IMG/VR virus record: IMGVR_UViG_3300028571_002339
Coordinates: 1-57,821 of that record
Reading direction: 5' to 3' (one strand)
Length of the DNA stretch: 57,821 nt
Origin: a virus
Below the pieces are notes generated by a model, which worked only from the letters and a program-made list of their open reading frames with translations, was not told the DNA's origin and made no database searches. Position numbers and translations under genes: made by a program. Shown here one piece after another: positions 1 to 57,821 of this stretch (position 1 is the first letter of the stretch; each line of letters starts with the position of its first letter).

Positions 1-24
1 TAATTATTTAGTATAATAAAAAAG

Positions 25-96
25 ACCAGCTCTGGATTTCGGCAATAAAAAAACTGCCTTGCGACAGTTTTTGAAAAATCAGAGAAGTAGGGATTC
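25..96. repeat. Left attachment-site repeat (tRNA 3'-end fragment)
   Basis: Positions 44-96 match 57762-57814 exactly, and 25-43 match the right copy with a few differences. On the minus strand it starts within the T-loop of a tRNA, continues through the acceptor stem and then the tRNA's terminator hairpin (49-72). Beyond position 96 the tRNA similarity stops abruptly, as expected for a duplicated att fragment that is not a functional tRNA. Confidence 0.8.
49..72 (-). terminator. Terminator hairpin inside the left att repeat
   Basis: Arms AAAAACTG and CAGTTTTT enclose an 8-nt loop and are flanked by A/T tracts, giving a bidirectional intrinsic terminator. In the intact right copy it lies directly downstream of the tRNA, so it was probably the tRNA's own terminator before duplication. 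Confidence 0.55.
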
Positions 97-147
97 TCTT
101 TAGGCGTTTGCGAAGTATGAGCATTACTATCACTTTCCAGTTAAATA

Positions 148-499
148 CAGAAATATGTAATTGAAAGCCAATCGCTGAAGTTTAGGCTGTGTCTTGATAT
201 TGAGGCGGTTCCGCTGTGTCCAGAAATATGGAATTGAAATTAACGGAATTGACGATTTCTTATCCGAAAAGTTGACGATTTTTCCTACGAAATCCTTGCC
301 AAGTGCTACATTCAGGCGACACGTCTATAACATCGGCATAGGAATTTTTGGTAATTTTTCAATTACATTTTATGTAATTGAAGCAAGTCTTCCCCCTTGG
401 TGGGAAATGTTTTTAAAACAACACCTTTGGCGTTTAAATATATAAATGCCGAAAGTAAAATTTTTTCTCCAAAAATGTAATTGAAACTTGAAATGTAAT
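148..499 (+). repeat. Array of ATGTAATTGAA repeats in the left intergenic region
   Basis: The non-coding stretch 97-634 holds copies of ATGTAATTGAA at 155-165, 372-382 and 475-485, a one-mismatch copy at 228-238, and a partial copy at 493-499. The copies at 148-166 and 221-239 share 18 of 19 bases. The copy at 372-382 is the right arm of a perfect 11-bp inverted repeat (358-368) with a 3-nt loop. Irregularly spaced sites in mixed orientation at an element end suggest binding sites for a transposase, integrase or regulator. I found no matching array at another position. No convincing gene lies in 97-634. Confidence 0.5.
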
Positions 500-634
500 C
501 CAAAATTATTTTTTGTTATTAATCTATAAAATTAAAAACATGTTTTTCAAATATACATACCTGGGTAATAGATTTTTATAAATTATTATGTATGATTAAA
601 ATAATGGATATAGAATAAATTGGGTAGAGGAAGT

Positions 635-1162
635 ATGTTATTTACAAAAAGTCGCTTAAAAACAGAACCGTCTGATTATATTATTAAAGCCTCAATCAAT
701 GAAAGTAAATATAAAACAAGTTTTGATGTTTTTCTTTCACATAGTTTTGATGATAAACCTTATATTTATGAACTAAAAAATATTTTAGAAGGTCATGGCT
801 TATCCGTATATGTAGATTGGTTGGTAGATGGATACTTGGATAGGAATAATGTAACGACTAAAACTGCTGAAATTCTAAGAACCAGAATGAAGCAATCAAA
901 AAGTTTATTGTATGCAACCTCAATAAATAGCAGTTCCTCAAAATGGATGCCTTGGGAATTGGGGTTTTTTGACGGATATAAAGGTAAAGTCGCAATAATA
1001 CCTATTGTTGAAAATTCTTATTCTAAATATGAAGGTCAAGAATATTTAGGATTATACCCTTATATAGATGAAGCCAAAATTCAAAATAGTGATAATATGG
1101 CTCTTTGGATAAATAAAGCAGATAATTCGTCTTATAATATTAGGAGTTGGGTTAATGGTTAA
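635..1162 (+). CDS. TIR-domain protein (putative NAD+-processing defence enzyme)
   Basis: A 175-residue protein made almost entirely of one TIR domain. The strand-A motif DVFLSHS lies at residues 31-37. The motif WMPWELG at 104-110 places a glutamate (108) where bacterial TIR NADases have the catalytic residue. The family of small stand-alone bacterial TIR proteins with this pattern is well known; prokaryotic TIRs cleave NAD+ or make cyclic ADP-ribose signals. ATG 635 is preferred over an in-frame TTG at 620 because GAGGA lies just upstream. It is the first gene of a three-gene operon: its stop overlaps the next start by 8 nt. A defensive role is inferred from family and from its place at the element edge. 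Confidence 0.85.
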   Translation: MLFTKSRLKTEPSDYIIKASINESKYKTSFDVFLSHSFDDKPYIYELKNILEGHGLSVYVDWLVDGYLDRNNVTTKTAEILRTRMKQSKSLLYATSINSSSSKWMPWELGFFDGYKGKVAIIPIVENSYSKYEGQEYLGLYPYIDEAKIQNSDNMALWINKADNSSYNIRSWVNG

Positions 1163-2534
1163 TGAATATTCTAGTGAAAAAACTGTTTTTGTTGCAATGC
1201 CCTTCGGTTATAAAAAGCCATTAAAAGGAACTTACCAGATTAATTTCGACAATATTTATGAAAAATCTATAAAATCTGCCGTTATAGAAATGGGATTAAA
1301 TATTATAAGAGCGGATGAAGAAAATAACGGCGGCATTATTCATACATTAATGTATGAACGCTTAGTATGCTCCGATATAGTTATTGTTGATATTACTAAT
1401 CAAAACCCAAATGTGTATTATGAACTTGGATTTAGGCATTGTGCAAAACCATATCATACGATTATTATTTATGATAAAAAGCATCAAATACCATTTGATA
1501 TAGCCCTACTCCGTGCAATCCCGTATGAACTCAAAAGAGGTGAAATACCTTTAGAAAGTGCAAATAAGTTAAAAGAAGAAATTAAAAAACGGATTGAATT
1601 AGCTTTAAATTATGATGACACAAACGATAGTCCGGCTTTTGAATTAATTAGTGATTTCCCAACAACAGTATTATCAGATGGAAATATTAAAATATTTAAA
1701 AATACATATTCATTATGCGAAAAATTAAAAGATGAATTGCAGTCTGCCTGCAATACAGAAGAAATAGGACAAATTTTAACAGAAATAGAAAAAAGCAGTA
1801 TCCCTATATATTATATAGCCTACGAAATTATAAAAAGCTATAAGCGATTAAAGGAATGGACGGCACTTATTAATTTTCTAAATTGCCATAAAGATTCCGA
1901 TTTAAAAGATTTTGTACATGTAAAACAGCAATTAGCATTGGCTCTTAATAAAAGAGGTCAAAATACGGATAGAGAAAACGCTATAAGAATTTTAGAAAAT
2001 ATTTTAAAAGATATTGGTGAATCATCTGAAACTTATGGCTTACTCGGCAGTATAAATAAAGAATTAATGTTAAAATCAACAACCACAATGCAGGTAGGAG
2101 CCTTTTTAGATAAATCTATTTCTAATTATCGCAGCGGCTTTTTGTATGATACAACTAATTATTATACAGGTATAAATCTTGCAACTTTATTACTATATAA
2201 AAATGATATAAAATCTTCAATCGAATTACAAAAAATCATTCCTGTTATTGTATATAACATAGAATTACAAGATTTTAGCATCAGCGCTGATTATTGGCTA
2301 CTAGCTACTGTTTATGAAATATATGTACATTGTTTAAGGTTTGATGATGCTAAAAATATTTTAAAGCATATTTTGTCAATGCAAAAGAAACCAGATAACT
2401 GGGAAATAGAATCAACATTGAAAAATTTAAAGCTAATTAAAGAAATTTATGAACAAAAAGAATTACCAACTGACTGGTACGAGATTTACGAAGATGAACT
2501 AAACACAAAGGAGGTTAAAAATGTCTTGGAATAG
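1155..2534 (+). CDS. Deoxyribosyltransferase-like Rossmann domain fused to TPR-like helical domain (TRAFs-binding/DUF4071-type)
   Basis: A 459-residue two-part protein. Residues 10 to about 165 carry VFVAMPFG (11-18), IRADEE (51-56) and DITNQNPNVYYELGFRH (79-95). This is the signature of bacterial proteins annotated as TRAFs-binding/DUF4071, whose N-terminus resembles nucleoside 2-deoxyribosyltransferases. The remaining 290 residues are helical and repeat-like, consistent with TPR-type sensor or scaffold repeats. The gene starts inside the TIR stop region and ends 14 nt inside the next gene, so the three are translationally coupled. The partnership suggests it binds or processes nucleotide metabolites made by the TIR proteins, or acts as the effector. 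The exact reaction is unknown. Confidence 0.75.
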   Translation: MVNEYSSEKTVFVAMPFGYKKPLKGTYQINFDNIYEKSIKSAVIEMGLNIIRADEENNGGIIHTLMYERLVCSDIVIVDITNQNPNVYYELGFRHCAKPYHTIIIYDKKHQIPFDIALLRAIPYELKRGEIPLESANKLKEEIKKRIELALNYDDTNDSPAFELISDFPTTVLSDGNIKIFKNTYSLCEKLKDELQSACNTEEIGQILTEIEKSSIPIYYIAYEIIKSYKRLKEWTALINFLNCHKDSDLKDFVHVKQQLALALNKRGQNTDRENAIRILENILKDIGESSETYGLLGSINKELMLKSTTTMQVGAFLDKSISNYRSGFLYDTTNYYTGINLATLLLYKNDIKSSIELQKIIPVIVYNIELQDFSISADYWLLATVYEIYVHCLRFDDAKNILKHILSMQKKPDNWEIESTLKNLKLIKEIYEQKELPTDWYEIYEDELNTKEVKNVLE

Positions 2535-2943
2535 AAGAGTTTTTATTTCGCACTGTTGGAGCTACGATACAGCTTACAACACAATAAAAGGTTGGCTAGA
2601 TGATGCTCCATACTATACATTTACAGATGGCAGTATTACAACGGATAAAGCTTTAACTGGACTAACTGATGAACAATTAGCACAGGCGATAAAAGAGAGA
2701 ATCCGTCAATGTAGTATTTTTGTTGTTCCTACAGGAATGTACTGCAATGGTAGTGATTGGATAACTTTTGAAGTTAATACCGCTGCTGCAATGGGTAAAC
2801 CTATTTTAGCTGTTAAACCTTGGGGACAAGAAAAAAATGCAAAAATAGTCACTGATAATGCTACATTAATTGTTGGATGGAATTCATCAAGTGTAATTGA
2901 CGGTATAAAAAAACTTACATCTACAAGTTATATTAACAAATAA
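2521..2943 (+). CDS. MTH538/DUF1863-type TIR-like protein (ThsB-like)
   Basis: A 140-residue protein with RRVFISHCW at the N-terminus, a WLDDAP segment at 25-30, GMYCNGSDWITFE at 72-84 and IVGWN near 117. These are hallmarks of the MTH538 TIR-like family, the superfamily that includes Thoeris ThsB. Glu84 aligns with the TIR catalytic glutamate. A strong AAGGAGG site lies within the end of the preceding gene. It is a second, divergent TIR in the same operon. In Thoeris, ThsB makes a cyclic ADP-ribose signal that activates ThsA. No ThsA-like gene is present here, so the output of this operon is unclear. Confidence 0.8.
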   Translation: MSWNRRVFISHCWSYDTAYNTIKGWLDDAPYYTFTDGSITTDKALTGLTDEQLAQAIKERIRQCSIFVVPTGMYCNGSDWITFEVNTAAAMGKPILAVKPWGQEKNAKIVTDNATLIVGWNSSSVIDGIKKLTSTSYINK

Positions 2944-2944
2944 A

Positions 2945-3010
2945 GAACTTCCAATCTACACATTCCAACACATTTCCCTCAAAACAGTTCCATTGTAGGA
3001 AGTTTGGAGT
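2945..3010. repeat. Inverted repeat upstream of the left transposase
   Basis: The 79-bp gap between the TIR operon and the transposase gene carries AACTTCC near its start and GGAAGTT near its end, about 50 bp apart, with ACA/TGT steps beside them. It could be an operator for the transposition operon, a weak terminator for the TIR operon, or a transposon end remnant. Nothing distinguishes these. Confidence 0.35.
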
Positions 3011-3022
3011 GATTAATGTAGT

Positions 3023-5110
3023 ATGGAAAATATTTTAAAAACCTTTAATACGACTGACACTTGGCTTGATGTAGAGACTGTCGCAGCTCTTAAAAAGATA
3101 TCAAATAGAGCCGTAAGATTATCACTCAAAAAGAAAAACCCTGACGGGGTAAACAAGTACAATTATCAGACAGAAACCGTCAGAGGCGGAAGTGCATATA
3201 AGATTCAGCTATCCAGCCTTGAGGAAGAATATCAAATTAAGTACATCAAAGAATACTACGACAATTTGACCCTAGTCGATAATAAAATCGAACTACATAA
3301 TTTTCAGCCCAAACCTGAGAAAATAATATCAGAAGTTCAACGCAAAAAAGCACTTGCAAAATATGACCTGATAAAATTTTGGGAAGAATACAGAAAAAAT
3401 AAAAAAGACAATAATATCCCCAATAAAAACTCAGATAGAATGTTTTTGGAAAGCTACAATACAGGACTTTTGTATCCTGAGATTTTTGCTGTAATAAATA
3501 CAATCGGAATCGGCTCTCTTTATTCCTGGAAGAATGTAATTGATAAGAACTCGGATTGGACAGCACTTGTCGGCAATTACAAATATTCTTCAAACAAAGT
3601 TTACCGAACAAAATTAAAGGAAGAAGAAATAACGGTCTTTCTAAAAATACTTTTATCCCCAAATAGATTTTCGATAGGCAAGGCAATCGGCTTAACAAGG
3701 CATATTTTGGAAGAAAAGGGATTTGAAAATATGCCAAAAGAAGTGACCTTCAGGCGATATGCAAAGTGGTATAAATCTGCAAATTATGACAAATGGGTGC
3801 TCGCAAGAGAAGGTGCTAAAGCACTTAAGGACAGAGTGGAACCGTATATTGTCAGAGATATAAGCGTGCTTGAGCCTGGGCAGGTTTTAATTGCAGACGG
3901 ACACACCCTTAACTTCCAAGTGATAAATCCTTTCACAGGAAAACCTTGCCGTGCAACACTACTTGGATTCCTTGATTGGAAATCAGGCGGACTTGTTGGA
4001 TACGATATTATGCTTGAAGAGTGTACCCAAAGTATTTCTTCAGCACTAAGGAATGCAATTTTGCACATGGACCATATCCCGAGTTTTGTTTATCAGGATA
4101 ATGGCAGAGCTTTTAAGAGTAAATTTTTTAACGGCGATACGAAATTCGAAGAATTAGGATTTACAGGAGTTTATGAAAAATTGGGAATAAAACCTGTTTA
4201 TGCAACTCCATACAATGCTCGGGCAAAAGTCATCGAGCGTTTCTTTTTGGAATTTCAAGAAAGCTTTGAAAAACTGATACCAAGCTATATAGGGACAAGT
4301 ATTGAGAATAAACCAGCGTATATGAATCGCAATGAGAAGCTCCATAAGGTGATACACCAAGAAAAGGCTAACTTTATTCCGACTATTGAACAAGCATTAT
4401 CATTAGTCAGAGAGTGGTTAAACTTTAGACACTCCCAGCCTTGTCCGAATGTCCCTGGCAAATCAATTCAGGAAGTTTTGGACTTAATTCCAAAACAAAA
4501 TATTTGCGAAGAAACATTGGACGATTTAATGATGGCACAAGAGGTAAAACACATCGGCAGAAACGGTATAAGGTTCTTAAAATCCAATTATTTTAATGAC
4601 GAACTTTATGGTATCAGAGAAAAAGCGGTTATAAAATACAACCTGAGCGATTTAAGTTACATCAAAGTGTATTCAGTCAAAGGCGAATTTTTGTGCAGGG
4701 CTGACAGAGTTACTGCAACGCATCCACTTGCTTATCAAATGGGCGACATCAAGGATATTGAAGATTACAAACACAAAATCAAAAAGCAAAATCAACTTAG
4801 AAACAAAACAATGAAAGCCGTTAAGGAACATTTTGCACTTGAAGATATCGAACTTATTAAAACTAACCTTATTGAAAATACTTTGATTGATGACAATTCG
4901 GTAATAGAAGCCGACATTATCAAACCTGCAAAACCTGAAAAAGAAAAACTAACAGAAACTTATGTAAACAATAGACCTCGACCACTTTTTAAAGATAATT
5001 ACGAACGCTATGAGTGGCATATAAAAAATGGATGTGTCGGAGTTGACGATAGAAGGTGGTTTGAAGAGTACATAAAATCAGAGGAGTATAGAAATATATA
5101 TGCAGAATAA
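3023..5110 (+). CDS. MuA-superfamily DDE transposase
   Basis: A 695-residue protein. The N-terminal 70 residues form a Mu-type helix-turn-helix (LDVETVAALKKISNRAVR). A second DNA-binding region covers about 110-250. An rve/DDE catalytic core lies at about 285-410, with Asp292 in LIADGH, Asp359 in YQDNGRAF and Glu405 in KVIERFF. A Mu-type C-terminal domain follows with a polar tail. Length and layout match MuA-like transposases (about 650-700). All three catalytic acids are present, so it looks active. Its stop overlaps the start of the ATPase gene by 11 nt. The purine-rich GGAG upstream is about 13 nt from the ATG, a rather long spacing. Confidence 0.9.
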   Translation: MENILKTFNTTDTWLDVETVAALKKISNRAVRLSLKKKNPDGVNKYNYQTETVRGGSAYKIQLSSLEEEYQIKYIKEYYDNLTLVDNKIELHNFQPKPEKIISEVQRKKALAKYDLIKFWEEYRKNKKDNNIPNKNSDRMFLESYNTGLLYPEIFAVINTIGIGSLYSWKNVIDKNSDWTALVGNYKYSSNKVYRTKLKEEEITVFLKILLSPNRFSIGKAIGLTRHILEEKGFENMPKEVTFRRYAKWYKSANYDKWVLAREGAKALKDRVEPYIVRDISVLEPGQVLIADGHTLNFQVINPFTGKPCRATLLGFLDWKSGGLVGYDIMLEECTQSISSALRNAILHMDHIPSFVYQDNGRAFKSKFFNGDTKFEELGFTGVYEKLGIKPVYATPYNARAKVIERFFLEFQESFEKLIPSYIGTSIENKPAYMNRNEKLHKVIHQEKANFIPTIEQALSLVREWLNFRHSQPCPNVPGKSIQEVLDLIPKQNICEETLDDLMMAQEVKHIGRNGIRFLKSNYFNDELYGIREKAVIKYNLSDLSYIKVYSVKGEFLCRADRVTATHPLAYQMGDIKDIEDYKHKIKKQNQLRNKTMKAVKEHFALEDIELIKTNLIENTLIDDNSVIEADIIKPAKPEKEKLTETYVNNRPRPLFKDNYERYEWHIKNGCVGVDDRRWFEEYIKSEEYRNIYAE

Positions 5111-5789
5111 ATTTATTAAAACACAGAATGTAAAACGCTTTATATCATTGATGGATAACCTACAAAAAGCACCGCCGAATGTTCCAAAGATAGCCCTCGT
5201 GCATGGCGAATTCGGGCTTGGAAAGTCGCAAGCGATAATGTGGTGGGTTACAAATAATGATGCCATTTATGTTCGCTGTAACCATAAAATGAGTAGCCGT
5301 TGGCTGTTATCCGAAATAGTAAAAGAGCTTGACGAAGAACCTTGCAGGCAATCTTCGCAACTGTTTAGACAAATCGAGGATAAATTAAAAGCAGAATCCA
5401 AGGTGATAGTGGTTGATGAGATTGATTATCTTTTTACAAATACGCATACAATCGAAATATTGAGGGACATACACGATAAATTGGGAGTGCCGATTTTGCT
5501 TGTTGGAATGGGTTTGTCAAACAGAAAACTTCTAAAATATGGGCATATTAACGACAGAATTTTTGCGAAATTGAAATTTGAAAAAATCGGCAAGGAAGAT
5601 TTTAAAGAAATTATCTCAACGCTATCAGAAGTTGAGTTTACCGCCGAGGCAATAAAATATATCGAGTCTCGAAATCTTCAGTTCCGCCAACTTGTGAAAC
5701 TTATTAATAGAGCAGAAAATCTTGCAGATACTAATAAACTTAATCAGATTGACGAAGTAATAGTGAGGGAGCTATTTGATGAAAAATAA
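5100..5789 (+). CDS. MuB/TniB-like AAA+ ATPase of the second transposition module
   Basis: A 229-residue ATPase with Walker A GEFGLGKS (36-43) and Walker B VIVVDEIDYL (about 102-111), typical of the transposition target-selection and transposase-activator ATPases MuB and TniB. Unlike the prophage MuB it lacks an N-terminal HTH. The gene overlaps both the transposase upstream and the third protein downstream. By homology it loads on DNA and directs the adjacent transposase to targets. Confidence 0.85.
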   Translation: MQNKFIKTQNVKRFISLMDNLQKAPPNVPKIALVHGEFGLGKSQAIMWWVTNNDAIYVRCNHKMSSRWLLSEIVKELDEEPCRQSSQLFRQIEDKLKAESKVIVVDEIDYLFTNTHTIEILRDIHDKLGVPILLVGMGLSNRKLLKYGHINDRIFAKLKFEKIGKEDFKEIISTLSEVEFTAEAIKYIESRNLQFRQLVKLINRAENLADTNKLNQIDEVIVRELFDEK

Positions 5790-6456
5790 GGTTTTGAAAC
5801 TGGCAAAAAGACTTGGTAAATTTTCTGTCGAAGATATTTCACAGATTATTACTACCGATAAAAACCAATTGGAAGAAATTTTACAAGAATTATTATCTGA
5901 AAAATCTATACTTAAAAGAGCAGATAGCACTTATTTTCATCAAGAAAAGAGTAAAAAGAAAACATCAAAACTTCCGCTATTTTTTGAATTCAGGACAAAA
6001 GAAGAACTTGATTTAATAATTAAATGTTTTTGTGCCGAAGTTTCTGTTTCGAAAAGTGTAATGATATGCAGTATTTCAGAAAATGTAATCTCTACATTTA
6101 CCCAGTATTTTAGAAAAGTCATTTATGAAAACCAATTACTAGAATTAAATAATTACTTTGAAAATAATCCACAGCAATTCCGACTGAGAACTTTTTATGA
6201 AAAGCCAACTTATTTTTATTTTTATGAAAATAGATTGTTTGTAAGTGACAATGTCCTATTATCGCCTAACGGCTGCATTAATTTTAAACAAGACGAAATC
6301 AAAAAGTTTAAAATCCTCTATTGCAGAATTAAAAGAATATTGAGCCACAATACTAGGCGGATATTATTACATCATCATATTTCAGAGAGCCTGTGGCGAG
6401 ATTCTAAAAGCTTTGAAGAATTAGTCAATGATTTGCATCAATTGCTAACGGCTTGA
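5779..6456 (+). CDS. Uncharacterised winged-helix protein of the second transposition module
   Basis: About 225 residues. The first 60 look like a winged helix (LAKRLGKFSVEDISQII followed by KNQLEEILQELLSEK), then a lysine-rich linker and an aromatic-rich domain. I do not recognise the family. ATG 5779 is preferred to an overlapping TTG at 5776; a GAGGGAG site lies upstream. It overlaps the ATPase stop, so it is co-translated. Its position is that of third components such as TniQ in other A/B-type transposons, but no TniQ zinc motifs are visible. Its stop overlaps the 3' end of the convergent gene below. Confidence 0.6.
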   Translation: MKNKVLKLAKRLGKFSVEDISQIITTDKNQLEEILQELLSEKSILKRADSTYFHQEKSKKKTSKLPLFFEFRTKEELDLIIKCFCAEVSVSKSVMICSISENVISTFTQYFRKVIYENQLLELNNYFENNPQQFRLRTFYEKPTYFYFYENRLFVSDNVLLSPNGCINFKQDEIKKFKILYCRIKRILSHNTRRILLHHHISESLWRDSKSFEELVNDLHQLLTA

Positions 6457-7322
6457 AAATCAAACTTGAGATTATCCTCTACAGGTTGTAATTCTTCATC
6501 ATCAAAAACATCTTCTTGTATTATTTTACGGCGTTCTGGAGGTTTATTGTACAACTTATAAATATCTAATGGGATACGCATTTTTTTATTGTACATAAGC
6601 AACATAGCTTCTGCATATCCAAGAGAACCTGCCCTTCGCTCATTTGCGGTTCTGGATAATTCTTTTATGGAATATCTGCACATTTTTTCTTTAAAAATAT
6701 CATCATTAAGTTCGTTCGCATAGGCTGCAATTAATTTAGATACTCCTTTTAATATATTTGCCGACAATGAATTGATATCGCCCTCCCAAGTTCCGATACA
6801 AAGCCTCAGAGTTCTATCGAGATTATGAAAACCGAATTTTTTGTGTATATATTCTAAAGTCGATATGGCACAAATTCCGCCAATAACCTTAGTTGAGGTG
6901 AGAAATAAGTCATATGATTCTACCAAATCCTTTATTATAAGCTGTTCATCATTTCCGGCTTCAACATTTGCCATAAAAATTTCGTACGAAGTTAAAGATT
7001 TTACGTACTTTTGTTGGTTGGCAAAAATATCCGCTTCTTCTTGATAATCTAATTCATCATATATCATGCACCATACAGGAGTTTCACGTGATTCTGAAAC
7101 AGTCGCTACAATTTCAATCGTATGCTGCCCATTAAAAACATAGTTTATACCATCTCTTCTACTAACTTTCACTGGATTTATCTGACACAAATCAAAATTT
7201 GCGACTGCACGTTTAACATGTGCTTCAGACAAATTACGCTGATATTCTTGATTTGATACCAGGTTTTTTATCGGGATTTGCTCAAAATGTACATTTGGAA
7301 TAAATTGACTATACTCTTCCAT
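6438..7322 (-). CDS. ParB/sulfiredoxin-fold protein (DUF6551-like)
   Basis: A 294-residue protein. The first 110 residues show a ParB-like fold: QIPIKNLVSNQEYQR, then INPVKVSRRDGINYVFNGQH with the NGQHT loop in place of the GHNR/GERR box, followed by a helical domain. This pattern matches the DUF6551 family found in integrative elements. A GGAG lies before the ATG. It is the last gene of the serine-recombinase operon and overlaps its neighbour by one base. Its role is unknown. ParB-fold proteins bind DNA and nucleotides, so partition, regulation or a recombination accessory role are all possible. Confidence 0.65.
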   Translation of the reverse strand: MEEYSQFIPNVHFEQIPIKNLVSNQEYQRNLSEAHVKRAVANFDLCQINPVKVSRRDGINYVFNGQHTIEIVATVSESRETPVWCMIYDELDYQEEADIFANQQKYVKSLTSYEIFMANVEAGNDEQLIIKDLVESYDLFLTSTKVIGGICAISTLEYIHKKFGFHNLDRTLRLCIGTWEGDINSLSANILKGVSKLIAAYANELNDDIFKEKMCRYSIKELSRTANERRAGSLGYAEAMLLMYNKKMRIPLDIYKLYNKPPERRKIIQEDVFDDEELQPVEDNLKFDFQAVSN

Positions 7323-8248
7323 TATTTCTCCTCTACTGCTAATAATATTGCATTTATTGTGTATTCTAAATTTTTTAACTCATTTTGTAGTTTTATTTTT
7401 GCCTTACTTGAAGCTTTACAAAAATTTGCATTTGATAAAGTTCTATTTATGGAACTAATCCAAGAGGGAAGTGTTAAAGTCAGGCTTGATATTTCTGCAT
7501 CAGGGTCATAAGCTGGCATATCCTTGACTGATAATGTATCACTCCGCTTCGGGATAACCTTGCGCACACTTGAATATGGTATAAAAGTTTCATCATTATT
7601 ATTCAATTTATTTTTGACCGTATTAATTGCTTTGAATGGTTGTTTTGATAATTTTTTAATATTATATTGAGAAATTTTTACGTTCCCATTTAAAACGTCC
7701 GAAATGAATTCGGGTTCTTTATTTGATAGCGTATCTATTGATCTTGCATAAGCAGCATATTTTCTAACAGTCTTTGGAGAAAGATGGTATTCCTCACCCA
7801 ATTGTTCTGCTGTATTTTGCATGGATTTTTTTATTGTTGAGTTATCTTTATGGGCGATCTCCATTTCATTATCTTTATATTGATTTTTACCCAAAGGATT
7901 CCTTTTCCCAAGTATTTTTTCCATTTCGTATCTTTTTCCTATTAAATATCTTTTAGTCTCTTCCGAAATATTCCTGCGACCCAATTGGTTTGCACAAATC
8001 CAAGTTATAATTTCTTCTCTGGAATCAAAATCGACATATTGTACAAAAAATGGGATTTGTAATCTTGTACAAATTTCATAGCGATTATGTCCATCAATAA
8101 TTATGTTTTCCCAAACGCATAATGGTTCTCTGCAACCATCTCTGGAAATATTTTCCTCCAGCTGAATACGTTCATTTTTGCTTAAGGGTGGAATTAATTG
8201 CTTAAATCTTTCATCTATTTGTAACTTATAAATTTGTTTTTCTGCCAT
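7322..8248 (-). CDS. ParB N-terminal domain protein
   Basis: About 308 residues from the ATG at 8248 (GGAG five bases upstream; an earlier in-frame ATG at 8266 has no such site). Residues 10-110 form a ParB N-terminal domain with PLCVWENIIIDGHNRYEIC. A helix-turn-helix stretch follows (AEQLGEEYHLSPKTVRKYA) and then a C-terminal helical region. ParB-fold proteins of mobile elements act in DNA binding, CTP-dependent spreading or as nucleases. No ParA partner is encoded nearby. It is fourth in the serine-recombinase operon. Confidence 0.75.
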   Translation of the reverse strand: MAEKQIYKLQIDERFKQLIPPLSKNERIQLEENISRDGCREPLCVWENIIIDGHNRYEICTRLQIPFFVQYVDFDSREEIITWICANQLGRRNISEETKRYLIGKRYEMEKILGKRNPLGKNQYKDNEMEIAHKDNSTIKKSMQNTAEQLGEEYHLSPKTVRKYAAYARSIDTLSNKEPEFISDVLNGNVKISQYNIKKLSKQPFKAINTVKNKLNNNDETFIPYSSVRKVIPKRSDTLSVKDMPAYDPDAEISSLTLTLPSWISSINRTLSNANFCKASSKAKIKLQNELKNLEYTINAILLAVEEK

Positions 8249-8258
8249 TTGGACTCCA

Positions 8259-8621
8259 TTATTCATTTATTGAAAATGATTCTAACATATTAAATCTAAT
8301 AACATTTTGACTGGGAACGTTTTCGCCATAGATTCTATACGCTTTATTATCAACCCAATCGTTGCATAAATTTCTTAAATTTTTTATTAAAGAGGTACTG
8401 TATAGCTCAACAGATTTTTTATTATTAAATGAATTTTTGAAAACATAGTGAGCCTTTGTATCAGTTCTATCACTTGGAAGAACAGCCAAAGAACATTCTC
8501 CTGGATTTACCAATAGTAAAATATATTCAGGATTCCCAATTGAGTATAATGTATCTTTATGGATTCTGATTAGTGGTTTTTTAAGGTCGACTAAAATAGC
8601 AGGTTTTAGTGTTTTATTCAT
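8259..8621 (-). CDS. Small paralogue of the serine recombinase C-terminal module
   Basis: A 120-residue protein. Residues 20-100 (YILLLVNPGECSLAVLPSD and following) align by eye with the module in the next gene upstream (YVQILVNSEERKLAVRPCR) and with the recombinase C-terminus (YVEMLVNPSQNLFAVRPCS). AGGAAG precedes the ATG, which overlaps the previous gene. It looks like a shortened copy. No function is assigned; a DNA-binding or recombination-directionality partner is a reasonable guess. Confidence 0.6.
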   Translation of the reverse strand: MNKTLKPAILVDLKKPLIRIHKDTLYSIGNPEYILLLVNPGECSLAVLPSDRTDTKAHYVFKNSFNNKKSVELYSTSLIKNLRNLCNDWVDNKAYRIYGENVPSQNVIRFNMLESFSINE

Positions 8622-9273
8622 ATTTTACTTCCTCCGATTGAATAAAATTATCTTGTTGTTCTTGTCGATTATTTTCTTTATCTTTAATGCCAAAAACTGT
8701 ATAACCGTTAAATATATTTACTTGCAGTTGCTTACCATGTTCTTCAACAGGCAATCCAAACTGATTTTGCCATTGGGCAGGAAATACAGGAGTTCGAGAA
8801 GTTTTTGGTTTTTCACCTTCTTGAATTGTTCTTTGATAAATTTCGGTTGCCGTTAGGTCAAAAATGAATAAATACTCATTGCCGCTTTTGATTAATTTCC
8901 CAAGTAATTTATATCTGAACTCCGGATTCCAATCCATCAAGTCAACAATTTTGGCAAAGAATACTCGGCAGCTAATTTGCTTTGGCTTACGTTTGATCGT
9001 GCTCCAAGGGAAAGAATCTTTTTCATCTTCGCGACAGGGGCGTACAGCTAGTTTTCTTTCTTCAGAATTAACAAGAATTTGGACATAATCTACATGCGGT
9101 AGTCGCTTTAGACATGCAGTATTTAATGAAACTTTACTTCTATTAAAAGTTATAGAAGGTTCATGTAAATGGGCAAAATACTCGCCTCTTACAACTTGAT
9201 AGCCATCATAATTAAAATTAGAATCCTCAATAGCATCAAGGTTTTGTTCGTTGGTATTCCCATCTTCAGTCAT
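8614..9273 (-). CDS. Paralogue of the serine recombinase C-terminal module
   Basis: About 219 residues from ATG 9273 (GGAG upstream; the frame is open to 9297). The shared module covers about 45-135, with LVNSEERKLAVRPC, DWNPEFRYKLLGK and FIFDLTATEIYQ, each with a clear counterpart in the recombinase (LVNPSQNLFAVRPC, GWNPGYKYRVRG, IIFNMNETEIFI). A further shared block, PAQWQNQFG versus PSNWANTFG, lies nearer the C-terminus. The gene overlaps the recombinase stop, so the two are co-translated. It probably arose by duplication of the recombinase C-terminus. Function unknown. Confidence 0.65.
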   Translation of the reverse strand: MTEDGNTNEQNLDAIEDSNFNYDGYQVVRGEYFAHLHEPSITFNRSKVSLNTACLKRLPHVDYVQILVNSEERKLAVRPCREDEKDSFPWSTIKRKPKQISCRVFFAKIVDLMDWNPEFRYKLLGKLIKSGNEYLFIFDLTATEIYQRTIQEGEKPKTSRTPVFPAQWQNQFGLPVEEHGKQLQVNIFNGYTVFGIKDKENNRQEQQDNFIQSEEVKYE

Positions 9274-11134
9274 TTGTAATCTCCTGCTCCATATCACTTA
9301 TGATATTTTTTATATTATTTCGAACTTCATCGGAACTGGTTACATTTAGTTCTGACTGCAAATAAGGTTTACCTTCTTCATTTGTTTTCCATTCATCATT
9401 TTTGTTTAAAAGTGCAAGTTCACTAGCCTGCATTTGTCTGTAGTAATTATTCCCAAAAGTGTTTGCCCAATTACTAGGAAAGGCCATAATATCTTTATTG
9501 GGACCGTTGGTAAAAGGCTCTAGACCTTTTGGGAAAGAATTATCTGGACATTCTTCACCTTCATTACTTTTTATTTCTTTTTGCGAAATAAAAATTTCAG
9601 TTTCATTCATATTGAAAATTATTAAAATTTCATCATTTTTTTGCCTGCGGATTCCGCGTACACGATATTTATACCCTGGATTCCAACCAAATAATTCATA
9701 TAAAGTTTTGATATAAGCGGCACCGCTTACCCCTCGAGAATAATATAAACCATTCTCCACCCTTGCCCATTGCACTGCGTTCCTTAGTTTATCTGAGCAA
9801 GGTCTTACTGCAAATAAATTTTGACTTGGGTTCACTAGCATTTCAACGTAAAGAACTTTATCAAACTTTCGAACGCATTCTGTGCTAAATTGTATGTTAT
9901 CAGGTGAAAATGTTACACATATTTTTTGGATTGTGTCGAAGAATTGTGAACGAGCCACTTCAAATTTGCGCAGGTCAAAATCTCCTGAATTAGCTTCTAT
10001 GTCTAAGTTTTCTGATAAATCCTCCCTTGCTTCAAAAACACTTTCAGATGCATCCAAATAGTCTTTTGCCTTAAATGCTGCCCATCTTGGATTTATTGAA
10101 ACAAAACCTTTTAGTGCTCCGTCATTCACAACTTTTAATTCGGGTAGGAAACCTTTATGTCCATATTTTGCATTACTTATTAATCTTTGTACGGCAATAA
10201 AATCGTCCCTAATTATAATTGCCTCGTGGTTATTTCTTTTTCTGTATTGATTTCTATCTTGCCTATTTCTTCTTGACTTATGGTCAAGATAATTTGGAGT
10301 CCAAGTTTTTCTTGCAAGTACATCCCCACAGTGACGTTCATTCTGAAGGACTTGTAATATTGTATTTGGAGACCAAGTCGTGTTACCTTTTTTGGTTGTA
10401 CATCTTAGATCAGTAAGGGTGTCTGCTATTTGTTGACAAGTATTTCCATGAAGATACATAAAGAAAACAAGGCGAACTATTTTTGCTTCTTCTTCATTAA
10501 TAACAAGTTTTCCGTCCTCATCTATATCATAACCCAGTAACGGTGGTGTTAAAAAAATACCTCGCCCAAAACGCATTTCAATAGAAGAATTCATAATATC
10601 ACTTTTAATATGTGATTCTTCTTGAGCCAATGTAGCCATAAAAGCTAAAATCATTTCACTATTATTATCTAGCGTATAGATATTTTCTGTTTCAAAAAAA
10701 ATACCAACTGGAGGCTGTAATTGCTTCAACTCTCTTGAATGACCGATGCAATCAACAACATTACGGGCAAAGCGACCTACGCTTTTTGTAACTATCAAGT
10801 CAATTTTTCCAGCATTACAGTCTTCTATCATTCTGACGAACGAATCTCTATGCCTAAGTGATGTTCCAGATATACCCTCATCAGCGTATATTTCAATAAG
10901 TTTCCAACCCTTATGCCTGTTAATAACATCCATATAGTGATTTTTTTGCAGCTCATAGGATGATGTTTGCCTTATATCATCAGTTGAAACACGAGCATAA
11001 ACAGCTACACGTTTTTCTTTTGTGTCTTCATGCAGATTAACTTGTGGAATCATAGGAATTACATCTAATTCGTCAAGACTAACGCCTTTGTACCTTTTTC
11101 GTATTTTTTCTTTTTTAGAGTCTGAATAATTCAT
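9266..11134 (-). CDS. Large serine recombinase
   Basis: A 622-residue protein from ATG 11134 (the frame is open to 11167, but only 11134 has a purine-rich GGGA upstream). It has a resolvase catalytic domain with VAVYARVSTDD, nucleophile Ser50, and the conserved DEGISGT and KSVGRFARN motifs. A recombinase domain spans about 200-330 (GYDIDEDGKLVINEEEAKIVRLVF). A long C-terminal module is repeated in the next two genes. No zinc ribbon was seen. Such enzymes catalyse unidirectional integration or transposition. It could have mobilised the left accessory block or the whole element. Confidence 0.9.
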   Translation of the reverse strand: MNYSDSKKEKIRKRYKGVSLDELDVIPMIPQVNLHEDTKEKRVAVYARVSTDDIRQTSSYELQKNHYMDVINRHKGWKLIEIYADEGISGTSLRHRDSFVRMIEDCNAGKIDLIVTKSVGRFARNVVDCIGHSRELKQLQPPVGIFFETENIYTLDNNSEMILAFMATLAQEESHIKSDIMNSSIEMRFGRGIFLTPPLLGYDIDEDGKLVINEEEAKIVRLVFFMYLHGNTCQQIADTLTDLRCTTKKGNTTWSPNTILQVLQNERHCGDVLARKTWTPNYLDHKSRRNRQDRNQYRKRNNHEAIIIRDDFIAVQRLISNAKYGHKGFLPELKVVNDGALKGFVSINPRWAAFKAKDYLDASESVFEAREDLSENLDIEANSGDFDLRKFEVARSQFFDTIQKICVTFSPDNIQFSTECVRKFDKVLYVEMLVNPSQNLFAVRPCSDKLRNAVQWARVENGLYYSRGVSGAAYIKTLYELFGWNPGYKYRVRGIRRQKNDEILIIFNMNETEIFISQKEIKSNEGEECPDNSFPKGLEPFTNGPNKDIMAFPSNWANTFGNNYYRQMQASELALLNKNDEWKTNEEGKPYLQSELNVTSSDEVRNNIKNIISDMEQEITND

Positions 11135-11208
11135 TTGTAATTTCCCTTGATACCTGTACTTATGCATATTTTAAAATTATAGAAAAGAATAATTTAAAAG
11201 AACATAGA

Positions 11209-11237
11209 CTGTAGGTCAAAAAAAATTTGACCTACAG
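11209..11237 (-). terminator. 12-bp perfect inverted repeat between XRE regulator and recombinase
   Basis: CTGTAGGTCAAA and TTTGACCTACAG form a perfect 12-bp stem with a 5-nt loop, just downstream of the XRE regulator stop and about 75 bp before the recombinase start on the same strand. It is probably an intrinsic terminator or attenuator that limits read-through into the recombinase. It could also be an operator. Confidence 0.55.
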
Positions 11238-11242
11238 ACAAA

Positions 11243-11581
11243 TCAATAATTATTTCGAAGACTCCTCTTCATTGCTGTAACAAGGTCAAAGATTACTTTT
11301 TTTTCATAATTATTGCAGTCTTCAATAATCCACATTAATTTAGATTTATATTCTAAAAATTCATTATCTTGATTCCCATTTAAAAGTGTAGTTGTTGGGA
11401 TTTCTAAAACATCGCCAATCTTCACTAAGGATTTCAAGCTAGCTTTCTTTTTGCCGGATTCAATCCGACTTATATATGAAGTCGATAGATTGCACATTTC
11501 GGCTAAGTTTTCTTGTGATAATCTTCTACTTCCTCTGAATTTTTTTACTCTTTCGCCTATAACTTTAAAATTTAAATCCAT
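11243..11581 (-). CDS. XRE-family HTH regulator
   Basis: A 112-residue Cro/C1-type protein with an N-terminal HTH (GERVKKFRGSRRLSQENLAEM and LSTSYISRIESGKKKASLKSL) and a short helical C-terminus. AGGAGG lies upstream of the ATG. It lies directly upstream of the serine-recombinase operon on the same strand, separated by a strong hairpin. The 78-bp gap on its other side contains palindromic A/T-rich sequence that could be its operator. It is the likely regulator of excision or the recombinase genes (inference). Confidence 0.85.
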   Translation of the reverse strand: MDLNFKVIGERVKKFRGSRRLSQENLAEMCNLSTSYISRIESGKKKASLKSLVKIGDVLEIPTTTLLNGNQDNEFLEYKSKLMWIIEDCNNYEKKVIFDLVTAMKRSLRNNY

Positions 11582-11659
11582 CTAGCCTCCTTTATACTGT
11601 ACCAAAACGGTTCTATATATAGGAATACCAAATGGATAATTAACAGTAAAATTCTATAT

Positions 11660-11827
11660 ATGCAACCAAGAAATTCTAAAAAAGGAAAAATTATTTATAA
11701 AGTTTTGGCAGATGTTATTCAGGACTTACGAAAAGAACAAAGCAAGTCCCATATGACATTATCTAACGAATATGACTATCCCAAATCACTTTTAGGTCGT
11801 ATTAAAAATGATGAAATAATTATTTAA
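11660..11827 (+). CDS. Small divergent ORF, truncated HTH-like
   Basis: A 55-residue reading frame divergent from the XRE regulator and ending over the stop of the next minus-strand gene. The segment VLADVIQDLRKEQ plus YDYPKSLLGRIKN resembles the start of short XRE-type HTH proteins but stops before a full domain. No clear ribosome binding site is visible. It is either a remnant or a Cro-like micro-regulator. Confidence 0.35.
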   Translation: MQPRNSKKGKIIYKVLADVIQDLRKEQSKSHMTLSNEYDYPKSLLGRIKNDEIII

Positions 11828-12153
11828 AACAAAATTTCCTCAATATATTTTTTTAATCTTTGAACATCTGACTTGAATTCATCCCCTGCTGCAGATGCTT
11901 TGCTTCTGTAAGTTACGTGGTAACAAAGTCCTTTTGGTGTGTTCATTTCTGAATAAGGGATTGAGTAAACTAGCTCCCATTTTTCATCTTTCAAAAGATA
12001 TGCCCTTACGTAGCATTGTTGGTCATAGGAATCCGATTTAATTTCGAGCTTTATTCGCTTTTCTTCTAGCTTATAAATTTCTCTAAAATTTATCGATTGT
12101 GAACCCTTATAAGTGATTTTTTCAATTGTTGTTTCTTTTATTTTTTTTGACAT
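11824..12153 (-). CDS. Hypothetical protein
   Basis: About 109 residues, starting at ATG 12153 (GGAG six bases upstream). Composition is charged, with alternating strand-like segments (KLEIKSDSYDQQCYVRAYL) and no signal peptide or membrane segment. I do not recognise a family. It lies in the small accessory cluster between the phage late operon and the recombinase operon, on the same strand as its neighbours. Confidence 0.55.
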   Translation of the reverse strand: MSKKIKETTIEKITYKGSQSINFREIYKLEEKRIKLEIKSDSYDQQCYVRAYLLKDEKWELVYSIPYSEMNTPKGLCYHVTYRSKASAAGDEFKSDVQRLKKYIEEILF

Positions 12154-12219
12154 GGCATTCTCCTTAAGTTCTCTATTCATGCTGGTTTAGGATTGGGGCA
12201 AATTGGAGCAAAAAATTTT

Positions 12220-12408
12220 TTATACTTCCACTGGAGTTATGTTATCCATCGCGGTATTGTATTTTTTACCTTGAGCATCAACGCAGGTTGCAAAATCTAC
12301 TTTGCCGTCAGCGTAAACGTTAATCCAAGTTGATATTAACAATCCAACTTCTTGTTTTTTGTGGTTGTAAATTTTAGTTCCGTACATTGTGTAATCTTTA
12401 GATGTCAT
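12220..12408 (-). CDS. Small hypothetical protein
   Basis: Sixty-two residues from ATG 12408, chosen because GGAG sits just upstream; the frame stays open to 12474 but that region is inside a strong palindrome. The sequence is beta-rich (YGTKIYNHKKQEVGLLIST) with one cysteine and no recognised family. Its 5' leader carries the perfect 22-bp inverted repeat at 12448-12499 and resembles the leader of the DUF4268 gene upstream. Confidence 0.5.
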   Translation of the reverse strand: MTSKDYTMYGTKIYNHKKQEVGLLISTWINVYADGKVDFATCVDAQGKKYNTAMDNITPVEV

Positions 12409-12447
12409 AATTTTATCTCCTTTGTTTTGTTTATCTACAATGACATT

Positions 12448-12499
12448 AATCACTCGCAATAGTCCGAATTGCAAGCTATTCGGACTATTGCGAGTGATT
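12448..12499. repeat. 22-bp perfect inverted repeat in a gene leader
   Basis: Positions 12448-12469 and 12478-12499 are exact reverse complements with an 8-nt spacer. The repeat lies upstream of the small gene starting at 12408. Sequence on both sides (TGACATTNATC and CTCGCAATAG, then GATTCAGACACA or close variants) recurs at about 13340-13405 upstream of the DUF4268 gene, where the palindrome is degenerate. Regulatory binding site, RNA hairpin or recombination site are all possible. Confidence 0.6.
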
Positions 12500-12517
12500 C
12501 AGACACATTGTTTTTTG

Positions 12518-13312
12518 TTATAGGTATTTGCTAAAAGTAGCTTGGAATTTTTGAGCTAATTCAATATGTGCTTTTATTGCTTCTTCTATTTTTGATTCAT
12601 CTGTAACATCAAATCCTATTGTTTTTCTTATTTTTGAGGATTTTTTATTCACCTCGTTTATCCAATCAAGAGTTCCTAGTTCTTTTTCAATTTTTTGCTG
12701 TTGTTTTTCCAGATTTTCAAATATCGATTTATCTTTGTTTATAAGAAGATCCACACAAATATATGGAACATCTGTTCCTACAGATAATTGCAGGCAAACT
12801 CCTGCTTTTCCCATCGGAATATATTGCCAGTGCTGTGGTTTTGGGTTTACTTGCATATCCGAACCGATTTCATCGCAGATTTCAAAATATCTTTCCCAAT
12901 ATTTAAGTTGAATTTGTTTTGCCTTACCTAGACTTTGTGATTTTTTATCAGGTTTTAAAAGGCATTTAAACCCTATTTTATCGTTGTTTAGAGAGGCTTT
13001 AAAAATAAAAACTCCAAAGTCTTTATTTGAAAATTTATTTAAGGTTTCTGCTGCCGTGATTAAATTTTCTCGCTCGTTTGCAACAATCCAAACTATAAAA
13101 GGTGATTGCGGTAGATTTTTGATTTCGCTCAGGGCATTGATAATCGTTTCAGGATTTTGTGTTAAATCTGCAATCGTAACAATTGCCTTGCCGTTCGCTT
13201 TTGGATAATCAGCAAGCACCGATATGATTTCAGGTGCGTTGTGATTTGCCATAAATTCTTCAAAATTCTTTTTACTTTTGAAGGCATCTTGAGGGATAAT
13301 TTTTTCTGTCAT
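12518..13312 (-). CDS. DUF4268 domain protein
   Basis: About 264 residues from ATG 13312 (AAGGAG upstream). The C-terminal half has the DUF4268 pattern: KYWERYFEICDEIGSDMQVNPKPQHW, a short beta segment ending in CVDLLIN, then LEKQQQKIEKELGTLDW and KKSSKIRKT. The N-terminal half is a Rossmann- or nuclease-like alpha/beta region (KAIVTIADLT, SPFIVWIVANERENL). DUF4268 often ends proteins linked to restriction-like or DNA-interaction roles. The function here is unknown. It is in the same small cluster as the antirepressor-like gene. Confidence 0.6.
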   Translation of the reverse strand: MTEKIIPQDAFKSKKNFEEFMANHNAPEIISVLADYPKANGKAIVTIADLTQNPETIINALSEIKNLPQSPFIVWIVANERENLITAAETLNKFSNKDFGVFIFKASLNNDKIGFKCLLKPDKKSQSLGKAKQIQLKYWERYFEICDEIGSDMQVNPKPQHWQYIPMGKAGVCLQLSVGTDVPYICVDLLINKDKSIFENLEKQQQKIEKELGTLDWINEVNKKSSKIRKTIGFDVTDESKIEEAIKAHIELAQKFQATFSKYL

Positions 13313-13339
13313 ATTTTTCTCCTTATATTTTTTGACATT

Positions 13340-13405
13340 GACATTCATCCCTCGCAATAGCTTTCAATTAAAGTCTTTTAGTCTATTCTGAATCATTTAG
13401 ACACA
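13340..13405. repeat. Second, degenerate copy of the leader element
   Basis: This leader shares blocks with 12440-12510: TGACATT, ATC, CTCGCAATAG and, on the far side, ATT, AGACACA. The central palindrome is eroded. It precedes the DUF4268 gene on the minus strand, as the first copy precedes the 62-residue gene. Two genes in the same accessory cluster therefore share an upstream control region. Confidence 0.45.
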
Positions 13406-13413
13406 ATAAAAGT

Positions 13414-13439
13414 AAAAGCGTGGGGCATTCCACGCTTTT
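13414..13439 (-). terminator. Intrinsic terminator after the antirepressor-like gene
   Basis: AAAAGCGTGG and CCACGCTTTT form a perfect 10-bp stem with a 6-nt loop, ending in a T run on either strand. It lies 30 bp past the stop of the antirepressor-like gene. Confidence 0.7.
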
Positions 13440-13468
13440 ATCAATATTTTGCAATTATGAATTTGTGA

Positions 13469-14326
13469 TTATTTTTTATTTTTAGGCTCTATCTTTTTTA
13501 TTTCCCTTGAGGAAGGAAGATAATTGTTGGATGTAACAACCTTTTGCCCTGTCTGTTGCTCGAAATCTTCTTTTGCTCTTTTGGCAATACCGCCACCTTT
13601 TTTTGCAGCTTTTTTATTTTCGTCTATTCCTGTAGCTTCTTCAAGCTCTGCAACTTGCCTTGTTGAAAGTTCTGCTAATGCTGTAAAAATCAACTCAGCT
13701 TCTGACATGTGATCCCTTAAGTTTTGCGAGGTTAAATCTTTGAGGTTTTTATGCTCTTTGACTGACAAGTCAGCCCATTCTTGATGAATAATATTTGTCA
13801 AAATTGCATATTCTTCACCTTCTTTTATTTCGTGGTCTTTCCAATAATCAGTCAATTTACTTCTGGTTTCTTGCCCCATCATTCTTTGCTGAATCCACTT
13901 GTCACTTCTACCAAGCTTTTTATAAGTATCTCTTGCCCTGTCAATAGCAGTAGTAGGGTCAGCAATTTCCTGCATTCTTTCATATCCAACTTTAGCAAGC
14001 CATTGTTTAACAGGTTCTGCCTTTTTGCTTGGAACAGATTGTACAATACGCAACATCGTTTGAACATCCGTACAATCTGTTTCTCTTTTTTTACCGTCAG
14101 GAGCAAGTAATTTCAACTGTACGATTTTTTCGTACAGTTGGCTAAAACCCTCGTCTTCTTTGAGTTTTATTTTTAAATCACTCCAATATCTTCTGGAATT
14201 TTTACTATCAGTTAGCAATTCAATAATATCAATTACAGAAAAATACCACTTTTCTTGATTTTCATCATAAAGCGAGCGTATTTTTTTATCTTCAAATAAC
14301 TTAATTGATGTCTCATTGTCGGTCAT
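13469..14326 (-). CDS. BRO/antirepressor-like protein (DinD-like)
   Basis: About 285 residues from ATG 14326 (GGAGG six bases upstream). The N-terminal 110 residues follow the BRO-N pattern: KKIRSLYDENQEKWYFSVIDI, YWSDLKIKL, then TDCTDVQTMLRIVQSVPS and KQWLAKVGYERMQE. The C-terminal half is helical and charged, as in proteins annotated DinD or phage antirepressor. It sits just past the lysis end of the late operon. A role in lysis/lysogeny control or the SOS response is likely by family but not shown here. Confidence 0.75.
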   Translation of the reverse strand: MTDNETSIKLFEDKKIRSLYDENQEKWYFSVIDIIELLTDSKNSRRYWSDLKIKLKEDEGFSQLYEKIVQLKLLAPDGKKRETDCTDVQTMLRIVQSVPSKKAEPVKQWLAKVGYERMQEIADPTTAIDRARDTYKKLGRSDKWIQQRMMGQETRSKLTDYWKDHEIKEGEEYAILTNIIHQEWADLSVKEHKNLKDLTSQNLRDHMSEAELIFTALAELSTRQVAELEEATGIDENKKAAKKGGGIAKRAKEDFEQQTGQKVVTSNNYLPSSREIKKIEPKNKK

Positions 14327-14417
14327 GTTCCACCTCCTCAACCCTTACATATTAGCATAAATAAGGATTTTATTTAATTTTCAAAGTACAAGTAATTTGT
14401 AGTGATTTAAAATAATC

Positions 14418-14455
14418 TAACAAGGCGAATTTAATTTATTTAATTCACCCTGTTA
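14418..14455 (-). terminator. Late-operon terminator-like hairpin
   Basis: TAACA/TGTTA, GG/CC and GAATT/AATTC pair in register with two mismatches around a 10-nt A/T loop, about 50 bp beyond the last late gene (14506) on the minus strand. No strong U tract follows, so this is tentative. Confidence 0.4.
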
Positions 14456-14505
14456 AAGATTTTAATTAAAAAGTTGTTGTAGATTGGATTTTATATATTC
14501 AGAAT

Positions 14506-14796
14506 CTATTTTCTTAAATCTGCAACAATACCTGATAAGTGATTTGCAAATGATTCAAGAGCGTTTACACCCTGCTCAAAACAATAATTATCAACATCAT
14601 TCGGTGTTGTGTTGATTTTGTCTTTTAATTTAAACAGACTATCGACCGCCGGCTGTGTGTATTTGGCAAGATTCTCATAGAGTTTAGTTACACAATTGGG
14701 CACGTTTTTTTGAATCAGATTCATAATAAACGGCTCAATTAATAACCAAATTACGTTTAATTTTTTCCAGTTTGTGAGTAATGCTAAAAAATTCAT
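14506..14796 (-). CDS. Small protein after the endolysin (possible lysis partner)
   Basis: About 96 residues from ATG 14796, which overlaps the endolysin stop as ATGA and has AAAGGA upstream. The N-terminal 30 residues are hydrophobic (WLLIEPFIMNLIQ) and could associate with membrane, although no clean transmembrane helix is seen. The C-terminus is helical. Coupling to the endolysin suggests a lysis accessory or holin-like role, but homology does not establish this. Confidence 0.55.
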   Translation of the reverse strand: MNFLALLTNWKKLNVIWLLIEPFIMNLIQKNVPNCVTKLYENLAKYTQPAVDSLFKLKDKINTTPNDVDNYCFEQGVNALESFANHLSGIVADLRK

Positions 14797-15305
14797 AGCT
14801 TTTTTCCTTTCTTGATTTGAGTAATATACCAACTGATTTTGTTTCTTAAATATTCTCCGGCTCTATCTCTGGAGATGTTTGGAAGATACGGTAGATAAGC
14901 AATATCAGACTTTCCCTCTCTTTCGCTTAACGGTCGTTTTTGGTCGAATTCATAGTGGGTAAAAACGTTTGCCTCGACAACTTCAATGCCGTATTTGATA
15001 CAGAGTTTCGCCGCTTTGCAGCACATGGATTCAACCTGTTTTTGGGTAATAGGATATTTTGTTTGTTTATTTTTTAGGTCAAATCCTGTCATTCCACAGC
15101 AAGACAAGCCAATGCACCCTGTATTACCTCCGCCGCAGTGTTTTGCATATTTCCCGTCATAACAATTAATATTGTCTTCAGGTACAAATTTCCCTTTGAA
15201 TTCTTTTCCTGCGAAATCAAAAATAAAGTGGTAGGCATCGATATCCGTTTGGCAAGGATTGTTTGAGCCTGCTGTCCAATGCATACATATTTTACTAATT
15301 GACAT
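14793..15305 (-). CDS. N-acetylmuramoyl-L-alanine amidase (endolysin)
   Basis: A 170-residue protein of the Amidase_2/PGRP fold. The early histidine is in ICMHWTAG. A glycine/cysteine-rich middle follows (HCGGGNTGCIGLSCCGM), then a later histidine in FTHYEFDQKRP and a KSD near the end, giving zinc ligands and catalytic residues in the usual order. Six or more cysteines is unusual for the family. It cleaves the peptidoglycan stem amide at the end of infection. It lies between the fibre-assembly gene and the small lysis-region gene, and starts inside the preceding gene. Confidence 0.85.
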   Translation of the reverse strand: MSISKICMHWTAGSNNPCQTDIDAYHFIFDFAGKEFKGKFVPEDNINCYDGKYAKHCGGGNTGCIGLSCCGMTGFDLKNKQTKYPITQKQVESMCCKAAKLCIKYGIEVVEANVFTHYEFDQKRPLSEREGKSDIAYLPYLPNISRDRAGEYLRNKISWYITQIKKGKKL

Positions 15306-15609
15306 TATTAATCACCTTCTTTCTTGCTTCTTGTCGCTCTTGCAGTAGTACCAAATATTCATCGGCCGTTAGAGATGTTTCAACTCCAAGTGCTAATTGA
15401 TCCATGTGTCTTATTACTTTCCAATCGGAACCATTTAAAAATTTGGTAGCTTCCTCTGAATCCGTTTCAGAAAAAAACGAATCCAAATTGACAACCCACT
15501 CACCGTTTTCAAAAGTTGCATCAGGAATCGGTCGCTCCGGCACCTCGATATCGTTTAACATCAGATTTTCAACAAATAAATATTCGCCGTTTCTAATAAC
15601 TGTTTTCAT
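15295..15609 (-). CDS. Tail fibre assembly-like protein
   Basis: About 104 residues from ATG 15609 (AAAGGA upstream). The C-terminal 45 residues (SDWKVIRHMDQLALG then DEYLVLLQERQEARKK) match the end of phage tail-fibre assembly proteins (Tfa/Caudo_TAP type), which chaperone or cap the adjacent fibre. It lies directly after the large fibre gene and starts at its stop. Confidence 0.7.
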   Translation of the reverse strand: MKTVIRNGEYLFVENLMLNDIEVPERPIPDATFENGEWVVNLDSFFSETDSEEATKFLNGSDWKVIRHMDQLALGVETSLTADEYLVLLQERQEARKKVINNVN

Positions 15610-15610
15610 A

Positions 15611-17797
15611 TTAAAAATTCCTTTCAAGCTGAATGATAAGTGAACAATTCGAGGTTATAGACCTGTTTGTTCCGCCGTAATCTTTATATTGCATAAGCCC
15701 TGTACCTGTTCTGACATAGAACAAGCAGTCATCGTAGTAAAAGCCATTATTATTCCATTCGTGGCTGTAATCTAATATTGAGTCGATTTCCCACGGCATA
15801 ATAAAACCGTTTGTTTTATCTTTTATCCAGGTTGAAATTCGCATATTTTTGTAATCAAAGCCAAGATTATGAGAGAACGCAAAGGTTGATGATGCCCAAA
15901 TATTTGTTTCATCACTTATGTAGACCCCTTCTTGGGCATAGCTATTTACATCCGAAACAAAATTGTGCTGAGTTTTTATTCTGCCGATAAAATTAACTTC
16001 TTTTGCTTCGTATTTTCCTGTTGCCGGATTGTATTTGTAGAAAGTGTTTTCAGGAATCACGTAGCAGTAAGCAAGTTCAAATACCTCAAACTGTGCAATT
16101 TGAGCGTAAGTTGCTCCGTTCATAATATTAACTATTTCAAGTTTATATTTCGCACAAGGGGTAAAATTCGTTGCATCAAAATATCTGACTTCGTTTGCTC
16201 CCCATGCAGCTTGTGCAGGAATTTCAAGAAGAACAATCCATTTTTCACCGTCAAAACCTTTTATATAACCGTTATAAATACATCCTGTCGGAGTATCGAC
16301 ACTGGCGGTTATTCCAAATCTTGCAGCTATTCTTGGGTTCGGGAATTCTATTTGCAACCATTGGTTTCCGCCGACAATCGATGCCATCCATTTTGTTGCA
16401 AGGTTATGATTAAAGGCACAGACTGGGATATAACTTGCGTTGTAAGTTGAACTTGCAGTGGAGATATAGCCTTTTCTGAATTCGGATGTGGTAATATCGG
16501 ATGTCATAGTTGGAACTGAATTAACATCTGAATATTTTTGCAATTTATTTGTATAAACAGGACGAGCCGTTGTGATAATCGGCTGAAATTTGTTATTACT
16601 CTGCTTTTCCATTGCCAAATACATCATTGAATTATTGAGCAGGTTCTCGAGCATATAACTTTCGGTTATCGCAACCAGTTCATTAACTTTTCCGCTTGCA
16701 GACATTCCTTTGGCGTTGTTAATCAAAAGCGGATTATCAGCACTCAAGTCAAGCTTTGCAACCATTGGCATATAATCATTTGTCGCCGTGTAATACTCCA
16801 ATGCTCCTATTGAAAGGTAGCTTCCGGCACCTGAAATAGCAGTAACAGAAAGCCTATAAAATTTAAAGTTAGCAGAATAATTTAATGCAAAAATCCGTTT
16901 TTCACCCTGTCCCCAAGCACCAATGCCTGTATAATCCCCGAGCAGTTGCCAGTTTACATCATCATTGCTGCCTTCAAGTATAAAATTGTATGGGGAGTAT
17001 AAATTTGCATCTGCCGAATTCCTTGCAGTAATAGAAAATGCAATAATTTTTGGGGTAGATGTTTTAAATTCAATTTTTGTCCAACCTGTTGCGATTCCGC
17101 TTGTGGTAATCCAACCGTAAACATCAGAATTATAGCCCCTATAACATTTCCACGGCAGGTAGCTTGCATCATAATAAGATGAAGCGGTAATAACGCATTG
17201 CTCATGAACTGCACTTGTCATCGCAGGTACTATGTTTGCAGAAAGTTCAATTTTTCTTAAAAAATCAGCTCTTCCTGATGAATTTTTAGGACAATTTAAA
17301 ATTGTTTGAGGCTTAAAGGAATTGGTTCTGACTTCTTTAGCACCAAAGTATCCAATTTCTTTTACGCAGTTTTCTTCAAAGACATAAAAGGAAACATCGC
17401 CTTTTAAAACCAAACGGTCTGCGTTATTTTGCAAAGCTAAACTTTCTGAGTTTCTGATGGTCCTGGATTCTGAAAATTCAATAGTTGCAATTCCTGAAGT
17501 CCAACCTGTTATTTGGGTTATTGTTTCACCACCTGAAACTTTGAAATAATTTGTTTTGTTAGTTAGTGTAAGAACGCCATTTACACTGGATAGTTCTGCA
17601 AAGTTATTCAGCTTTAAGGCACCGCCAAGCGTTCCTCCACTTGCATCCATTTTTGTTTGGATTTCACTTTGAAGATTTACGATTTTGTTTTCCTGATCAT
17701 TATTTGAAAGTCTTAAAGTTTCAAAGTTTTGATTAACTTCTACCGCTTTTGCTTTTTCGCCAGGCTTAAATTCTGTTAATTCGTTTATTAAAGTCAT
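15611..17797 (-). CDS. Large tail fibre protein with two discoidin-like domains
   Basis: A 728-residue receptor-binding protein. It starts with a short fibre-like coiled N-terminus (FETLRLSNNDQENKIVNLQ) and a beta region. Two F5/8 type C-like galactose-binding modules follow at about 200-345 and 420-575; both have ASSxYxASYxP and a TGWTKIEF or QWLQIEF core. A C-terminal head follows. Such modules bind sugars, so the fibre probably recognises surface polysaccharide. Overlap with the assembly gene and AAGGAG upstream support its start. Two tandem discoidin modules in a myophage fibre are worth noting beside the phage's own sugar cassette. Confidence 0.8.
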   Translation of the reverse strand: MTLINELTEFKPGEKAKAVEVNQNFETLRLSNNDQENKIVNLQSEIQTKMDASGGTLGGALKLNNFAELSSVNGVLTLTNKTNYFKVSGGETITQITGWTSGIATIEFSESRTIRNSESLALQNNADRLVLKGDVSFYVFEENCVKEIGYFGAKEVRTNSFKPQTILNCPKNSSGRADFLRKIELSANIVPAMTSAVHEQCVITASSYYDASYLPWKCYRGYNSDVYGWITTSGIATGWTKIEFKTSTPKIIAFSITARNSADANLYSPYNFILEGSNDDVNWQLLGDYTGIGAWGQGEKRIFALNYSANFKFYRLSVTAISGAGSYLSIGALEYYTATNDYMPMVAKLDLSADNPLLINNAKGMSASGKVNELVAITESYMLENLLNNSMMYLAMEKQSNNKFQPIITTARPVYTNKLQKYSDVNSVPTMTSDITTSEFRKGYISTASSTYNASYIPVCAFNHNLATKWMASIVGGNQWLQIEFPNPRIAARFGITASVDTPTGCIYNGYIKGFDGEKWIVLLEIPAQAAWGANEVRYFDATNFTPCAKYKLEIVNIMNGATYAQIAQFEVFELAYCYVIPENTFYKYNPATGKYEAKEVNFIGRIKTQHNFVSDVNSYAQEGVYISDETNIWASSTFAFSHNLGFDYKNMRISTWIKDKTNGFIMPWEIDSILDYSHEWNNNGFYYDDCLFYVRTGTGLMQYKDYGGTNRSITSNCSLIIQLERNF

Positions 17798-17806
17798 ATT
17801 ATCTCC

Positions 17807-18826
17807 TTATGCAATTTCTTCAGGTCTATCTTTTCGCCAAATAGCAAGCCAATTAACAGTCGGCGTGTATCGTTGCTCTGAGTTGTAGCAGGTTATTGTA
17901 ACTTTCACGTCATCTTTTCCCCAATAGCAGTACAAAGAGTCATCGCCATTGACAACTCCTGAAAAGTATATGGTTCTGATTGACGGGATAAAAGCCAGTA
18001 AATCAGTCATCTTAAAGCCATCAGGAGGGTAAACATAACTTGTTGTCCCTTCATTTAGGCCAGATTCAATATGCATATTGTGGAATCCGTGAATAGCCTC
18101 GCTCGTTATAATGTCCGATATATTATGAGTGTGGTTTTTGTTTGCGTAGGGCTTTAAATTTTCCTCCGGCACAATCCCATCATCATCAAGCACAAGAACA
18201 TTATTGGGCTCGTTTCCTGCGTGGTGTCCGTCAATCAAGTCAGCGTTTAAGTCTTCGCATTTTGTTTTGTTGGAAACGGCGACTTGTTCGGTTTGGTTTC
18301 CTGCATGGTAACCATCCACTTTATCAGCATCGATTAACCTATGATGCGCGTTAACATCTTTATTGTGGCTGTTTTCAAGATAATCAAGGGAAACAACCGC
18401 AACACTCGGGTCGATTACAAGATTTGTATTTTCTAAGTTTTCAATTTCAACAATAATTTTGATGTAAAAATCTCGGGTTGAACCTTCATCTTCAATTGGT
18501 TTGTAACTTTCGGGAATACTTGCAATTGCAAACAGATTTCTGTCATTATCAAAAATCCCGACTTCTCTTATGTAATAACCGCCTGTATTTGAAGGAATCG
18601 CACATTCAATTACTAATCGATTGCTGTAATTAGTGTCCGCATAGATTCTTGAAATATTGTTTCTGTAAGTTTCATTCACAAGCTGTGTTTGATTTTCTTT
18701 AGGTTCATAATATCCGTCACCGCCATCTCCGACAGCAAAAGAGCTCAGTACAAGCGGAGCAGAGTTTACTTGTGCATCAATTATTTTATTTACGCCGATT
18801 TTTGTTAGTAGTGTATAAAATTCCAT
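17807..18826 (-). CDS. Tail-collar fibre protein (DUF3751-like)
   Basis: About 339 residues from ATG 18826 (AGGAGG upstream). The N-terminal 160 residues fit the phage tail-collar fibre domain (GVNKIIDAQVNSAPLVLSSF, VGDGGDGYY, GYYIREVGIFD). Then come two DGYHAGN/DGHHAGN repeats and the VLVLDDDGIVPEENL linker typical of fibre shafts. It attaches to the baseplate through gpI and precedes the larger fibre. Overlap with gpI is typical of P2/Mu-type operons. Confidence 0.85.
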   Translation of the reverse strand: MEFYTLLTKIGVNKIIDAQVNSAPLVLSSFAVGDGGDGYYEPKENQTQLVNETYRNNISRIYADTNYSNRLVIECAIPSNTGGYYIREVGIFDNDRNLFAIASIPESYKPIEDEGSTRDFYIKIIVEIENLENTNLVIDPSVAVVSLDYLENSHNKDVNAHHRLIDADKVDGYHAGNQTEQVAVSNKTKCEDLNADLIDGHHAGNEPNNVLVLDDDGIVPEENLKPYANKNHTHNISDIITSEAIHGFHNMHIESGLNEGTTSYVYPPDGFKMTDLLAFIPSIRTIYFSGVVNGDDSLYCYWGKDDVKVTITCYNSEQRYTPTVNWLAIWRKDRPEEIA

Positions 18827-18834
18827 AAAGCCTC

Positions 18835-19503
18835 CTATCCAAATGCCCATACAGATTCATCAAATTTGGAATTATCAAAAAATAATGTTGAAAGATTGAG
18901 GTTGGTTTTGGAGTTTTTGCCCCAATTCTTTGCATCCCAATTGTCTGTATCCCAAAATAAATCAAATGGTTTTGGTAAAACTGTTACTGTTTCGCCTGTG
19001 ATTGCTGCAAGTTTTCCTTTGCAGGCTTTAACTTTTGATGACATTGAAATGCTAACGCTCGCTAGATGCGAACGCACATTTTTGTATTCATTTATCAAGT
19101 CTTCAAGTTTTGCGATGAGGTCATAGTCCAAGCCTTTTGAAACAAAATTCAGGTCAACAGAAAAAGTAAAAGGGTCACCGCCTGTTTCAAACCATTCTTG
19201 GATCTTGCCCTCGATGCCGAACATATCAAATATTCGTGTAAGCGCGTATTTTGTGCCTTTATGCCTGTGAACTTCAATCGCACGTTTTATCAAATCCCGT
19301 TTTTCATCATCATTTCTAGCTTGAAGCCAACCTTCATTCCCTGTAACGTGGTATTGTTCAGCCAAGTGTGGCAGTGCATCTGATGGCACATTATCAATAA
19401 TGGTTACTAAAAGACAGGTCAAATCTATGTTTGAGAATCGCTCATCGGCAATTGCATCAATTATTTTCAAATTCAAATCATTAATCGGAGTCAAATTACT
19501 CAT
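18835..19503 (-). CDS. Baseplate wedge protein, gpI family
   Basis: About 222 residues. Matches the P2 gpI tail protein pattern: VTIIDNVPSDALPHLAEQYHV, then IKRAIEVHRHKGTKYALTRI near the middle and an IQEWFETGG turn. It joins the gpJ baseplate arms to the fibres. ATG 19503 overlaps the gpJ stop by 8 nt, as in other phages of this type. Confidence 0.85.
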   Translation of the reverse strand: MSNLTPINDLNLKIIDAIADERFSNIDLTCLLVTIIDNVPSDALPHLAEQYHVTGNEGWLQARNDDEKRDLIKRAIEVHRHKGTKYALTRIFDMFGIEGKIQEWFETGGDPFTFSVDLNFVSKGLDYDLIAKLEDLINEYKNVRSHLASVSISMSSKVKACKGKLAAITGETVTVLPKPFDLFWDTDNWDAKNWGKNSKTNLNLSTLFFDNSKFDESVWAFG

Positions 19504-20605
19504 TAGCGTATCCTCCGATTGTGATGTCAAAATTCTTTAAATCAGCCCACTGATAATCAAGAATGTCTATATCAACAGGCGTTGTTAAATCAACTTTAAA
19601 CACACCGTAAATGCTGTTTAAAATAGAAATAATTTGAGTTCTGATAACATCTTTTCCAAGTTTTTCAGCCAATGCAATTTTGTACTCGGTAAGTCTTGCA
19701 TTAATAGTTGCCATAACGCTTGTTTTATCTGCATATGAGAATAAAACAATACTTGCATTCAAGATGAATTCAATTCTTTCGGGAGATTTAACCACAACTT
19801 TGTCTGTTAGCGGCCGCACTTTGTCATCGCTCAAATAACTTTGAACTATACTCAAAATTTCTGTTGACGGATTGCCGGTTTTTGTTAAAGGATAAACTTC
19901 AACGACTCCGGGGCTTGGTGATAAAACGGCAACATCTGTTATACTTTGGTGTGCTGATAAAGTATGGAAACGATAAGCTCCTTTACTTCCTGCATTTGAA
20001 AAACTTTCCGGTGCTTGACGAATTCTTTCTCTTAAATTCTCGACATCTTCATCATCGGCTCCGCCTGAGCTTACAGTGATATTTTCAACTGCACTGATAT
20101 AAGAAAGCGGCGTAATTAAATCATTGATTGATTTTAGTGTGTAATTGTTCGCTGCAACACCTGCTGTTTGACAAACTGATTCAATATCAACATACAACTC
20201 ACCTGCTTTTAAAGTTGCAACCGCAGTTGTTTCAAATACAAAAAGTTCGTCTTTTGTTCCGACTTCTGCTCCTTGCTGAATAGTATAATCAAATTCCAGT
20301 GCTTCCTCTACTGAAAATCTCAAAGTCGTTGTTGCACAATCGGCAAGCAGTTTTGTAACACCTAAAGGTTCTCCGATATGCTCCAAAATATTGAGAGGGG
20401 CATAGCTTAATAAATTTTCTTTTGCAATTTCTTGGATTTTTATCCTCAAAAGATTTTCACGATACGCACAACTATCAATCATCAATCTTTCGATTTGTGC
20501 AGGCTGTAAAACTTTGCCTGACTTTGATTCATATAAATCAATCCATTCTTGAGTTATTTTATCCGCATCACGTTCAATAAAATTCGGTTCAGGAAGCTGT
20601 GTCAT
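19496..20605 (-). CDS. Baseplate assembly protein, gpJ family
   Basis: About 369 residues from ATG 20605 (GGAGGTGAG upstream). Baseplate_J features include LQPAQIERLMIDSCAYREN, the PLG turn at GEPLGVTKL, SSGGADDEDVENLRERI in the middle and the PSPGVVEVYPL strand. It forms the baseplate wedge periphery. It sits between gpW and gpI and overlaps both. Confidence 0.9.
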   Translation of the reverse strand: MTQLPEPNFIERDADKITQEWIDLYESKSGKVLQPAQIERLMIDSCAYRENLLRIKIQEIAKENLLSYAPLNILEHIGEPLGVTKLLADCATTTLRFSVEEALEFDYTIQQGAEVGTKDELFVFETTAVATLKAGELYVDIESVCQTAGVAANNYTLKSINDLITPLSYISAVENITVSSGGADDEDVENLRERIRQAPESFSNAGSKGAYRFHTLSAHQSITDVAVLSPSPGVVEVYPLTKTGNPSTEILSIVQSYLSDDKVRPLTDKVVVKSPERIEFILNASIVLFSYADKTSVMATINARLTEYKIALAEKLGKDVIRTQIISILNSIYGVFKVDLTTPVDIDILDYQWADLKNFDITIGGYANE

Positions 20606-20964
20606 AGACTCACCTCCGCTGTTGATGTAGTAGAAGAATCTTCCTTTAAGCTCCATTGAACTTTTATATTTAACTGTGTTTGATTAATTTCTATGGTTAC
20701 AGAATCAACATTAACCCTTGTTTCCCAAAGATTTATCGCATCAATAACTTCTCTTGTGATGTTCGGTTTTGCAACATTTACAGGATAATCAACGTATTTT
20801 AAAATATCCGAGCCGAAAGTCGGGCGGTGTGGAACAGAGCCTTTTTGTGTTGATAAAATTATGGTAATGCATTGGTTAATATCCTCAATCCCCTCTGAAA
20901 CAGAGCCAATTTGATTGAGTTTTAATTGCCAATCTACATATTTAATTTCTGATAATGTTGTCAT
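20602..20964 (-). CDS. Baseplate wedge protein, gpW/gp25 family
   Basis: A 120-residue GPW/gp25-like protein with ITIILSTQKGSVPHRPTFGSDI, the conserved stretch with the polar Pro-Gly turn, then PVNVAKPNITREVIDAI. It forms the first element of the wedge that contacts the sheath. Start and stop overlap the neighbouring V and J genes. Confidence 0.9.
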   Translation of the reverse strand: MTTLSEIKYVDWQLKLNQIGSVSEGIEDINQCITIILSTQKGSVPHRPTFGSDILKYVDYPVNVAKPNITREVIDAINLWETRVNVDSVTIEINQTQLNIKVQWSLKEDSSTTSTAEVSL

Positions 20965-21473
20965 TACATAGCTCCATCAGGGGCAGAAGTAGGACTGCCC
21001 ATATTTCCTGTGTGAGTGTGTGGGTTGTAAACATCACGCATCGCCTGCATTGAAGATTTTTTGTCAGTAATATCTGCTGCAGAAGTTATTCCATCGGTGT
21101 TTTTGATTTTTCCTGTATTTAAAATATCCGCAACGATATTGAGCGTTTTTGCAACGATAGTCAGCATTTGAGTTTCTTTGTTGTATTCAATAAAACTGCC
21201 GTCTTCAAATTTTATAATGTGCTGATCCTTTGAAATCCCCGGAACTGAATCGACTCCGGTGTAAATTGCGCCAAGAATTACACCATCCTCGGAATTATCA
21301 TCCATAAGACATGCAACCTGTTCGCCAACATCTACCATCGAGTAGAATTTATCCTTGTTCGTTTTCTGCTGAAGCATAGGAAGCCAAAATGATGTAATAT
21401 CATCATCTGCAAACTGCACACGAGCCTTTGCAGTTAGAGGATTTATGTTAGTAACAACGCCGAATTTTAACAC
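20964..21473 (-). CDS. Baseplate spike protein, gpV family
   Basis: A 169-residue spike protein. It has an OB-fold N-terminus (GVVTNINPLTAKARVQFAD and FWLPMLQQKT), then a beta-helix stalk, and ends with HTHTG, the His-x-His motif that binds iron at the tip of P2 gpV-like spikes. It pierces the cell envelope on contraction. The order D-V-W-J-I is that of P2/Mu-like baseplates. Confidence 0.9.
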   Translation of the reverse strand: MLKFGVVTNINPLTAKARVQFADDDITSFWLPMLQQKTNKDKFYSMVDVGEQVACLMDDNSEDGVILGAIYTGVDSVPGISKDQHIIKFEDGSFIEYNKETQMLTIVAKTLNIVADILNTGKIKNTDGITSAADITDKKSSMQAMRDVYNPHTHTGNMGSPTSAPDGAM

Positions 21474-22435
21474 GATGTCACCTCCAAACTCGTTGTGTAT
21501 CCTGAACTACGATCGATTGTATGACGTGCTTCTTTTATGTGATATTTTCCTGAGAAGTACCCCAAATCTTTCAACTCGACATTCAAACCTGCTACAAGAT
21601 AAGGGTTTCCGCACATATCAATTGAACCTTCGATGGTGTCTTTACCTTTGGCAAGTGCTGCTTTGGCTTTTAAAATCGCTTGCTGTTTGTTTTCACAGCG
21701 AACATTTAATTTTAATGAATCACCTTTTACACAGCTTTGATTTTTTACAGTCGCACTAACCTTTTTGCCTATTTTTGGGTTGTGGTAGCTGACCGTTACT
21801 GATTTATAATTTTTGCTTGTTTTCTCTGACAAATTAATCCTTGCTAAATCAGTTCGATACAAGATTTTTGCAGAACTTGCATTAACAAGTTTTTCGGTTT
21901 TATAAAAAACAAGATTACCCTCGGCGATTTTGAAAATATATCCGTATTGTTCAGCAAGTTTTTTTAAGAAAGTTAAATCACGTTCTTGATTTTGAGTAAT
22001 ACGTTCAACTTTCACATCTTCAATTGAACCGACAAGTTTAAGGCTGTGGCGTTTTGCTATTTCGGATGCAATCTGTTTTAAAGTTTTATTTTCATAAGCA
22101 ATAGAATTATTTTGTCTTAAAGGTTTCTTAATCCCTGTCGCAATCGCTTTTACAATCAGAGTATCAGGCGGAGTTTCAAACTCAATTTCATCAATTTCAA
22201 ATAATCCGCAGTTTAGAAGTTTTTCGCCTTCATAGCCGATAAATAGTCTTAGTGAATCACCTTTACTTGGAATCCAAGCATTTTGCCAAAGTTTCTCTGA
22301 ATCCTCAAAAGTAATAGAAATTTCATCACTTTGTCCGTGTTCAAAATCAGTGTATTCAATATTTACAACGTAATTTGAAACATCCTTTGTGATGTCTTTT
22401 TTATTGTATTCAAGTTTAAATGTTGGTTTTAACAT
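21467..22435 (-). CDS. Baseplate hub protein, gpD family
   Basis: A 322-residue hub protein of the phage late-control gene D family: DEISITFEDSEKLWQNAWIP near the start, LRLFIGYEGE, FEIDEIEFETPPDTL, and QNQERDLTFLKKLAEQYG in the middle. It is the counterpart of P2 gpD and T4 gp27 and forms the central ring between tube and spike. It overlaps X and V by a few bases. Confidence 0.9.
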   Translation of the reverse strand: MLKPTFKLEYNKKDITKDVSNYVVNIEYTDFEHGQSDEISITFEDSEKLWQNAWIPSKGDSLRLFIGYEGEKLLNCGLFEIDEIEFETPPDTLIVKAIATGIKKPLRQNNSIAYENKTLKQIASEIAKRHSLKLVGSIEDVKVERITQNQERDLTFLKKLAEQYGYIFKIAEGNLVFYKTEKLVNASSAKILYRTDLARINLSEKTSKNYKSVTVSYHNPKIGKKVSATVKNQSCVKGDSLKLNVRCENKQQAILKAKAALAKGKDTIEGSIDMCGNPYLVAGLNVELKDLGYFSGKYHIKEARHTIDRSSGYTTSLEVTSC

Positions 22436-22650
22436 TAACTTCTCCAGGGTGGTAGTTCAAAAGTAATTTCGTTATTTGCATCAAGCACCGGAATTTTTAG
22501 CTTTATGCCGGATTCAAGAGTTGGGGTAATCGGGACTGAGGGGTTTGCCTGAATAATGACTTCATATTTGGTTGCATCTTGATAAAATTTGTATGCAATC
22601 GAATCCCATCGGTCATTGTCTTTTGTAATGTAGGAGTAGAATTCTGTCAT
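22435..22650 (-). CDS. Tail protein X (LysM-like)
   Basis: A 71-residue single LysM-like domain with DNDRWDSIAYKFY, ANPSVPITPTLESG and a Pro-Pro-Trp end. It is the homologue of P2 gpX, which lies between tail terminator U and hub D. It probably stabilises the hub. Confidence 0.85.
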   Translation of the reverse strand: MTEFYSYITKDNDRWDSIAYKFYQDATKYEVIIQANPSVPITPTLESGIKLKIPVLDANNEITFELPPWRS

Positions 22651-23066
22651 TTCTTTTTCATTCCTCCCTGCTTTTGTTTTTTCTCAGGGATTTTGCCTGT
22701 GTATTCCCGAAGCTTCAAATCGACCTGCACCGAAATCAAATCGCCTTCTTTACTTGTCTGTTCTGTTGTAGAGATAATTTCAGACAAAACAAAAACACCA
22801 ACATACTCGCCGTTTCCTTTTATGAATTTCAACAGTTCAGCTTTATTTGCAACGGTTTTCAATTTTTTAATTTCATCTTCAGGGACACAAAAAGAGTTAT
22901 GAAAATTGAGCTTGATATTTTGTTCTTGCAAATTCATTCCCATAAACTGCAAGACAGGCTTGTTATTAATCCGCTCATGTTCAGCGTAATTATATGAAAC
23001 GGTTTCTTCGATGCCGTTAAAGTATGTTATTAATTCAAATTGAATATCGCCAAGTTGTGCAAACAT
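22647..23066 (-). CDS. Tail completion protein, gpU family
   Basis: A 139-residue protein of the P2 gpU type: FAQLGDIQFELITYFNG at the start, HERINNKPVLQFMG, and VQVDLKLREYTGK towards the end. A lysine/glycine-rich tail follows. It connects tube, tape measure and hub. It starts at the tape-measure stop. Confidence 0.85.
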   Translation of the reverse strand: MFAQLGDIQFELITYFNGIEETVSYNYAEHERINNKPVLQFMGMNLQEQNIKLNFHNSFCVPEDEIKKLKTVANKAELLKFIKGNGEYVGVFVLSEIISTTEQTSKEGDLISVQVDLKLREYTGKIPEKKQKQGGMKKK

Positions 23067-25507
23067 CAGTAAGCAAGCCTCATTTTTCTTTCATTTTCTT
23101 TTCTTACCATCGTGAGAATTTCTTCTTTATGTTTTTTGAGCAGTGCAAGAAAATCATCTTTTGCACCCTGTTTTGCACCTGACATTGTAATAATAGGGTT
23201 GTAGTGAATGACTGTTGAGCCACCGCCGGAGTTTACTCCTCTTGATTGGGCTTTTAAGGGGAGTGATTTGAAGCTCAACGCCTTGTTCATCGCAGCAACA
23301 ATTGGTAACGGTTTTATTGCAGATGCAATAGTTTCTGAGATTTTGACCTTGTGCAAATCTTTCAACGGACCTGTTTTAGCAGGAGAATGTGGTAAGTGGT
23401 CCCTGATGATTTGTGCGTGTTTATTTATTGCAGCTTGAGTTTTGCCTGTCTTGCTTAAAAGTCCGAATGTCAGCATATCGCCAATTTTTGCACCAAACTC
23501 GAACGCTTTTTGAACAAGGTTTGCAAATTTAAGAATAATATTTGCAATCGCTTTGCCGAATTTCACACCCATTTTTTCTGCGGCTCCACCGACATCATCA
23601 ACAGGTGTAAACAACTTTTTAAGCCAGTCAAACACTGCTTTTATAGGTTTTGTTATTGGTTCAAGGGCTTGTGCTAATTTGTTAAAAACAGGCATTAAAG
23701 GAGCTAAACCTTCTTTTAAACCTTGAAAAACACCTTTGAAAAATCCTGTAATAGGCTTCCAATATTTGTAAATCACAAAGGCAACTCCTGCAATTGCAAG
23801 TGCAATCCAGCCCAAAGGAGAAGTCAAAAGGGTTAGAGAAAAGGCACGGAATGATACTATTGCGGTTCTAATTATTGATGGGATTGATAAAAATCCTGTT
23901 TTGAATGATTTTAAACCGTTCATAAAATTCGCAGGAATCGCTTTAACAGAATTTATCGTCCAATCTTTCAAAGCTATTGTTGATTTCAAAATATTTGAAG
24001 GAAGATTTTTAAAAGAATTTCTCAAGTCGTTATCAATTCTTCTGACATCTGCTCCAAAACCCAAAAGAACGTGTTTTGGCAAATCCAAGCCTAATTTATT
24101 GCCGGCTTTAAAAATGTTAAAAGCATTATTTAAGCTGTGAGAAGAGGAGTTAAGTCCCATAAATTCTAAAAGTGCTACGGAGTTTTTTACTAAAACAGGA
24201 GTCAGCGCTCGAGCTTTTTCTAAAAAAGTGCCGTAAAAACCAATGAGTTTTCCGGTTAACATTGTACTGACCCCAAGTAAAGTAAGTGCAAGACCTGCCC
24301 CGATTGTACCAATTACCGCAGTAAACAATCCTTTTTGCATAACAGGGTTTGAATTTATTTTGTTTAATAAATCGTTCAAGGCTTTTAAAGGTGCGTGTAA
24401 ATGAGGAAAAACTAGCTCTTTCATATTAATCCGAAGCTGTTTCCACTGCTCATTTGTCGTTGTCATCATATTGGTAAAATCGCTGTCGATAATGCCTGAA
24501 GCACCAAGAGCAGATGATTTAATCCTTTTGTATTCATCCAAATTCTGAAGCATTGGTTTTATAAAAGACAAAACCTGTTTATCCTGAAAGACTTCAGAGA
24601 CTTTAAAAATATCGCCTTTGCTTGCTTTTTTCATCACTTCAAGGACTTCTAAAATCGGGTCTTTACCTTGCTTGGCGGCATCTACCAAAACATTTTTCAA
24701 ATTGATGCCGAAAGTATCTTTGAAATTTTTAACAGCAAGCGGAGATGTTACTTTTTGAATAAAGTTTTCCAAATTGTTTGCAGCTTCAGATGCATCACCT
24801 GCACCTTTCATTGCAATTTGAAGAGCCGCACCAAGTGATGCAACCGCAGGAACACCTTTCATTCCAAGCATACTGGCACCTGCCGTTAAACTAGGAAACG
24901 CTGATGCCATATCTTTTAATTCAAAACGTCCTTCTTTACCTGACTGAGCAAGAATATCCATGGATTTCGAAAGGTCATTAATCGGGACTTTTAAGTTATC
25001 GGACACAGAAAAAGCAGTTTTAGAAATATCAATAATCGCAGCTTGCTCTGCTGTAGCAGTTTTGCCGATTACATTCATATAATCAAGTGCTTTTGTTGGA
25101 TCAACACCTGAAGCTACAAGAACGTTCAAACCCTCAATAATCTCAGGGCGATATTGGTTTGTGTATTTTGAAATTTGCCCTAGTTTTTCGTCCATATTAG
25201 CAATTTGCTTTGCAGTCAATTCGCCAACATTTCCAAGTTCTCTGAGTCGGTGCTCCATTTCAAAAGCCTCTTGAATAGCATCTGTCATACCTAATTGATG
25301 AGCGATTCCAACACCTGCAGCAGTGAGTCCTGCACCTGCGGTTGCAATCTTTTTACCCATTTCATCAAACATTCTTGAGGTTTCTTTTATTTCATTTTGG
25401 AGTTTTTGAAATTCTGTTTCGGATTTTTTTACAGCATCTTTGATTACCCTCGACATTTTATCGATGGCGACAAGCGTTAATGAAATTTTCATCATATTGT
25501 CTATCAT
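23066..25507 (-). CDS. Tail tape measure protein
   Basis: An 813-residue protein. The N-terminal coiled coil (KKSETEFQKLQNEIKETSRM) and a TP901-type core region with repeated Ala/Gly/Lys helices are followed by hydrophobic segments near 395-430 and 555-580 (GWIALAIAGVAFVIYKYW) and a globular C-terminus. It sets tail length and is ejected during DNA entry. ATG 25507 overlaps the stop of the frameshifted chaperone as ATGA, which fixes the start. Confidence 0.9.
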   Translation of the reverse strand: MIDNMMKISLTLVAIDKMSRVIKDAVKKSETEFQKLQNEIKETSRMFDEMGKKIATAGAGLTAAGVGIAHQLGMTDAIQEAFEMEHRLRELGNVGELTAKQIANMDEKLGQISKYTNQYRPEIIEGLNVLVASGVDPTKALDYMNVIGKTATAEQAAIIDISKTAFSVSDNLKVPINDLSKSMDILAQSGKEGRFELKDMASAFPSLTAGASMLGMKGVPAVASLGAALQIAMKGAGDASEAANNLENFIQKVTSPLAVKNFKDTFGINLKNVLVDAAKQGKDPILEVLEVMKKASKGDIFKVSEVFQDKQVLSFIKPMLQNLDEYKRIKSSALGASGIIDSDFTNMMTTTNEQWKQLRINMKELVFPHLHAPLKALNDLLNKINSNPVMQKGLFTAVIGTIGAGLALTLLGVSTMLTGKLIGFYGTFLEKARALTPVLVKNSVALLEFMGLNSSSHSLNNAFNIFKAGNKLGLDLPKHVLLGFGADVRRIDNDLRNSFKNLPSNILKSTIALKDWTINSVKAIPANFMNGLKSFKTGFLSIPSIIRTAIVSFRAFSLTLLTSPLGWIALAIAGVAFVIYKYWKPITGFFKGVFQGLKEGLAPLMPVFNKLAQALEPITKPIKAVFDWLKKLFTPVDDVGGAAEKMGVKFGKAIANIILKFANLVQKAFEFGAKIGDMLTFGLLSKTGKTQAAINKHAQIIRDHLPHSPAKTGPLKDLHKVKISETIASAIKPLPIVAAMNKALSFKSLPLKAQSRGVNSGGGSTVIHYNPIITMSGAKQGAKDDFLALLKKHKEEILTMVRKENERKMRLAY

Positions 25508-25677
25508 TGATTCTCAAACATTTCCTCTATATTGTCAGAATGCTTTTGGCTATATTTCATAGCTTCAAGCACCCAAAACTCTAATGTATCCAGGGGCATT
25601 TCTTTTAAATCCGAATAACTCCACCCGGTTATTTTTGAAAGATGGATTATGCATTCTGCACTGATGGCTGTAACTTC
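25504..25677 (-). CDS. Frameshift extension of tail assembly chaperone (E'-like)
   Basis: This frame has no start codon of its own but encodes 57 residues, including ITGWSYSDLKEMPLDTL, which resembles the GpE' domain of P2-like phages (helix, Trp, MPL-type turn). It is in the -1 frame relative to the upstream chaperone gene. It joins at a GGGG run at 25677-25680, where a Gly-tRNA on GGG can slip back one base and re-pair perfectly. Its TGA overlaps the tape-measure ATG. E-to-E' frameshifting is conserved in most long-tailed phages. The predicted fusion is 131 residues. Confidence 0.65.
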   Translation of the reverse strand, partial: EVTAISAECIIHLSKITGWSYSDLKEMPLDTLEFWVLEAMKYSQKHSDNIEEMFENQ

Positions 25678-25898
25678 CCCGAAATAGCACCTTGAAGATT
25701 GATTACATCTTCAATCGGCAGTTCCAAAATATCCTCATAGACAAGGAAATTGCCGTCTATTTCGCAAAGTTCTGCAATCAAAGCATATGGGATTTCATCC
25801 GAAGTTTTTGCTTTTTTCTGCGCGTTCAAAAGGTCAAGACCTTTGCCGTCTTTAACTATTGCGATTTTGCCATCTGATAATGTGATTTCTTTTGTCAT
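25647..25898 (-). CDS. Tail assembly chaperone (gpE-like)
   Basis: An 83-residue protein from ATG 25898 (AAAGGA upstream). MTKEITLSDGKIAIVKDGKG and DEIPYALIAELCEIDG, followed by EDILELPIEDVINLQ, match the short chaperones between tail tube and tape measure in P2/Mu-like phages. Zero-frame translation ends at 25647. A frameshift at codon 74 would give the longer product described at 25504-25677. It coats the tape measure during assembly. Confidence 0.75.
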   Translation of the reverse strand: MTKEITLSDGKIAIVKDGKGLDLLNAQKKAKTSDEIPYALIAELCEIDGNFLVYEDILELPIEDVINLQGAISGKLQPSVQNA

Positions 25899-25970
25899 TT
25901 TATAATCCTTTCTGTTAATCTTTTTGATAATCCACTTGAAATATAGTCGCATTTATGCTACTATATAAAT

Positions 25971-26297
25971 ATGAGTAAATATGAAATTGAAATTTATGAA
26001 ACACTTGATGGAAAAGAACCTTTCTATATTTGGTATGAATCAATTCAGGATTCAAGAACCAAAGTTAGAATAGATAAGCGATTGGACAGGGTTCAAGATG
26101 GAAACTTCGGAGATTTCAAATCTGTTTCTCAAGACTTATTTGAACTTCGCCTGGCTTTCGGTTCAGGTTATCGCATATATTACACCGTAGAAAATAGTAA
26201 AATAGTTATGTTATTAGTCGGTGGCGACAAGAAAAGCCAGTCAAGTGATATTCAAAAAGCTAAAAATTATTTAAAAGAATATAAGGAGAATAAATAA
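25971..26297 (+). CDS. RelE/HigB-type toxin (addiction-module killer family)
   Basis: A 108-residue phage-derived Gp49-like/RelE-fold toxin: KYEIEIYETLDGKEPFYIWYE, KVRIDKRLDRVQDGNFGDFK, LFELRLAFGSGYRIYYT and VMLLVGGDKKSQ. The family cleaves mRNA at the ribosome. It is on the plus strand, antisense to the surrounding tail operon, and overlaps its antitoxin start by one base. Lying between chaperone and tail tube genes it would make the lysogen dependent on keeping the prophage. Confidence 0.85.
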   Translation: MSKYEIEIYETLDGKEPFYIWYESIQDSRTKVRIDKRLDRVQDGNFGDFKSVSQDLFELRLAFGSGYRIYYTVENSKIVMLLVGGDKKSQSSDIQKAKNYLKEYKENK

Positions 26298-26632
26298 TGG
26301 GCAGAAAATTTCGTAAATGGAATGAAGTTATGGAAGAAAACTTTCAAAAAGAAGGTTATTCTGAACTTTACTTAGAAGCTGCCATCGAAGATTTCGAACA
26401 AGATGGTGATGCTACTTCCTTGATGCTTGCTATAAAGCGAGTCGCCGATGCTCAAGGTGGAGTGAAAGTTCTTTCAGAACGTTCTCATTTAAACAAACAA
26501 AATTTATATAAAATTTTCAATAACAAAACATCTCCACGTTTTGATACGCTTTCAAAAATTCTTAAAGCTTTAGGGTATAGTTTTTCAATTAAGTCATCTG
26601 GCACCTCCTTAAAGACTTGTCCTAATTGTTAG
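26297..26632 (+). CDS. HigA-type antitoxin (addiction-module antidote family)
   Basis: A 111-residue XRE-like antitoxin: YLEAAIEDFEQDGDATSLML and IKRVADAQGGVKVLSERS, then NKQNLYKIFNNKTSPRFDTL, as in the addiction-module antidote family. It neutralises the toxin encoded just upstream and probably represses the pair. Its stop overlaps the end of the convergent tail tube gene by 4 nt, an unusually tight insertion. Confidence 0.85.
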   Translation: MGRKFRKWNEVMEENFQKEGYSELYLEAAIEDFEQDGDATSLMLAIKRVADAQGGVKVLSERSHLNKQNLYKIFNNKTSPRFDTLSKILKALGYSFSIKSSGTSLKTCPNC

Positions 26633-27150
26633 GCTCCTATATTTTTCTTAAATGTTTCTAACATATCGACTAGGTTTACTTTGTAGATGTTTTCAAGAAC
26701 ATCTATTTCAAAGATTTCCACTTTGTTTACTACTAATTTTGCGTAGGTAACCGACATTGTGGTTTCGTATTCTGCGTTATCGTGAGGTTTGATAGTGCCA
26801 AGCGGAAACTCTTTAAAAGTCCCTATGATAAAAGCAGTTGCAGGTACTTCTTCAATTCGACCTTGTCCGTTATAGGTTTCAAGCGAAGCTCTGACTTGAA
26901 TCATTGCAGCGGTAAAAGGAGTTGCAGCAGCAAGCAAAACTTCAGGATAAAGTGCGTTCCACTTAATTTTGCACTCCAGTTTTTCTATCCCTGAAAAGAA
27001 TTCAGCAGAACCAACCATACCGAGAGCTTTATGCTCCGCCATTTTGTGTTTAATCTGCGGAAGCTGAACTTCTTCTGCTCGGCCCAAAAGGTTTACACCA
27101 TTCATATAAACATTGGCGTTGGTTAATTTATTAATTTTTATCTTGCTCAT
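26629..27150 (-). CDS. Tail tube protein
   Basis: About 173 residues from ATG 27150 (AAGGA upstream). Features of the P2 FII-type tube family: KINKLTNANVYMNGVNLLG, VQLPQIKHKMAEHKALGM, IEKLECKIKW and the C-terminal TYAKLVVNKVEIFEIDVLEN. It polymerises inside the sheath. It lies downstream of the sheath, separated only by one small gene. Confidence 0.88.
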   Translation of the reverse strand: MSKIKINKLTNANVYMNGVNLLGRAEEVQLPQIKHKMAEHKALGMVGSAEFFSGIEKLECKIKWNALYPEVLLAAATPFTAAMIQVRASLETYNGQGRIEEVPATAFIIGTFKEFPLGTIKPHDNAEYETTMSVTYAKLVVNKVEIFEIDVLENIYKVNLVDMLETFKKNIGA

Positions 27151-27151
27151 G

Positions 27152-27334
27152 TTATTTTCCTTTTTGGTACAATCCGCACTCACCTATTGCAATGTCTGAG
27201 TAGTGGAGTATTACTATTTCTTGGCTGATGGCTTGGATTAGTGGGCATTTCTCTACGTTTTTGCATTTGTGGCAGAGGTCATAATCTTCGCAAAATATGC
27301 TGAGTCGCCCTTGTTTATTTATTTCTGCTCGCAT
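27152..27334 (-). CDS. Small cysteine-rich protein between sheath and tube
   Basis: Sixty residues with five cysteines, four of them in CEDYDLCHKCKNVEKCPL, which could bind a metal. It starts at the sheath stop and ends two bases before the tube ATG, so the packing supports a real gene. I do not recognise a family. It could be a structural clip or a small regulator. Confidence 0.6.
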   Translation of the reverse strand: MRAEINKQGRLSIFCEDYDLCHKCKNVEKCPLIQAISQEIVILHYSDIAIGECGLYQKGK

Positions 27335-28563
27335 TACGTTCCAAGCGATTTTAAAAGTTCAATATCGATGAAGCTTTCAAAAGTAATTCGCTCCGCAGGA
27401 GTCGGAGGCATAAACTCAACATCAAAGAGCAAATGTCCGTTTGCGATTTCTGTCACTGGGTTTTTATCAGGATTGTAGTAGCATTTGCCATCAATTAATG
27501 CACCACGCCCGATTAAGGTTCTAATAAAAGCATTCACTGATTCTGAAATTGAATCGATTAATCCGTTATCAATAGGGAAATCGATAAATTGCAACATTGA
27601 GTATTCAACACTTTCATGGAGAATATCTGCTGTTCGTCTGACATTGATAAAGTTTGTAGGATGAGTCGATGCAGGGAATGCAGCCGAACGGTTGCCCCAA
27701 GTTCTGAATCCTGAGCCATACGAATTAAAAACAGTAACAATGCCTGCTTCGTTTAAGGTGTTAACCTCGCTTGTCGGGTCGTTTATCATTGAAGTTAGCT
27801 GTTTTTCAACTCCGACAATTCCGTTGATTTCAGTATTTGAAGGCGACCAATGATAGCCTTTGTTGACATCCTTTGCTGCTATAACACCTGCAAGTCTTTG
27901 AGAATAAGGCTGTAAAACATTTGTATCCAATTCTGAATCGTAGACTTTCAAGTGTGGATAGCAAAGAATGACTCTATCAGAGGAAGTGTTGAAGTTGATT
28001 GTACCTTCCGGTCCTCTTCCGGTAATAGCTTCTTGAACGGTTGTGCCGATTGGAGCATCAACCAAGCCGATTGCTCTGATTTTGTCGCAAATAGCTTTCA
28101 TTTGAGATACCACTGCTGTTTCTTCACAGAAAACAGGAGCGATAATTGTTTTTGGAAAATACCCAAAAAGCGAGTAGCAATCCTCAAAGGCTTTCATACC
28201 TTTTCTTTTGCCTGTAAGAGTATCGACTCCTCCGTTAATGTCACCGATAGTCACATCAGAAACGCTTTGATGTTTCGCAGGATCAAAGACGTTTATAACA
28301 ATTACAACACCTGCACCCTGGTCAAAAATTGATTGCAGAGCTTGAGGAATTGTAAAACCTGAAGTCTGTTCGCCAAAATATTTAACCGCATCAATTTCGT
28401 TCAAAATTAAAGTCGGTTCGTTGATAGTTCTATATTCTGCTGCCACCGATGAAATCGGAGCAGTTCCGACAAGTCCGACAACCGCAGTTTTAACTGTTTT
28501 TATCGTTCTTGCACCTTTTTGTATTTCTATGGTTTCAACACCGTGTAAAAAACTAGCCGGCAT
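27334..28563 (-). CDS. Contractile tail sheath protein
   Basis: A 409-residue sheath protein of the P2 FI/Mu L type: FLHGVETIEIQKGARTIKT, AVVGLVGTAP, NVRRTADILHESVEYSMLQF and a C-terminal FDVEFMPPTPAERITFES. Contraction drives the tube through the envelope. The presence of sheath, tube, gpV, gpD and gpJ establishes a myophage. It overlaps the gp37-like gene by 11 nt. Confidence 0.92.
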   Translation of the reverse strand: MPASFLHGVETIEIQKGARTIKTVKTAVVGLVGTAPISSVAAEYRTINEPTLILNEIDAVKYFGEQTSGFTIPQALQSIFDQGAGVVIVINVFDPAKHQSVSDVTIGDINGGVDTLTGKRKGMKAFEDCYSLFGYFPKTIIAPVFCEETAVVSQMKAICDKIRAIGLVDAPIGTTVQEAITGRGPEGTINFNTSSDRVILCYPHLKVYDSELDTNVLQPYSQRLAGVIAAKDVNKGYHWSPSNTEINGIVGVEKQLTSMINDPTSEVNTLNEAGIVTVFNSYGSGFRTWGNRSAAFPASTHPTNFINVRRTADILHESVEYSMLQFIDFPIDNGLIDSISESVNAFIRTLIGRGALIDGKCYYNPDKNPVTEIANGHLLFDVEFMPPTPAERITFESFIDIELLKSLGT

Positions 28564-28987
28564 TTATACCTCCTTCTTCTAAATCTTCAACGCTTGGGGT
28601 AGTAAGCGTAAATGTGATTTCGTACTGCCAAATACCGCTAACCTCAGACAAAAAGCCTTCTTTTACAGGGGTTAATTTTGAGCAACCTACGATTTTATAT
28701 CCGCATAAAACCTGCTTAATTTTGTCTAAAACTTCATAAGCACCATTGTTGGAGCGGAGGTTACGAGTGACAATAGTTAAGGCAAAGTCCATTTTTTTAT
28801 CCTGAGAAATAAAGCCAAGTGCATTTGTAGTTGAATAATTTCCACCACGATAATGAACGAGAATTGCACCGACAGGATGAAGCAAGGTGAATTCCTGCGG
28901 TTTTTCAGGGAAGCCCTGAACCAACAAGTTAGAAAAATTTGGTTTTAATTTTTCAATTATGGAATTTTCGATTTCACTAATATTCAC
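28553..28987 (-). CDS. Mu gp37-like neck/tail connector (DUF1834)
   Basis: A 144-residue protein with EIENSIIEKLKPNF at the start, GAILVHYRGGNYS, FALTIVTRNLRSNNGAYEVL and a C-terminal WQYEITFTLTTPSVE, typical of the DUF1834/gp37 proteins of Mu-like phages, which sit between gp36 and the sheath. It overlaps both neighbours. Confidence 0.8.
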   Translation of the reverse strand: MNISEIENSIIEKLKPNFSNLLVQGFPEKPQEFTLLHPVGAILVHYRGGNYSTTNALGFISQDKKMDFALTIVTRNLRSNNGAYEVLDKIKQVLCGYKIVGCSKLTPVKEGFLSEVSGIWQYEITFTLTTPSVEDLEEGGINAG

Positions 28988-29411
28988 TTAGTCGTCCTTT
29001 GTTGAATAATCTGTCTAACTCGGTTTTATTCGTGCGATATTGACCGTTTTGCATGGTTTGATTGTCTTGGGTTTCAAGAGTAATGATTCCTTTTTGCAAA
29101 TTTTCAAGAGTTTTAATTGCATTTTTGTACGCATCGCAAACCACTTCAGGAATTTCTGTCATAATTCTGCGAGAATATAATCTGTAAATGCTTAAATCCA
29201 TTGCTACTACTCGAAGTAAAGGAAATTGGGTATTGAGAGGTAGGTTGTATCTTCCTCTCAAATACCCATCGATTAGGGTTGAGGAGTAGAGTATGGCTTC
29301 CTCACAAACGACTGTGTCAATTGTGTTTTGTTCACAGTTGTCGTTCGTCAGCTGGATTAGGGGTTCTTTTCCAATTTGTATTTCAATGTCTTCAGCGGTG
29401 CAGTAGAACAT
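28977..29411 (-). CDS. Mu gp36-like head-tail connector (DUF1320)
   Basis: A 144-residue DUF1320 protein: FYCTAEDIEIQIGKEPL at the start, then SSTLIDGYLRGRYNLPL and PLLRVVAMDLSIYRLYSRR. The family is found next to the capsid in Mu-like phages and forms part of the connector. It starts at the stop of the capsid-decoration gene. Confidence 0.85.
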   Translation of the reverse strand: MFYCTAEDIEIQIGKEPLIQLTNDNCEQNTIDTVVCEEAILYSSTLIDGYLRGRYNLPLNTQFPLLRVVAMDLSIYRLYSRRIMTEIPEVVCDAYKNAIKTLENLQKGIITLETQDNQTMQNGQYRTNKTELDRLFNKGRLSEY

Positions 29412-29752
29412 TAAATACCTCTTACGATTCTGATGATTTCGCCTTCTGCTGATGCTGCATCTTGCGCATAGCCGTTTATTTTTTGAGCTTCTGAAGCTAC
29501 GATTGCTCTGCCTGATGCGTCTGAAGTTATTGCTGTACCTTGAACAATTGTTCCGCCTGCTTCAACGAGCAAGATTCCGACAACTCCGATTGGAGCTTGT
29601 TGTCCTGCATCTGTTTCAACATCACAAATGCCGATTGCTTTTGCACCTGCGGCACAAATTCCGCCATCAAATCCGACAAATCTGTGTTTTGGCAGATTGG
29701 TTGATGCTTTTACCGAGTCAATTAATAGAGGTTTGTATAATTTTTGTGCCAT
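29411..29752 (-). CDS. Capsid decoration-like protein (DUF2190)
   Basis: A 113-residue small beta-rich, Gly/Ala-rich protein (GGICAAGAKAIGICD, GTIVQGTAITSDASGRAI, INGYAQDAASAEGEIIR) that fits the DUF2190 family. Members decorate capsids of lambda- and Mu-like phages. It lies after the Thr-rich small gene and shares its boundary. Confidence 0.75.
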   Translation of the reverse strand: MAQKLYKPLLIDSVKASTNLPKHRFVGFDGGICAAGAKAIGICDVETDAGQQAPIGVVGILLVEAGGTIVQGTAITSDASGRAIVASEAQKINGYAQDAASAEGEIIRIVRGI

Positions 29753-30093
29753 TATTTATCACCTCCGTCAGTAGTTGAAGCATCTACGTTTGCCGTATCA
29801 GTAGATACAGTTTCGTCAGTTGTTTCGGTTGTAGTTTCGTCTTTAACTTCATCTGCCGTTGCTGTAGTTTCAGCATCAGATTTAGCCTTGGCTGTTGTTT
29901 TAGTTTTTGCAGCAGTAGAAGTTTTTGTAGTTGTTTTGGTTGTTGAAGTGACTGTATTTTCTTCAATTGGAATCAAAATGTCTGCAAGTTTTTCTCCTTG
30001 CTTTTCATCAAGTTCAATGACATCGCCTATTTTATAGGTCGTTCCGCTATGTAGCAGATTGGTGTTTTTTACCGTATATTTTTTATTAGCCAT
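29752..30093 (-). CDS. Mu gp35-like small protein with Thr/Lys-rich tail
   Basis: A 113-residue protein. Residues 1-45 form a compact beta-rich head (NTNLLHSGTTYKIGDVIELD) like Mu gp35 and related small head proteins. The rest is low-complexity Thr, Lys, Ala, Glu and Asp sequence, which is probably disordered. The repeat-like tail could bind DNA or coat the capsid surface. It overlaps the capsid gene's end. Confidence 0.6.
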   Translation of the reverse strand: MANKKYTVKNTNLLHSGTTYKIGDVIELDEKQGEKLADILIPIEENTVTSTTKTTTKTSTAAKTKTTAKAKSDAETTATADEVKDETTTETTDETVSTDTANVDASTTDGGDK

Positions 30094-31030
30094 TAGTTTC
30101 TCCCTGTGTTAAATCGATTACGTTTGAAATCAAATACCCTGCTTCAGCACCGACAAGAAAAGGAGTATAAATGTCTGTAGCTCTGATATATTTGACTTTG
30201 TTGCCTTCTTTTTTGTATTCATCGATTTGAAGTGCATCTTTTTTACGAACTGTATAAGCAAAAGCAGGGTCGTATTCAGTTCTCGAATCAAGTTTTGGGA
30301 CATATGCCAAGACAATGTTATTGCCCCAAACTCTTACAAATTCGTTCTTTTCATTGGCAAAAATCGATTTGCCGATAAAAATATTTTCAACTTCAAAAAA
30401 TTCTTTAAAATGGTCCAATGTAAGAACTTTATTTTTGTCAGTGGAAAGCATCAGTTTTAAACCTTCATGGTTTTTTAAAGCTCTCCAAACATCTTGCCCC
30501 ATAACTAAAGTATTTGGGTCTTGTCCAATGTTTTTGCAAACTTTATCTTTTGCATTGTCAATCGTTATAATTGGATTTGAAGAGCCATTATTAAATTGAC
30601 TGGTTCCAGATAATGCAACTTTATTAGTATCAGGATAGCTGTTAGGATTTTGGACAAGGTCTGCACACTGTTTTTCGTGCTTTAGCTTTAAGCCTTGCGT
30701 TACAACATTTGTAGCGTGAACTTGTAGCTTGACCTTTTTAGCAGCTTCTTCTTCCTCACGATAATCAATTGGGTATGCTAAATCGTGTTCGGACAAGGTC
30801 GCAGATTTTTTTGTAAAACCTTTTGGGCTGATTACGTTTGAATTGGCCCTAATTGCGCGTTCTGTATCGTACATTTGGAAAGCTTCTTTGTTAAATTCAA
30901 AGATATCAATCTTTTCAAGTTCAGATTCTATTGTCGGGAACAGACTTTCTGCAATGAAAGCATTATTACTGTAACCTCTTGCTACCTCTGATAGGTATGC
31001 GTTAATTCGTAGCTCTTCTAAGCGTCCCAT
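30086..31030 (-). CDS. Major capsid protein
   Basis: A 314-residue HK97-type capsid protein of a Mu-like subfamily: LEELRINAYLSEVARGYSNN, DLAYPIDYREEEEAAKKVKL, NTLVMGQDVWRALKNHEGL, WGNNIVLAYVPK and DPAFAYTVRKKDA. Position right after the protease/scaffold gene and before gp35-gp37 genes fits. It forms the icosahedral shell. Confidence 0.88.
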   Translation of the reverse strand: MGRLEELRINAYLSEVARGYSNNAFIAESLFPTIESELEKIDIFEFNKEAFQMYDTERAIRANSNVISPKGFTKKSATLSEHDLAYPIDYREEEEAAKKVKLQVHATNVVTQGLKLKHEKQCADLVQNPNSYPDTNKVALSGTSQFNNGSSNPIITIDNAKDKVCKNIGQDPNTLVMGQDVWRALKNHEGLKLMLSTDKNKVLTLDHFKEFFEVENIFIGKSIFANEKNEFVRVWGNNIVLAYVPKLDSRTEYDPAFAYTVRKKDALQIDEYKKEGNKVKYIRATDIYTPFLVGAEAGYLISNVIDLTQGETNG

Positions 31031-32005
31031 CTATATCTCCTTTATTTTTAATAGTGCGTCTTTAAAGGAGATATTCTCTTTTTTAGCAAGGGCTTTAGCC
31101 TGTTTGTATATCTCCACACTTTCTTCATCTGCATCTGCGTACTTTTCTTCATCAACTTTTGTAGTCAATTTTTTCTTTGTAGCAACTTCACTAAACTCAA
31201 TCTGTTTAGGCATTGCAGTGATTAAAGTTTTAAAATCCTCGATGCTGTTGGATGCGTCATCAAACTTTTTAACATTGTCCAAGTCGCATAAAATAGAAAA
31301 AACAGCATCTTTCTGAGCAGGGGTCAAAGTCCCTGTTTCAATTTGTTTATCAATAAATTCGTTAAAATCTTTGGTTCTAAGATTGTCTTTGATATCTTTC
31401 AATTCTTTTGCAAGTTCATCCTTGCCTGCTGCATCATCTTTGAATTTAGCAAGCTGAATACTCAAATCTTTAACCTGAGATTTTAAGTCTTTAATTTCTG
31501 TATTCTTTTTTGCTTTTTCTTTAAAATCGGCAACCTGCTTTGTTAAATCATCAATAGTTGCCTTTAATCCTTCTGTGTCTTGATCTTCTTCGCTGTCTTG
31601 GATTACAGTTTCAAAAATGTATGTATCAGATTCGCCCTCTTTAAATTCGACAGCTTTCATTCCTTTTACTTGAGGGATACTTGCTCCCAAAAAAGAAACA
31701 GCCTTCAAATACGGCTTTTTACCCTCTAACTCTCTGTAAATTTCAATAGAGATTTTTTTGTATTTTCCCTGATTTACAAATTCCTTAAGGTCATCTGATA
31801 AATCTTTAAACGTGGCTTTTAGTACTCCGCCCTCTTCTTTAAGGTTTTCAACCCAACCGTATGCCGGTCCCTTTTGTTCATGGTCAAGTGTAATCGGAGC
31901 TTCGCAAAAACTCGGGTCATAGTTTTTTGCAAGTTCTTCAACTTCGGCTTTAGTAAATTTCCCTTGAGGATAATTACCTGCCTTAAATACTTCAAAAAAT
32001 TTCAT
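31031..32005 (-). CDS. Head maturation protease/scaffold (Mu gpI-like)
   Basis: A 324-residue protein. The N-terminal 110 residues resemble the Mu protease I domain (FKAGNYPQGKFTKAEVEEL and APITLDHEQKGPAYGWVENL), with a possible His/Ser pair. The middle is a long coiled coil (LKATIDDLTKQVADFKEKAKK) that would act as internal scaffold, as in Mu I/Z. It cuts itself and the capsid N-termini during maturation. GGAG lies before its ATG. A minus-strand promoter lies about 60 bp upstream. Confidence 0.85.
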   Translation of the reverse strand: MKFFEVFKAGNYPQGKFTKAEVEELAKNYDPSFCEAPITLDHEQKGPAYGWVENLKEEGGVLKATFKDLSDDLKEFVNQGKYKKISIEIYRELEGKKPYLKAVSFLGASIPQVKGMKAVEFKEGESDTYIFETVIQDSEEDQDTEGLKATIDDLTKQVADFKEKAKKNTEIKDLKSQVKDLSIQLAKFKDDAAGKDELAKELKDIKDNLRTKDFNEFIDKQIETGTLTPAQKDAVFSILCDLDNVKKFDDASNSIEDFKTLITAMPKQIEFSEVATKKKLTTKVDEEKYADADEESVEIYKQAKALAKKENISFKDALLKIKEI

Positions 32006-32057
32006 TTAGTTTCTCCATCGGTTTTGTGCATTTTGAAAAAATATTTTGTATGTTCGC

Positions 32058-32087
32058 AGTATAAGCTCTCTTTTTGCACACTCTCAA
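32058..32087 (-). promoter_or_regulatory. Sigma70-like promoter for the minus-strand late operon
   Basis: On the minus strand TTGAGA (32087-32082) is followed after 18 bases by TATACT (32063-32058), then 50 bp to the protease gene. In Mu the late promoters have weak -35 boxes and need the activator C. Here the -35 is moderate, and it overlaps one arm of the structured element at 32079-32140. Confidence 0.5.
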
Positions 32088-32140
32088 ATGTGCTTGGGCA
32101 GTTCTTTTATGACTGTGCAAGTCCACTGCGAAAGAGAGTG
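32079..32140 (+). ncRNA. Candidate structured RNA or dyad element between divergent late operons
   Basis: CACTCTC (32079-32085) pairs perfectly with GAGAGTG (32134-32140). Inside, CTTGGGCAGT (32093-32102) pairs with ACTGTGCAAG (32112-32121) with one mismatch and one G-U. The nested arms suggest a stable cruciform or RNA fold. A GAGC/GCTC hairpin plus a T-rich run follows at 32187-32215, so a plus-strand transcript of about 140 nt is possible. It could also be an activator-binding dyad. I recognise no RNA family. Confidence 0.4.
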
Positions 32141-32186
32141 CCCACGAGAATTTGAAGTGTAATTGAGCGATGCGTTATCGTGAACA

Positions 32187-32215
32187 ATAAAAGAGCCGTA
32201 GAGCTCGTTTTCTTT
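32187..32215 (+). terminator. Terminator-like hairpin upstream of the holin-like gene
   Basis: AAAAGAGC pairs with GCTC plus a following T tract (GTTTTCTTTTT) around a 6-nt loop. It reads on the plus strand between the structured element and the first plus-strand late gene. Confidence 0.45.
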
Positions 32216-32256
32216 TTGGGGGAATCCCTCAAAAGTCAGTATAGAAAGGATAAACT

Positions 32257-32502
32257 GTGGAACTATCTTTATTATTAAAACTTTTTGAAAGTATCGGCTT
32301 CCCTGCTGTTATTTTTGTTATTTGGTATATCTACCACAACGCACAGGTCAAAACTTTTGAAAAAATTATTTCAAATAATTTTGAAATCCTGAAAGATTTG
32401 GTTGAAACCAACCAGTACAATGCGACAGTTTTATCTCGAATCGAAAGTAAAATTGACGGCAATCTTTGGTGTCCTATTTTAAAAAGGGAGATTTCTAAAT
32501 GA
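32257..32502 (+). CDS. Small membrane protein (holin-like)
   Basis: Eighty-one residues with one transmembrane helix near the start (IGFPAVIFVIWYIY) followed by a charged helical tail. Starts with GTG after AAAGGA. Small one-helix proteins of this sort often precede the terminase in Mu-like phages and are called holins or spanin-like. It is the first gene of the plus-strand head module. The lysis role is inferred. Confidence 0.65.
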   Translation: MELSLLLKLFESIGFPAVIFVIWYIYHNAQVKTFEKIISNNFEILKDLVETNQYNATVLSRIESKIDGNLWCPILKREISK

Positions 32503-32744
32503 ATATTGAAAGAATTCAGCTAAAAGGGCAACTTTCAGAAGCCAAGTCAAAATACAGGAATCTCGATGTGGAAGCAGCGGCACTTATTCTTTTAATCCGT
32601 TCTTTGTTGAATCCGTACGAGGATGACACAACAAAGCAAGAAACAGAAAAAGCCCTTGTTTCCTTAACTCGCTTAAATGAAATAGTCACAGAACTCAGAA
32701 GATTAAAAAAGAAAATTTCTAACTTGGAGGACTATTTTGACTAA
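32499..32744 (+). CDS. Small coiled-coil phage protein
   Basis: Eighty-one residues, nearly all helical and charged (GQLSEAKSKYRNLDVEAAAL then LTRLNEIVTELRRLKKKISN). It overlaps the gene before and after. The position between holin-like and small terminase genes matches uncharacterised Mu gp25/gp26-type genes. No function can be assigned. Confidence 0.6.
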   Translation: MNIERIQLKGQLSEAKSKYRNLDVEAAALILLIRSLLNPYEDDTTKQETEKALVSLTRLNEIVTELRRLKKKISNLEDYFD

Positions 32745-33165
32745 GAAGGATTCCTTGGCGACTTGTGCAGAGCGAATGTATGTAATTGAGCAGATGACAA
32801 TAAATGAAATTGCATCTCAGCTTAAGGTGCATGAAAAATCAATCCGCAACTGGAAAGATGAATATTCTTGGGATAACAAGCGTAAGCAATATTTGGAATC
32901 AAAACAAATGTTCCATGAGGAACTGTACAATTTTGCACGTAAATTAATGATTTCCATTGAATACGATATGGAAAACAACGAAAAAGTTGATCCCGGAAGA
33001 ATGTTCGCTTTTACAAAAATGCTCCCACTGATTACAAAAATCAAAGAATACGAAGATGAAGTTTCTAAAAAAGGAACTGAAGATACAGGTTCAAAAGAGC
33101 TTTCGCCTGAATTTATGAAAACCATAAATGAAGAATTTTTGGGGATAAAAAGTTATGAGCAATAA
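32737..33165 (+). CDS. Terminase small subunit (Mu gp27-like)
   Basis: A 142-residue protein with an N-terminal HTH (CAERMYVIEQMTINEIASQL and VHEKSIRNWKDEY), as in Mu-type small terminases, and a helical C-terminus. The start is TTG with a strong GGAGG upstream. It recognises phage DNA for packaging. It overlaps the large subunit gene by 11 nt. Confidence 0.75.
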   Translation: MTKKDSLATCAERMYVIEQMTINEIASQLKVHEKSIRNWKDEYSWDNKRKQYLESKQMFHEELYNFARKLMISIEYDMENNEKVDPGRMFAFTKMLPLITKIKEYEDEVSKKGTEDTGSKELSPEFMKTINEEFLGIKSYEQ

Positions 33166-34492
33166 ATATTTTTTACCCTATCAAATGCGTTGGCTAGACG
33201 ATAATTCAAAGATAAAGATATGGGAAAAATCTCGCCGTATCGGTGCAACCTATGTCCAAAGTTTTGAAGATGTAAGCGACTGCATTAACAAAAAAGTTCC
33301 TGCTGTTTGGTTTTCTTCAGCTGACGAATCTGCTGCGAAAGAATACATTGATTACTGCGAAAAATGGGTTAAATTTTTCCACGCAGTTGCTCAAAGCAGG
33401 GGCGAAATTGTTATTGATTCTGAAAAAGATATAAAAGCACTGGTAATTGAATTTAAAAACGGCACAAAAATTCACGCATTATCTTCAAATCCAAAAGGCT
33501 TCCGCTCAAAAGGCGGTAAAGTTATCCTTGATGAATTTGCCTTTCACAATAATCCTGAAGAACTTTGGAAAGCAGCTCGACCTTGTATTACTTGGGGTTT
33601 CCCTTTAAGGATTTTATCCACGCACAATGGACAAAGCTGTTTATATTATAAATTTATCGAGCAGGTACAAAAGGGCAAATTACATTGGAGCCATCACAAA
33701 ACTCCAATTCAAGTTGCTGTATCTGAGGGTTTGGTTGATAAAATTACGCAGAAAAAAACCACCCATCAAGAACAAGAAGAGTGGTTGCAGAATGAAAGAG
33801 ACAACTGTTTTGATGAATACACTTGGCTTCAGGAATACTGCTGTGTTGCCGTTGATGAAGCCTGTGCCTTTTTGCCATATGACTTAATCGTTACCTGCGA
33901 ATTGGACGATATTTTAAAGTCCTTAAACGATACTCAAAACGACCTGTTTGTAGGGATGGATGTCGGCAGAAAAAAAGATTTAACAGTTATTTGGGTATTA
34001 GAAAAGTTTGAAAATATTTTGTACACAAGATGCGTTATTGAACTTGCAAAAATGCCGTTTCACAAGCAAGAAGAAATATTATCAGGTGTTTTGTCCTACC
34101 GGAATTTTAGAAGATGTTGCCCTGATTCGACAGGAATAGGAATGCAGTTAAGTGAAAACGCCCAACGCAAATTCGGGCAATATCGGGTAGAGCCAATTAT
34201 GTTCACCAACCGAATAAAGGAAGAACTGGCTTATACGCTTCGAACTCATTTTGAAAACAGGACTGTTTTTATCCCCAAGCAGCACGAAATCAGAGAAGAC
34301 TTGCACTCGGTCAGGAGAATAACAACTGCCGCAAACAACATTCGCTTTGATGCTGACCATTCGGATAACGGACACGCAGACAGATTTTGGGCTTTAGCAC
34401 TTGCTCTGCATGCAGCCGGCAACGGCTCCGGTGAAATCCATATTTCAACTCGTAAAAAAATGGAAACCTTAAAAATTACAGACGGCTTTTAA
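33155..34492 (+). CDS. Terminase large subunit (Mu gp28-like)
   Basis: A 445-residue protein. The adenine/Walker A-like region is WEKSRRIGATY (23-33), Walker B is GGKVILDEFAFH in the first third, and the nuclease domain has acidic residues in FVGMDVGRKKDLTV, CCPDSTGIGMQ and the late HSDNGHADRFWALALALHA. It packages DNA using ATP and cuts it. Short N-terminus and domain order match Mu-type terminases. Intact. Confidence 0.92.
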   Translation: MSNKYFLPYQMRWLDDNSKIKIWEKSRRIGATYVQSFEDVSDCINKKVPAVWFSSADESAAKEYIDYCEKWVKFFHAVAQSRGEIVIDSEKDIKALVIEFKNGTKIHALSSNPKGFRSKGGKVILDEFAFHNNPEELWKAARPCITWGFPLRILSTHNGQSCLYYKFIEQVQKGKLHWSHHKTPIQVAVSEGLVDKITQKKTTHQEQEEWLQNERDNCFDEYTWLQEYCCVAVDEACAFLPYDLIVTCELDDILKSLNDTQNDLFVGMDVGRKKDLTVIWVLEKFENILYTRCVIELAKMPFHKQEEILSGVLSYRNFRRCCPDSTGIGMQLSENAQRKFGQYRVEPIMFTNRIKEELAYTLRTHFENRTVFIPKQHEIREDLHSVRRITTAANNIRFDADHSDNGHADRFWALALALHAAGNGSGEIHISTRKKMETLKITDGF

Positions 34493-34497
34493 GCGAC

Positions 34498-34607
34498 CGT
34501 TTTTGATTTTTACCACCCAATACACCTAATCCGCATTAAAAAACGATTTTAAAACACGTTAAAAGGGTTTTAAAAATGGTTTTGACTAACTTCATAAAGG
34601 ATTTTTT
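34498..34607 (+). other. Gap with A/T-rich leader motif before the portal gene
   Basis: About 110 bp without a gene. Positions 34545-34579 closely resemble 37898-37932, the sequence upstream of the adenine methyltransferase, with three TTTAAAA-like blocks spaced alike. It may be the trace of a moron module or a shared leader. Confidence 0.4.
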
Positions 34608-36029
34608 ATGCCAAACAAATTATCAGACGAAATTGCAACACGAAAACGAAGCCTGAATTTTTATTCTTTAGGCTCATATTTGCCCGATCCAGATGTGGTT
34701 TTGAGAAAACAGGGCAAAGATGTCAAAGTTTATAAAGAATTGATGTGCGATGCTCACGTTTTTGCCTGCGTACAATCTCGCAAATCAGGGGTTATGTCGC
34801 TTGAATGGGAGATAAAAAACGAATCAGAAAAGGACGAAACTACAGAAAAACTTGAAAAACTATTAAAGAAACTAGATATTTATAAGCTGATTAACGACAT
34901 TTTGGAGGCAACTTTATTCGGTTTTCAGCCGATAGAAATAATTTGGGGCAAAGTCGATAACCTTATTTTGCCGATTGAATTAAAGTCAAAACCTACTGAA
35001 TGGTTTTGTTTTGACGATGACAACCATCTAAAATTCAGAACAAAAGAGCATTACTATGGAGAAGAACTTCCGCCTAAAAAGTTTTTGTGTCCGCAATCTA
35101 ATCCGAGCTACGAAAATCCATACGGAGAAAGAACTTTATCAAGAGTGTTCTGGCCCGTCACATTTAAAAAAGGCGGATTGAAATTTTGGGTTATCTTCAC
35201 TGAAAAATATGGAATTCCAAATCTTGTGGGCAAACATCCCCGTGGGGCAAGTAAAGAAGAAACAGACAAACTCGCTGATTTACTTGAAGATATGGTACAA
35301 GATGCGGTTGCTGTGATTCCTGATGACAGCTCTGTTGAAATCCAGGAGGCAAACAAATCTTCCTCTGCTGAAATATTTGAAAAACTGATTGATAAAATGA
35401 ATGCTGAGATTTCAAAAGCAATCTTGGGGCAAACTCTAACAACCGAAATCGGAGCAAATGGAAGTTATGCAGCATCAAATACCCACTTTGCTGTCCGTCA
35501 AGACATTATTGATTCTGACAGAAAACTTGTTGAAAAAACTATTAATCAACTCCTGCAATGGATTTATGAAATCAATTTTACTAATCAGGATGTACCTGTT
35601 TTTGAAATGTATCAGGAAGAAGATGTCGATTTAACTTTGGCACAGCGAGATAAAATCATTTCAGAATGCGGAGTTAAATTCACTAAAGAATATTTTATCA
35701 AGGCTTTTGGCTATGATGCTGAAGATTTTGAAATTATAGAAAATGCCCCATCCGACTCTCAATTTTCACAGTTTAAGGAAGAACCTGAAATAGAGGGGCA
35801 AGTTCAGATTGATGAATTGTTTAAATTCCTTTCTGAAACAGAATTAAGCATTCAAGCTCAAAAAATGCTTAATCCTTTGATTTCGCTTCTTGAGTCCTGC
35901 GAAAGTTTTGAAGAAGCAAAAGAACTTTTGACAGATAAAAACTTGAAAAGTAAGCAATTTGAACAATCACTTCAAAAGGCACTTTTCTTATGTGAACTGC
36001 AAGGAAGGAGTGATGGATTAGATGACTAA
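34608..36029 (+). CDS. Portal protein (Mu gp29-like, DUF935)
   Basis: A 473-residue DUF935 portal: LPDPDVVLRKQGKDVKVYKE near the start, VQSRKSGVMSLEWEIKN, NPYGERTLSRVFWPVTFKK, ILGQTLTTEIGANGSYAAS and DIIDSDRKLVEKTINQLL. It forms the dodecameric ring at the DNA-entry vertex. AAAGGA is six bases before ATG. It overlaps the following methyltransferase start by 8 nt. Confidence 0.92.
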   Translation: MPNKLSDEIATRKRSLNFYSLGSYLPDPDVVLRKQGKDVKVYKELMCDAHVFACVQSRKSGVMSLEWEIKNESEKDETTEKLEKLLKKLDIYKLINDILEATLFGFQPIEIIWGKVDNLILPIELKSKPTEWFCFDDDNHLKFRTKEHYYGEELPPKKFLCPQSNPSYENPYGERTLSRVFWPVTFKKGGLKFWVIFTEKYGIPNLVGKHPRGASKEETDKLADLLEDMVQDAVAVIPDDSSVEIQEANKSSSAEIFEKLIDKMNAEISKAILGQTLTTEIGANGSYAASNTHFAVRQDIIDSDRKLVEKTINQLLQWIYEINFTNQDVPVFEMYQEEDVDLTLAQRDKIISECGVKFTKEYFIKAFGYDAEDFEIIENAPSDSQFSQFKEEPEIEGQVQIDELFKFLSETELSIQAQKMLNPLISLLESCESFEEAKELLTDKNLKSKQFEQSLQKALFLCELQGRSDGLDD

Positions 36030-37146
36030 CAAAACTCCCCTTAAATTTCTCGACCTTTTCTCCGGCATAGGCGGTTTTAAAATCGCACTTGAAAATGTCG
36101 GATTTGAAGGCATCGGGTTTTGTGACAACGATAAATACGCCGTCCAGTTATACTTGGCGTATCACAGCAAAGATAATGAGGTTTACTATGACGATGTACG
36201 AACAATCGATACAAAACAACTCCCTGACTTTGATATCCTTTGTGCAGGATTTCCTTGCCAATCTTTTTCAATTGCAGGCAAAAGACGAGGATTTGACGAC
36301 ACCAGAGGCACACTCTTTTTTGAAGTCGCACGGATTTTATCCGACAAAAAGCCCAAATACTTTATTCTCGAAAACGTTAAAGGGCTACTTAACCACGACT
36401 CTGGACGAACTTTCAGGACTATCATTAAAGTTCTCACCGACCTTGGGTATAGCGTGCAATGGCAAGTTCTTAATTCTAAGTTCTTCGGAGTTCCTCAAAA
36501 CAGGGAAAGAGTGTACATTGTCGGATGTCTTGGAACAGAATGTATCGGAAAAATATTTCCTCTCACTGGAATCGCAGAAGAGAATATTAGCGAAATCCGA
36601 AAACATCCGCTGAGTACAAAAACATCCCAAGGCGACAGAGTTTACGAAACTGATGGTTTAAGCACCTGCTTGACTTCAAACGGCGGTGGCTTGGGCGGTA
36701 AGACAGGTTTGTATTTCATTAATAAACCTAGATTTGATAAATACAAAGCCTCAAATATAGTTGAAACCTTAAAAGTTGGCGGCGATACACCATTGATGCG
36801 GATAAAAAACGGAACTAAAAAAGGCTACGATGAAGCAACAATCGGCGATGGAATTAATCTTGCATTCCCTAATTCAAAGACCAGAAGAGGCAGAGTCGGT
36901 AAAAAGGTTTCTCAAACCTTAGACACCCACTGCAATATGGGAACGATTGACGATGATTTCAGGATAAGAAGGTTAACCCCTACTGAATGCTTCAGGCTTC
37001 AGGGCTTTCCTGATGCGATGGTACAGCAAGCAAGAGAGCTTGGCATATCCGATTCTCAACTTTATAAAATGGCAGGAAATGCTGTGACCGTAAATGTAGC
37101 ACAAGCCGTTGCACAAAAGATTTGGGAGGTTGAATATGGAACTTAA
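36022..37146 (+). CDS. DNA (cytosine-5) methyltransferase
   Basis: A 374-residue C5 methyltransferase with motif I DLFSGIGG (11-18), motif IV GFPCQSFSIAG with catalytic Cys79, ENVKG, QNRERVYIVG, RRLTPTECFRLQGFPD and the final GNAV box. The target-recognition region in the middle is of normal size. It has no restriction partner here, so it probably protects phage DNA against host endonucleases. It sits between portal and gpF genes and overlaps both, an unusual place that suggests recruitment as a moron. Confidence 0.93.
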   Translation: MTNKTPLKFLDLFSGIGGFKIALENVGFEGIGFCDNDKYAVQLYLAYHSKDNEVYYDDVRTIDTKQLPDFDILCAGFPCQSFSIAGKRRGFDDTRGTLFFEVARILSDKKPKYFILENVKGLLNHDSGRTFRTIIKVLTDLGYSVQWQVLNSKFFGVPQNRERVYIVGCLGTECIGKIFPLTGIAEENISEIRKHPLSTKTSQGDRVYETDGLSTCLTSNGGGLGGKTGLYFINKPRFDKYKASNIVETLKVGGDTPLMRIKNGTKKGYDEATIGDGINLAFPNSKTRRGRVGKKVSQTLDTHCNMGTIDDDFRIRRLTPTECFRLQGFPDAMVQQARELGISDSQLYKMAGNAVTVNVAQAVAQKIWEVEYGT

Positions 37147-37888
37147 AGCCTTATTTAAACTCTCCCCTGCTGCTGCGATTAAATACTTCAAAGGCAAAGA
37201 AAACAAATTATCCTGGGATTGGTACGAACTTTGGCAAGATGCACACAAAAAATCTTTCACAGTTGCAAAGGCGATGAGGGAAGATATTTTAAAGGATATT
37301 CGCTCTGCACTTGAAAAAGCACTGGAAGACGGACAAACGTTTCAATCTTTCCAAAAAGAATTAAAACCAACTTTGCAGAAAAAAGGTTGGTGGGGCGAAC
37401 AATTTATCGGCGATTCACAAGGAAATATCGAAAAAGTACAACTCGGTTCAATGTATCGGCTAAAAACAATTTATTCAGTAAATATGCAAACAGCATACCA
37501 AACCGGACGGTACAAGACACAGTTTGATAACGCTGACAATAGACCGTATTGGGAATACGTATCAGTTTTGGACCAGCGTACACGCCCTGAACACGCACAA
37601 TTAAGCGGACTGGTCTTTAGATATGACGACCCGTTTTGGAATTCTTTTTACCCACCAAATGGTTGGCGATGTCGGTGCAGAGTGAGGGCTTTAGCTGATT
37701 ACAACCTGAAAGAGAAAAATTTATCCGTTGATGATTCGGACGGAAGATTATCAGAAGAAAAACAGCTTGTTTCCAAGAAATCGGGTAACTACATGCCTGT
37801 AACCGTTTATACGGACCCGCTGACAGGCAAGAAAATTGCACCCGATGTCGGATGGTCGCATAATCCGGCGAACGGATTGGTAAAATGA
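37136..37888 (+). CDS. Phage head morphogenesis protein (Mu gpF-like)
   Basis: A 250-residue Mu F-like minor head protein from ATG 37136 (GGGAGG upstream). Its features are the helical N-terminus (AAIKYFKGKENKLSWDWYEL), NMQTAYQTGRYKTQ, the WEYVSVLDQRTRPEHAQLSG core and PPNGWRCRCRVRAL. Its family works with the portal in capsid assembly. It overlaps the C5 methyltransferase. Confidence 0.88.
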   Translation: MELKALFKLSPAAAIKYFKGKENKLSWDWYELWQDAHKKSFTVAKAMREDILKDIRSALEKALEDGQTFQSFQKELKPTLQKKGWWGEQFIGDSQGNIEKVQLGSMYRLKTIYSVNMQTAYQTGRYKTQFDNADNRPYWEYVSVLDQRTRPEHAQLSGLVFRYDDPFWNSFYPPNGWRCRCRVRALADYNLKEKNLSVDDSDGRLSEEKQLVSKKSGNYMPVTVYTDPLTGKKIAPDVGWSHNPANGLVK

Positions 37889-37928
37889 ATTAAAAGAGAT
37901 TTAAAACACATTTAAAAGGAGTTTAAAA

Positions 37929-38741
37929 ATGACTATTGATACAAAACATTTATTAAATTGGGTCGGCGGCAAAAGATTGCTAAGAAAAACAATCGCACCA
38001 CTTATCCCGACTGACATCAAATCTTATGTTGAACCTTTCGGCGGCGGCGGTTGGGTTCTGTTTTACAAACCCCGTTGGGCAGATTTAGAGATTTACAATG
38101 ACTTAGACGGCAGGCTTGTAAACCTTTTCAGAATTGTAAAATATCACCCTGAAGCGTTGAAAGAAGAACTTAGATACTTACTTGGCTCTCGTGAAATGTT
38201 TGTGCAATTTTTAAATTCAAAACCTTATACTGATATCCAAAAAGCAGTCCAATTCTTATTTTTAATCACTCGCTCCTTTGGCGGTAGAGGCGAAACTTAT
38301 GGAACAGTCAAAAAATCTTCAGGCGGAGCAAGCAAAAGTCAGACAAATATTTTATTTAAAATTGATGCAATTCACAAACGCTTGGACAAAGTTTTGGTTG
38401 AAAACAGGGATTTTGAAAAGCTAATTAAGCAATATGACCACGAAGATGCATTTTTCTATTGCGACCCACCATATACTTGCGGATGCGGATATGAAGTAAC
38501 CACCACAGAAGGCTTCGCACATGAAAAGTTACGAGATACTTTGAAAAATATTCAGGGTAGATTTTTACTTTCCTATGATGATTGCCCGAAAATCCGTGAG
38601 CTGTACAAAGACTTTGAAATGATTGCAGTCGAACGACTAAACGGTATCAATAATAAAACCGGCGACAGAAAAAATAAAATGTTTAAGGAGCTACTGATTG
38701 CGAATTATCCAATCCAGGACCTACATAAAAATGTCGGATAA
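37929..38741 (+). CDS. DNA adenine methyltransferase (Dam/D12 class)
   Basis: A 270-residue N6-adenine methyltransferase: WVGGKRLL (11-18, SAM binding), VEPFGGGG, the DPPY catalytic motif at 179-182 and FEMIAVERLNG towards the end. A normal-sized D12-class enzyme, with no cognate nuclease nearby, probably for anti-restriction or control of phage genes. It is inserted between gpF and gpG, the second methyltransferase in this head module. Its end overlaps the gpG start. Confidence 0.92.
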   Translation: MTIDTKHLLNWVGGKRLLRKTIAPLIPTDIKSYVEPFGGGGWVLFYKPRWADLEIYNDLDGRLVNLFRIVKYHPEALKEELRYLLGSREMFVQFLNSKPYTDIQKAVQFLFLITRSFGGRGETYGTVKKSSGGASKSQTNILFKIDAIHKRLDKVLVENRDFEKLIKQYDHEDAFFYCDPPYTCGCGYEVTTTEGFAHEKLRDTLKNIQGRFLLSYDDCPKIRELYKDFEMIAVERLNGINNKTGDRKNKMFKELLIANYPIQDLHKNVG

Positions 38742-39177
38742 TATTGAAATCAGAATTGACAATAAAGCTGTGGAAGAAGCCCTTTTGAAGGTTGCAAGTA
38801 AATGCGAAGAAATGAAACCTTTGATGAAAAACATTGCAGGTATTATGGCTGATGCTGTGGAAGAAAATTTTGAGCAAGAAGGTCGACCTGCCAAATGGCA
38901 GGAATTGGCTGAATCTACAATTAAAAAACGGAAGAAAACAAAGCACTGGCCCGGCAGAATTTTGCAGGTAGAAGGGCAGCTCGCTACCTCTATTACAACT
39001 CAATACGATAGCGAAAGTGCCGTTATCGGCTCAAACTTGGAATACGCAGCAATCCATCAACTCGGCGGTAACGCTGGCAAAGGCAAAAAAGTCACAATCC
39101 CTGCACGACCGTATTTATCGCTAAATAGCACAATTGTTGGAGAAATTCTTAGCGCTACTGAACAATATTTAATCTAA
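38731..39177 (+). CDS. Phage virion morphogenesis protein (gpG-like)
   Basis: A 148-residue protein from ATG 38731, with IAGIMADAVEENFEQEGRP, AKWQELAESTIKKRKK, WPGRILQVEGQLATSI, YAAIHQLGG and IPARPYLSL. These motifs define the phage virion morphogenesis family (Mu gpG, tail completion). It is the last gene of the plus-strand head module. It ends 14 bp from the convergent end of the cargo operon. Confidence 0.88.
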   Translation: MSDNIEIRIDNKAVEEALLKVASKCEEMKPLMKNIAGIMADAVEENFEQEGRPAKWQELAESTIKKRKKTKHWPGRILQVEGQLATSITTQYDSESAVIGSNLEYAAIHQLGGNAGKGKKVTIPARPYLSLNSTIVGEILSATEQYLI

Positions 39178-39191
39178 ATTCTAAATAATTC

Positions 39192-41012
39192 TTAAACATT
39201 AACTTCTTGATTTCTAAATTGCATTTCGTATAAATGTTTATATTGCCCATTTTCTTTTTGGATTAATTCTTCATGCGTTCCCAATTCAACTAATTCACCC
39301 TCATTTATTACTGCAATCCTATCTGCATTTTTAATAGTAGAAAGTCTGTGAGCTATAATGAATACGGTGCGATCTTCCACCAAATTATCCATTGCAGCTT
39401 GAACTATTGCTTCTGATTCGTTATCTAATGCAGAAGTTGCTTCATCCAAAATTACAATTGGAGCATTCCTAAGCATTGCCCGAGCAATTGCAACACGCTG
39501 TCTTTGTCCGCCAGAAAGAGTTAACCCTCGTTCACCAAGCATCGTCTCTAAGCCTTCAGGTAATTCTTGCATCATATCCTGCAAATGTGCTGATTGTATT
39601 GCTTGCATTACTTGATCCGTTGTGGCATCAGGATTTCCCATAAGAATATTTTCTTTTATAGTTCCAGAATACAAAAAATTATCTTGAAAAACCATTGAGA
39701 TATTGCGTCTTAATGATTTCAATGAGAAGTTTCTTATATCAACTTCGTCTATTTTTATTGAACCTGTCTTGATATCATAAAAACGTGGAATTAAATTAAC
39801 CAATGTTGACTTTCCGCCACCTGAATTTCCAACAATTGCGAGTGTTTCATTTTTATTTACAGTTAAAGTTAAGTTTTTTAAAACAGGTTGATCTGGAGTA
39901 TATTCAAAAACTATATTTTCAAATTTGATGTTATTATTTAAACTAGTCATTTTGATTGGTTTTTTGCAATCTGCAATATTCGGTTCTAAGTCAAATAATT
40001 CAAATACACGCCCCATTGCAACAAAGATATTTTGAATACCAGCTAATGTTCCGCCTAAAGTTTTTACTGGTTTATACAATAATAATAAAGAAGTTACAAA
40101 AGAAGCAAATGATCCTGCTGTCATATTACCAATATTTATTAAATATGTACCATAACCTAATACAATAGCAATACCACATGATGCAATCAAATACATCAAG
40201 GGTGACATCCAAGCTGTACGTTTTAGTAAAGATATGCCAATATTATATCCTTCCAAGAGTTGCTCTTTAAAATATTTTTCGTGTCTCTCTTGTAATTCAT
40301 AAGCTGCCATCACTTTGTTACCACCATATGTTTCATTCATATTAGTAGTAATTTTACCACCGATAACCATATTTTTATTAGAAGTTTCTTGTATTAGTTT
40401 TCTAATTAAAGCAACAGGAATAAAGGCAATGCAAAGAACCAATACACCAATAAAAGCAAGTTTCCAAGAACTATAAATCATTACTAAAATTAAACCTAAT
40501 GCTCCACAAGTAGCAGTTGTAATAGTTTTTATATTATCTACAATTCCTGCAGATGCAGCAGCAGGATCGCCAACATATCTTGCAAGTATAATTCCTGAAG
40601 AATTTTCATCAAAAAATTGAGGGTGCATATGAATCAAGCGATTGAACAAATCAAATCTTACATCATTAGTTATATGGGCACTTGTCCAAGCGGATAAATA
40701 TTCATTTAAATATCTTAAAACACCTTGAATTAAAGCAAACATAACAATTCCAATAGGAATAAGAAAAGACATTTCAAGCGATGTTATGTTTAAAGAATAA
40801 TTAAAGGCACTAAGCTCAAAATTTTTACCACCGATAACGAAATCCATATAAGGCTTTAAAGCAAATGCTGTAACACCATCAAGTAAACCTAGTGGTATCG
40901 CAATTAAAAAACCTAAAAATATTCTAAATAAGTATGGCTTAATGTATGGGAATATTCTTAATAATAACCATTTATATTCAAATGAATTTGCTGTTGAGTT
41001 ATTTAATTTCAT
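39192..41012 (-). CDS. MsbA-like ABC exporter (fused TMD and ATPase)
   Basis: A 606-residue half-transporter. Six transmembrane helices occupy about 20-330 (IFLGFLIAIPLGLLDGVTAF and others). An ATPase at about 360-600 has Walker A GNSGGGKST, the LSGGQ signature, Walker B VILDEATSALD and a switch His in IAHRLSTI. The family exports lipid A or lipid-linked glycans across the inner membrane. It is the last gene of the minus-strand sugar operon and overlaps the FkbM methyltransferase by 14 nt, so it probably exports that operon's product. Confidence 0.85.
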   Translation of the reverse strand: MKLNNSTANSFEYKWLLLRIFPYIKPYLFRIFLGFLIAIPLGLLDGVTAFALKPYMDFVIGGKNFELSAFNYSLNITSLEMSFLIPIGIVMFALIQGVLRYLNEYLSAWTSAHITNDVRFDLFNRLIHMHPQFFDENSSGIILARYVGDPAAASAGIVDNIKTITTATCGALGLILVMIYSSWKLAFIGVLVLCIAFIPVALIRKLIQETSNKNMVIGGKITTNMNETYGGNKVMAAYELQERHEKYFKEQLLEGYNIGISLLKRTAWMSPLMYLIASCGIAIVLGYGTYLINIGNMTAGSFASFVTSLLLLYKPVKTLGGTLAGIQNIFVAMGRVFELFDLEPNIADCKKPIKMTSLNNNIKFENIVFEYTPDQPVLKNLTLTVNKNETLAIVGNSGGGKSTLVNLIPRFYDIKTGSIKIDEVDIRNFSLKSLRRNISMVFQDNFLYSGTIKENILMGNPDATTDQVMQAIQSAHLQDMMQELPEGLETMLGERGLTLSGGQRQRVAIARAMLRNAPIVILDEATSALDNESEAIVQAAMDNLVEDRTVFIIAHRLSTIKNADRIAVINEGELVELGTHEELIQKENGQYKHLYEMQFRNQEVNV

Positions 41013-42123
41013 TTTCTACTCCAATTTTGATATTAGACTTTGGAACTTCTGCTAATAATGCAGTTTCGACAAAAATATTGGTTATTGAAGGCTTGGTAAT
41101 TTTAAACTTATAGCCCAAATTCCAACTTTCAATTAAAGGTTTTATTTTAAAGAAATCCTCAGCATTATGATAAATTGAAATATTTAATGCCGGTTTTTGG
41201 GATTTTATTGTATTAATCGCACCTTGCAACAAATATCTTTCAGCTCCTTCTACATCAACTTTTATTAATCCAACCTTGATATCATGTTGTTTTACAAAAT
41301 TATCTATTGTCGTAAAATGAACTTTTTCAATATTGGAACCACTATTTCTATAAGAATTTATAGATGTAGACTGTCCTGCAATACCAGCGACATAAATATC
41401 CTTGTCAGTTTCTTTATCTAATAATCCTAGTTTTACTGGGATTACATTTTTTAGATTATTAATTTCAATTGTTTTAGTTAAAGATTCATAAAGTTTACTA
41501 ACGGGTTCAAAGCTATAAACATTATCTGATGTAAGCCTTGAGAACAATACTGCTGAATCACCAATTGAGGCACCTGCATCTATTACACTTTTTGAAAAAT
41601 CAATATTGTCAAATTCTTTTAAATTATGTTCGTAGTAGAAAACTGATGAATCAAAAAATGAATTTGGTAATAAATAATCTTTGTATGCCCAAATCTCTTT
41701 ATCCACTTGCACAATAGATTTCACAAAATTTGCTTGCAAATTTCTTAATTCGGATAATTCCTCGTTACTAAGAAAATAAAAGCGATTGTTAGTATTTTTC
41801 AATTGTTGTATTCTTGCTAAAGCTTTTTGAACATTCAAAACACTTTCATCATCTAATCCTTTTATTAAATTTAAATAATCATCTTTAATGTTAATTTTGT
41901 TTAAATAAGGATAAAAATCATTGGATAATATAACTGGTTCATCTAATAAATCCATGATATTATTTTGTATTCGACATAATGAATCACTTTTTAAATTAAC
42001 TTCTGTAATTTTATCAAGTATTAAATTTGATAATTTAAGTTTAATTTTTAAACCTAAAATAGTTATAACTTTGTGACCATTTTGATTTTTAATAGAAAGT
42101 ATCGTATTTAATAGTTTTTTCAT
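40999..42123 (-). CDS. FkbM-family methyltransferase
   Basis: A 374-residue protein from ATG 42123 (GGAG upstream; the open frame continues to 42210, inside the previous gene). The N-terminal 90 residues are an uncharacterised region. The methyltransferase core has VIDAGASIGDSAVLFSRL (SAM binding), FEPVSKLYESL, FTTIDNFV and VDVEGAERYLLQGA. FkbM enzymes O-methylate sugars or lipids. It could cap or decorate the glycan made by this operon. It begins one base after the radical SAM gene's stop. Confidence 0.85.
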   Translation of the reverse strand: MKKLLNTILSIKNQNGHKVITILGLKIKLKLSNLILDKITEVNLKSDSLCRIQNNIMDLLDEPVILSNDFYPYLNKINIKDDYLNLIKGLDDESVLNVQKALARIQQLKNTNNRFYFLSNEELSELRNLQANFVKSIVQVDKEIWAYKDYLLPNSFFDSSVFYYEHNLKEFDNIDFSKSVIDAGASIGDSAVLFSRLTSDNVYSFEPVSKLYESLTKTIEINNLKNVIPVKLGLLDKETDKDIYVAGIAGQSTSINSYRNSGSNIEKVHFTTIDNFVKQHDIKVGLIKVDVEGAERYLLQGAINTIKSQKPALNISIYHNAEDFFKIKPLIESWNLGYKFKITKPSITNIFVETALLAEVPKSNIKIGVENEIK

Positions 42124-42124
42124 T

Positions 42125-43366
42125 TTAACTCCATTCCGTAATTTCTTTTTTTGATATAGCAAATTTTTGTACTTTTCTATTTTTAATATCACAATATTTG
42201 CAAAAATCACTTCTATGAGTGCAGAATTCAGCTATTTCTTCATAAGAGTTGGCTTTATAAATATCGATATAGTCATTTTCTGTTACCTCTAAATTTTGAT
42301 TAAAATGCTTATTAAAATAGCCAACATAAGGTATAAATGGACAGGTATATATTTTACCGTGTCTTAAAGTTATACTTTCATTAAATTGATAACAAGATAC
42401 ATACTGGTATTTTTCAACATTCCCTTTTAAATCAAAAGGGTGATGAACAGAGAGTTTATCAATATCTTTACCAAAATATTTATTTTGTCCGGCTTCATTT
42501 GGATTTACTTTTCCGATTTCAACAAATCGTTCATATTTTAAACCATATTGTTTTGCTTTTGTATCAATTTTTTGAAAATCTAATTTTACAGGATATGATG
42601 TAACCATCAATGTTACATCATAATCTTTCATTGCTTGCCATAAATTACCATTTTCACAATTTTCAAGCTGTAATAATAAAATTCCGTTAGTAAAGAAAAA
42701 TATTGTAGATGTTGGGAATTTTTCTCTTGTTATGCGCATAAAATCTATTAATTGTGGGTGTAGAGTTGGCTCTCCACCTTGAATTTTAAAAATGCCCATT
42801 TCGTTATTCATTAATTCTGCAAGACGAGACATATCTTTTTCAAATTCATTAATATCAAGTAACTTTTTATCTGCAATCGGTGAAAAATGATCACAACATT
42901 GGCAATTTAAATTACAGTGGTCTGCAATATTAACTTCTAACCAAAAATTTTCTTTTGAGCGTGGAGTCATTTTATGAGGAATAGTTCTTTTATTCCATTC
43001 TGTCATAAAATATATTTCATCAAATCCATATTTTTTAAGTTGGTTATATGTCCAATTACACATATAATCTTCATTACCGACAATAACACAGGTATCACGT
43101 TGAATTCGTCTTGTTTTATGAAAAATATTTGATTTTGCGACTCTGTCATGAGCTTGCTGCAGAGTATATACTGGTTTGGCTGCATTAACAATCTGATCAT
43201 TATTATCAATCAAAAAGCCTTCTACCACTATATCACACGATTTTAAGAATTTTTCAAGTAATATCTGTGAACATTTACAGTCATAAATAAAAACATGTTT
43301 ATGTTTCCCACAATATTTTACTAAGTCTTCAACTTGAACTATATTTGGGTTATCATTATTAGCCAT
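42125..43366 (-). CDS. Radical SAM protein
   Basis: A 413-residue enzyme. An N-terminal PglD/Rossmann-like region (HVFIYDCKCSQILLEKF, CVIVGNEDYM) is followed by a radical SAM domain with the CxxxCxxC cluster in NIADHCNLNCQCCDHFSP, then IFKIQGGEPTLHPQL and FFTNGILLLQ. Its C-terminal cysteines (CPF, C-x6-CKYC) may bind an auxiliary iron-sulfur cluster. Related proteins modify sugars or amino groups in surface-polysaccharide clusters. The substrate is unknown. It starts at the end of the upstream glycosyltransferase-like gene. Confidence 0.85.
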   Translation of the reverse strand: MANNDNPNIVQVEDLVKYCGKHKHVFIYDCKCSQILLEKFLKSCDIVVEGFLIDNNDQIVNAAKPVYTLQQAHDRVAKSNIFHKTRRIQRDTCVIVGNEDYMCNWTYNQLKKYGFDEIYFMTEWNKRTIPHKMTPRSKENFWLEVNIADHCNLNCQCCDHFSPIADKKLLDINEFEKDMSRLAELMNNEMGIFKIQGGEPTLHPQLIDFMRITREKFPTSTIFFFTNGILLLQLENCENGNLWQAMKDYDVTLMVTSYPVKLDFQKIDTKAKQYGLKYERFVEIGKVNPNEAGQNKYFGKDIDKLSVHHPFDLKGNVEKYQYVSCYQFNESITLRHGKIYTCPFIPYVGYFNKHFNQNLEVTENDYIDIYKANSYEEIAEFCTHRSDFCKYCDIKNRKVQKFAISKKEITEWS

Positions 43367-44588
43367 TATGTGCTCCTATTAATTTATTTGTATCTTTTAT
43401 TTTATTCAATTTAGCGATGACGTCATCTATAATCAATTTCTCATCACTGTATTTGTTTACATCATATTCAAAAATAATTTCATTATTCACATTCGGTAAT
43501 TTTTTAATTGAAAAACCACTTAAAACTTTACTTGATTGAATTCTTTTAAACCCAGGACGCTTAGGAAAATCTGTATAAAAAGCAAATAAAGGTACTCCAG
43601 ATTGTGATAGACATTCCAAGAAGCCACTCCTTAAACCGATAATAGCTTTAGCGTATTTTGAAAGTTCTATAGCTTCTTCATATGTTAAAAATGCAGATTG
43701 AGTTCCTACAACTAAATTTCTAAATTCCATTGAGTTGCAAAAAACTTCATAGCCTAAACTTCTAAATTTTTTACATAAATTTTCCCAAAAATCTTTTTCC
43801 ATTGGTTCATTACTTAATGTTTCAGGAGATATAAAAATGAAATTATTGTTCAATATATAATTCGCAATGTTATTAATTTTGTTTTTTGTTTCAGGAGATA
43901 TTGAAAAATTTGAAAGACTGCAGTATTTCAAATTTAAATGTTGTTTTAAGCATTCATAATAATGTGCGTTATTATTTCTAATTTTATCTTCAGTTTCTAT
44001 GAAATATTTTTCACAAGTTGGAATATATATCGTTTTAGATTTGTAATTCATTTTTATTTTATTAATTGCTCTGGAAACTAAAGGGACATTTACTTTTTTA
44101 ACATAAACCATGGGAATATGAGGGAAGAACATTTTGCATATATTTAAATGATATTTTGCTGTAAAAATAAGAATAAAATTTTTAGATTTATTATTTTCCA
44201 ACCACTGTGCAAAATGGTGCATTAGTAAATAAAATTCACCGCTACGAGAAAGAAATATATAATAATCGTCATATTCATCATATTTATTTAAAATTTTATC
44301 TAAAAATTCGTTTTTGAATTGCCCAGTTGTCTTTTTTATCCAAATTGGCAATGAGAATAAATAAAATATTTTATGTGAATTTTGTAGCTTACTTTGAAAA
44401 AAACGAAAACCAAATACTCTTAAAGTAAAAATGTGTTCGTCTTTATTAAATTTAAAGTAAATTAAATTTAATAATAATTTAATTTTAACTTCCGAATCTT
44501 CTTTATCGATGGATTTGCTGTATATGGTACAACCGCAAATTTTTACTTTGAGTTTTCTTTTTTCTTTTTTCACTTTAATTATTTGCAT
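43359..44588 (-). CDS. Glycosyltransferase-like protein (first of two long paralogues)
   Basis: A 409-residue protein with a GT-B-like layout. The N-terminal region is unrecognised. The C-terminal half has FIFISPETLSNEP, a central FWENLCKKFRSLGYEVF and IGLRSGFLECLSQSGVPLFAFYTDFPKRPGF. The last block is the donor-binding type seen in heptosyltransferase-like and related enzymes. It resembles 44579-45802 and, in its C-terminus, 48666-49721. Role: probably a sugar transferase in envelope glycan synthesis. The exact family is not established. Confidence 0.6.
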   Translation of the reverse strand: MQIIKVKKEKRKLKVKICGCTIYSKSIDKEDSEVKIKLLLNLIYFKFNKDEHIFTLRVFGFRFFQSKLQNSHKIFYLFSLPIWIKKTTGQFKNEFLDKILNKYDEYDDYYIFLSRSGEFYLLMHHFAQWLENNKSKNFILIFTAKYHLNICKMFFPHIPMVYVKKVNVPLVSRAINKIKMNYKSKTIYIPTCEKYFIETEDKIRNNNAHYYECLKQHLNLKYCSLSNFSISPETKNKINNIANYILNNNFIFISPETLSNEPMEKDFWENLCKKFRSLGYEVFCNSMEFRNLVVGTQSAFLTYEEAIELSKYAKAIIGLRSGFLECLSQSGVPLFAFYTDFPKRPGFKRIQSSKVLSGFSIKKLPNVNNEIIFEYDVNKYSDEKLIIDDVIAKLNKIKDTNKLIGAHNG

Positions 44589-45802
44589 AAATCTTTTTCC
44601 TGTTGTTTTTTTACTGTAAAGGAATTTACAATCTGCATGAGTACATTTTTATTAGATAATTCTGACATATTGAATTCATAGAGATTATCTGGATTTATAT
44701 TTGGCAATTTATTCAACCCAAAACCTGACAATACAAATTCAACTGCCATATCGTTAAAGACATATCTATTTCTGAATTTTGTATATAAGCTAAATAACGG
44801 AACATTAGTTTGCAGAAGAGATTCTGTTAATCCACTTCGTAAAGAAACAACGCCTTTGGATAATTTAGCTAATGCAAAAGCTTCACTGAAAGTTAATTTA
44901 CAAGTCTTATAATCACAGCCGATAATATCTGTATCTTTATCAACAATATTCATAAAAACGTCAATTCCAGCATTGTTAAATTCTTCACATAAGTCAACCC
45001 AAAAATCATTGTCATATTCCTCACAAGAGACAGCTTCAGGAGCAATAAACACAAAATTATTAAGATTTAATTTCGTTTTCTTTATTTTTTTTAATAGTGA
45101 ATGGTGAATACCAGCAGGAACTTTGGCTTCCCTAAAATCTAAATCCTTTTCGTCTATTTTAAGTTCATCTATAATTGAATAAAAATAGTGAGAAGTATCA
45201 ATCGGATTATTTTTTATATCCTGTTCAACCTTGATAAAATGTTCCCCTCTAAATAGAGTAAAAAACCTTTGGCGATTAATAGTTGTGCAAAGGTTTTTGA
45301 AATTTTTCTCTAGCTTTGGAATGTAAATATAAGGCACATCAGCCCATAACAATTTTATCAAATCAACATGATATTTTTTTGTCGCAACTAAAATAAAATT
45401 GGTGCTATTAATTTTTTTCAAAAATGGAACTAATAAATAAGTTAAAAACAGGTATATTTCTCCGCTGTTTGCATTTAAAATCAAAACATCATCATATCCG
45501 TTAAAATATTTTCTGTTTTTTTCCTGAAAAATTTGCTTTAAATTTTTTGAGCAAACAAGTTTTTCAAGAAAATATACTTTTCTGTAATTTTCATCTTCTA
45601 TCCTTTTAGTAATTTCTTTCCCAAAAACTTTTGTAGATTTTATCTCTGTATCATCTTCTAGTTTAACTTTTAATGTCAGAATAAGATTCCCTAAAAATCT
45701 TTGAGTTCTCTTTTTGTAACCATTAGTTACAATGTATACTACATTTCCAAATATTTTTACTATTCTTGAACATCCACGTTTTTTATTTTCAAATAACCAC
45801 AT
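44579..45802 (-). CDS. Glycosyltransferase-like protein (second long paralogue)
   Basis: A 407-residue homologue of the neighbouring gene, with FVFIAPEAVSCEEYDNDFWVDL and VVSLRSGLTESLLQTNVPLF matching the other's FIFISPETLSNEP and IIGLRSGFLECLSQSGVPLF. They are diverged paralogues and may add different sugars. The gene overlaps both neighbours, with a weak upstream site before its ATG. Confidence 0.6.
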   Translation of the reverse strand: MWLFENKKRGCSRIVKIFGNVVYIVTNGYKKRTQRFLGNLILTLKVKLEDDTEIKSTKVFGKEITKRIEDENYRKVYFLEKLVCSKNLKQIFQEKNRKYFNGYDDVLILNANSGEIYLFLTYLLVPFLKKINSTNFILVATKKYHVDLIKLLWADVPYIYIPKLEKNFKNLCTTINRQRFFTLFRGEHFIKVEQDIKNNPIDTSHYFYSIIDELKIDEKDLDFREAKVPAGIHHSLLKKIKKTKLNLNNFVFIAPEAVSCEEYDNDFWVDLCEEFNNAGIDVFMNIVDKDTDIIGCDYKTCKLTFSEAFALAKLSKGVVSLRSGLTESLLQTNVPLFSLYTKFRNRYVFNDMAVEFVLSGFGLNKLPNINPDNLYEFNMSELSNKNVLMQIVNSFTVKKQQEKDLCK

Positions 45803-46791
45803 TATATTACTCCGCTATTTAAGCAATCATGGATATGTATAACCCCGACAGGTTTGTTATTTTCTATTACAAACAAATTTGTAATTTTCTTTTCATTCAT
45901 TATTTTTATTGCTTCTGTTGCCATTGCTGAAGGTATAATTGTTTTAGGGCATTTTGTCATCAAGTCAATCGCATTTTTATTTAAAACGTTTGCAGACAGA
46001 CATCTTCTTAAGTCGCCATCTGTTAGAATACCAATGAACTCTCCCAGTGAATTTACAAATCCAACACAGCCTAATCTTTTAGATGTCATTTCTAACAATG
46101 CTTCCTGCATAGAAACTTGTTCTCCCAAAATTGGCAACTCACTACCTGTATGCATTAAATCTGAAACCTTCAATAGCACTGAACCAAGTTTTCCGCCTGG
46201 ATGTCTTTGATTAAAATCAGTTTTCGTAAAACATTTTCGCTCCATTAATGCAACCGTTAAAATATCACCAAGTACAAGCGTTGCCGTAGTTGATGAGGTT
46301 GGAGCTAATCCAAGAGGACAAGCTTCTCTTGCGTTTGGAAGTTTTAGAATGATATCACAGGCTTTTCCAAGTGTACTTTCTTCTTTTTTTGCGATTCCAA
46401 CTAATGGAATGCCAAATCTTTTGCAATAATTTAAAATATCAGCTAGTTCTTTTGATTCTCCGCTATTAGAAATTGCAAAAACAACATCTTCTACTGTTAA
46501 CATTCCTAAATCGCCATGACTGGCTTCTGCCGGATGTATAAAAAATGCAGGTGTTCCTGTTGAGGCTAAAGATGAAACAATCTTGCGTCCTATAATACCT
46601 GATTTTCCCATTCCTGTAAATACAATTCTCCCTGTAGTTTTCTGCATTAAATCTAATACTTTTGTAAGAGATTCATCCAAGCTATCTTCCAAAACTCTTA
46701 AGCTTTCTATTTCTTTTTCAATAGTTTTTTTTGCGGAAATTATATCTGAATTTTCTAATTTTGATATATCTTTAATTATTGTAGATTGCAT
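45802..46791 (-). CDS. kpsF: KpsF/GutQ-type sugar-phosphate isomerase (SIS plus two CBS)
   Basis: A 329-residue isomerase of the KdsD/KpsF/GutQ family. The SIS domain (about 45-175) has RIVFTGMGKSGIIGRKI, FFIHPAEASHGDLGM and AISNSGESKELADIL. Two CBS domains cover about 210-325. The enzyme interconverts D-ribulose 5-phosphate and D-arabinose 5-phosphate, the first step of Kdo synthesis, in LPS and capsule pathways. The other Kdo genes (kdsA, kdsB) are not present in the window, so it could supply host enzymes or act on another sugar phosphate. GGGGGG lies before its ATG. Confidence 0.9.
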   Translation of the reverse strand: MQSTIIKDISKLENSDIISAKKTIEKEIESLRVLEDSLDESLTKVLDLMQKTTGRIVFTGMGKSGIIGRKIVSSLASTGTPAFFIHPAEASHGDLGMLTVEDVVFAISNSGESKELADILNYCKRFGIPLVGIAKKEESTLGKACDIILKLPNAREACPLGLAPTSSTTATLVLGDILTVALMERKCFTKTDFNQRHPGGKLGSVLLKVSDLMHTGSELPILGEQVSMQEALLEMTSKRLGCVGFVNSLGEFIGILTDGDLRRCLSANVLNKNAIDLMTKCPKTIIPSAMATEAIKIMNEKKITNLFVIENNKPVGVIHIHDCLNSGVI

Positions 46792-46800
46792 TTTACCCCC

Positions 46801-47166
46801 CTATAGTTGTGCATTTATTTTATAATTAATCTCTAATTTTTCATCACGTTTTTTATTGATTGCATAAGCTGTTTTTAGTCCTGATGGCTTTTCATCATTG
46901 ACTAAAATCCGCTCACCCATGGGCATATCACAAATCAAATTATTATAACGTAGGTTATTTTCTTTCAAAAATTTAATTAAGCATTCAAGATGTTCAGCTT
47001 TTCTTGCTGTCAAAAGAATTATTTTATCTTCAGGGTTAAGACTATCAAAAAAATCTCTTACTCCATCTAATAAAATGTCACCGCCATTTAGGTGTCCATT
47101 GTGTTTTAATAATGTCCCGTCGACATCTATTATCCAAGTTTTTGCCAAAGGAGATAGTTCAATCAT
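46801..47166 (-). CDS. HAD-type phosphatase (capsule/sugar-phosphate type)
   Basis: A 121-residue single-domain HAD hydrolase. Motif I is TWIIDVDGTLLKHNG (nucleophile Asp and acid/base Asp), motif II is KIILLTARK, and motif III/IV is the GERILVNDEKP segment. It resembles capsule biosynthesis phosphatases. In context it would dephosphorylate a sugar phosphate such as Kdo-8-P or an aldose-1,7-bisphosphate. It starts on the heels of the nucleotidyltransferase (GGGAGG upstream). Confidence 0.75.
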   Translation of the reverse strand: MIELSPLAKTWIIDVDGTLLKHNGHLNGGDILLDGVRDFFDSLNPEDKIILLTARKAEHLECLIKFLKENNLRYNNLICDMPMGERILVNDEKPSGLKTAYAINKKRDEKLEINYKINAQL

Positions 47167-48669
47167 TTAAAAAACCTCCCCAAGTTTCACAATTCCGTTG
47201 TAAAAAGCACCACAAATGGAATCATAATCTTCCCAAGCATATGTAGTTAATGACAACCAAATTATGGCATGTAGTAGTTTGATTTTTCTTTTGTTAACCA
47301 ATGGAAGACAATCGAAGAAAAATTCTTCCATATCTGCCCAGTTATTAGGTTTTATAGCAAATTCAACATCTTCTTTTCTAATATCAAGAGTGAATTTTTT
47401 ACGATTAAACTGGTCATATTCGCCATTTATTGAATAAAATAGTTTGGCCCAATCATAATCCACATCACCATAGAATTTTGTTTTCCCAAAATAACCTCTG
47501 GGATCAATTAAAATAGCCTTCATATCAAACGTATCAAACATTAAATTTGAAAAAGTACAATCTCCGTGAATCAATTTAAATTCTTTTGGAAACATAGTTT
47601 CGATGGTCGTATTTAACTTTTCTTTATTGAAAAACACATTTTTGTAATAACAACCATTAATTTTAATAAATTCATCTTCAGCAAACGGCACAAGTTTTTC
47701 TATTTCTGAAAGTCTATCAAATGTTTTTATAATATAGTTTTCTCTGATATCTTCTACGCAAACAGGCTTTATTGGCTCAAGATTATGTAGTTCTTTTAAG
47801 GCTTCAATAAGTTTTCTTAGAATTTCTCTCTTTTGCGATTTTGTAAGACAATCATATTCATAAATATTCTTCCCTTGAACTCGCTTCATTTTTAGAGGTT
47901 CATACTCGAGTATTTCTGGAATATTTTTATAACCTAAATCTTTGACATGTTTATACCAAGCTATTTCGTCTACTGCTATTTTTTTCCCTTGTTCATTAAT
48001 GCCTGTTTTTATTACTAAATCACCTTCAAAAAACATTTTATTAAATGGGCGGCAACAAGGTCTATCACAATTTGTTTCACTATAAGAAAGCATCGTTCCT
48101 ATCTCTTTAGTTCCGTATAAATCTAATCTTTTGAATTCAATATCTTGTTTTTCAAGCCAGCCAACCAAAGCACCTTCAATTGCAATATTTTTCAAAGGTT
48201 GTTTATTTTCAAAAACAAATAATCCAGCAACACCATTTTCTCTTGATGGGTCTTTAATAAATTCCCCATCAATAAATGACCATCTGCATTCAAAATCTTT
48301 TGATATACCAACAAAATTACCTTTTTCACTTGGAATTTTAAAGTCTTTAGAGAAAATTAAATCACACCATAGAATAATAACCTGTTCTTCCTCTGAAAAA
48401 TCTGTTAATGCTTCTTTAATCCCAGATGCCGTACCTTTTTTTGTTGCTTCAATAATCTTGTAATTGTATTTCGAGCCAAAGGCTTCAAGATATTTGTTCA
48501 ATACATCTGTTTTATAATCCGCAATAATAGAAAATTCTGCATCTGGAAATTTCTGAAAAATATGAAAAATAATCGGCAAATTATCAACAGGCACCAAACA
48601 TTTTGGTTTATTTCTTGTTAATTGTTCTAATCTTGTACCTTTTCCACCTGCTTGGATTATAATTTTCAT
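47167..48669 (-). CDS. Bifunctional sugar/choline nucleotidyltransferase-kinase
   Basis: A 500-residue fusion. Residues 1-230 form an NTP_transferase domain starting MKIIIQAGGKGTRLEQLTRN, with the GGKGTR nucleotide loop and KPKCLVPV. Residues 250-500 form an APH/choline-kinase-like domain with KLIHGDCTFSNLMFD and ILIDPRGYFG (the D-x4-N catalytic loop and the acidic metal site). LicC/LicA-like activities are plausible, as are sugar-1-phosphate activations. Such fusions occur in capsule and LPS loci. It is second in the operon and overlaps the gene before it. Confidence 0.8.
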   Translation of the reverse strand: MKIIIQAGGKGTRLEQLTRNKPKCLVPVDNLPIIFHIFQKFPDAEFSIIADYKTDVLNKYLEAFGSKYNYKIIEATKKGTASGIKEALTDFSEEEQVIILWCDLIFSKDFKIPSEKGNFVGISKDFECRWSFIDGEFIKDPSRENGVAGLFVFENKQPLKNIAIEGALVGWLEKQDIEFKRLDLYGTKEIGTMLSYSETNCDRPCCRPFNKMFFEGDLVIKTGINEQGKKIAVDEIAWYKHVKDLGYKNIPEILEYEPLKMKRVQGKNIYEYDCLTKSQKREILRKLIEALKELHNLEPIKPVCVEDIRENYIIKTFDRLSEIEKLVPFAEDEFIKINGCYYKNVFFNKEKLNTTIETMFPKEFKLIHGDCTFSNLMFDTFDMKAILIDPRGYFGKTKFYGDVDYDWAKLFYSINGEYDQFNRKKFTLDIRKEDVEFAIKPNNWADMEEFFFDCLPLVNKRKIKLLHAIIWLSLTTYAWEDYDSICGAFYNGIVKLGEVF

Positions 48670-49721
48670 TTATTCCCCTCCTTATAGACACAAATACAAG
48701 CAAATAAATAATGCTTTCTACTGTTTGGTTCTTTTCTAATTAACCAAACAGGAATACCTAACATTGAATACTTAATGTATTCTCTTTTTTCTTTTACTCT
48801 CAAAGCTGTGAAGCAAAATCTATACATTTTTTGATTACTCTTTGTCTCAATCTGAAAAAATGGTCCTATTTTATCTACTTGTGACCCAGTCGCAATAATT
48901 TCTTCTATATTTTTACCAGGTATTTTTTTTAGACTATATAAAGAATAAGTTTCTGTATCTGGATAAAATACTGTCATTTTATCTATATAATTTAAAATCA
49001 AGTCAACAAAACCTGAGCGAACAGCATAAACACCAGCACAATTTATACCAATGGCAAGTGATTCTTCCATGCTTAAATCTAAATAAACGGTACCCTTAAT
49101 TGCTTCTTTTTTATCAAGTACACTTGAGATAACTGTGAACCCTTTTTCAAAAAGTCTTTCAACTTCAAGTTCTAAAACTCTTCGATTTATTTTTTTTGTG
49201 GAGAAAGCTTCAGGAGAAAATAAAATTATTTTCTCCAAAGGAGCTATTTTTGAAAGTTTTTGTTCTAATGATGGTGTTATATATGGAGTATTTTTTGGCT
49301 CTTTCCAAACACTGTAATCAGGTAACGCTATGGTCTTTTGAAAAAGCTTGATGAAATCAATTTTTAAATCAGCAAAAGAATTTAATAATTTGTGGTTGTC
49401 ATCTAAAAAATAAGGGTGAGCAACAAAGTACTTACCAATTTGCATTGTAGGGTTTTTATCTGCAATTTGCTCCAATTCATCTTCTGTAAATGCCTTAATT
49501 GAATAATCCGAAATATTAAACAACTTCATTACAATTTCATGCTGTTGCTTGATAATAAAATTTACTTTAGCTTTATAAAAGTCCTCAATAGCCTCTTTAA
49601 AACCACATAGTGCCATGATATCACCATATCCATAAGGAGATATGAGGTTAAATTTATCAGGTGCAATTTCCTGTTTTAAATTATTTAAAAATACGATGTT
49701 ATCTTTACTTGATACCGCCAA
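48666..49721 (-). CDS. Glycosyltransferase-like protein (short paralogue, first gene of the sugar operon)
   Basis: A 351-residue protein, TTG start with AGAGG seven bases upstream (an in-frame stop excludes earlier starts). The C-terminal half has ILFSPEAFSTKKINRR and GVYAVRSGFVDLI, matching the SPE and RSGF blocks of the two long paralogues. The N-terminal YGYGDIMALCGFKEAIED is a possible acceptor-side motif. It begins the operon, 350 bp from the recombinase. No promoter stands out, but the repeats upstream could contain control sites. Confidence 0.55.
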   Translation of the reverse strand: MAVSSKDNIVFLNNLKQEIAPDKFNLISPYGYGDIMALCGFKEAIEDFYKAKVNFIIKQQHEIVMKLFNISDYSIKAFTEDELEQIADKNPTMQIGKYFVAHPYFLDDNHKLLNSFADLKIDFIKLFQKTIALPDYSVWKEPKNTPYITPSLEQKLSKIAPLEKIILFSPEAFSTKKINRRVLELEVERLFEKGFTVISSVLDKKEAIKGTVYLDLSMEESLAIGINCAGVYAVRSGFVDLILNYIDKMTVFYPDTETYSLYSLKKIPGKNIEEIIATGSQVDKIGPFFQIETKSNQKMYRFCFTALRVKEKREYIKYSMLGIPVWLIRKEPNSRKHYLFACICVYKEGNK

Positions 49722-50071
49722 CTATATGCCTCTTTAATCTTTTCAAGCACCACATAATAAACCTTATGTGACGTTTCCACTATTTTTATCGCCATTTTAA
49801 CACAAACATAATAAACCTTGTGTGGTGAATTCCGTTCCCGTCAATGAAACCATACCACAAAAACAGTTGCCATAACAATTTGTAGCAAGTTTATTAACAT
49901 TATTTAAAATATGTTTTTTAAATTTATGTTGTATTAGAAGTATTTTTAGTAAAACAAATACCCTTAAACAGCAAAGAAATAAGGGTTTTATTTTATACAC
50001 CACATAAGGTTTATTAAGTTGTTTTAATAATTAAGTTGTCTTAAGCTTTTAAAACCTTTGTTGATAAGGAG
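49722..50071. repeat. Gene-free gap with three recombination-site-like repeats
   Basis: A 350-bp gap between the sugar operon and the tyrosine recombinase. AATAAACCTTATGTG or a one-base variant occurs at about 49756-49770 and 49810-49824 (direct), and inverted at about 50001-50015. The first copy sits in CACATAA-N6-TTATGTG, 7-bp inverted arms about a 6-bp centre, the geometry of a tyrosine-recombinase core. Nothing matching was found at the other end of the cargo. A 68-residue ORF at 49797-50003 overlaps these repeats and is not credible. Confidence 0.55.
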
Positions 50072-50614
50072 TTACAGAACAAAGTTATTGTAACTTTCGT
50101 CAATTTCTTCTTGTTCAATTCCAATGTATCTTAATGTTGTACTTGGCGACGAATGGTTAAATATTTTTTGAAGAATAACAACATCTTTGAATTGTTGATA
50201 GTGGTGGTAGCCAAAAGTTTTTCTTAGAGAGTGAGTCCCGATTTTACAATCTAAGCCTGCTTCACGACAAGCACCGTTTATAATTTTATAGGCTTGAAAG
50301 CGGTCCAACCTCCCATTAAATCTTGTTTTAAAAAGAGGCTCATCCCCTGATTTTCCCTCAATAAAATTATCAATCATAGCTTTTAATTTGATATTTATTG
50401 GAAATTTTTTGTGTTTTCCTGTTTTCTTCTCAACAACAGCAATATGTGTTTTATTTTGAACATCCTTAATGTTTAGCCCCAAAATATCAGATATTCTTAG
50501 ACCACTGTTTGTACCCATAACAAACATAAGCAGGTTACGCTTGCTCCCTGCTAGTAAAATTTTTTCTACACATTTGATAATTTTTTTATCTCGTATCGGT
50601 TCGACAATGTTCAT
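50072..50614 (-). CDS. Short tyrosine recombinase
   Basis: A 180-residue catalytic-domain-only integrase: Arg40 in SGLRISDIL, a lysine in VVEKKTGK, H128-x-x-R131 in THSLRKTFGYHHYQ, H154 and nucleophile Tyr163 in TLRYIG. All catalytic residues are present, but the usual N-terminal core-binding domain is missing. Similar short enzymes occur in mobile elements of Firmicutes. It lies between Mor and the cargo and has site-like repeats next to it. It may resolve, invert or insert DNA there, or integrate the element at the tRNA. Confidence 0.88.
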   Translation of the reverse strand: MNIVEPIRDKKIIKCVEKILLAGSKRNLLMFVMGTNSGLRISDILGLNIKDVQNKTHIAVVEKKTGKHKKFPINIKLKAMIDNFIEGKSGDEPLFKTRFNGRLDRFQAYKIINGACREAGLDCKIGTHSLRKTFGYHHYQQFKDVVILQKIFNHSSPSTTLRYIGIEQEEIDESYNNFVL

Positions 50615-50689
50615 TTTTTCTCCTTATACTGTCCTGTACCTCCTAAAAAGCCACAGGCTCAAAATTAGAGAGTATTTGCTGTTGTATTA

Positions 50690-51001
50690 TTATTTAAGTC
50701 CAGTACGTTGTCTTGCAATTTTGTAAATATATCCTTCAGAAACTCCGCATACTTTTGCAAGCTCATAACGAGATTTTTTGGAACCGTCATAATGTTTTTT
50801 TATGTAGCGGATTTTGGCATTTGCTGCAGCTTTTTGAGGTATGGAAATGTTTATGCCTTGCAGTTCACACATCATCTTTACTGCTACTTCAAGGCTTATT
50901 AAATCGGCAACGATTCTTAAATCCTCATTTGGCAAATCATCTTTTGTTATTTCTTGAGCCCATGGTTGTTTAATTTCTAATTGTTCGTCCAAAATAACCA
51001 C
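50690..51001 (-). CDS. mor: Mor/C-type middle transcription activator
   Basis: A 103-residue protein of the Mor transcription activator family. LPNEDLRIVADLISLEVAVK is followed by a beta-turn region (GINISIPQKAAANAK) and a C-terminal HTH (ELAKVCGVSEGYIYKIARQ). In Mu, Mor activates the middle promoter for C, which then turns on the late genes. No separate C gene was found, so this protein may do both jobs. Candidate target promoters are the divergent late region at 32006-32256. Confidence 0.85.
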   Translation of the reverse strand: MVILDEQLEIKQPWAQEITKDDLPNEDLRIVADLISLEVAVKMMCELQGINISIPQKAAANAKIRYIKKHYDGSKKSRYELAKVCGVSEGYIYKIARQRTGLK

Positions 51002-51036
51002 CTTTATTGAATATTAACGGTATTTAGTCTCATCAG

Positions 51037-51053
51037 TTGAGGTATTACCTCAA
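51037..51053. promoter_or_regulatory. Perfect 7-bp inverted repeat upstream of mor
   Basis: TTGAGGT and ACCTCAA with a 3-nt spacer lie in the 88-bp gap upstream of mor on the minus strand. A possible operator or short hairpin. Confidence 0.35.
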
Positions 51054-51089
51054 GACGAGAAGGTTGTTCTATTACCCTCTCGTTTCGAC

Positions 51090-51335
51090 TTATGCTGACA
51101 TTAATGCCATTTTACCTGCACTAATTAAAGGAATCTCCTTTATTATTTTTCTTAAAATTGCAATTTGAGCCTCTAGCATTTTGCAGGTCATTTTGCGTTC
51201 ATACTTACATTGCCAATCGTTTTCGTCAAGAGAACTGTTTGCAAAATCGATTTTGGCAGTTAATAAATCTGACTCTAAAGTTGCAATTTCTGTGTGCATC
51301 ATTTCTAAGACTACAAGTTGTCTGTTGGTTTCCAT
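51090..51335 (-). CDS. Small early-region protein
   Basis: Eighty-one residues, helical and charged (VVLEMMHTEIATLESDLLTAK, LEAQIAILRKIIKE). AGGAG precedes the ATG. Position between gp16-like and mor genes matches the small, uncharacterised early genes of Mu-like phages. No function assigned. Confidence 0.55.
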   Translation of the reverse strand: METNRQLVVLEMMHTEIATLESDLLTAKIDFANSSLDENDWQCKYERKMTCKMLEAQIAILRKIIKEIPLISAGKMALMSA

Positions 51336-51375
51336 AATTTTTCTCCTTTTCTTTTTATCTACAATTAAAAGCCGT

Positions 51376-51810
51376 TTAAAGGGCTTTTAAATACTTTTTA
51401 ATTTTGATTTTTTCTAGAACTGCGATGATTTTTCCTGCTTTGATTTTTGTAATGAATCGAATATCCTCAAGGTGGAACTGTTTTTTGATGAATTTTCTCA
51501 GAGATTTTTTTGCAGAATCCTTGTCCGTAAATGTATGCATATCTTTCCATACAACTTCAATTTTTCTAAGCTGTGCCGGCGTTGCCATTGCATTGTCCCT
51601 GGATTTAAAATCATCGTATTTTTTATGACTATTTCCTTTGAGGCTGACTTTATCTTCAAGAATTTCTATAAATATCTGTGCTTCGGTTTCTGTAAGATTT
51701 TTAGAACTTCCGACACCAAAGCTTGCAAGCATATCTCTGTAAAGTTCCTCTTCCAATCCAAGGATATTTTTCAAAGTATGGATTTTTTTAATTTGAGTAA
51801 AATTGCTCAT
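51376..51810 (-). CDS. Mu gp16-like protein (DUF1018)
   Basis: A 144-residue protein of the gp16 family: IHTLKNILGLEEELYRDMLA, FGVGSSKNLTETEAQIFIEIL, ATPAQLRKIEVVWKDM and the C-terminal LRKFIKKQFHLEDIRFI. Found in the early region of Mu-like phages just before mor. Role unknown, thought to be regulatory. Its ATG lies inside the small membrane ORF upstream. Confidence 0.85.
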   Translation of the reverse strand: MSNFTQIKKIHTLKNILGLEEELYRDMLASFGVGSSKNLTETEAQIFIEILEDKVSLKGNSHKKYDDFKSRDNAMATPAQLRKIEVVWKDMHTFTDKDSAKKSLRKFIKKQFHLEDIRFITKIKAGKIIAVLEKIKIKKYLKAL

Positions 51811-51931
51811 AATAGCCCTCCGCTTGTAGTTTTCGACCTTGATGAATTCCGCACTGAACGCCTAAAATAAAAATTGCCAAAACTATCAGGGACATATATA
51901 GTATTTTTTCGCTTTTTGAATATTCTTCCAT
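51788..51931 (-). CDS. 47-residue membrane microprotein
   Basis: A short reading frame not marked by size: ATG 51931 after GTGAGGG, one transmembrane helix (SLIVLAIFILGVQCGIH), then a charged tail, ending after overlap with the gp16-like start. Tight coupling to the neighbours and a clean hydrophobic helix support it. It could be a small early membrane or exclusion protein. Confidence 0.5.
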   Translation of the reverse strand: MEEYSKSEKILYMSLIVLAIFILGVQCGIHQGRKLQAEGYYEQFYSN

Positions 51932-51938
51932 CTTACCC

Positions 51939-52817
51939 TCACACTATTATTTGGCTGATACTAGCCTGCAAAACATCCTCATTCACTTCCATATTGTTGA
52001 TTTCTGCAATACGGATTGCTCTGACCAACAGCTTGGTCAGAACTCTCGTATTACCTGAACAATATTCAGATAGGGTAGTATATATTGATTTGTAGTTAGG
52101 GAGGATGGAGGATATTATTGCTTTTTTGTCTTCTTCAACAAGTGAATTCAGGCGAATAGAGATGCCAACTCTTGAAAAAAGCTGTGCATATTGCCTTTTT
52201 TCACCTTTAAGGTTCATAATCAAACGAGGCATTCCGACAAGTAAAATTCCTACTTGTGCCTTGTCGTAAATTCTTCTCAAAAGCTCTAACGACTTATATG
52301 GCAGGTGTTCCGCTTCATCAATAATTATTAAACGACCCGAAGATTTTAGCTTATTAATTATGTCTAAAAACATTCCGTGGATTGTGCCACAACCGTCAAA
52401 GCCAAGTTTTTTATGAATTTCTGAGAATAAAACTTTTGGAGTGTAGCCCAAATCTGCTTCTACCAAAATTACATCGGTGTTATCAATTGCATATTTTTTG
52501 ACCGCATAAGTTTTGCCGATTCCTGCATCGCCACAGCAAACTCCGATTTCATTTTCAACGTGGCAGATTTTAGCGATGTCAAAAACATCATCAACAATAG
52601 TGGTTTTGACAAAATCAACCTTAATTCTGCCCTCTCTCAATTTTTCAATTTCAAGAAAATTTGCAACCGCATCATCAATCTTTTTCACGTTGCCTTTGTA
52701 ATTACTGTTCATCCACAGGTGCAAAGTCGCATTCGAAACGTTTATAGCCTTTGCAGCATATGCCACCGTATATTTTTTATTCTTTAATAATTCTTTTAAT
52801 TCTTCAATTAAACTCAT
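51939..52817 (-). CDS. MuB-like ATPase of the prophage
   Basis: A 292-residue protein with an N-terminal HTH (YAAKAINVSNATLHLWMNSN, about residues 20-40), a linker, then an AAA+ domain with Walker A GDAGIGKT (96-103), Walker B RLIIIDEAEH (about 162-171) and LLRRIYDKAQVGILLVGMP. Matches MuB with its HTH. It delivers target DNA to the transposase and shields the prophage from self-insertion. It sits directly downstream of the transposase gene. Confidence 0.9.
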   Translation of the reverse strand: MSLIEELKELLKNKKYTVAYAAKAINVSNATLHLWMNSNYKGNVKKIDDAVANFLEIEKLREGRIKVDFVKTTIVDDVFDIAKICHVENEIGVCCGDAGIGKTYAVKKYAIDNTDVILVEADLGYTPKVLFSEIHKKLGFDGCGTIHGMFLDIINKLKSSGRLIIIDEAEHLPYKSLELLRRIYDKAQVGILLVGMPRLIMNLKGEKRQYAQLFSRVGISIRLNSLVEEDKKAIISSILPNYKSIYTTLSEYCSGNTRVLTKLLVRAIRIAEINNMEVNEDVLQASISQIIV

Positions 52818-52825
52818 TTTTCCTC

Positions 52826-54778
52826 CTACATAGCCCTTTTTGCAATATCACGCTTTTTCTCGGTTTCAGTGAGATACAGCTTCTGTTTTTCTTTTATTGG
52901 CGTGACATACTTTTCAGCCCTAAAAGTAGATTGTTTGTTGCTTTTAACAACCTTATCCATTTTGGTGTTTGTGATTTTTGAAATTTTAGGATTATTTTCA
53001 AAGTTTGTTTGGGGTAATCCGTTTTTCAAATTGTTCACAATCTCAGCATTTGTCGGGTTATACTTGCATTTGATGTATGATTTTAAAAGTTTCTTTTCTT
53101 TATTTTTAGCCTCAACTGCCTTTTTATACTGAGCTTTTTCAATATTTGTTTTTGCCATAAATGATACAGCTTGGTTGACATTCGCATTGCCCAAAAATTC
53201 TTCTGTAGCAGCATCAAATACCCAAGCTTCCTGATAGGCGTTTATATCTCTTCTCAGGTAAACTTTTGTGCCTTTTTTAGCAATCATCCACTCATCCCAA
53301 TATGTAAGCTGAAGCTGTGAATCATATATGCCGTTTCTGCCGATTGAAACATCTTTTGAAGTTCGCATACAGAAAAGTTTGAGAGCATCTTTGCTGATTA
53401 TTTTCTTTATAGAATACTCTTCAGACCACAATTCGTCAGGGCATTTGCCCTGCAAGACCTTACCGCTTGAGGGCATTTTATTCAGAACATTGAGGATAAA
53501 ATCGTCAAACAAGGTTTTGAAATCCTCAAAAGGCATAATTTGGTCGTTTTTGATTTCGGTTTTTAATTTCTCAGGTCTTTCGGTAATTTTTCCGCCACGG
53601 TAGCCGACCATATGCTTTGAAAGATATGTTTTTACTTTTAAAAAATCTCTTTCAATAGGCTTTGTTTGCGCGTTATATGGCAGAGCAAAATGTACATTTA
53701 TACCTAGATTTTTCAGTAAAGAATTTTCTTTGGATGAGTTGTGTAAAACTTTTATTGAACCACTTCTGCCACCTGCAAAATCTTTGCAGCGATAGTCTTT
53801 TCCGTTATCAAGATAAATATCAATCGGAAGCCCAAACAGCAAAACTCCGTAATAAAAAGCTTGAAAAATATGGTCAGAATTTGGACTTTCAGCGTGCAAA
53901 AACCATCCTAACCATTTTGAAGATTTAATATCTCTAAAAACTGTCACCCACGGAAAACATACGCTACCGTTAAAATTAACGGCAACGTCAATTTGTGCGT
54001 GATCCGAAACCCAAAAGCTTCCGGCAGTGATGTTTGAATAATCTCTTGGAATATATGAAGCATACTTTTTATTCCAAGCCGCTTCGCCGTATCTTGCAAG
54101 GTAAATAGCTTGCTCGGGGACATCTTTTCTTAACATTCTGATAAAAGATTTAGAACTTGGAAAGTTTTTAATATCAATATTACAGGTTTCTTTTGCAAAA
54201 CCTAATGTCATTATCCACGCTGATTGAGCTGATGGAGCACCTTCTTTCAAGTATAGACTTTTGAAATAGTCAAAATATTCAGTGTCTATTTTAAAGCAAC
54301 CTTTTCTGTGTCCATATTTACTCAGTAGTGCTTCAATGCCGTTCTTTTCATATTTCCTTTTTGCTTCCATCAAAGTAGAATAGGCCGTTTTCCGCTCAGG
54401 ATATTTTTCATTCCATTTTGCTATAAAATCTTGTGTTTCCTTGTATGTCAGTTTTTCTGTCAAAGTGAACAGCTCAAGATATTTTTCTGCTTGTTTTCTT
54501 GCCCACGCAGGGGCGTTTGAATATTCTTCTAACGAGCAACTAATCTCCACTACTGGTGTTAAAATGACTTCATTTTTGTTTTTTGATTTCAAATATGTTT
54601 TTTGAAGTTCATCTTTTAGCGAAGATAAAGCAACGTAATAATGTTTGAATTTGCCGATTTTTTTAAAAGTAGAAACAAGCTCGCCAGCTTTGCATTTGCG
54701 TCTGATAGTTTCCTTTTTATCGCCGGATAAATCGCAAACCTCTTCAATTGTTAGCCATATCTCTTTATCTTCTTGCAT
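52826..54778 (-). CDS. MuA-like transposase of the prophage
   Basis: A 650-residue protein. The N-terminal HTH is IEEVCDLSGDKKETIRRKC (about 11-29). A second DNA-binding region covers about 100-210. The rve core at about 255-380 has Asp259/264 in SDHAQID, Asp324 in YLDNGKDYR and Glu376 in KPIERDF. A Mu-type C-terminal domain follows. It catalyses replicative transposition of the phage. It is distinct from the left-end transposase. The gene starts just inside the Ner-like gene's end. Confidence 0.92.
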   Translation of the reverse strand: MQEDKEIWLTIEEVCDLSGDKKETIRRKCKAGELVSTFKKIGKFKHYYVALSSLKDELQKTYLKSKNKNEVILTPVVEISCSLEEYSNAPAWARKQAEKYLELFTLTEKLTYKETQDFIAKWNEKYPERKTAYSTLMEAKRKYEKNGIEALLSKYGHRKGCFKIDTEYFDYFKSLYLKEGAPSAQSAWIMTLGFAKETCNIDIKNFPSSKSFIRMLRKDVPEQAIYLARYGEAAWNKKYASYIPRDYSNITAGSFWVSDHAQIDVAVNFNGSVCFPWVTVFRDIKSSKWLGWFLHAESPNSDHIFQAFYYGVLLFGLPIDIYLDNGKDYRCKDFAGGRSGSIKVLHNSSKENSLLKNLGINVHFALPYNAQTKPIERDFLKVKTYLSKHMVGYRGGKITERPEKLKTEIKNDQIMPFEDFKTLFDDFILNVLNKMPSSGKVLQGKCPDELWSEEYSIKKIISKDALKLFCMRTSKDVSIGRNGIYDSQLQLTYWDEWMIAKKGTKVYLRRDINAYQEAWVFDAATEEFLGNANVNQAVSFMAKTNIEKAQYKKAVEAKNKEKKLLKSYIKCKYNPTNAEIVNNLKNGLPQTNFENNPKISKITNTKMDKVVKSNKQSTFRAEKYVTPIKEKQKLYLTETEKKRDIAKRAM

Positions 54779-54977
54779 TGAACTTCGCTCCGTTTAAATC
54801 ATCAAGATAGACATTGTCTTTTAGCCAGTTATCAAATTTTTCATTAGTTCTTTGTCCTGAAATTAGCATACTGATGTAGCTTTCAGAAAAGCCTAAAATA
54901 TTTGCAGCTTCACGTTGGGTTACACCAATTCTCATAAGAGCTATTTTATATTTCATACTGATAAAATTTTTACTCAT
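54765..54977 (-). CDS. Ner-like early regulator
   Basis: A 70-residue HTH protein (MKYKIALMRIGVTQREAANILG followed by SESYISMLISGQRT). In Mu-like phages, Ner sits at the head of the early operon, before A, and represses both the early and repressor promoters. It divergently faces the S24 repressor across a 249-bp operator region. It overlaps the transposase start. Confidence 0.75.
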   Translation of the reverse strand: MSKNFISMKYKIALMRIGVTQREAANILGFSESYISMLISGQRTNEKFDNWLKDNVYLDDLNGAKFNARR

Positions 54978-55015
54978 TTCCCCTACTCGATTTTTCTTAC
55001 TGCACGATATTGCAT

Positions 55016-55044
55016 AGAGTATGACAAATTGTGCGGGCGGTCAA
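55016..55044 (-). promoter_or_regulatory. Early promoter (ner-A-B operon)
   Basis: On the minus strand TTGACC (55044-55039) is followed after exactly 17 bases by TACTCT (55021-55016), about 40 bp before the Ner-like ATG. Half-site-like sequences overlap both elements, as expected for a repressed early promoter. Confidence 0.65.
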
Positions 55045-55122
55045 GGGAAATTGCTAAACTGTGAAACTCTTTACAGAAAGATGGGAGAAGCTAAACCCCT
55101 CAAAATTAATAATTATCTCGTG

Positions 55123-55152
55123 TTGACACATTGTGCAATAGTTAAGAATTAT
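55123..55152 (+). promoter_or_regulatory. Repressor promoter
   Basis: TTGACA at 55123-55128 is a perfect -35. An A/T-rich -10 region (AATTAT at 55147-55152, 18-bp spacing) is less good. It reads towards the S24 repressor; one operator half-site lies in the spacer, another just past the -10, and the full palindrome at 55192-55209 lies downstream. Confidence 0.5.
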
Positions 55153-55226
55153 TACACGATACTTCATAGAAGGGTTGAAGTTTTGTGCGAGTTGTGAAAT
55201 ACTTTACAATGAAAAGGAATGTGTAA

Positions 55227-55925
55227 ATGTCAAACTTACAATCAAGAATTAAAAAAGTTAGAACTGAACATGGCATGTCAGTGGAAGAAGTTGCTAAAAA
55301 ACTTGCAGAAAACGGCATTAAAATTTCTGCTAGGACTATCTATTCCTATGAATTAAACGAAAGACAGCCGAGTGTTATGTACCTGCAAGCACTTGTCGAC
55401 TATTTAGAAGTTAATCCCGAGTGGCTTTTAAGCGGCAGGGGCGAAGTTTTTCCGTCAGAAACATCCGCAACCGATATGCCTGCACATGTTGATTTATCGC
55501 AAATGGTGTTTTTGCCATTAATAAATATGGCAGCATCCGCAGGATATGGAGCATTGATTGAAGAACGGGAAATGACAAAAGATTTCATTGCTTTTGCCAA
55601 AAAATGGCTGACTGATATAACAGTTACATCACCGAAGCATCTTTTAGCTTTTACGGTTAAAGGGAATTCGATGGCAGGCGAAATCAATGACGGGGACTTG
55701 ATTATTGTGAATGATACAATGAATGATTTAGCCAATGACGGAACTTATGTCGTAAGTATTGACGATAAATTATATGTTAAACTCCTGCAAAGAATTCCAG
55801 GAAACAAAGTTCAGGTCGTAAGCAAAAACCAAGAATACTCACCTTTCACCGTAGACTTGAAAACCGAGCACTTCAAAATTATTGGCAAAGTTATTTGGTC
55901 TGGTGGAAAAAAGGATAGGTATTGA
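55227..55925 (+). CDS. S24/LexA-type phage repressor
   Basis: A 232-residue protein. N-terminal XRE HTH (about 8-66, VEEVAKKLAENGIKI and SARTIYSYELNERQPS), linker with SAG at 104-106 as a possible cleavage site, and C-terminal S24 peptidase with catalytic Ser148 in GNSMAGEI and Lys185 in LYVKLLQ. Such repressors self-cleave when RecA is activated, so the prophage is probably SOS-inducible. AAAGGA precedes the ATG. Confidence 0.9.
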   Translation: MSNLQSRIKKVRTEHGMSVEEVAKKLAENGIKISARTIYSYELNERQPSVMYLQALVDYLEVNPEWLLSGRGEVFPSETSATDMPAHVDLSQMVFLPLINMAASAGYGALIEEREMTKDFIAFAKKWLTDITVTSPKHLLAFTVKGNSMAGEINDGDLIIVNDTMNDLANDGTYVVSIDDKLYVKLLQRIPGNKVQVVSKNQEYSPFTVDLKTEHFKIIGKVIWSGGKKDRY

Positions 55926-55953
55926 TAAATATAAAAGGTTCTAAGGAGTTGGA

Positions 55954-56469
55954 ATGTTATTAGAAAAAGATAAATTTTTTGAATGGGCATACAGTGATTT
56001 ACTTATAAACAGCCAAAGAGGACACCTTGCCGAATATATTGTAGCGGTTGCTCTAGGACTCACCGGACAAAAAAGGCAGGAGTGGGACCCCTATGATTTG
56101 GAATACGGCAATATAAAAATTGAAGTTAAAAGTGCTGCATATATTCAAGGTTGGGAGCAAAATAAACACTCTGTTATTGGTTTTGATATTAAGCCAACAA
56201 GATTCTTAAACCTTGATAACAATAGATATGAAGATGAAGATAAAAGACAGTCAGATGTATATGTATTTTGTCATTTAAAACACAAAGATAGAGAAACTAT
56301 AAATCCTGCGGATGTGACTCAATGGGATTTTTATATTGCATCAACCGAAACTTTAAACGAAAGATTGAAGGAGCAAAAAAGAGTTTCTCTTTCTGTTCTG
56401 AAGACTATTTGCAGTAATAAAATTTGTTTTGAAAATATAAAAGAAGAAATTGACAAGATTGGAAATTAA
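55954..56469 (+). CDS. PD-(D/E)XK nuclease-like protein
   Basis: A 171-residue protein. Early Glu27 (HLAEYIVAVAL), then WDPYDLEYGNIKIEVKSA with Asp45/Asp48, Glu57 and Lys59. This order of acids and E-x-K is the PD-(D/E)XK nuclease signature. No methyltransferase is adjacent. AAGGAG precedes ATG. It sits between the repressor and AbiH genes, in the place where phages keep lysogenic conversion or superinfection genes. A DNase acting against rivals is a plausible role. Confidence 0.65.
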   Translation: MLLEKDKFFEWAYSDLLINSQRGHLAEYIVAVALGLTGQKRQEWDPYDLEYGNIKIEVKSAAYIQGWEQNKHSVIGFDIKPTRFLNLDNNRYEDEDKRQSDVYVFCHLKHKDRETINPADVTQWDFYIASTETLNERLKEQKRVSLSVLKTICSNKICFENIKEEIDKIGN

Positions 56470-56483
56470 ATAATAACGCTAAA

Positions 56484-57575
56484 ATGTTACTAAAAAATAT
56501 AATAAAAAGCATAAAAAATATGGTACTAAACAAATGCAGGCTTTCAGTAGAGAATCTGCCATATAAGCATATAAACAGAGAAGATATGATATTCTCTGAT
56601 AAAACTTTATGCATTATCGGGAATGGATTTGATTTAGCACACGGCGTAAAATCTAGCTACTATGATTTTAGAAAGTTTTTAGGTGAAAATTCAGATTTGC
56701 GAGAAATAATGGAAGCATATATCAGCAAACCTGACATATGGGGGGACTTTGAAAACAGCTTGGCGCATCTAGATAGAGAAATGTTGATAAATGACATTGA
56801 CGATACCCTTAATGATTTTAATGTTAAAGATGACGATGAGGATGATTTTTCTGCTGCTGATTATCATCTAGCTATTGAGTGTGCGGCGATGCCGGCTATA
56901 ATGATTGAACAGGAGCTTCCTGTAAAATTTAGACAATGGATAAATAAGTTACCAGCCGTAAACAATTCAAATCCTTTAAAACAAATCATAAATACAAATG
57001 CAAGATTTATAAACTTTAACTATACTGAATTTCTTGAAACCATTTACGGGGTTGAACATAAAAATATTTTATATATACATGGATGCCGAAAAAATAAAAA
57101 AGAAGAGTTAGTTCTAGGTCATGGTTATAATACTGAGAAATTATACGAGGAATGGTACGATGAGAACAAGTCAAGATGTGTATCGGAAAATAATCCAACA
57201 AAATTGGCATATTTTGCTGATGATGATGAGAATCTTGATGAATACAAAAGCCCCATTAGATATTATGCAATACAAGAAGCTCTAGGGCTAATTGAAGAAT
57301 ATTATGACAATTCTGCAAAGAAAACAGAAGACGTATTAAAGCAAAATAAGACCTACTTTGAAACTTTATATGATATTGAAAAAATACTAGTAGTAGGACA
57401 TTCCTTATCCCTAGCGGATTATTCATATTTTAAAGAAATTATTAATAGCAATATTAATAAAGAAGATTTATTGTGGCAAATTAGTTATTATAATAATGAA
57501 GACTTAAAAAGAATTGGCGTTTTTCTAGATAATATGAACATAAAATCAAAACAAGTTACTTTGTTTCACATATAG
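56484..57575 (+). CDS. AbiH-family abortive infection protein
   Basis: Up to 363 residues. The GNGFDLAHG motif (46-54 from the first ATG), FINFNYTEFLETIYG, YIHGC and VVGHSLSLADYSYF define the AbiH family, whose fold has been likened to SIR2/NAD-binding proteins. ATG 56586 may be the true start because family members usually begin a few residues before GNGFD and a GAGAAG lies there; 56484 has no good site. AbiH stops phage production in infected cells by an unknown mechanism. It flanks the right att site. Confidence 0.85.
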   Translation: MLLKNIIKSIKNMVLNKCRLSVENLPYKHINREDMIFSDKTLCIIGNGFDLAHGVKSSYYDFRKFLGENSDLREIMEAYISKPDIWGDFENSLAHLDREMLINDIDDTLNDFNVKDDDEDDFSAADYHLAIECAAMPAIMIEQELPVKFRQWINKLPAVNNSNPLKQIINTNARFINFNYTEFLETIYGVEHKNILYIHGCRKNKKEELVLGHGYNTEKLYEEWYDENKSRCVSENNPTKLAYFADDDENLDEYKSPIRYYAIQEALGLIEEYYDNSAKKTEDVLKQNKTYFETLYDIEKILVVGHSLSLADYSYFKEIINSNINKEDLLWQISYYNNEDLKRIGVFLDNMNIKSKQVTLFHI

Positions 57576-57596
57576 AAAAAGTTTTGCTTTTTTTAA
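57576..57596 (+). terminator. Weak hairpin after abiH
   Basis: AAAAAG and CTTTTT around a short T-rich loop, followed by further T residues, directly after the abiH stop. The stem is nearly all A-T, so support is weak. Confidence 0.35.
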
Positions 57597-57741
57597 TTAT
57601 CTTTCAAAAAATAAAACTTCCGACTCTTAAAAATTTAATTCTAAAATTTATGGTTTTATGTGTCAGACATTATGGATTTAAGTGTCCAATTATAATTACG
57701 CCTAAGGATACCCGAACGGGTAGAACCCGTAGGGTGAGAAA
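57597..57741. other. Right non-coding edge with overlapping inverted repeats
   Basis: About 145 bp without a gene. TACCCG/CGGGTA (57709-57722) and CGGGT/ACCCG (57717-57729) overlap. ACGCCTAA (about 57698-57705) is the reverse complement of TTAGGCGT at about 99-106 near the left end. These could be recombinase or transposase arm sites of the element; the evidence is thin. Confidence 0.35.
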
Positions 57742-57814
57742 ACCAGCTTTGGATTTCGGGTAATAAAAAAACTGCCTTGCGACAGTTTTTGAAAAATCAG
57801 AGAAGTAGGGATTC
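57742..57814. repeat. Right attachment-site repeat
   Basis: Matches the left copy exactly over 57762-57814, and with few differences over 57742-57761. It spans the tRNA 3' end and its terminator and continues into the intact tRNA to the right. The same 8-bp-stem terminator hairpin as at 49-72 lies at 57767-57790. Confidence 0.8.
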
Positions 57815-57821
57815 GAACCCT
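57798..57821 (-). tRNA. 3' end of a tRNA gene (partial, possibly Ser)
   Basis: Read on the minus strand, the last 24 bases give the T-stem/loop GGGTTCGAATCCC, then the 3' acceptor strand CTTCTCT and a discriminator G at 57798, without an encoded CCA. The 5' part is outside the window. A G discriminator is typical of tRNA-Ser, so that identity is a guess only. The T-loop is the crossover edge of the repeat. Confidence 0.7.

Follow-up and report, generated by a model that had tools for sequence, protein, structure and literature searches.

Organization of the Cassette in the Window

The window, that is, the whole stretch of DNA analyzed here, is a 57.8-kb IMG/VR virus record (57,821 nt). The minus strand carries five genes between positions 11167 and 6438, in the order SR-P2-P3-P4-P5, with overlaps of 32, 8, 8, and 1 nt between successive open reading frames. 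The first one, SR (9266..11167), whose start is either 11167 or an in-frame ATG at 11134, encodes a serine recombinase of 633 aa that matched the Pfam Resolvase (E 4.4e-24) and Recombinase (PF07508, E 1.9e-22) families and in which the YARVST and SVGRFARN motifs are intact. The catalytic Resolvase domain (PF00239, residues 54–196, 10580..11008), with its nucleophile serine and arginines, is followed by the “Recombinase” DNA-binding domain (residues 225–331, 10175..10495) and then by a C-terminal module without CxxC (residues 393–598, 9374..9991), recognized by hhalign to P2. P2 (8614..9297, 227 aa), recognized by the module match and from its AF2 model, is a free-standing version of this module with a C-terminal extension, and P3 (8259..8621, 120 aa), recognized by hhalign to P2 and SR, is a second free-standing version, shorter and more diverged. 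The last two genes encode P4 (7322..8266, 314 aa), with the ParB-like motif IIDGHNRYEIC, and the ParB-like P5 (6438..7322, 294 aa), with the motif NGQHT. A gene for an XRE (RstR-like) regulator (11243..11581), whose homologues lie upstream of SR in the relatives of the cassette, stands at its head on the same strand. We could thus confirm the serine recombinase and the overlapping operon described in a first-pass annotation made from the sequence alone.

This annotation had also described the last two products as ParB-fold proteins. The description is supported at the family level for P5, which belongs to DUF6551 (Pfam PF20188, E 1.1e-28) and matched PHROG 1033, “ParB-like partition protein” (E 1.6e-12), as well as, weakly, DGQHR (E 2.7e-5). 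A protein of this DUF6551/DGQHR/ParB-fold group is found here constantly in an operon with a serine recombinase. The description did not hold for P4, since the window protein had no Pfam match and none of 73 homologues (0/73) matched a ParB model at E ≤ 0.01, so that its ParB label comes from the motif only.

In the window, the cassette is convergent with another gene set (3023-6456), the last gene of which overlaps P5 tail-to-tail by 19 nt. This set encodes a MuA-like protein (rve, Mu-transpos_C), a TniB-like ATPase, and a 226-aa protein of unknown function, and constitutes a second transposition set, the Mu-like phage of the window having separate MuA/MuB genes at 51939-54778 (transposase at 52826-54778). 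The 3023-6456 set was found beside the cassette in none of the relatives that we retrieved. Further along (620-2943), two ThsB-like TIR-type proteins surround a 459-aa protein that weakly resembles TIR effectors; these genes, which adjoin the second MuA, are possibly defense cargo. Two small genes (12220-13357) lie upstream of the XRE gene; as their homologues precede the cassette in locus L019, they may travel with it there. Finally, a low-GC block (39192-49721) with sugar-phosphate isomerase, nucleotidyltransferase, and transporter-like genes lies beside the genes of the Mu-like phage.

A Module Shared by Three Proteins Stands in Place of the Zinc Ribbon

The similarity between the C-terminus of SR and P2 was detected by BLASTP (E 1e-25), with a score reached by none of 500 shuffles (0/500). 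The same was true of P2 and P3 in Smith-Waterman comparisons (z = 7.0, 0/500), and SR and P3 gave z = 4.3 as single sequences (1/500). With profiles built from 7 sequences each, hhalign recovered the three relationships (SR/P2, E 1.9e-25; P2/P3, E 1e-8; SR/P3, E 9e-9), so that the two free-standing copies proposed by the first-pass annotation survived profile alignment. The LVNxxxxxxAVRPC-type block that it had noticed in all three proteins is present in SR (LVNPSQNLFAVRPC) and in P2 (LVNSEERKLAVRPC); the corresponding stretch of P3 has diverged and reads LVNPGECSLAVLPSD, the RPC end being missing.

The N-terminal half of SR is of a known type. The closest solved relative of its catalytic domain was 3g13 (E 1e-53), and Foldseek grouped this half with serine integrases, the best matches being SPbeta integrase complexes (E 1.7e-13). 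Among 123 SR homologues, the YxRVS catalytic motif was kept in 122 and a zinc-ribbon-type CxxC after residue 330 was missing in 122 (122/123 in both cases), whereas the ordinary recombinase pairs that neighbor the cassette in phages retain CxxC. In the AF2 model of SR, there were no paired long helices and the module occupied the tail position. The C-terminal zinc ribbon with its coiled-coil insertion is thus absent from SR, and the shared module stands there. The first-pass annotation had spoken of free copies of the DNA-binding or coiled region of the recombinase; what has been copied is neither the zinc ribbon nor the coiled coil, the module being found at the place expected for these domains.

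Structure prediction had been put forward as a way to check the module. The AF2 model of P2 (pLDDT 80.8) had no significant match in the PDB: sliding clamps accounted for almost all of the 50 Foldseek matches listed, with E values of 0.01–0.08 and TM scores around 0.15, so that the likeness to PCNA-type clamps is a lead only. In a viral fold library, the model reached a probability of 1.00 with uncharacterized phage proteins only, the best being Gp105 of Lactococcus phage KSY1 (E 1.2e-4), whose gene adjoins that of an RNase HI.

Two relatives of the cassette differed in architecture. The recombinase of L011, a distant relative, is 331 aa long and ends after the DNA-binding part, without the module; it is followed by a separate 276-aa module protein and then by a further module gene. 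The module, being encoded by its own gene, is thus a separate subunit there. The truncated recombinase and the separate module of this locus (10674-12504) lie downstream of a RepA-like AAA ATPase gene. In L014, a Subdoligranulum plasmid, we recovered SR and two module genes, and P4/P5 were not recognized downstream.

Conservation and Distribution of the Gene Set

An initial viral scan with a single P2 sequence gave no match. P2 later matched 20 phage records, mostly Ca. Heliusvirales from the human gut, whose hosts are mainly Lachnospiraceae, and a homologue was present in at least 16 Ca. Heliusvirales/Heliusviridae phage records. In the eight phage regions that we inspected, all five genes recurred, in unchanged order and with similar sizes, annotated as hypothetical. 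The phage in the window does not belong to this group; it is Mu-like. A scan of 84,980 genomes yielded 80 loci, mostly in Clostridia, and a viral scan 51 loci. The closest relatives of the window cassette (78–82%) were found in a Kiruna bin and in Melainabacteria/Gastranaerophilales, the cassette of the Melainabacteria standing alone between host genes. The carriers comprise Ca. Heliusvirales phages, Tn554-like elements, and bacterial chromosomes in which the cassette stands alone.

Nearly all loci retrieved with P2 exhibited the order SR-P2-P3-P4-P5, the exceptions being mostly contig ends; a few lacked P3 or P4 according to the profiles used. Because these loci had been retrieved through P2, the conservation test was repeated with P5 as bait. 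Among the phage contigs obtained in this way with enough upstream sequence, SR, P2, and P4 were present in 49/49 and P3 in 48/49, the set being complete in 48/49. The gene set is practically indivisible. The first-pass annotation had named in advance two outcomes that would speak against it, loss of the motif match upon profile alignment and a gene set not conserved elsewhere; the match persisted and the set is conserved. The five genes that it had grouped do belong together, although the list was incomplete, since 98 of the 102 testable loci had an XRE homologue upstream of SR, at a distance of at most 1.5 kb. All five genes are under purifying selection, with dN/dS between 0.00 and 0.22 for the pairs that allowed its computation (0.08–0.15 between the window and L016). 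We did not find a description of this gene set in the literature searched. The nine published core genes of Heliusvirales lack the cassette, and the main text of that study names no recombinase or integrase (PMC9226167).

Over 72 dereplicated loci, the distance matrices of the SR module and P2 were correlated (0.80; partial correlation 0.53), whereas the partial correlation between the catalytic half of SR and P2 was 0.08. The specific co-variation of P3 was small (partial 0.16–0.18). Such correlations do not prove contact; as the SR module tracks P2 rather than its own catalytic half, they indirectly support a complex of SR and P2 as plausible.

Defense-Related Neighborhood

The carriers of the cassette are unrelated types of elements and its distribution can be sporadic, with 4 of 191 genomes in one family. 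Both features would fit an anti-phage or superinfection-immunity system in which the recombinase acts on incoming DNA while P4 and P5 sense or bind this DNA. Genes for C5-methyltransferases occurred within 10 kb of the cassette in 7 of 39 genomes (about 0.5 expected) and those for N6-methyltransferases in 5 of 39 (about 0.65 expected); combined, restriction-modification-type methyltransferase genes reached 12/39 for about 1.1 expected by our own estimate (Poisson). In addition, McrBC-like genes lie beside the cassette in L016, a type III restriction-modification system lies beside it in L081, and the ThsB-like TIR genes are present in the window. The methyltransferase excess supports a home in defense-rich or mobile regions and not, by itself, a defense function: restriction-modification genes ride the same mobile elements, and some of the loci counted are prophages with their own restriction-modification genes. 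Furthermore, PADLOC matched none of the five cassette proteins, and there is no evident effector beyond the recombinase. We thus consider a defense role unlikely.

The Cassette as a Unit

Two pairs of loci, L093/L094 and L029/L034, were 95.7–95.8% identical over the cassette only (∼5.3–5.5 kb), their flanks being different or far less alike, which indicates that the cassette spreads as a unit. In L016 and L018, a lone cassette lies between host genes. The number of standalone cassettes is however soft, since some loci with “no pair nearby” (G005 and G011) turned out to be prophages with the pair of ordinary recombinases tens of kb away. These observations could be explained by a small mobile element, SR integrating and excising the 5-kb unit with the other genes as integration accessories. 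Against this, the ends of the lone cassettes, even though marked by sharp identity borders, shared neither a terminal sequence nor a core nor inverted arms, nearest relatives included, and no empty site was detected in 79 Butyrivibrio-group genomes or in 146 genomes of the family of the Kiruna bin. Self-mobility is therefore improbable in our opinion.

Settings in Phages and Candidate Attachment Sites

The XRE-SR operon and the early genes of Heliusvirales are oriented divergently, and the operon faces two ordinary large serine recombinases that form a pair. It has this divergent orientation in phage PV036410 and in prophage G013, where it lies in the lysogeny region. Prophage G013 is inserted in comEC, and about 2.4 kb separate its cassette from one of the junctions. 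The 3′ part of comEC begins at the same T-G-L-H motif in seven loci, two of which are phage records. Heliusvirales prophages inserted at this comEC motif were seen in L040, L045, L050, L051, L052, L009, and L010, and the phage genomes PV036435 and PV036442, deposited as “complete,” retain host comEC at one end. The comEC junctions cannot be assigned to SR as its attachment sites because the Heliusvirales prophages carry the ordinary pair.

The cassette was also found at one end of 20–22-kb insertions in cpaF (G001–G003). In various gut Firmicutes (L042, L043, L046, L055, L147–L155), elements of this size interrupt genes for cpaF/TadA-type ATPases, always at one and the same codon. We first took the cpaF insertions, with their precise junctions and inverted-repeat attP, as proof that SR is an integrase. 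This was rejected because the G001 element also holds a Tn554-like tyrosine-recombinase trio (tnpABC), at the end opposite to the cassette, and because the ∼6-bp core varies between 99.4%-identical elements. Consequently, no attL or attR could be assigned to SR, a second recombinase being present at every cpaF and comEC junction found.

One could nevertheless imagine that SR is the phage integrase and that the adjoining ordinary pair serves for something else, e.g., inversion. The cassette has the usual position of a phage integrase, beside the repressor, and in prophage G005 it is also beside the junction: some 280 bp lie between the end of P5 and that of the flanking comEC gene, and in the circular form the junction would fall between P5 and the ordinary pair. 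However, it is the pair that retains the zinc-ribbon architecture of known integrases, its end lies at the opposite host junction in G005, and lone cassettes persist without a phage, all of which makes an integrase role of SR quite improbable.

An inversion switch, or a dimer-resolution or partition module, is very improbable: a serine recombinase and a ParB-like protein do occur together, and the orientation of the XRE gene varies (12 loci divergent, 86 co-directional), yet no inverted repeat that is both long and strong was seen on the flanks of these genes in the window, and lone chromosomal copies would need no partition.

Discussion

Ordinary large serine integrases are prized for working as a single protein, whose zinc-ribbon/coiled-coil tail sets the direction of the reaction and the choice of sites. 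We propose that the product of the cassette is instead a site-specific serine recombinase made of several subunits, with SR, P2, and P3 sharing the function usually carried by the zinc ribbon and coiled coil. We give this reading about an even chance and rank it first, before an anti-phage or superinfection role and, third, self-mobility. SR would provide catalysis and the standard recombinase DNA-binding domain, its tail region being replaced by a different module that is also supplied in free form as P2 and P3. SR would form a mixed complex with P2, and probably with P3, whose make-up would decide the pairing of sites and the direction of the reaction. P5 and P4 may bind DNA or regulate assembly, and the XRE regulator would control the set.

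Several observations weigh against a multi-subunit recombinase. The second, ordinary pair can explain the integration of Heliusvirales; the variable cpaF cores and the lone-cassette ends provide no attachment site assignable to SR; and the co-variation of P3 is weak. It had been suggested that the free copies could form a complex or tune recombination. The co-variation analysis favors the former in the case of P2, while a tuning of integration is not supported, given the ordinary pair and the lack of attachment sites assigned to SR. A more speculative version, to which we give little credence, is that P2 and P3, paralogous to the tail of SR, are interchangeable free subunits that set its site choice and direction, and that phages and chromosomes use the recombinase for something other than phage integration, e.g., rearranging or cutting invading DNA, possibly with the three modules arranged in a clamp-like ring.

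The cassette can be compared with two known systems. Large serine integrases of the SPbeta YokA, phiC31, and A118 type have the Resolvase and Recombinase domains in the same order as SR, but SR has no zinc ribbon and no evident coiled coil, its module also occurs in two free genes, and the cassette has four conserved partner genes, whereas these integrases have at most one directionality factor. The Ccr recombinases of SCCmec are likewise large serine recombinases with companion genes, and the N-terminal half of SR matched the CcrB profile, although generically (E 1.7e-27) and far under the family cut-off (96 vs. 900 bits). Moreover, CcrA and CcrB are both catalytic, while the companions of SR have no catalytic domain.

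What is new here is a recombinase with a catalytic core of a known type in which the defining zinc ribbon and coiled coil were tested for and are missing. The native tail has been swapped for another module, accompanied by two loose copies, and the set has been kept across large evolutionary distances. Should these proteins assemble into a complex, the cassette would provide a natural system for studying what imposes the direction of recombination and the choice of sites, and perhaps a source of recombinases that can be controlled. Meanwhile, annotated as hypothetical, it sits in the lysogeny region of a phage group that is very common in the human gut.
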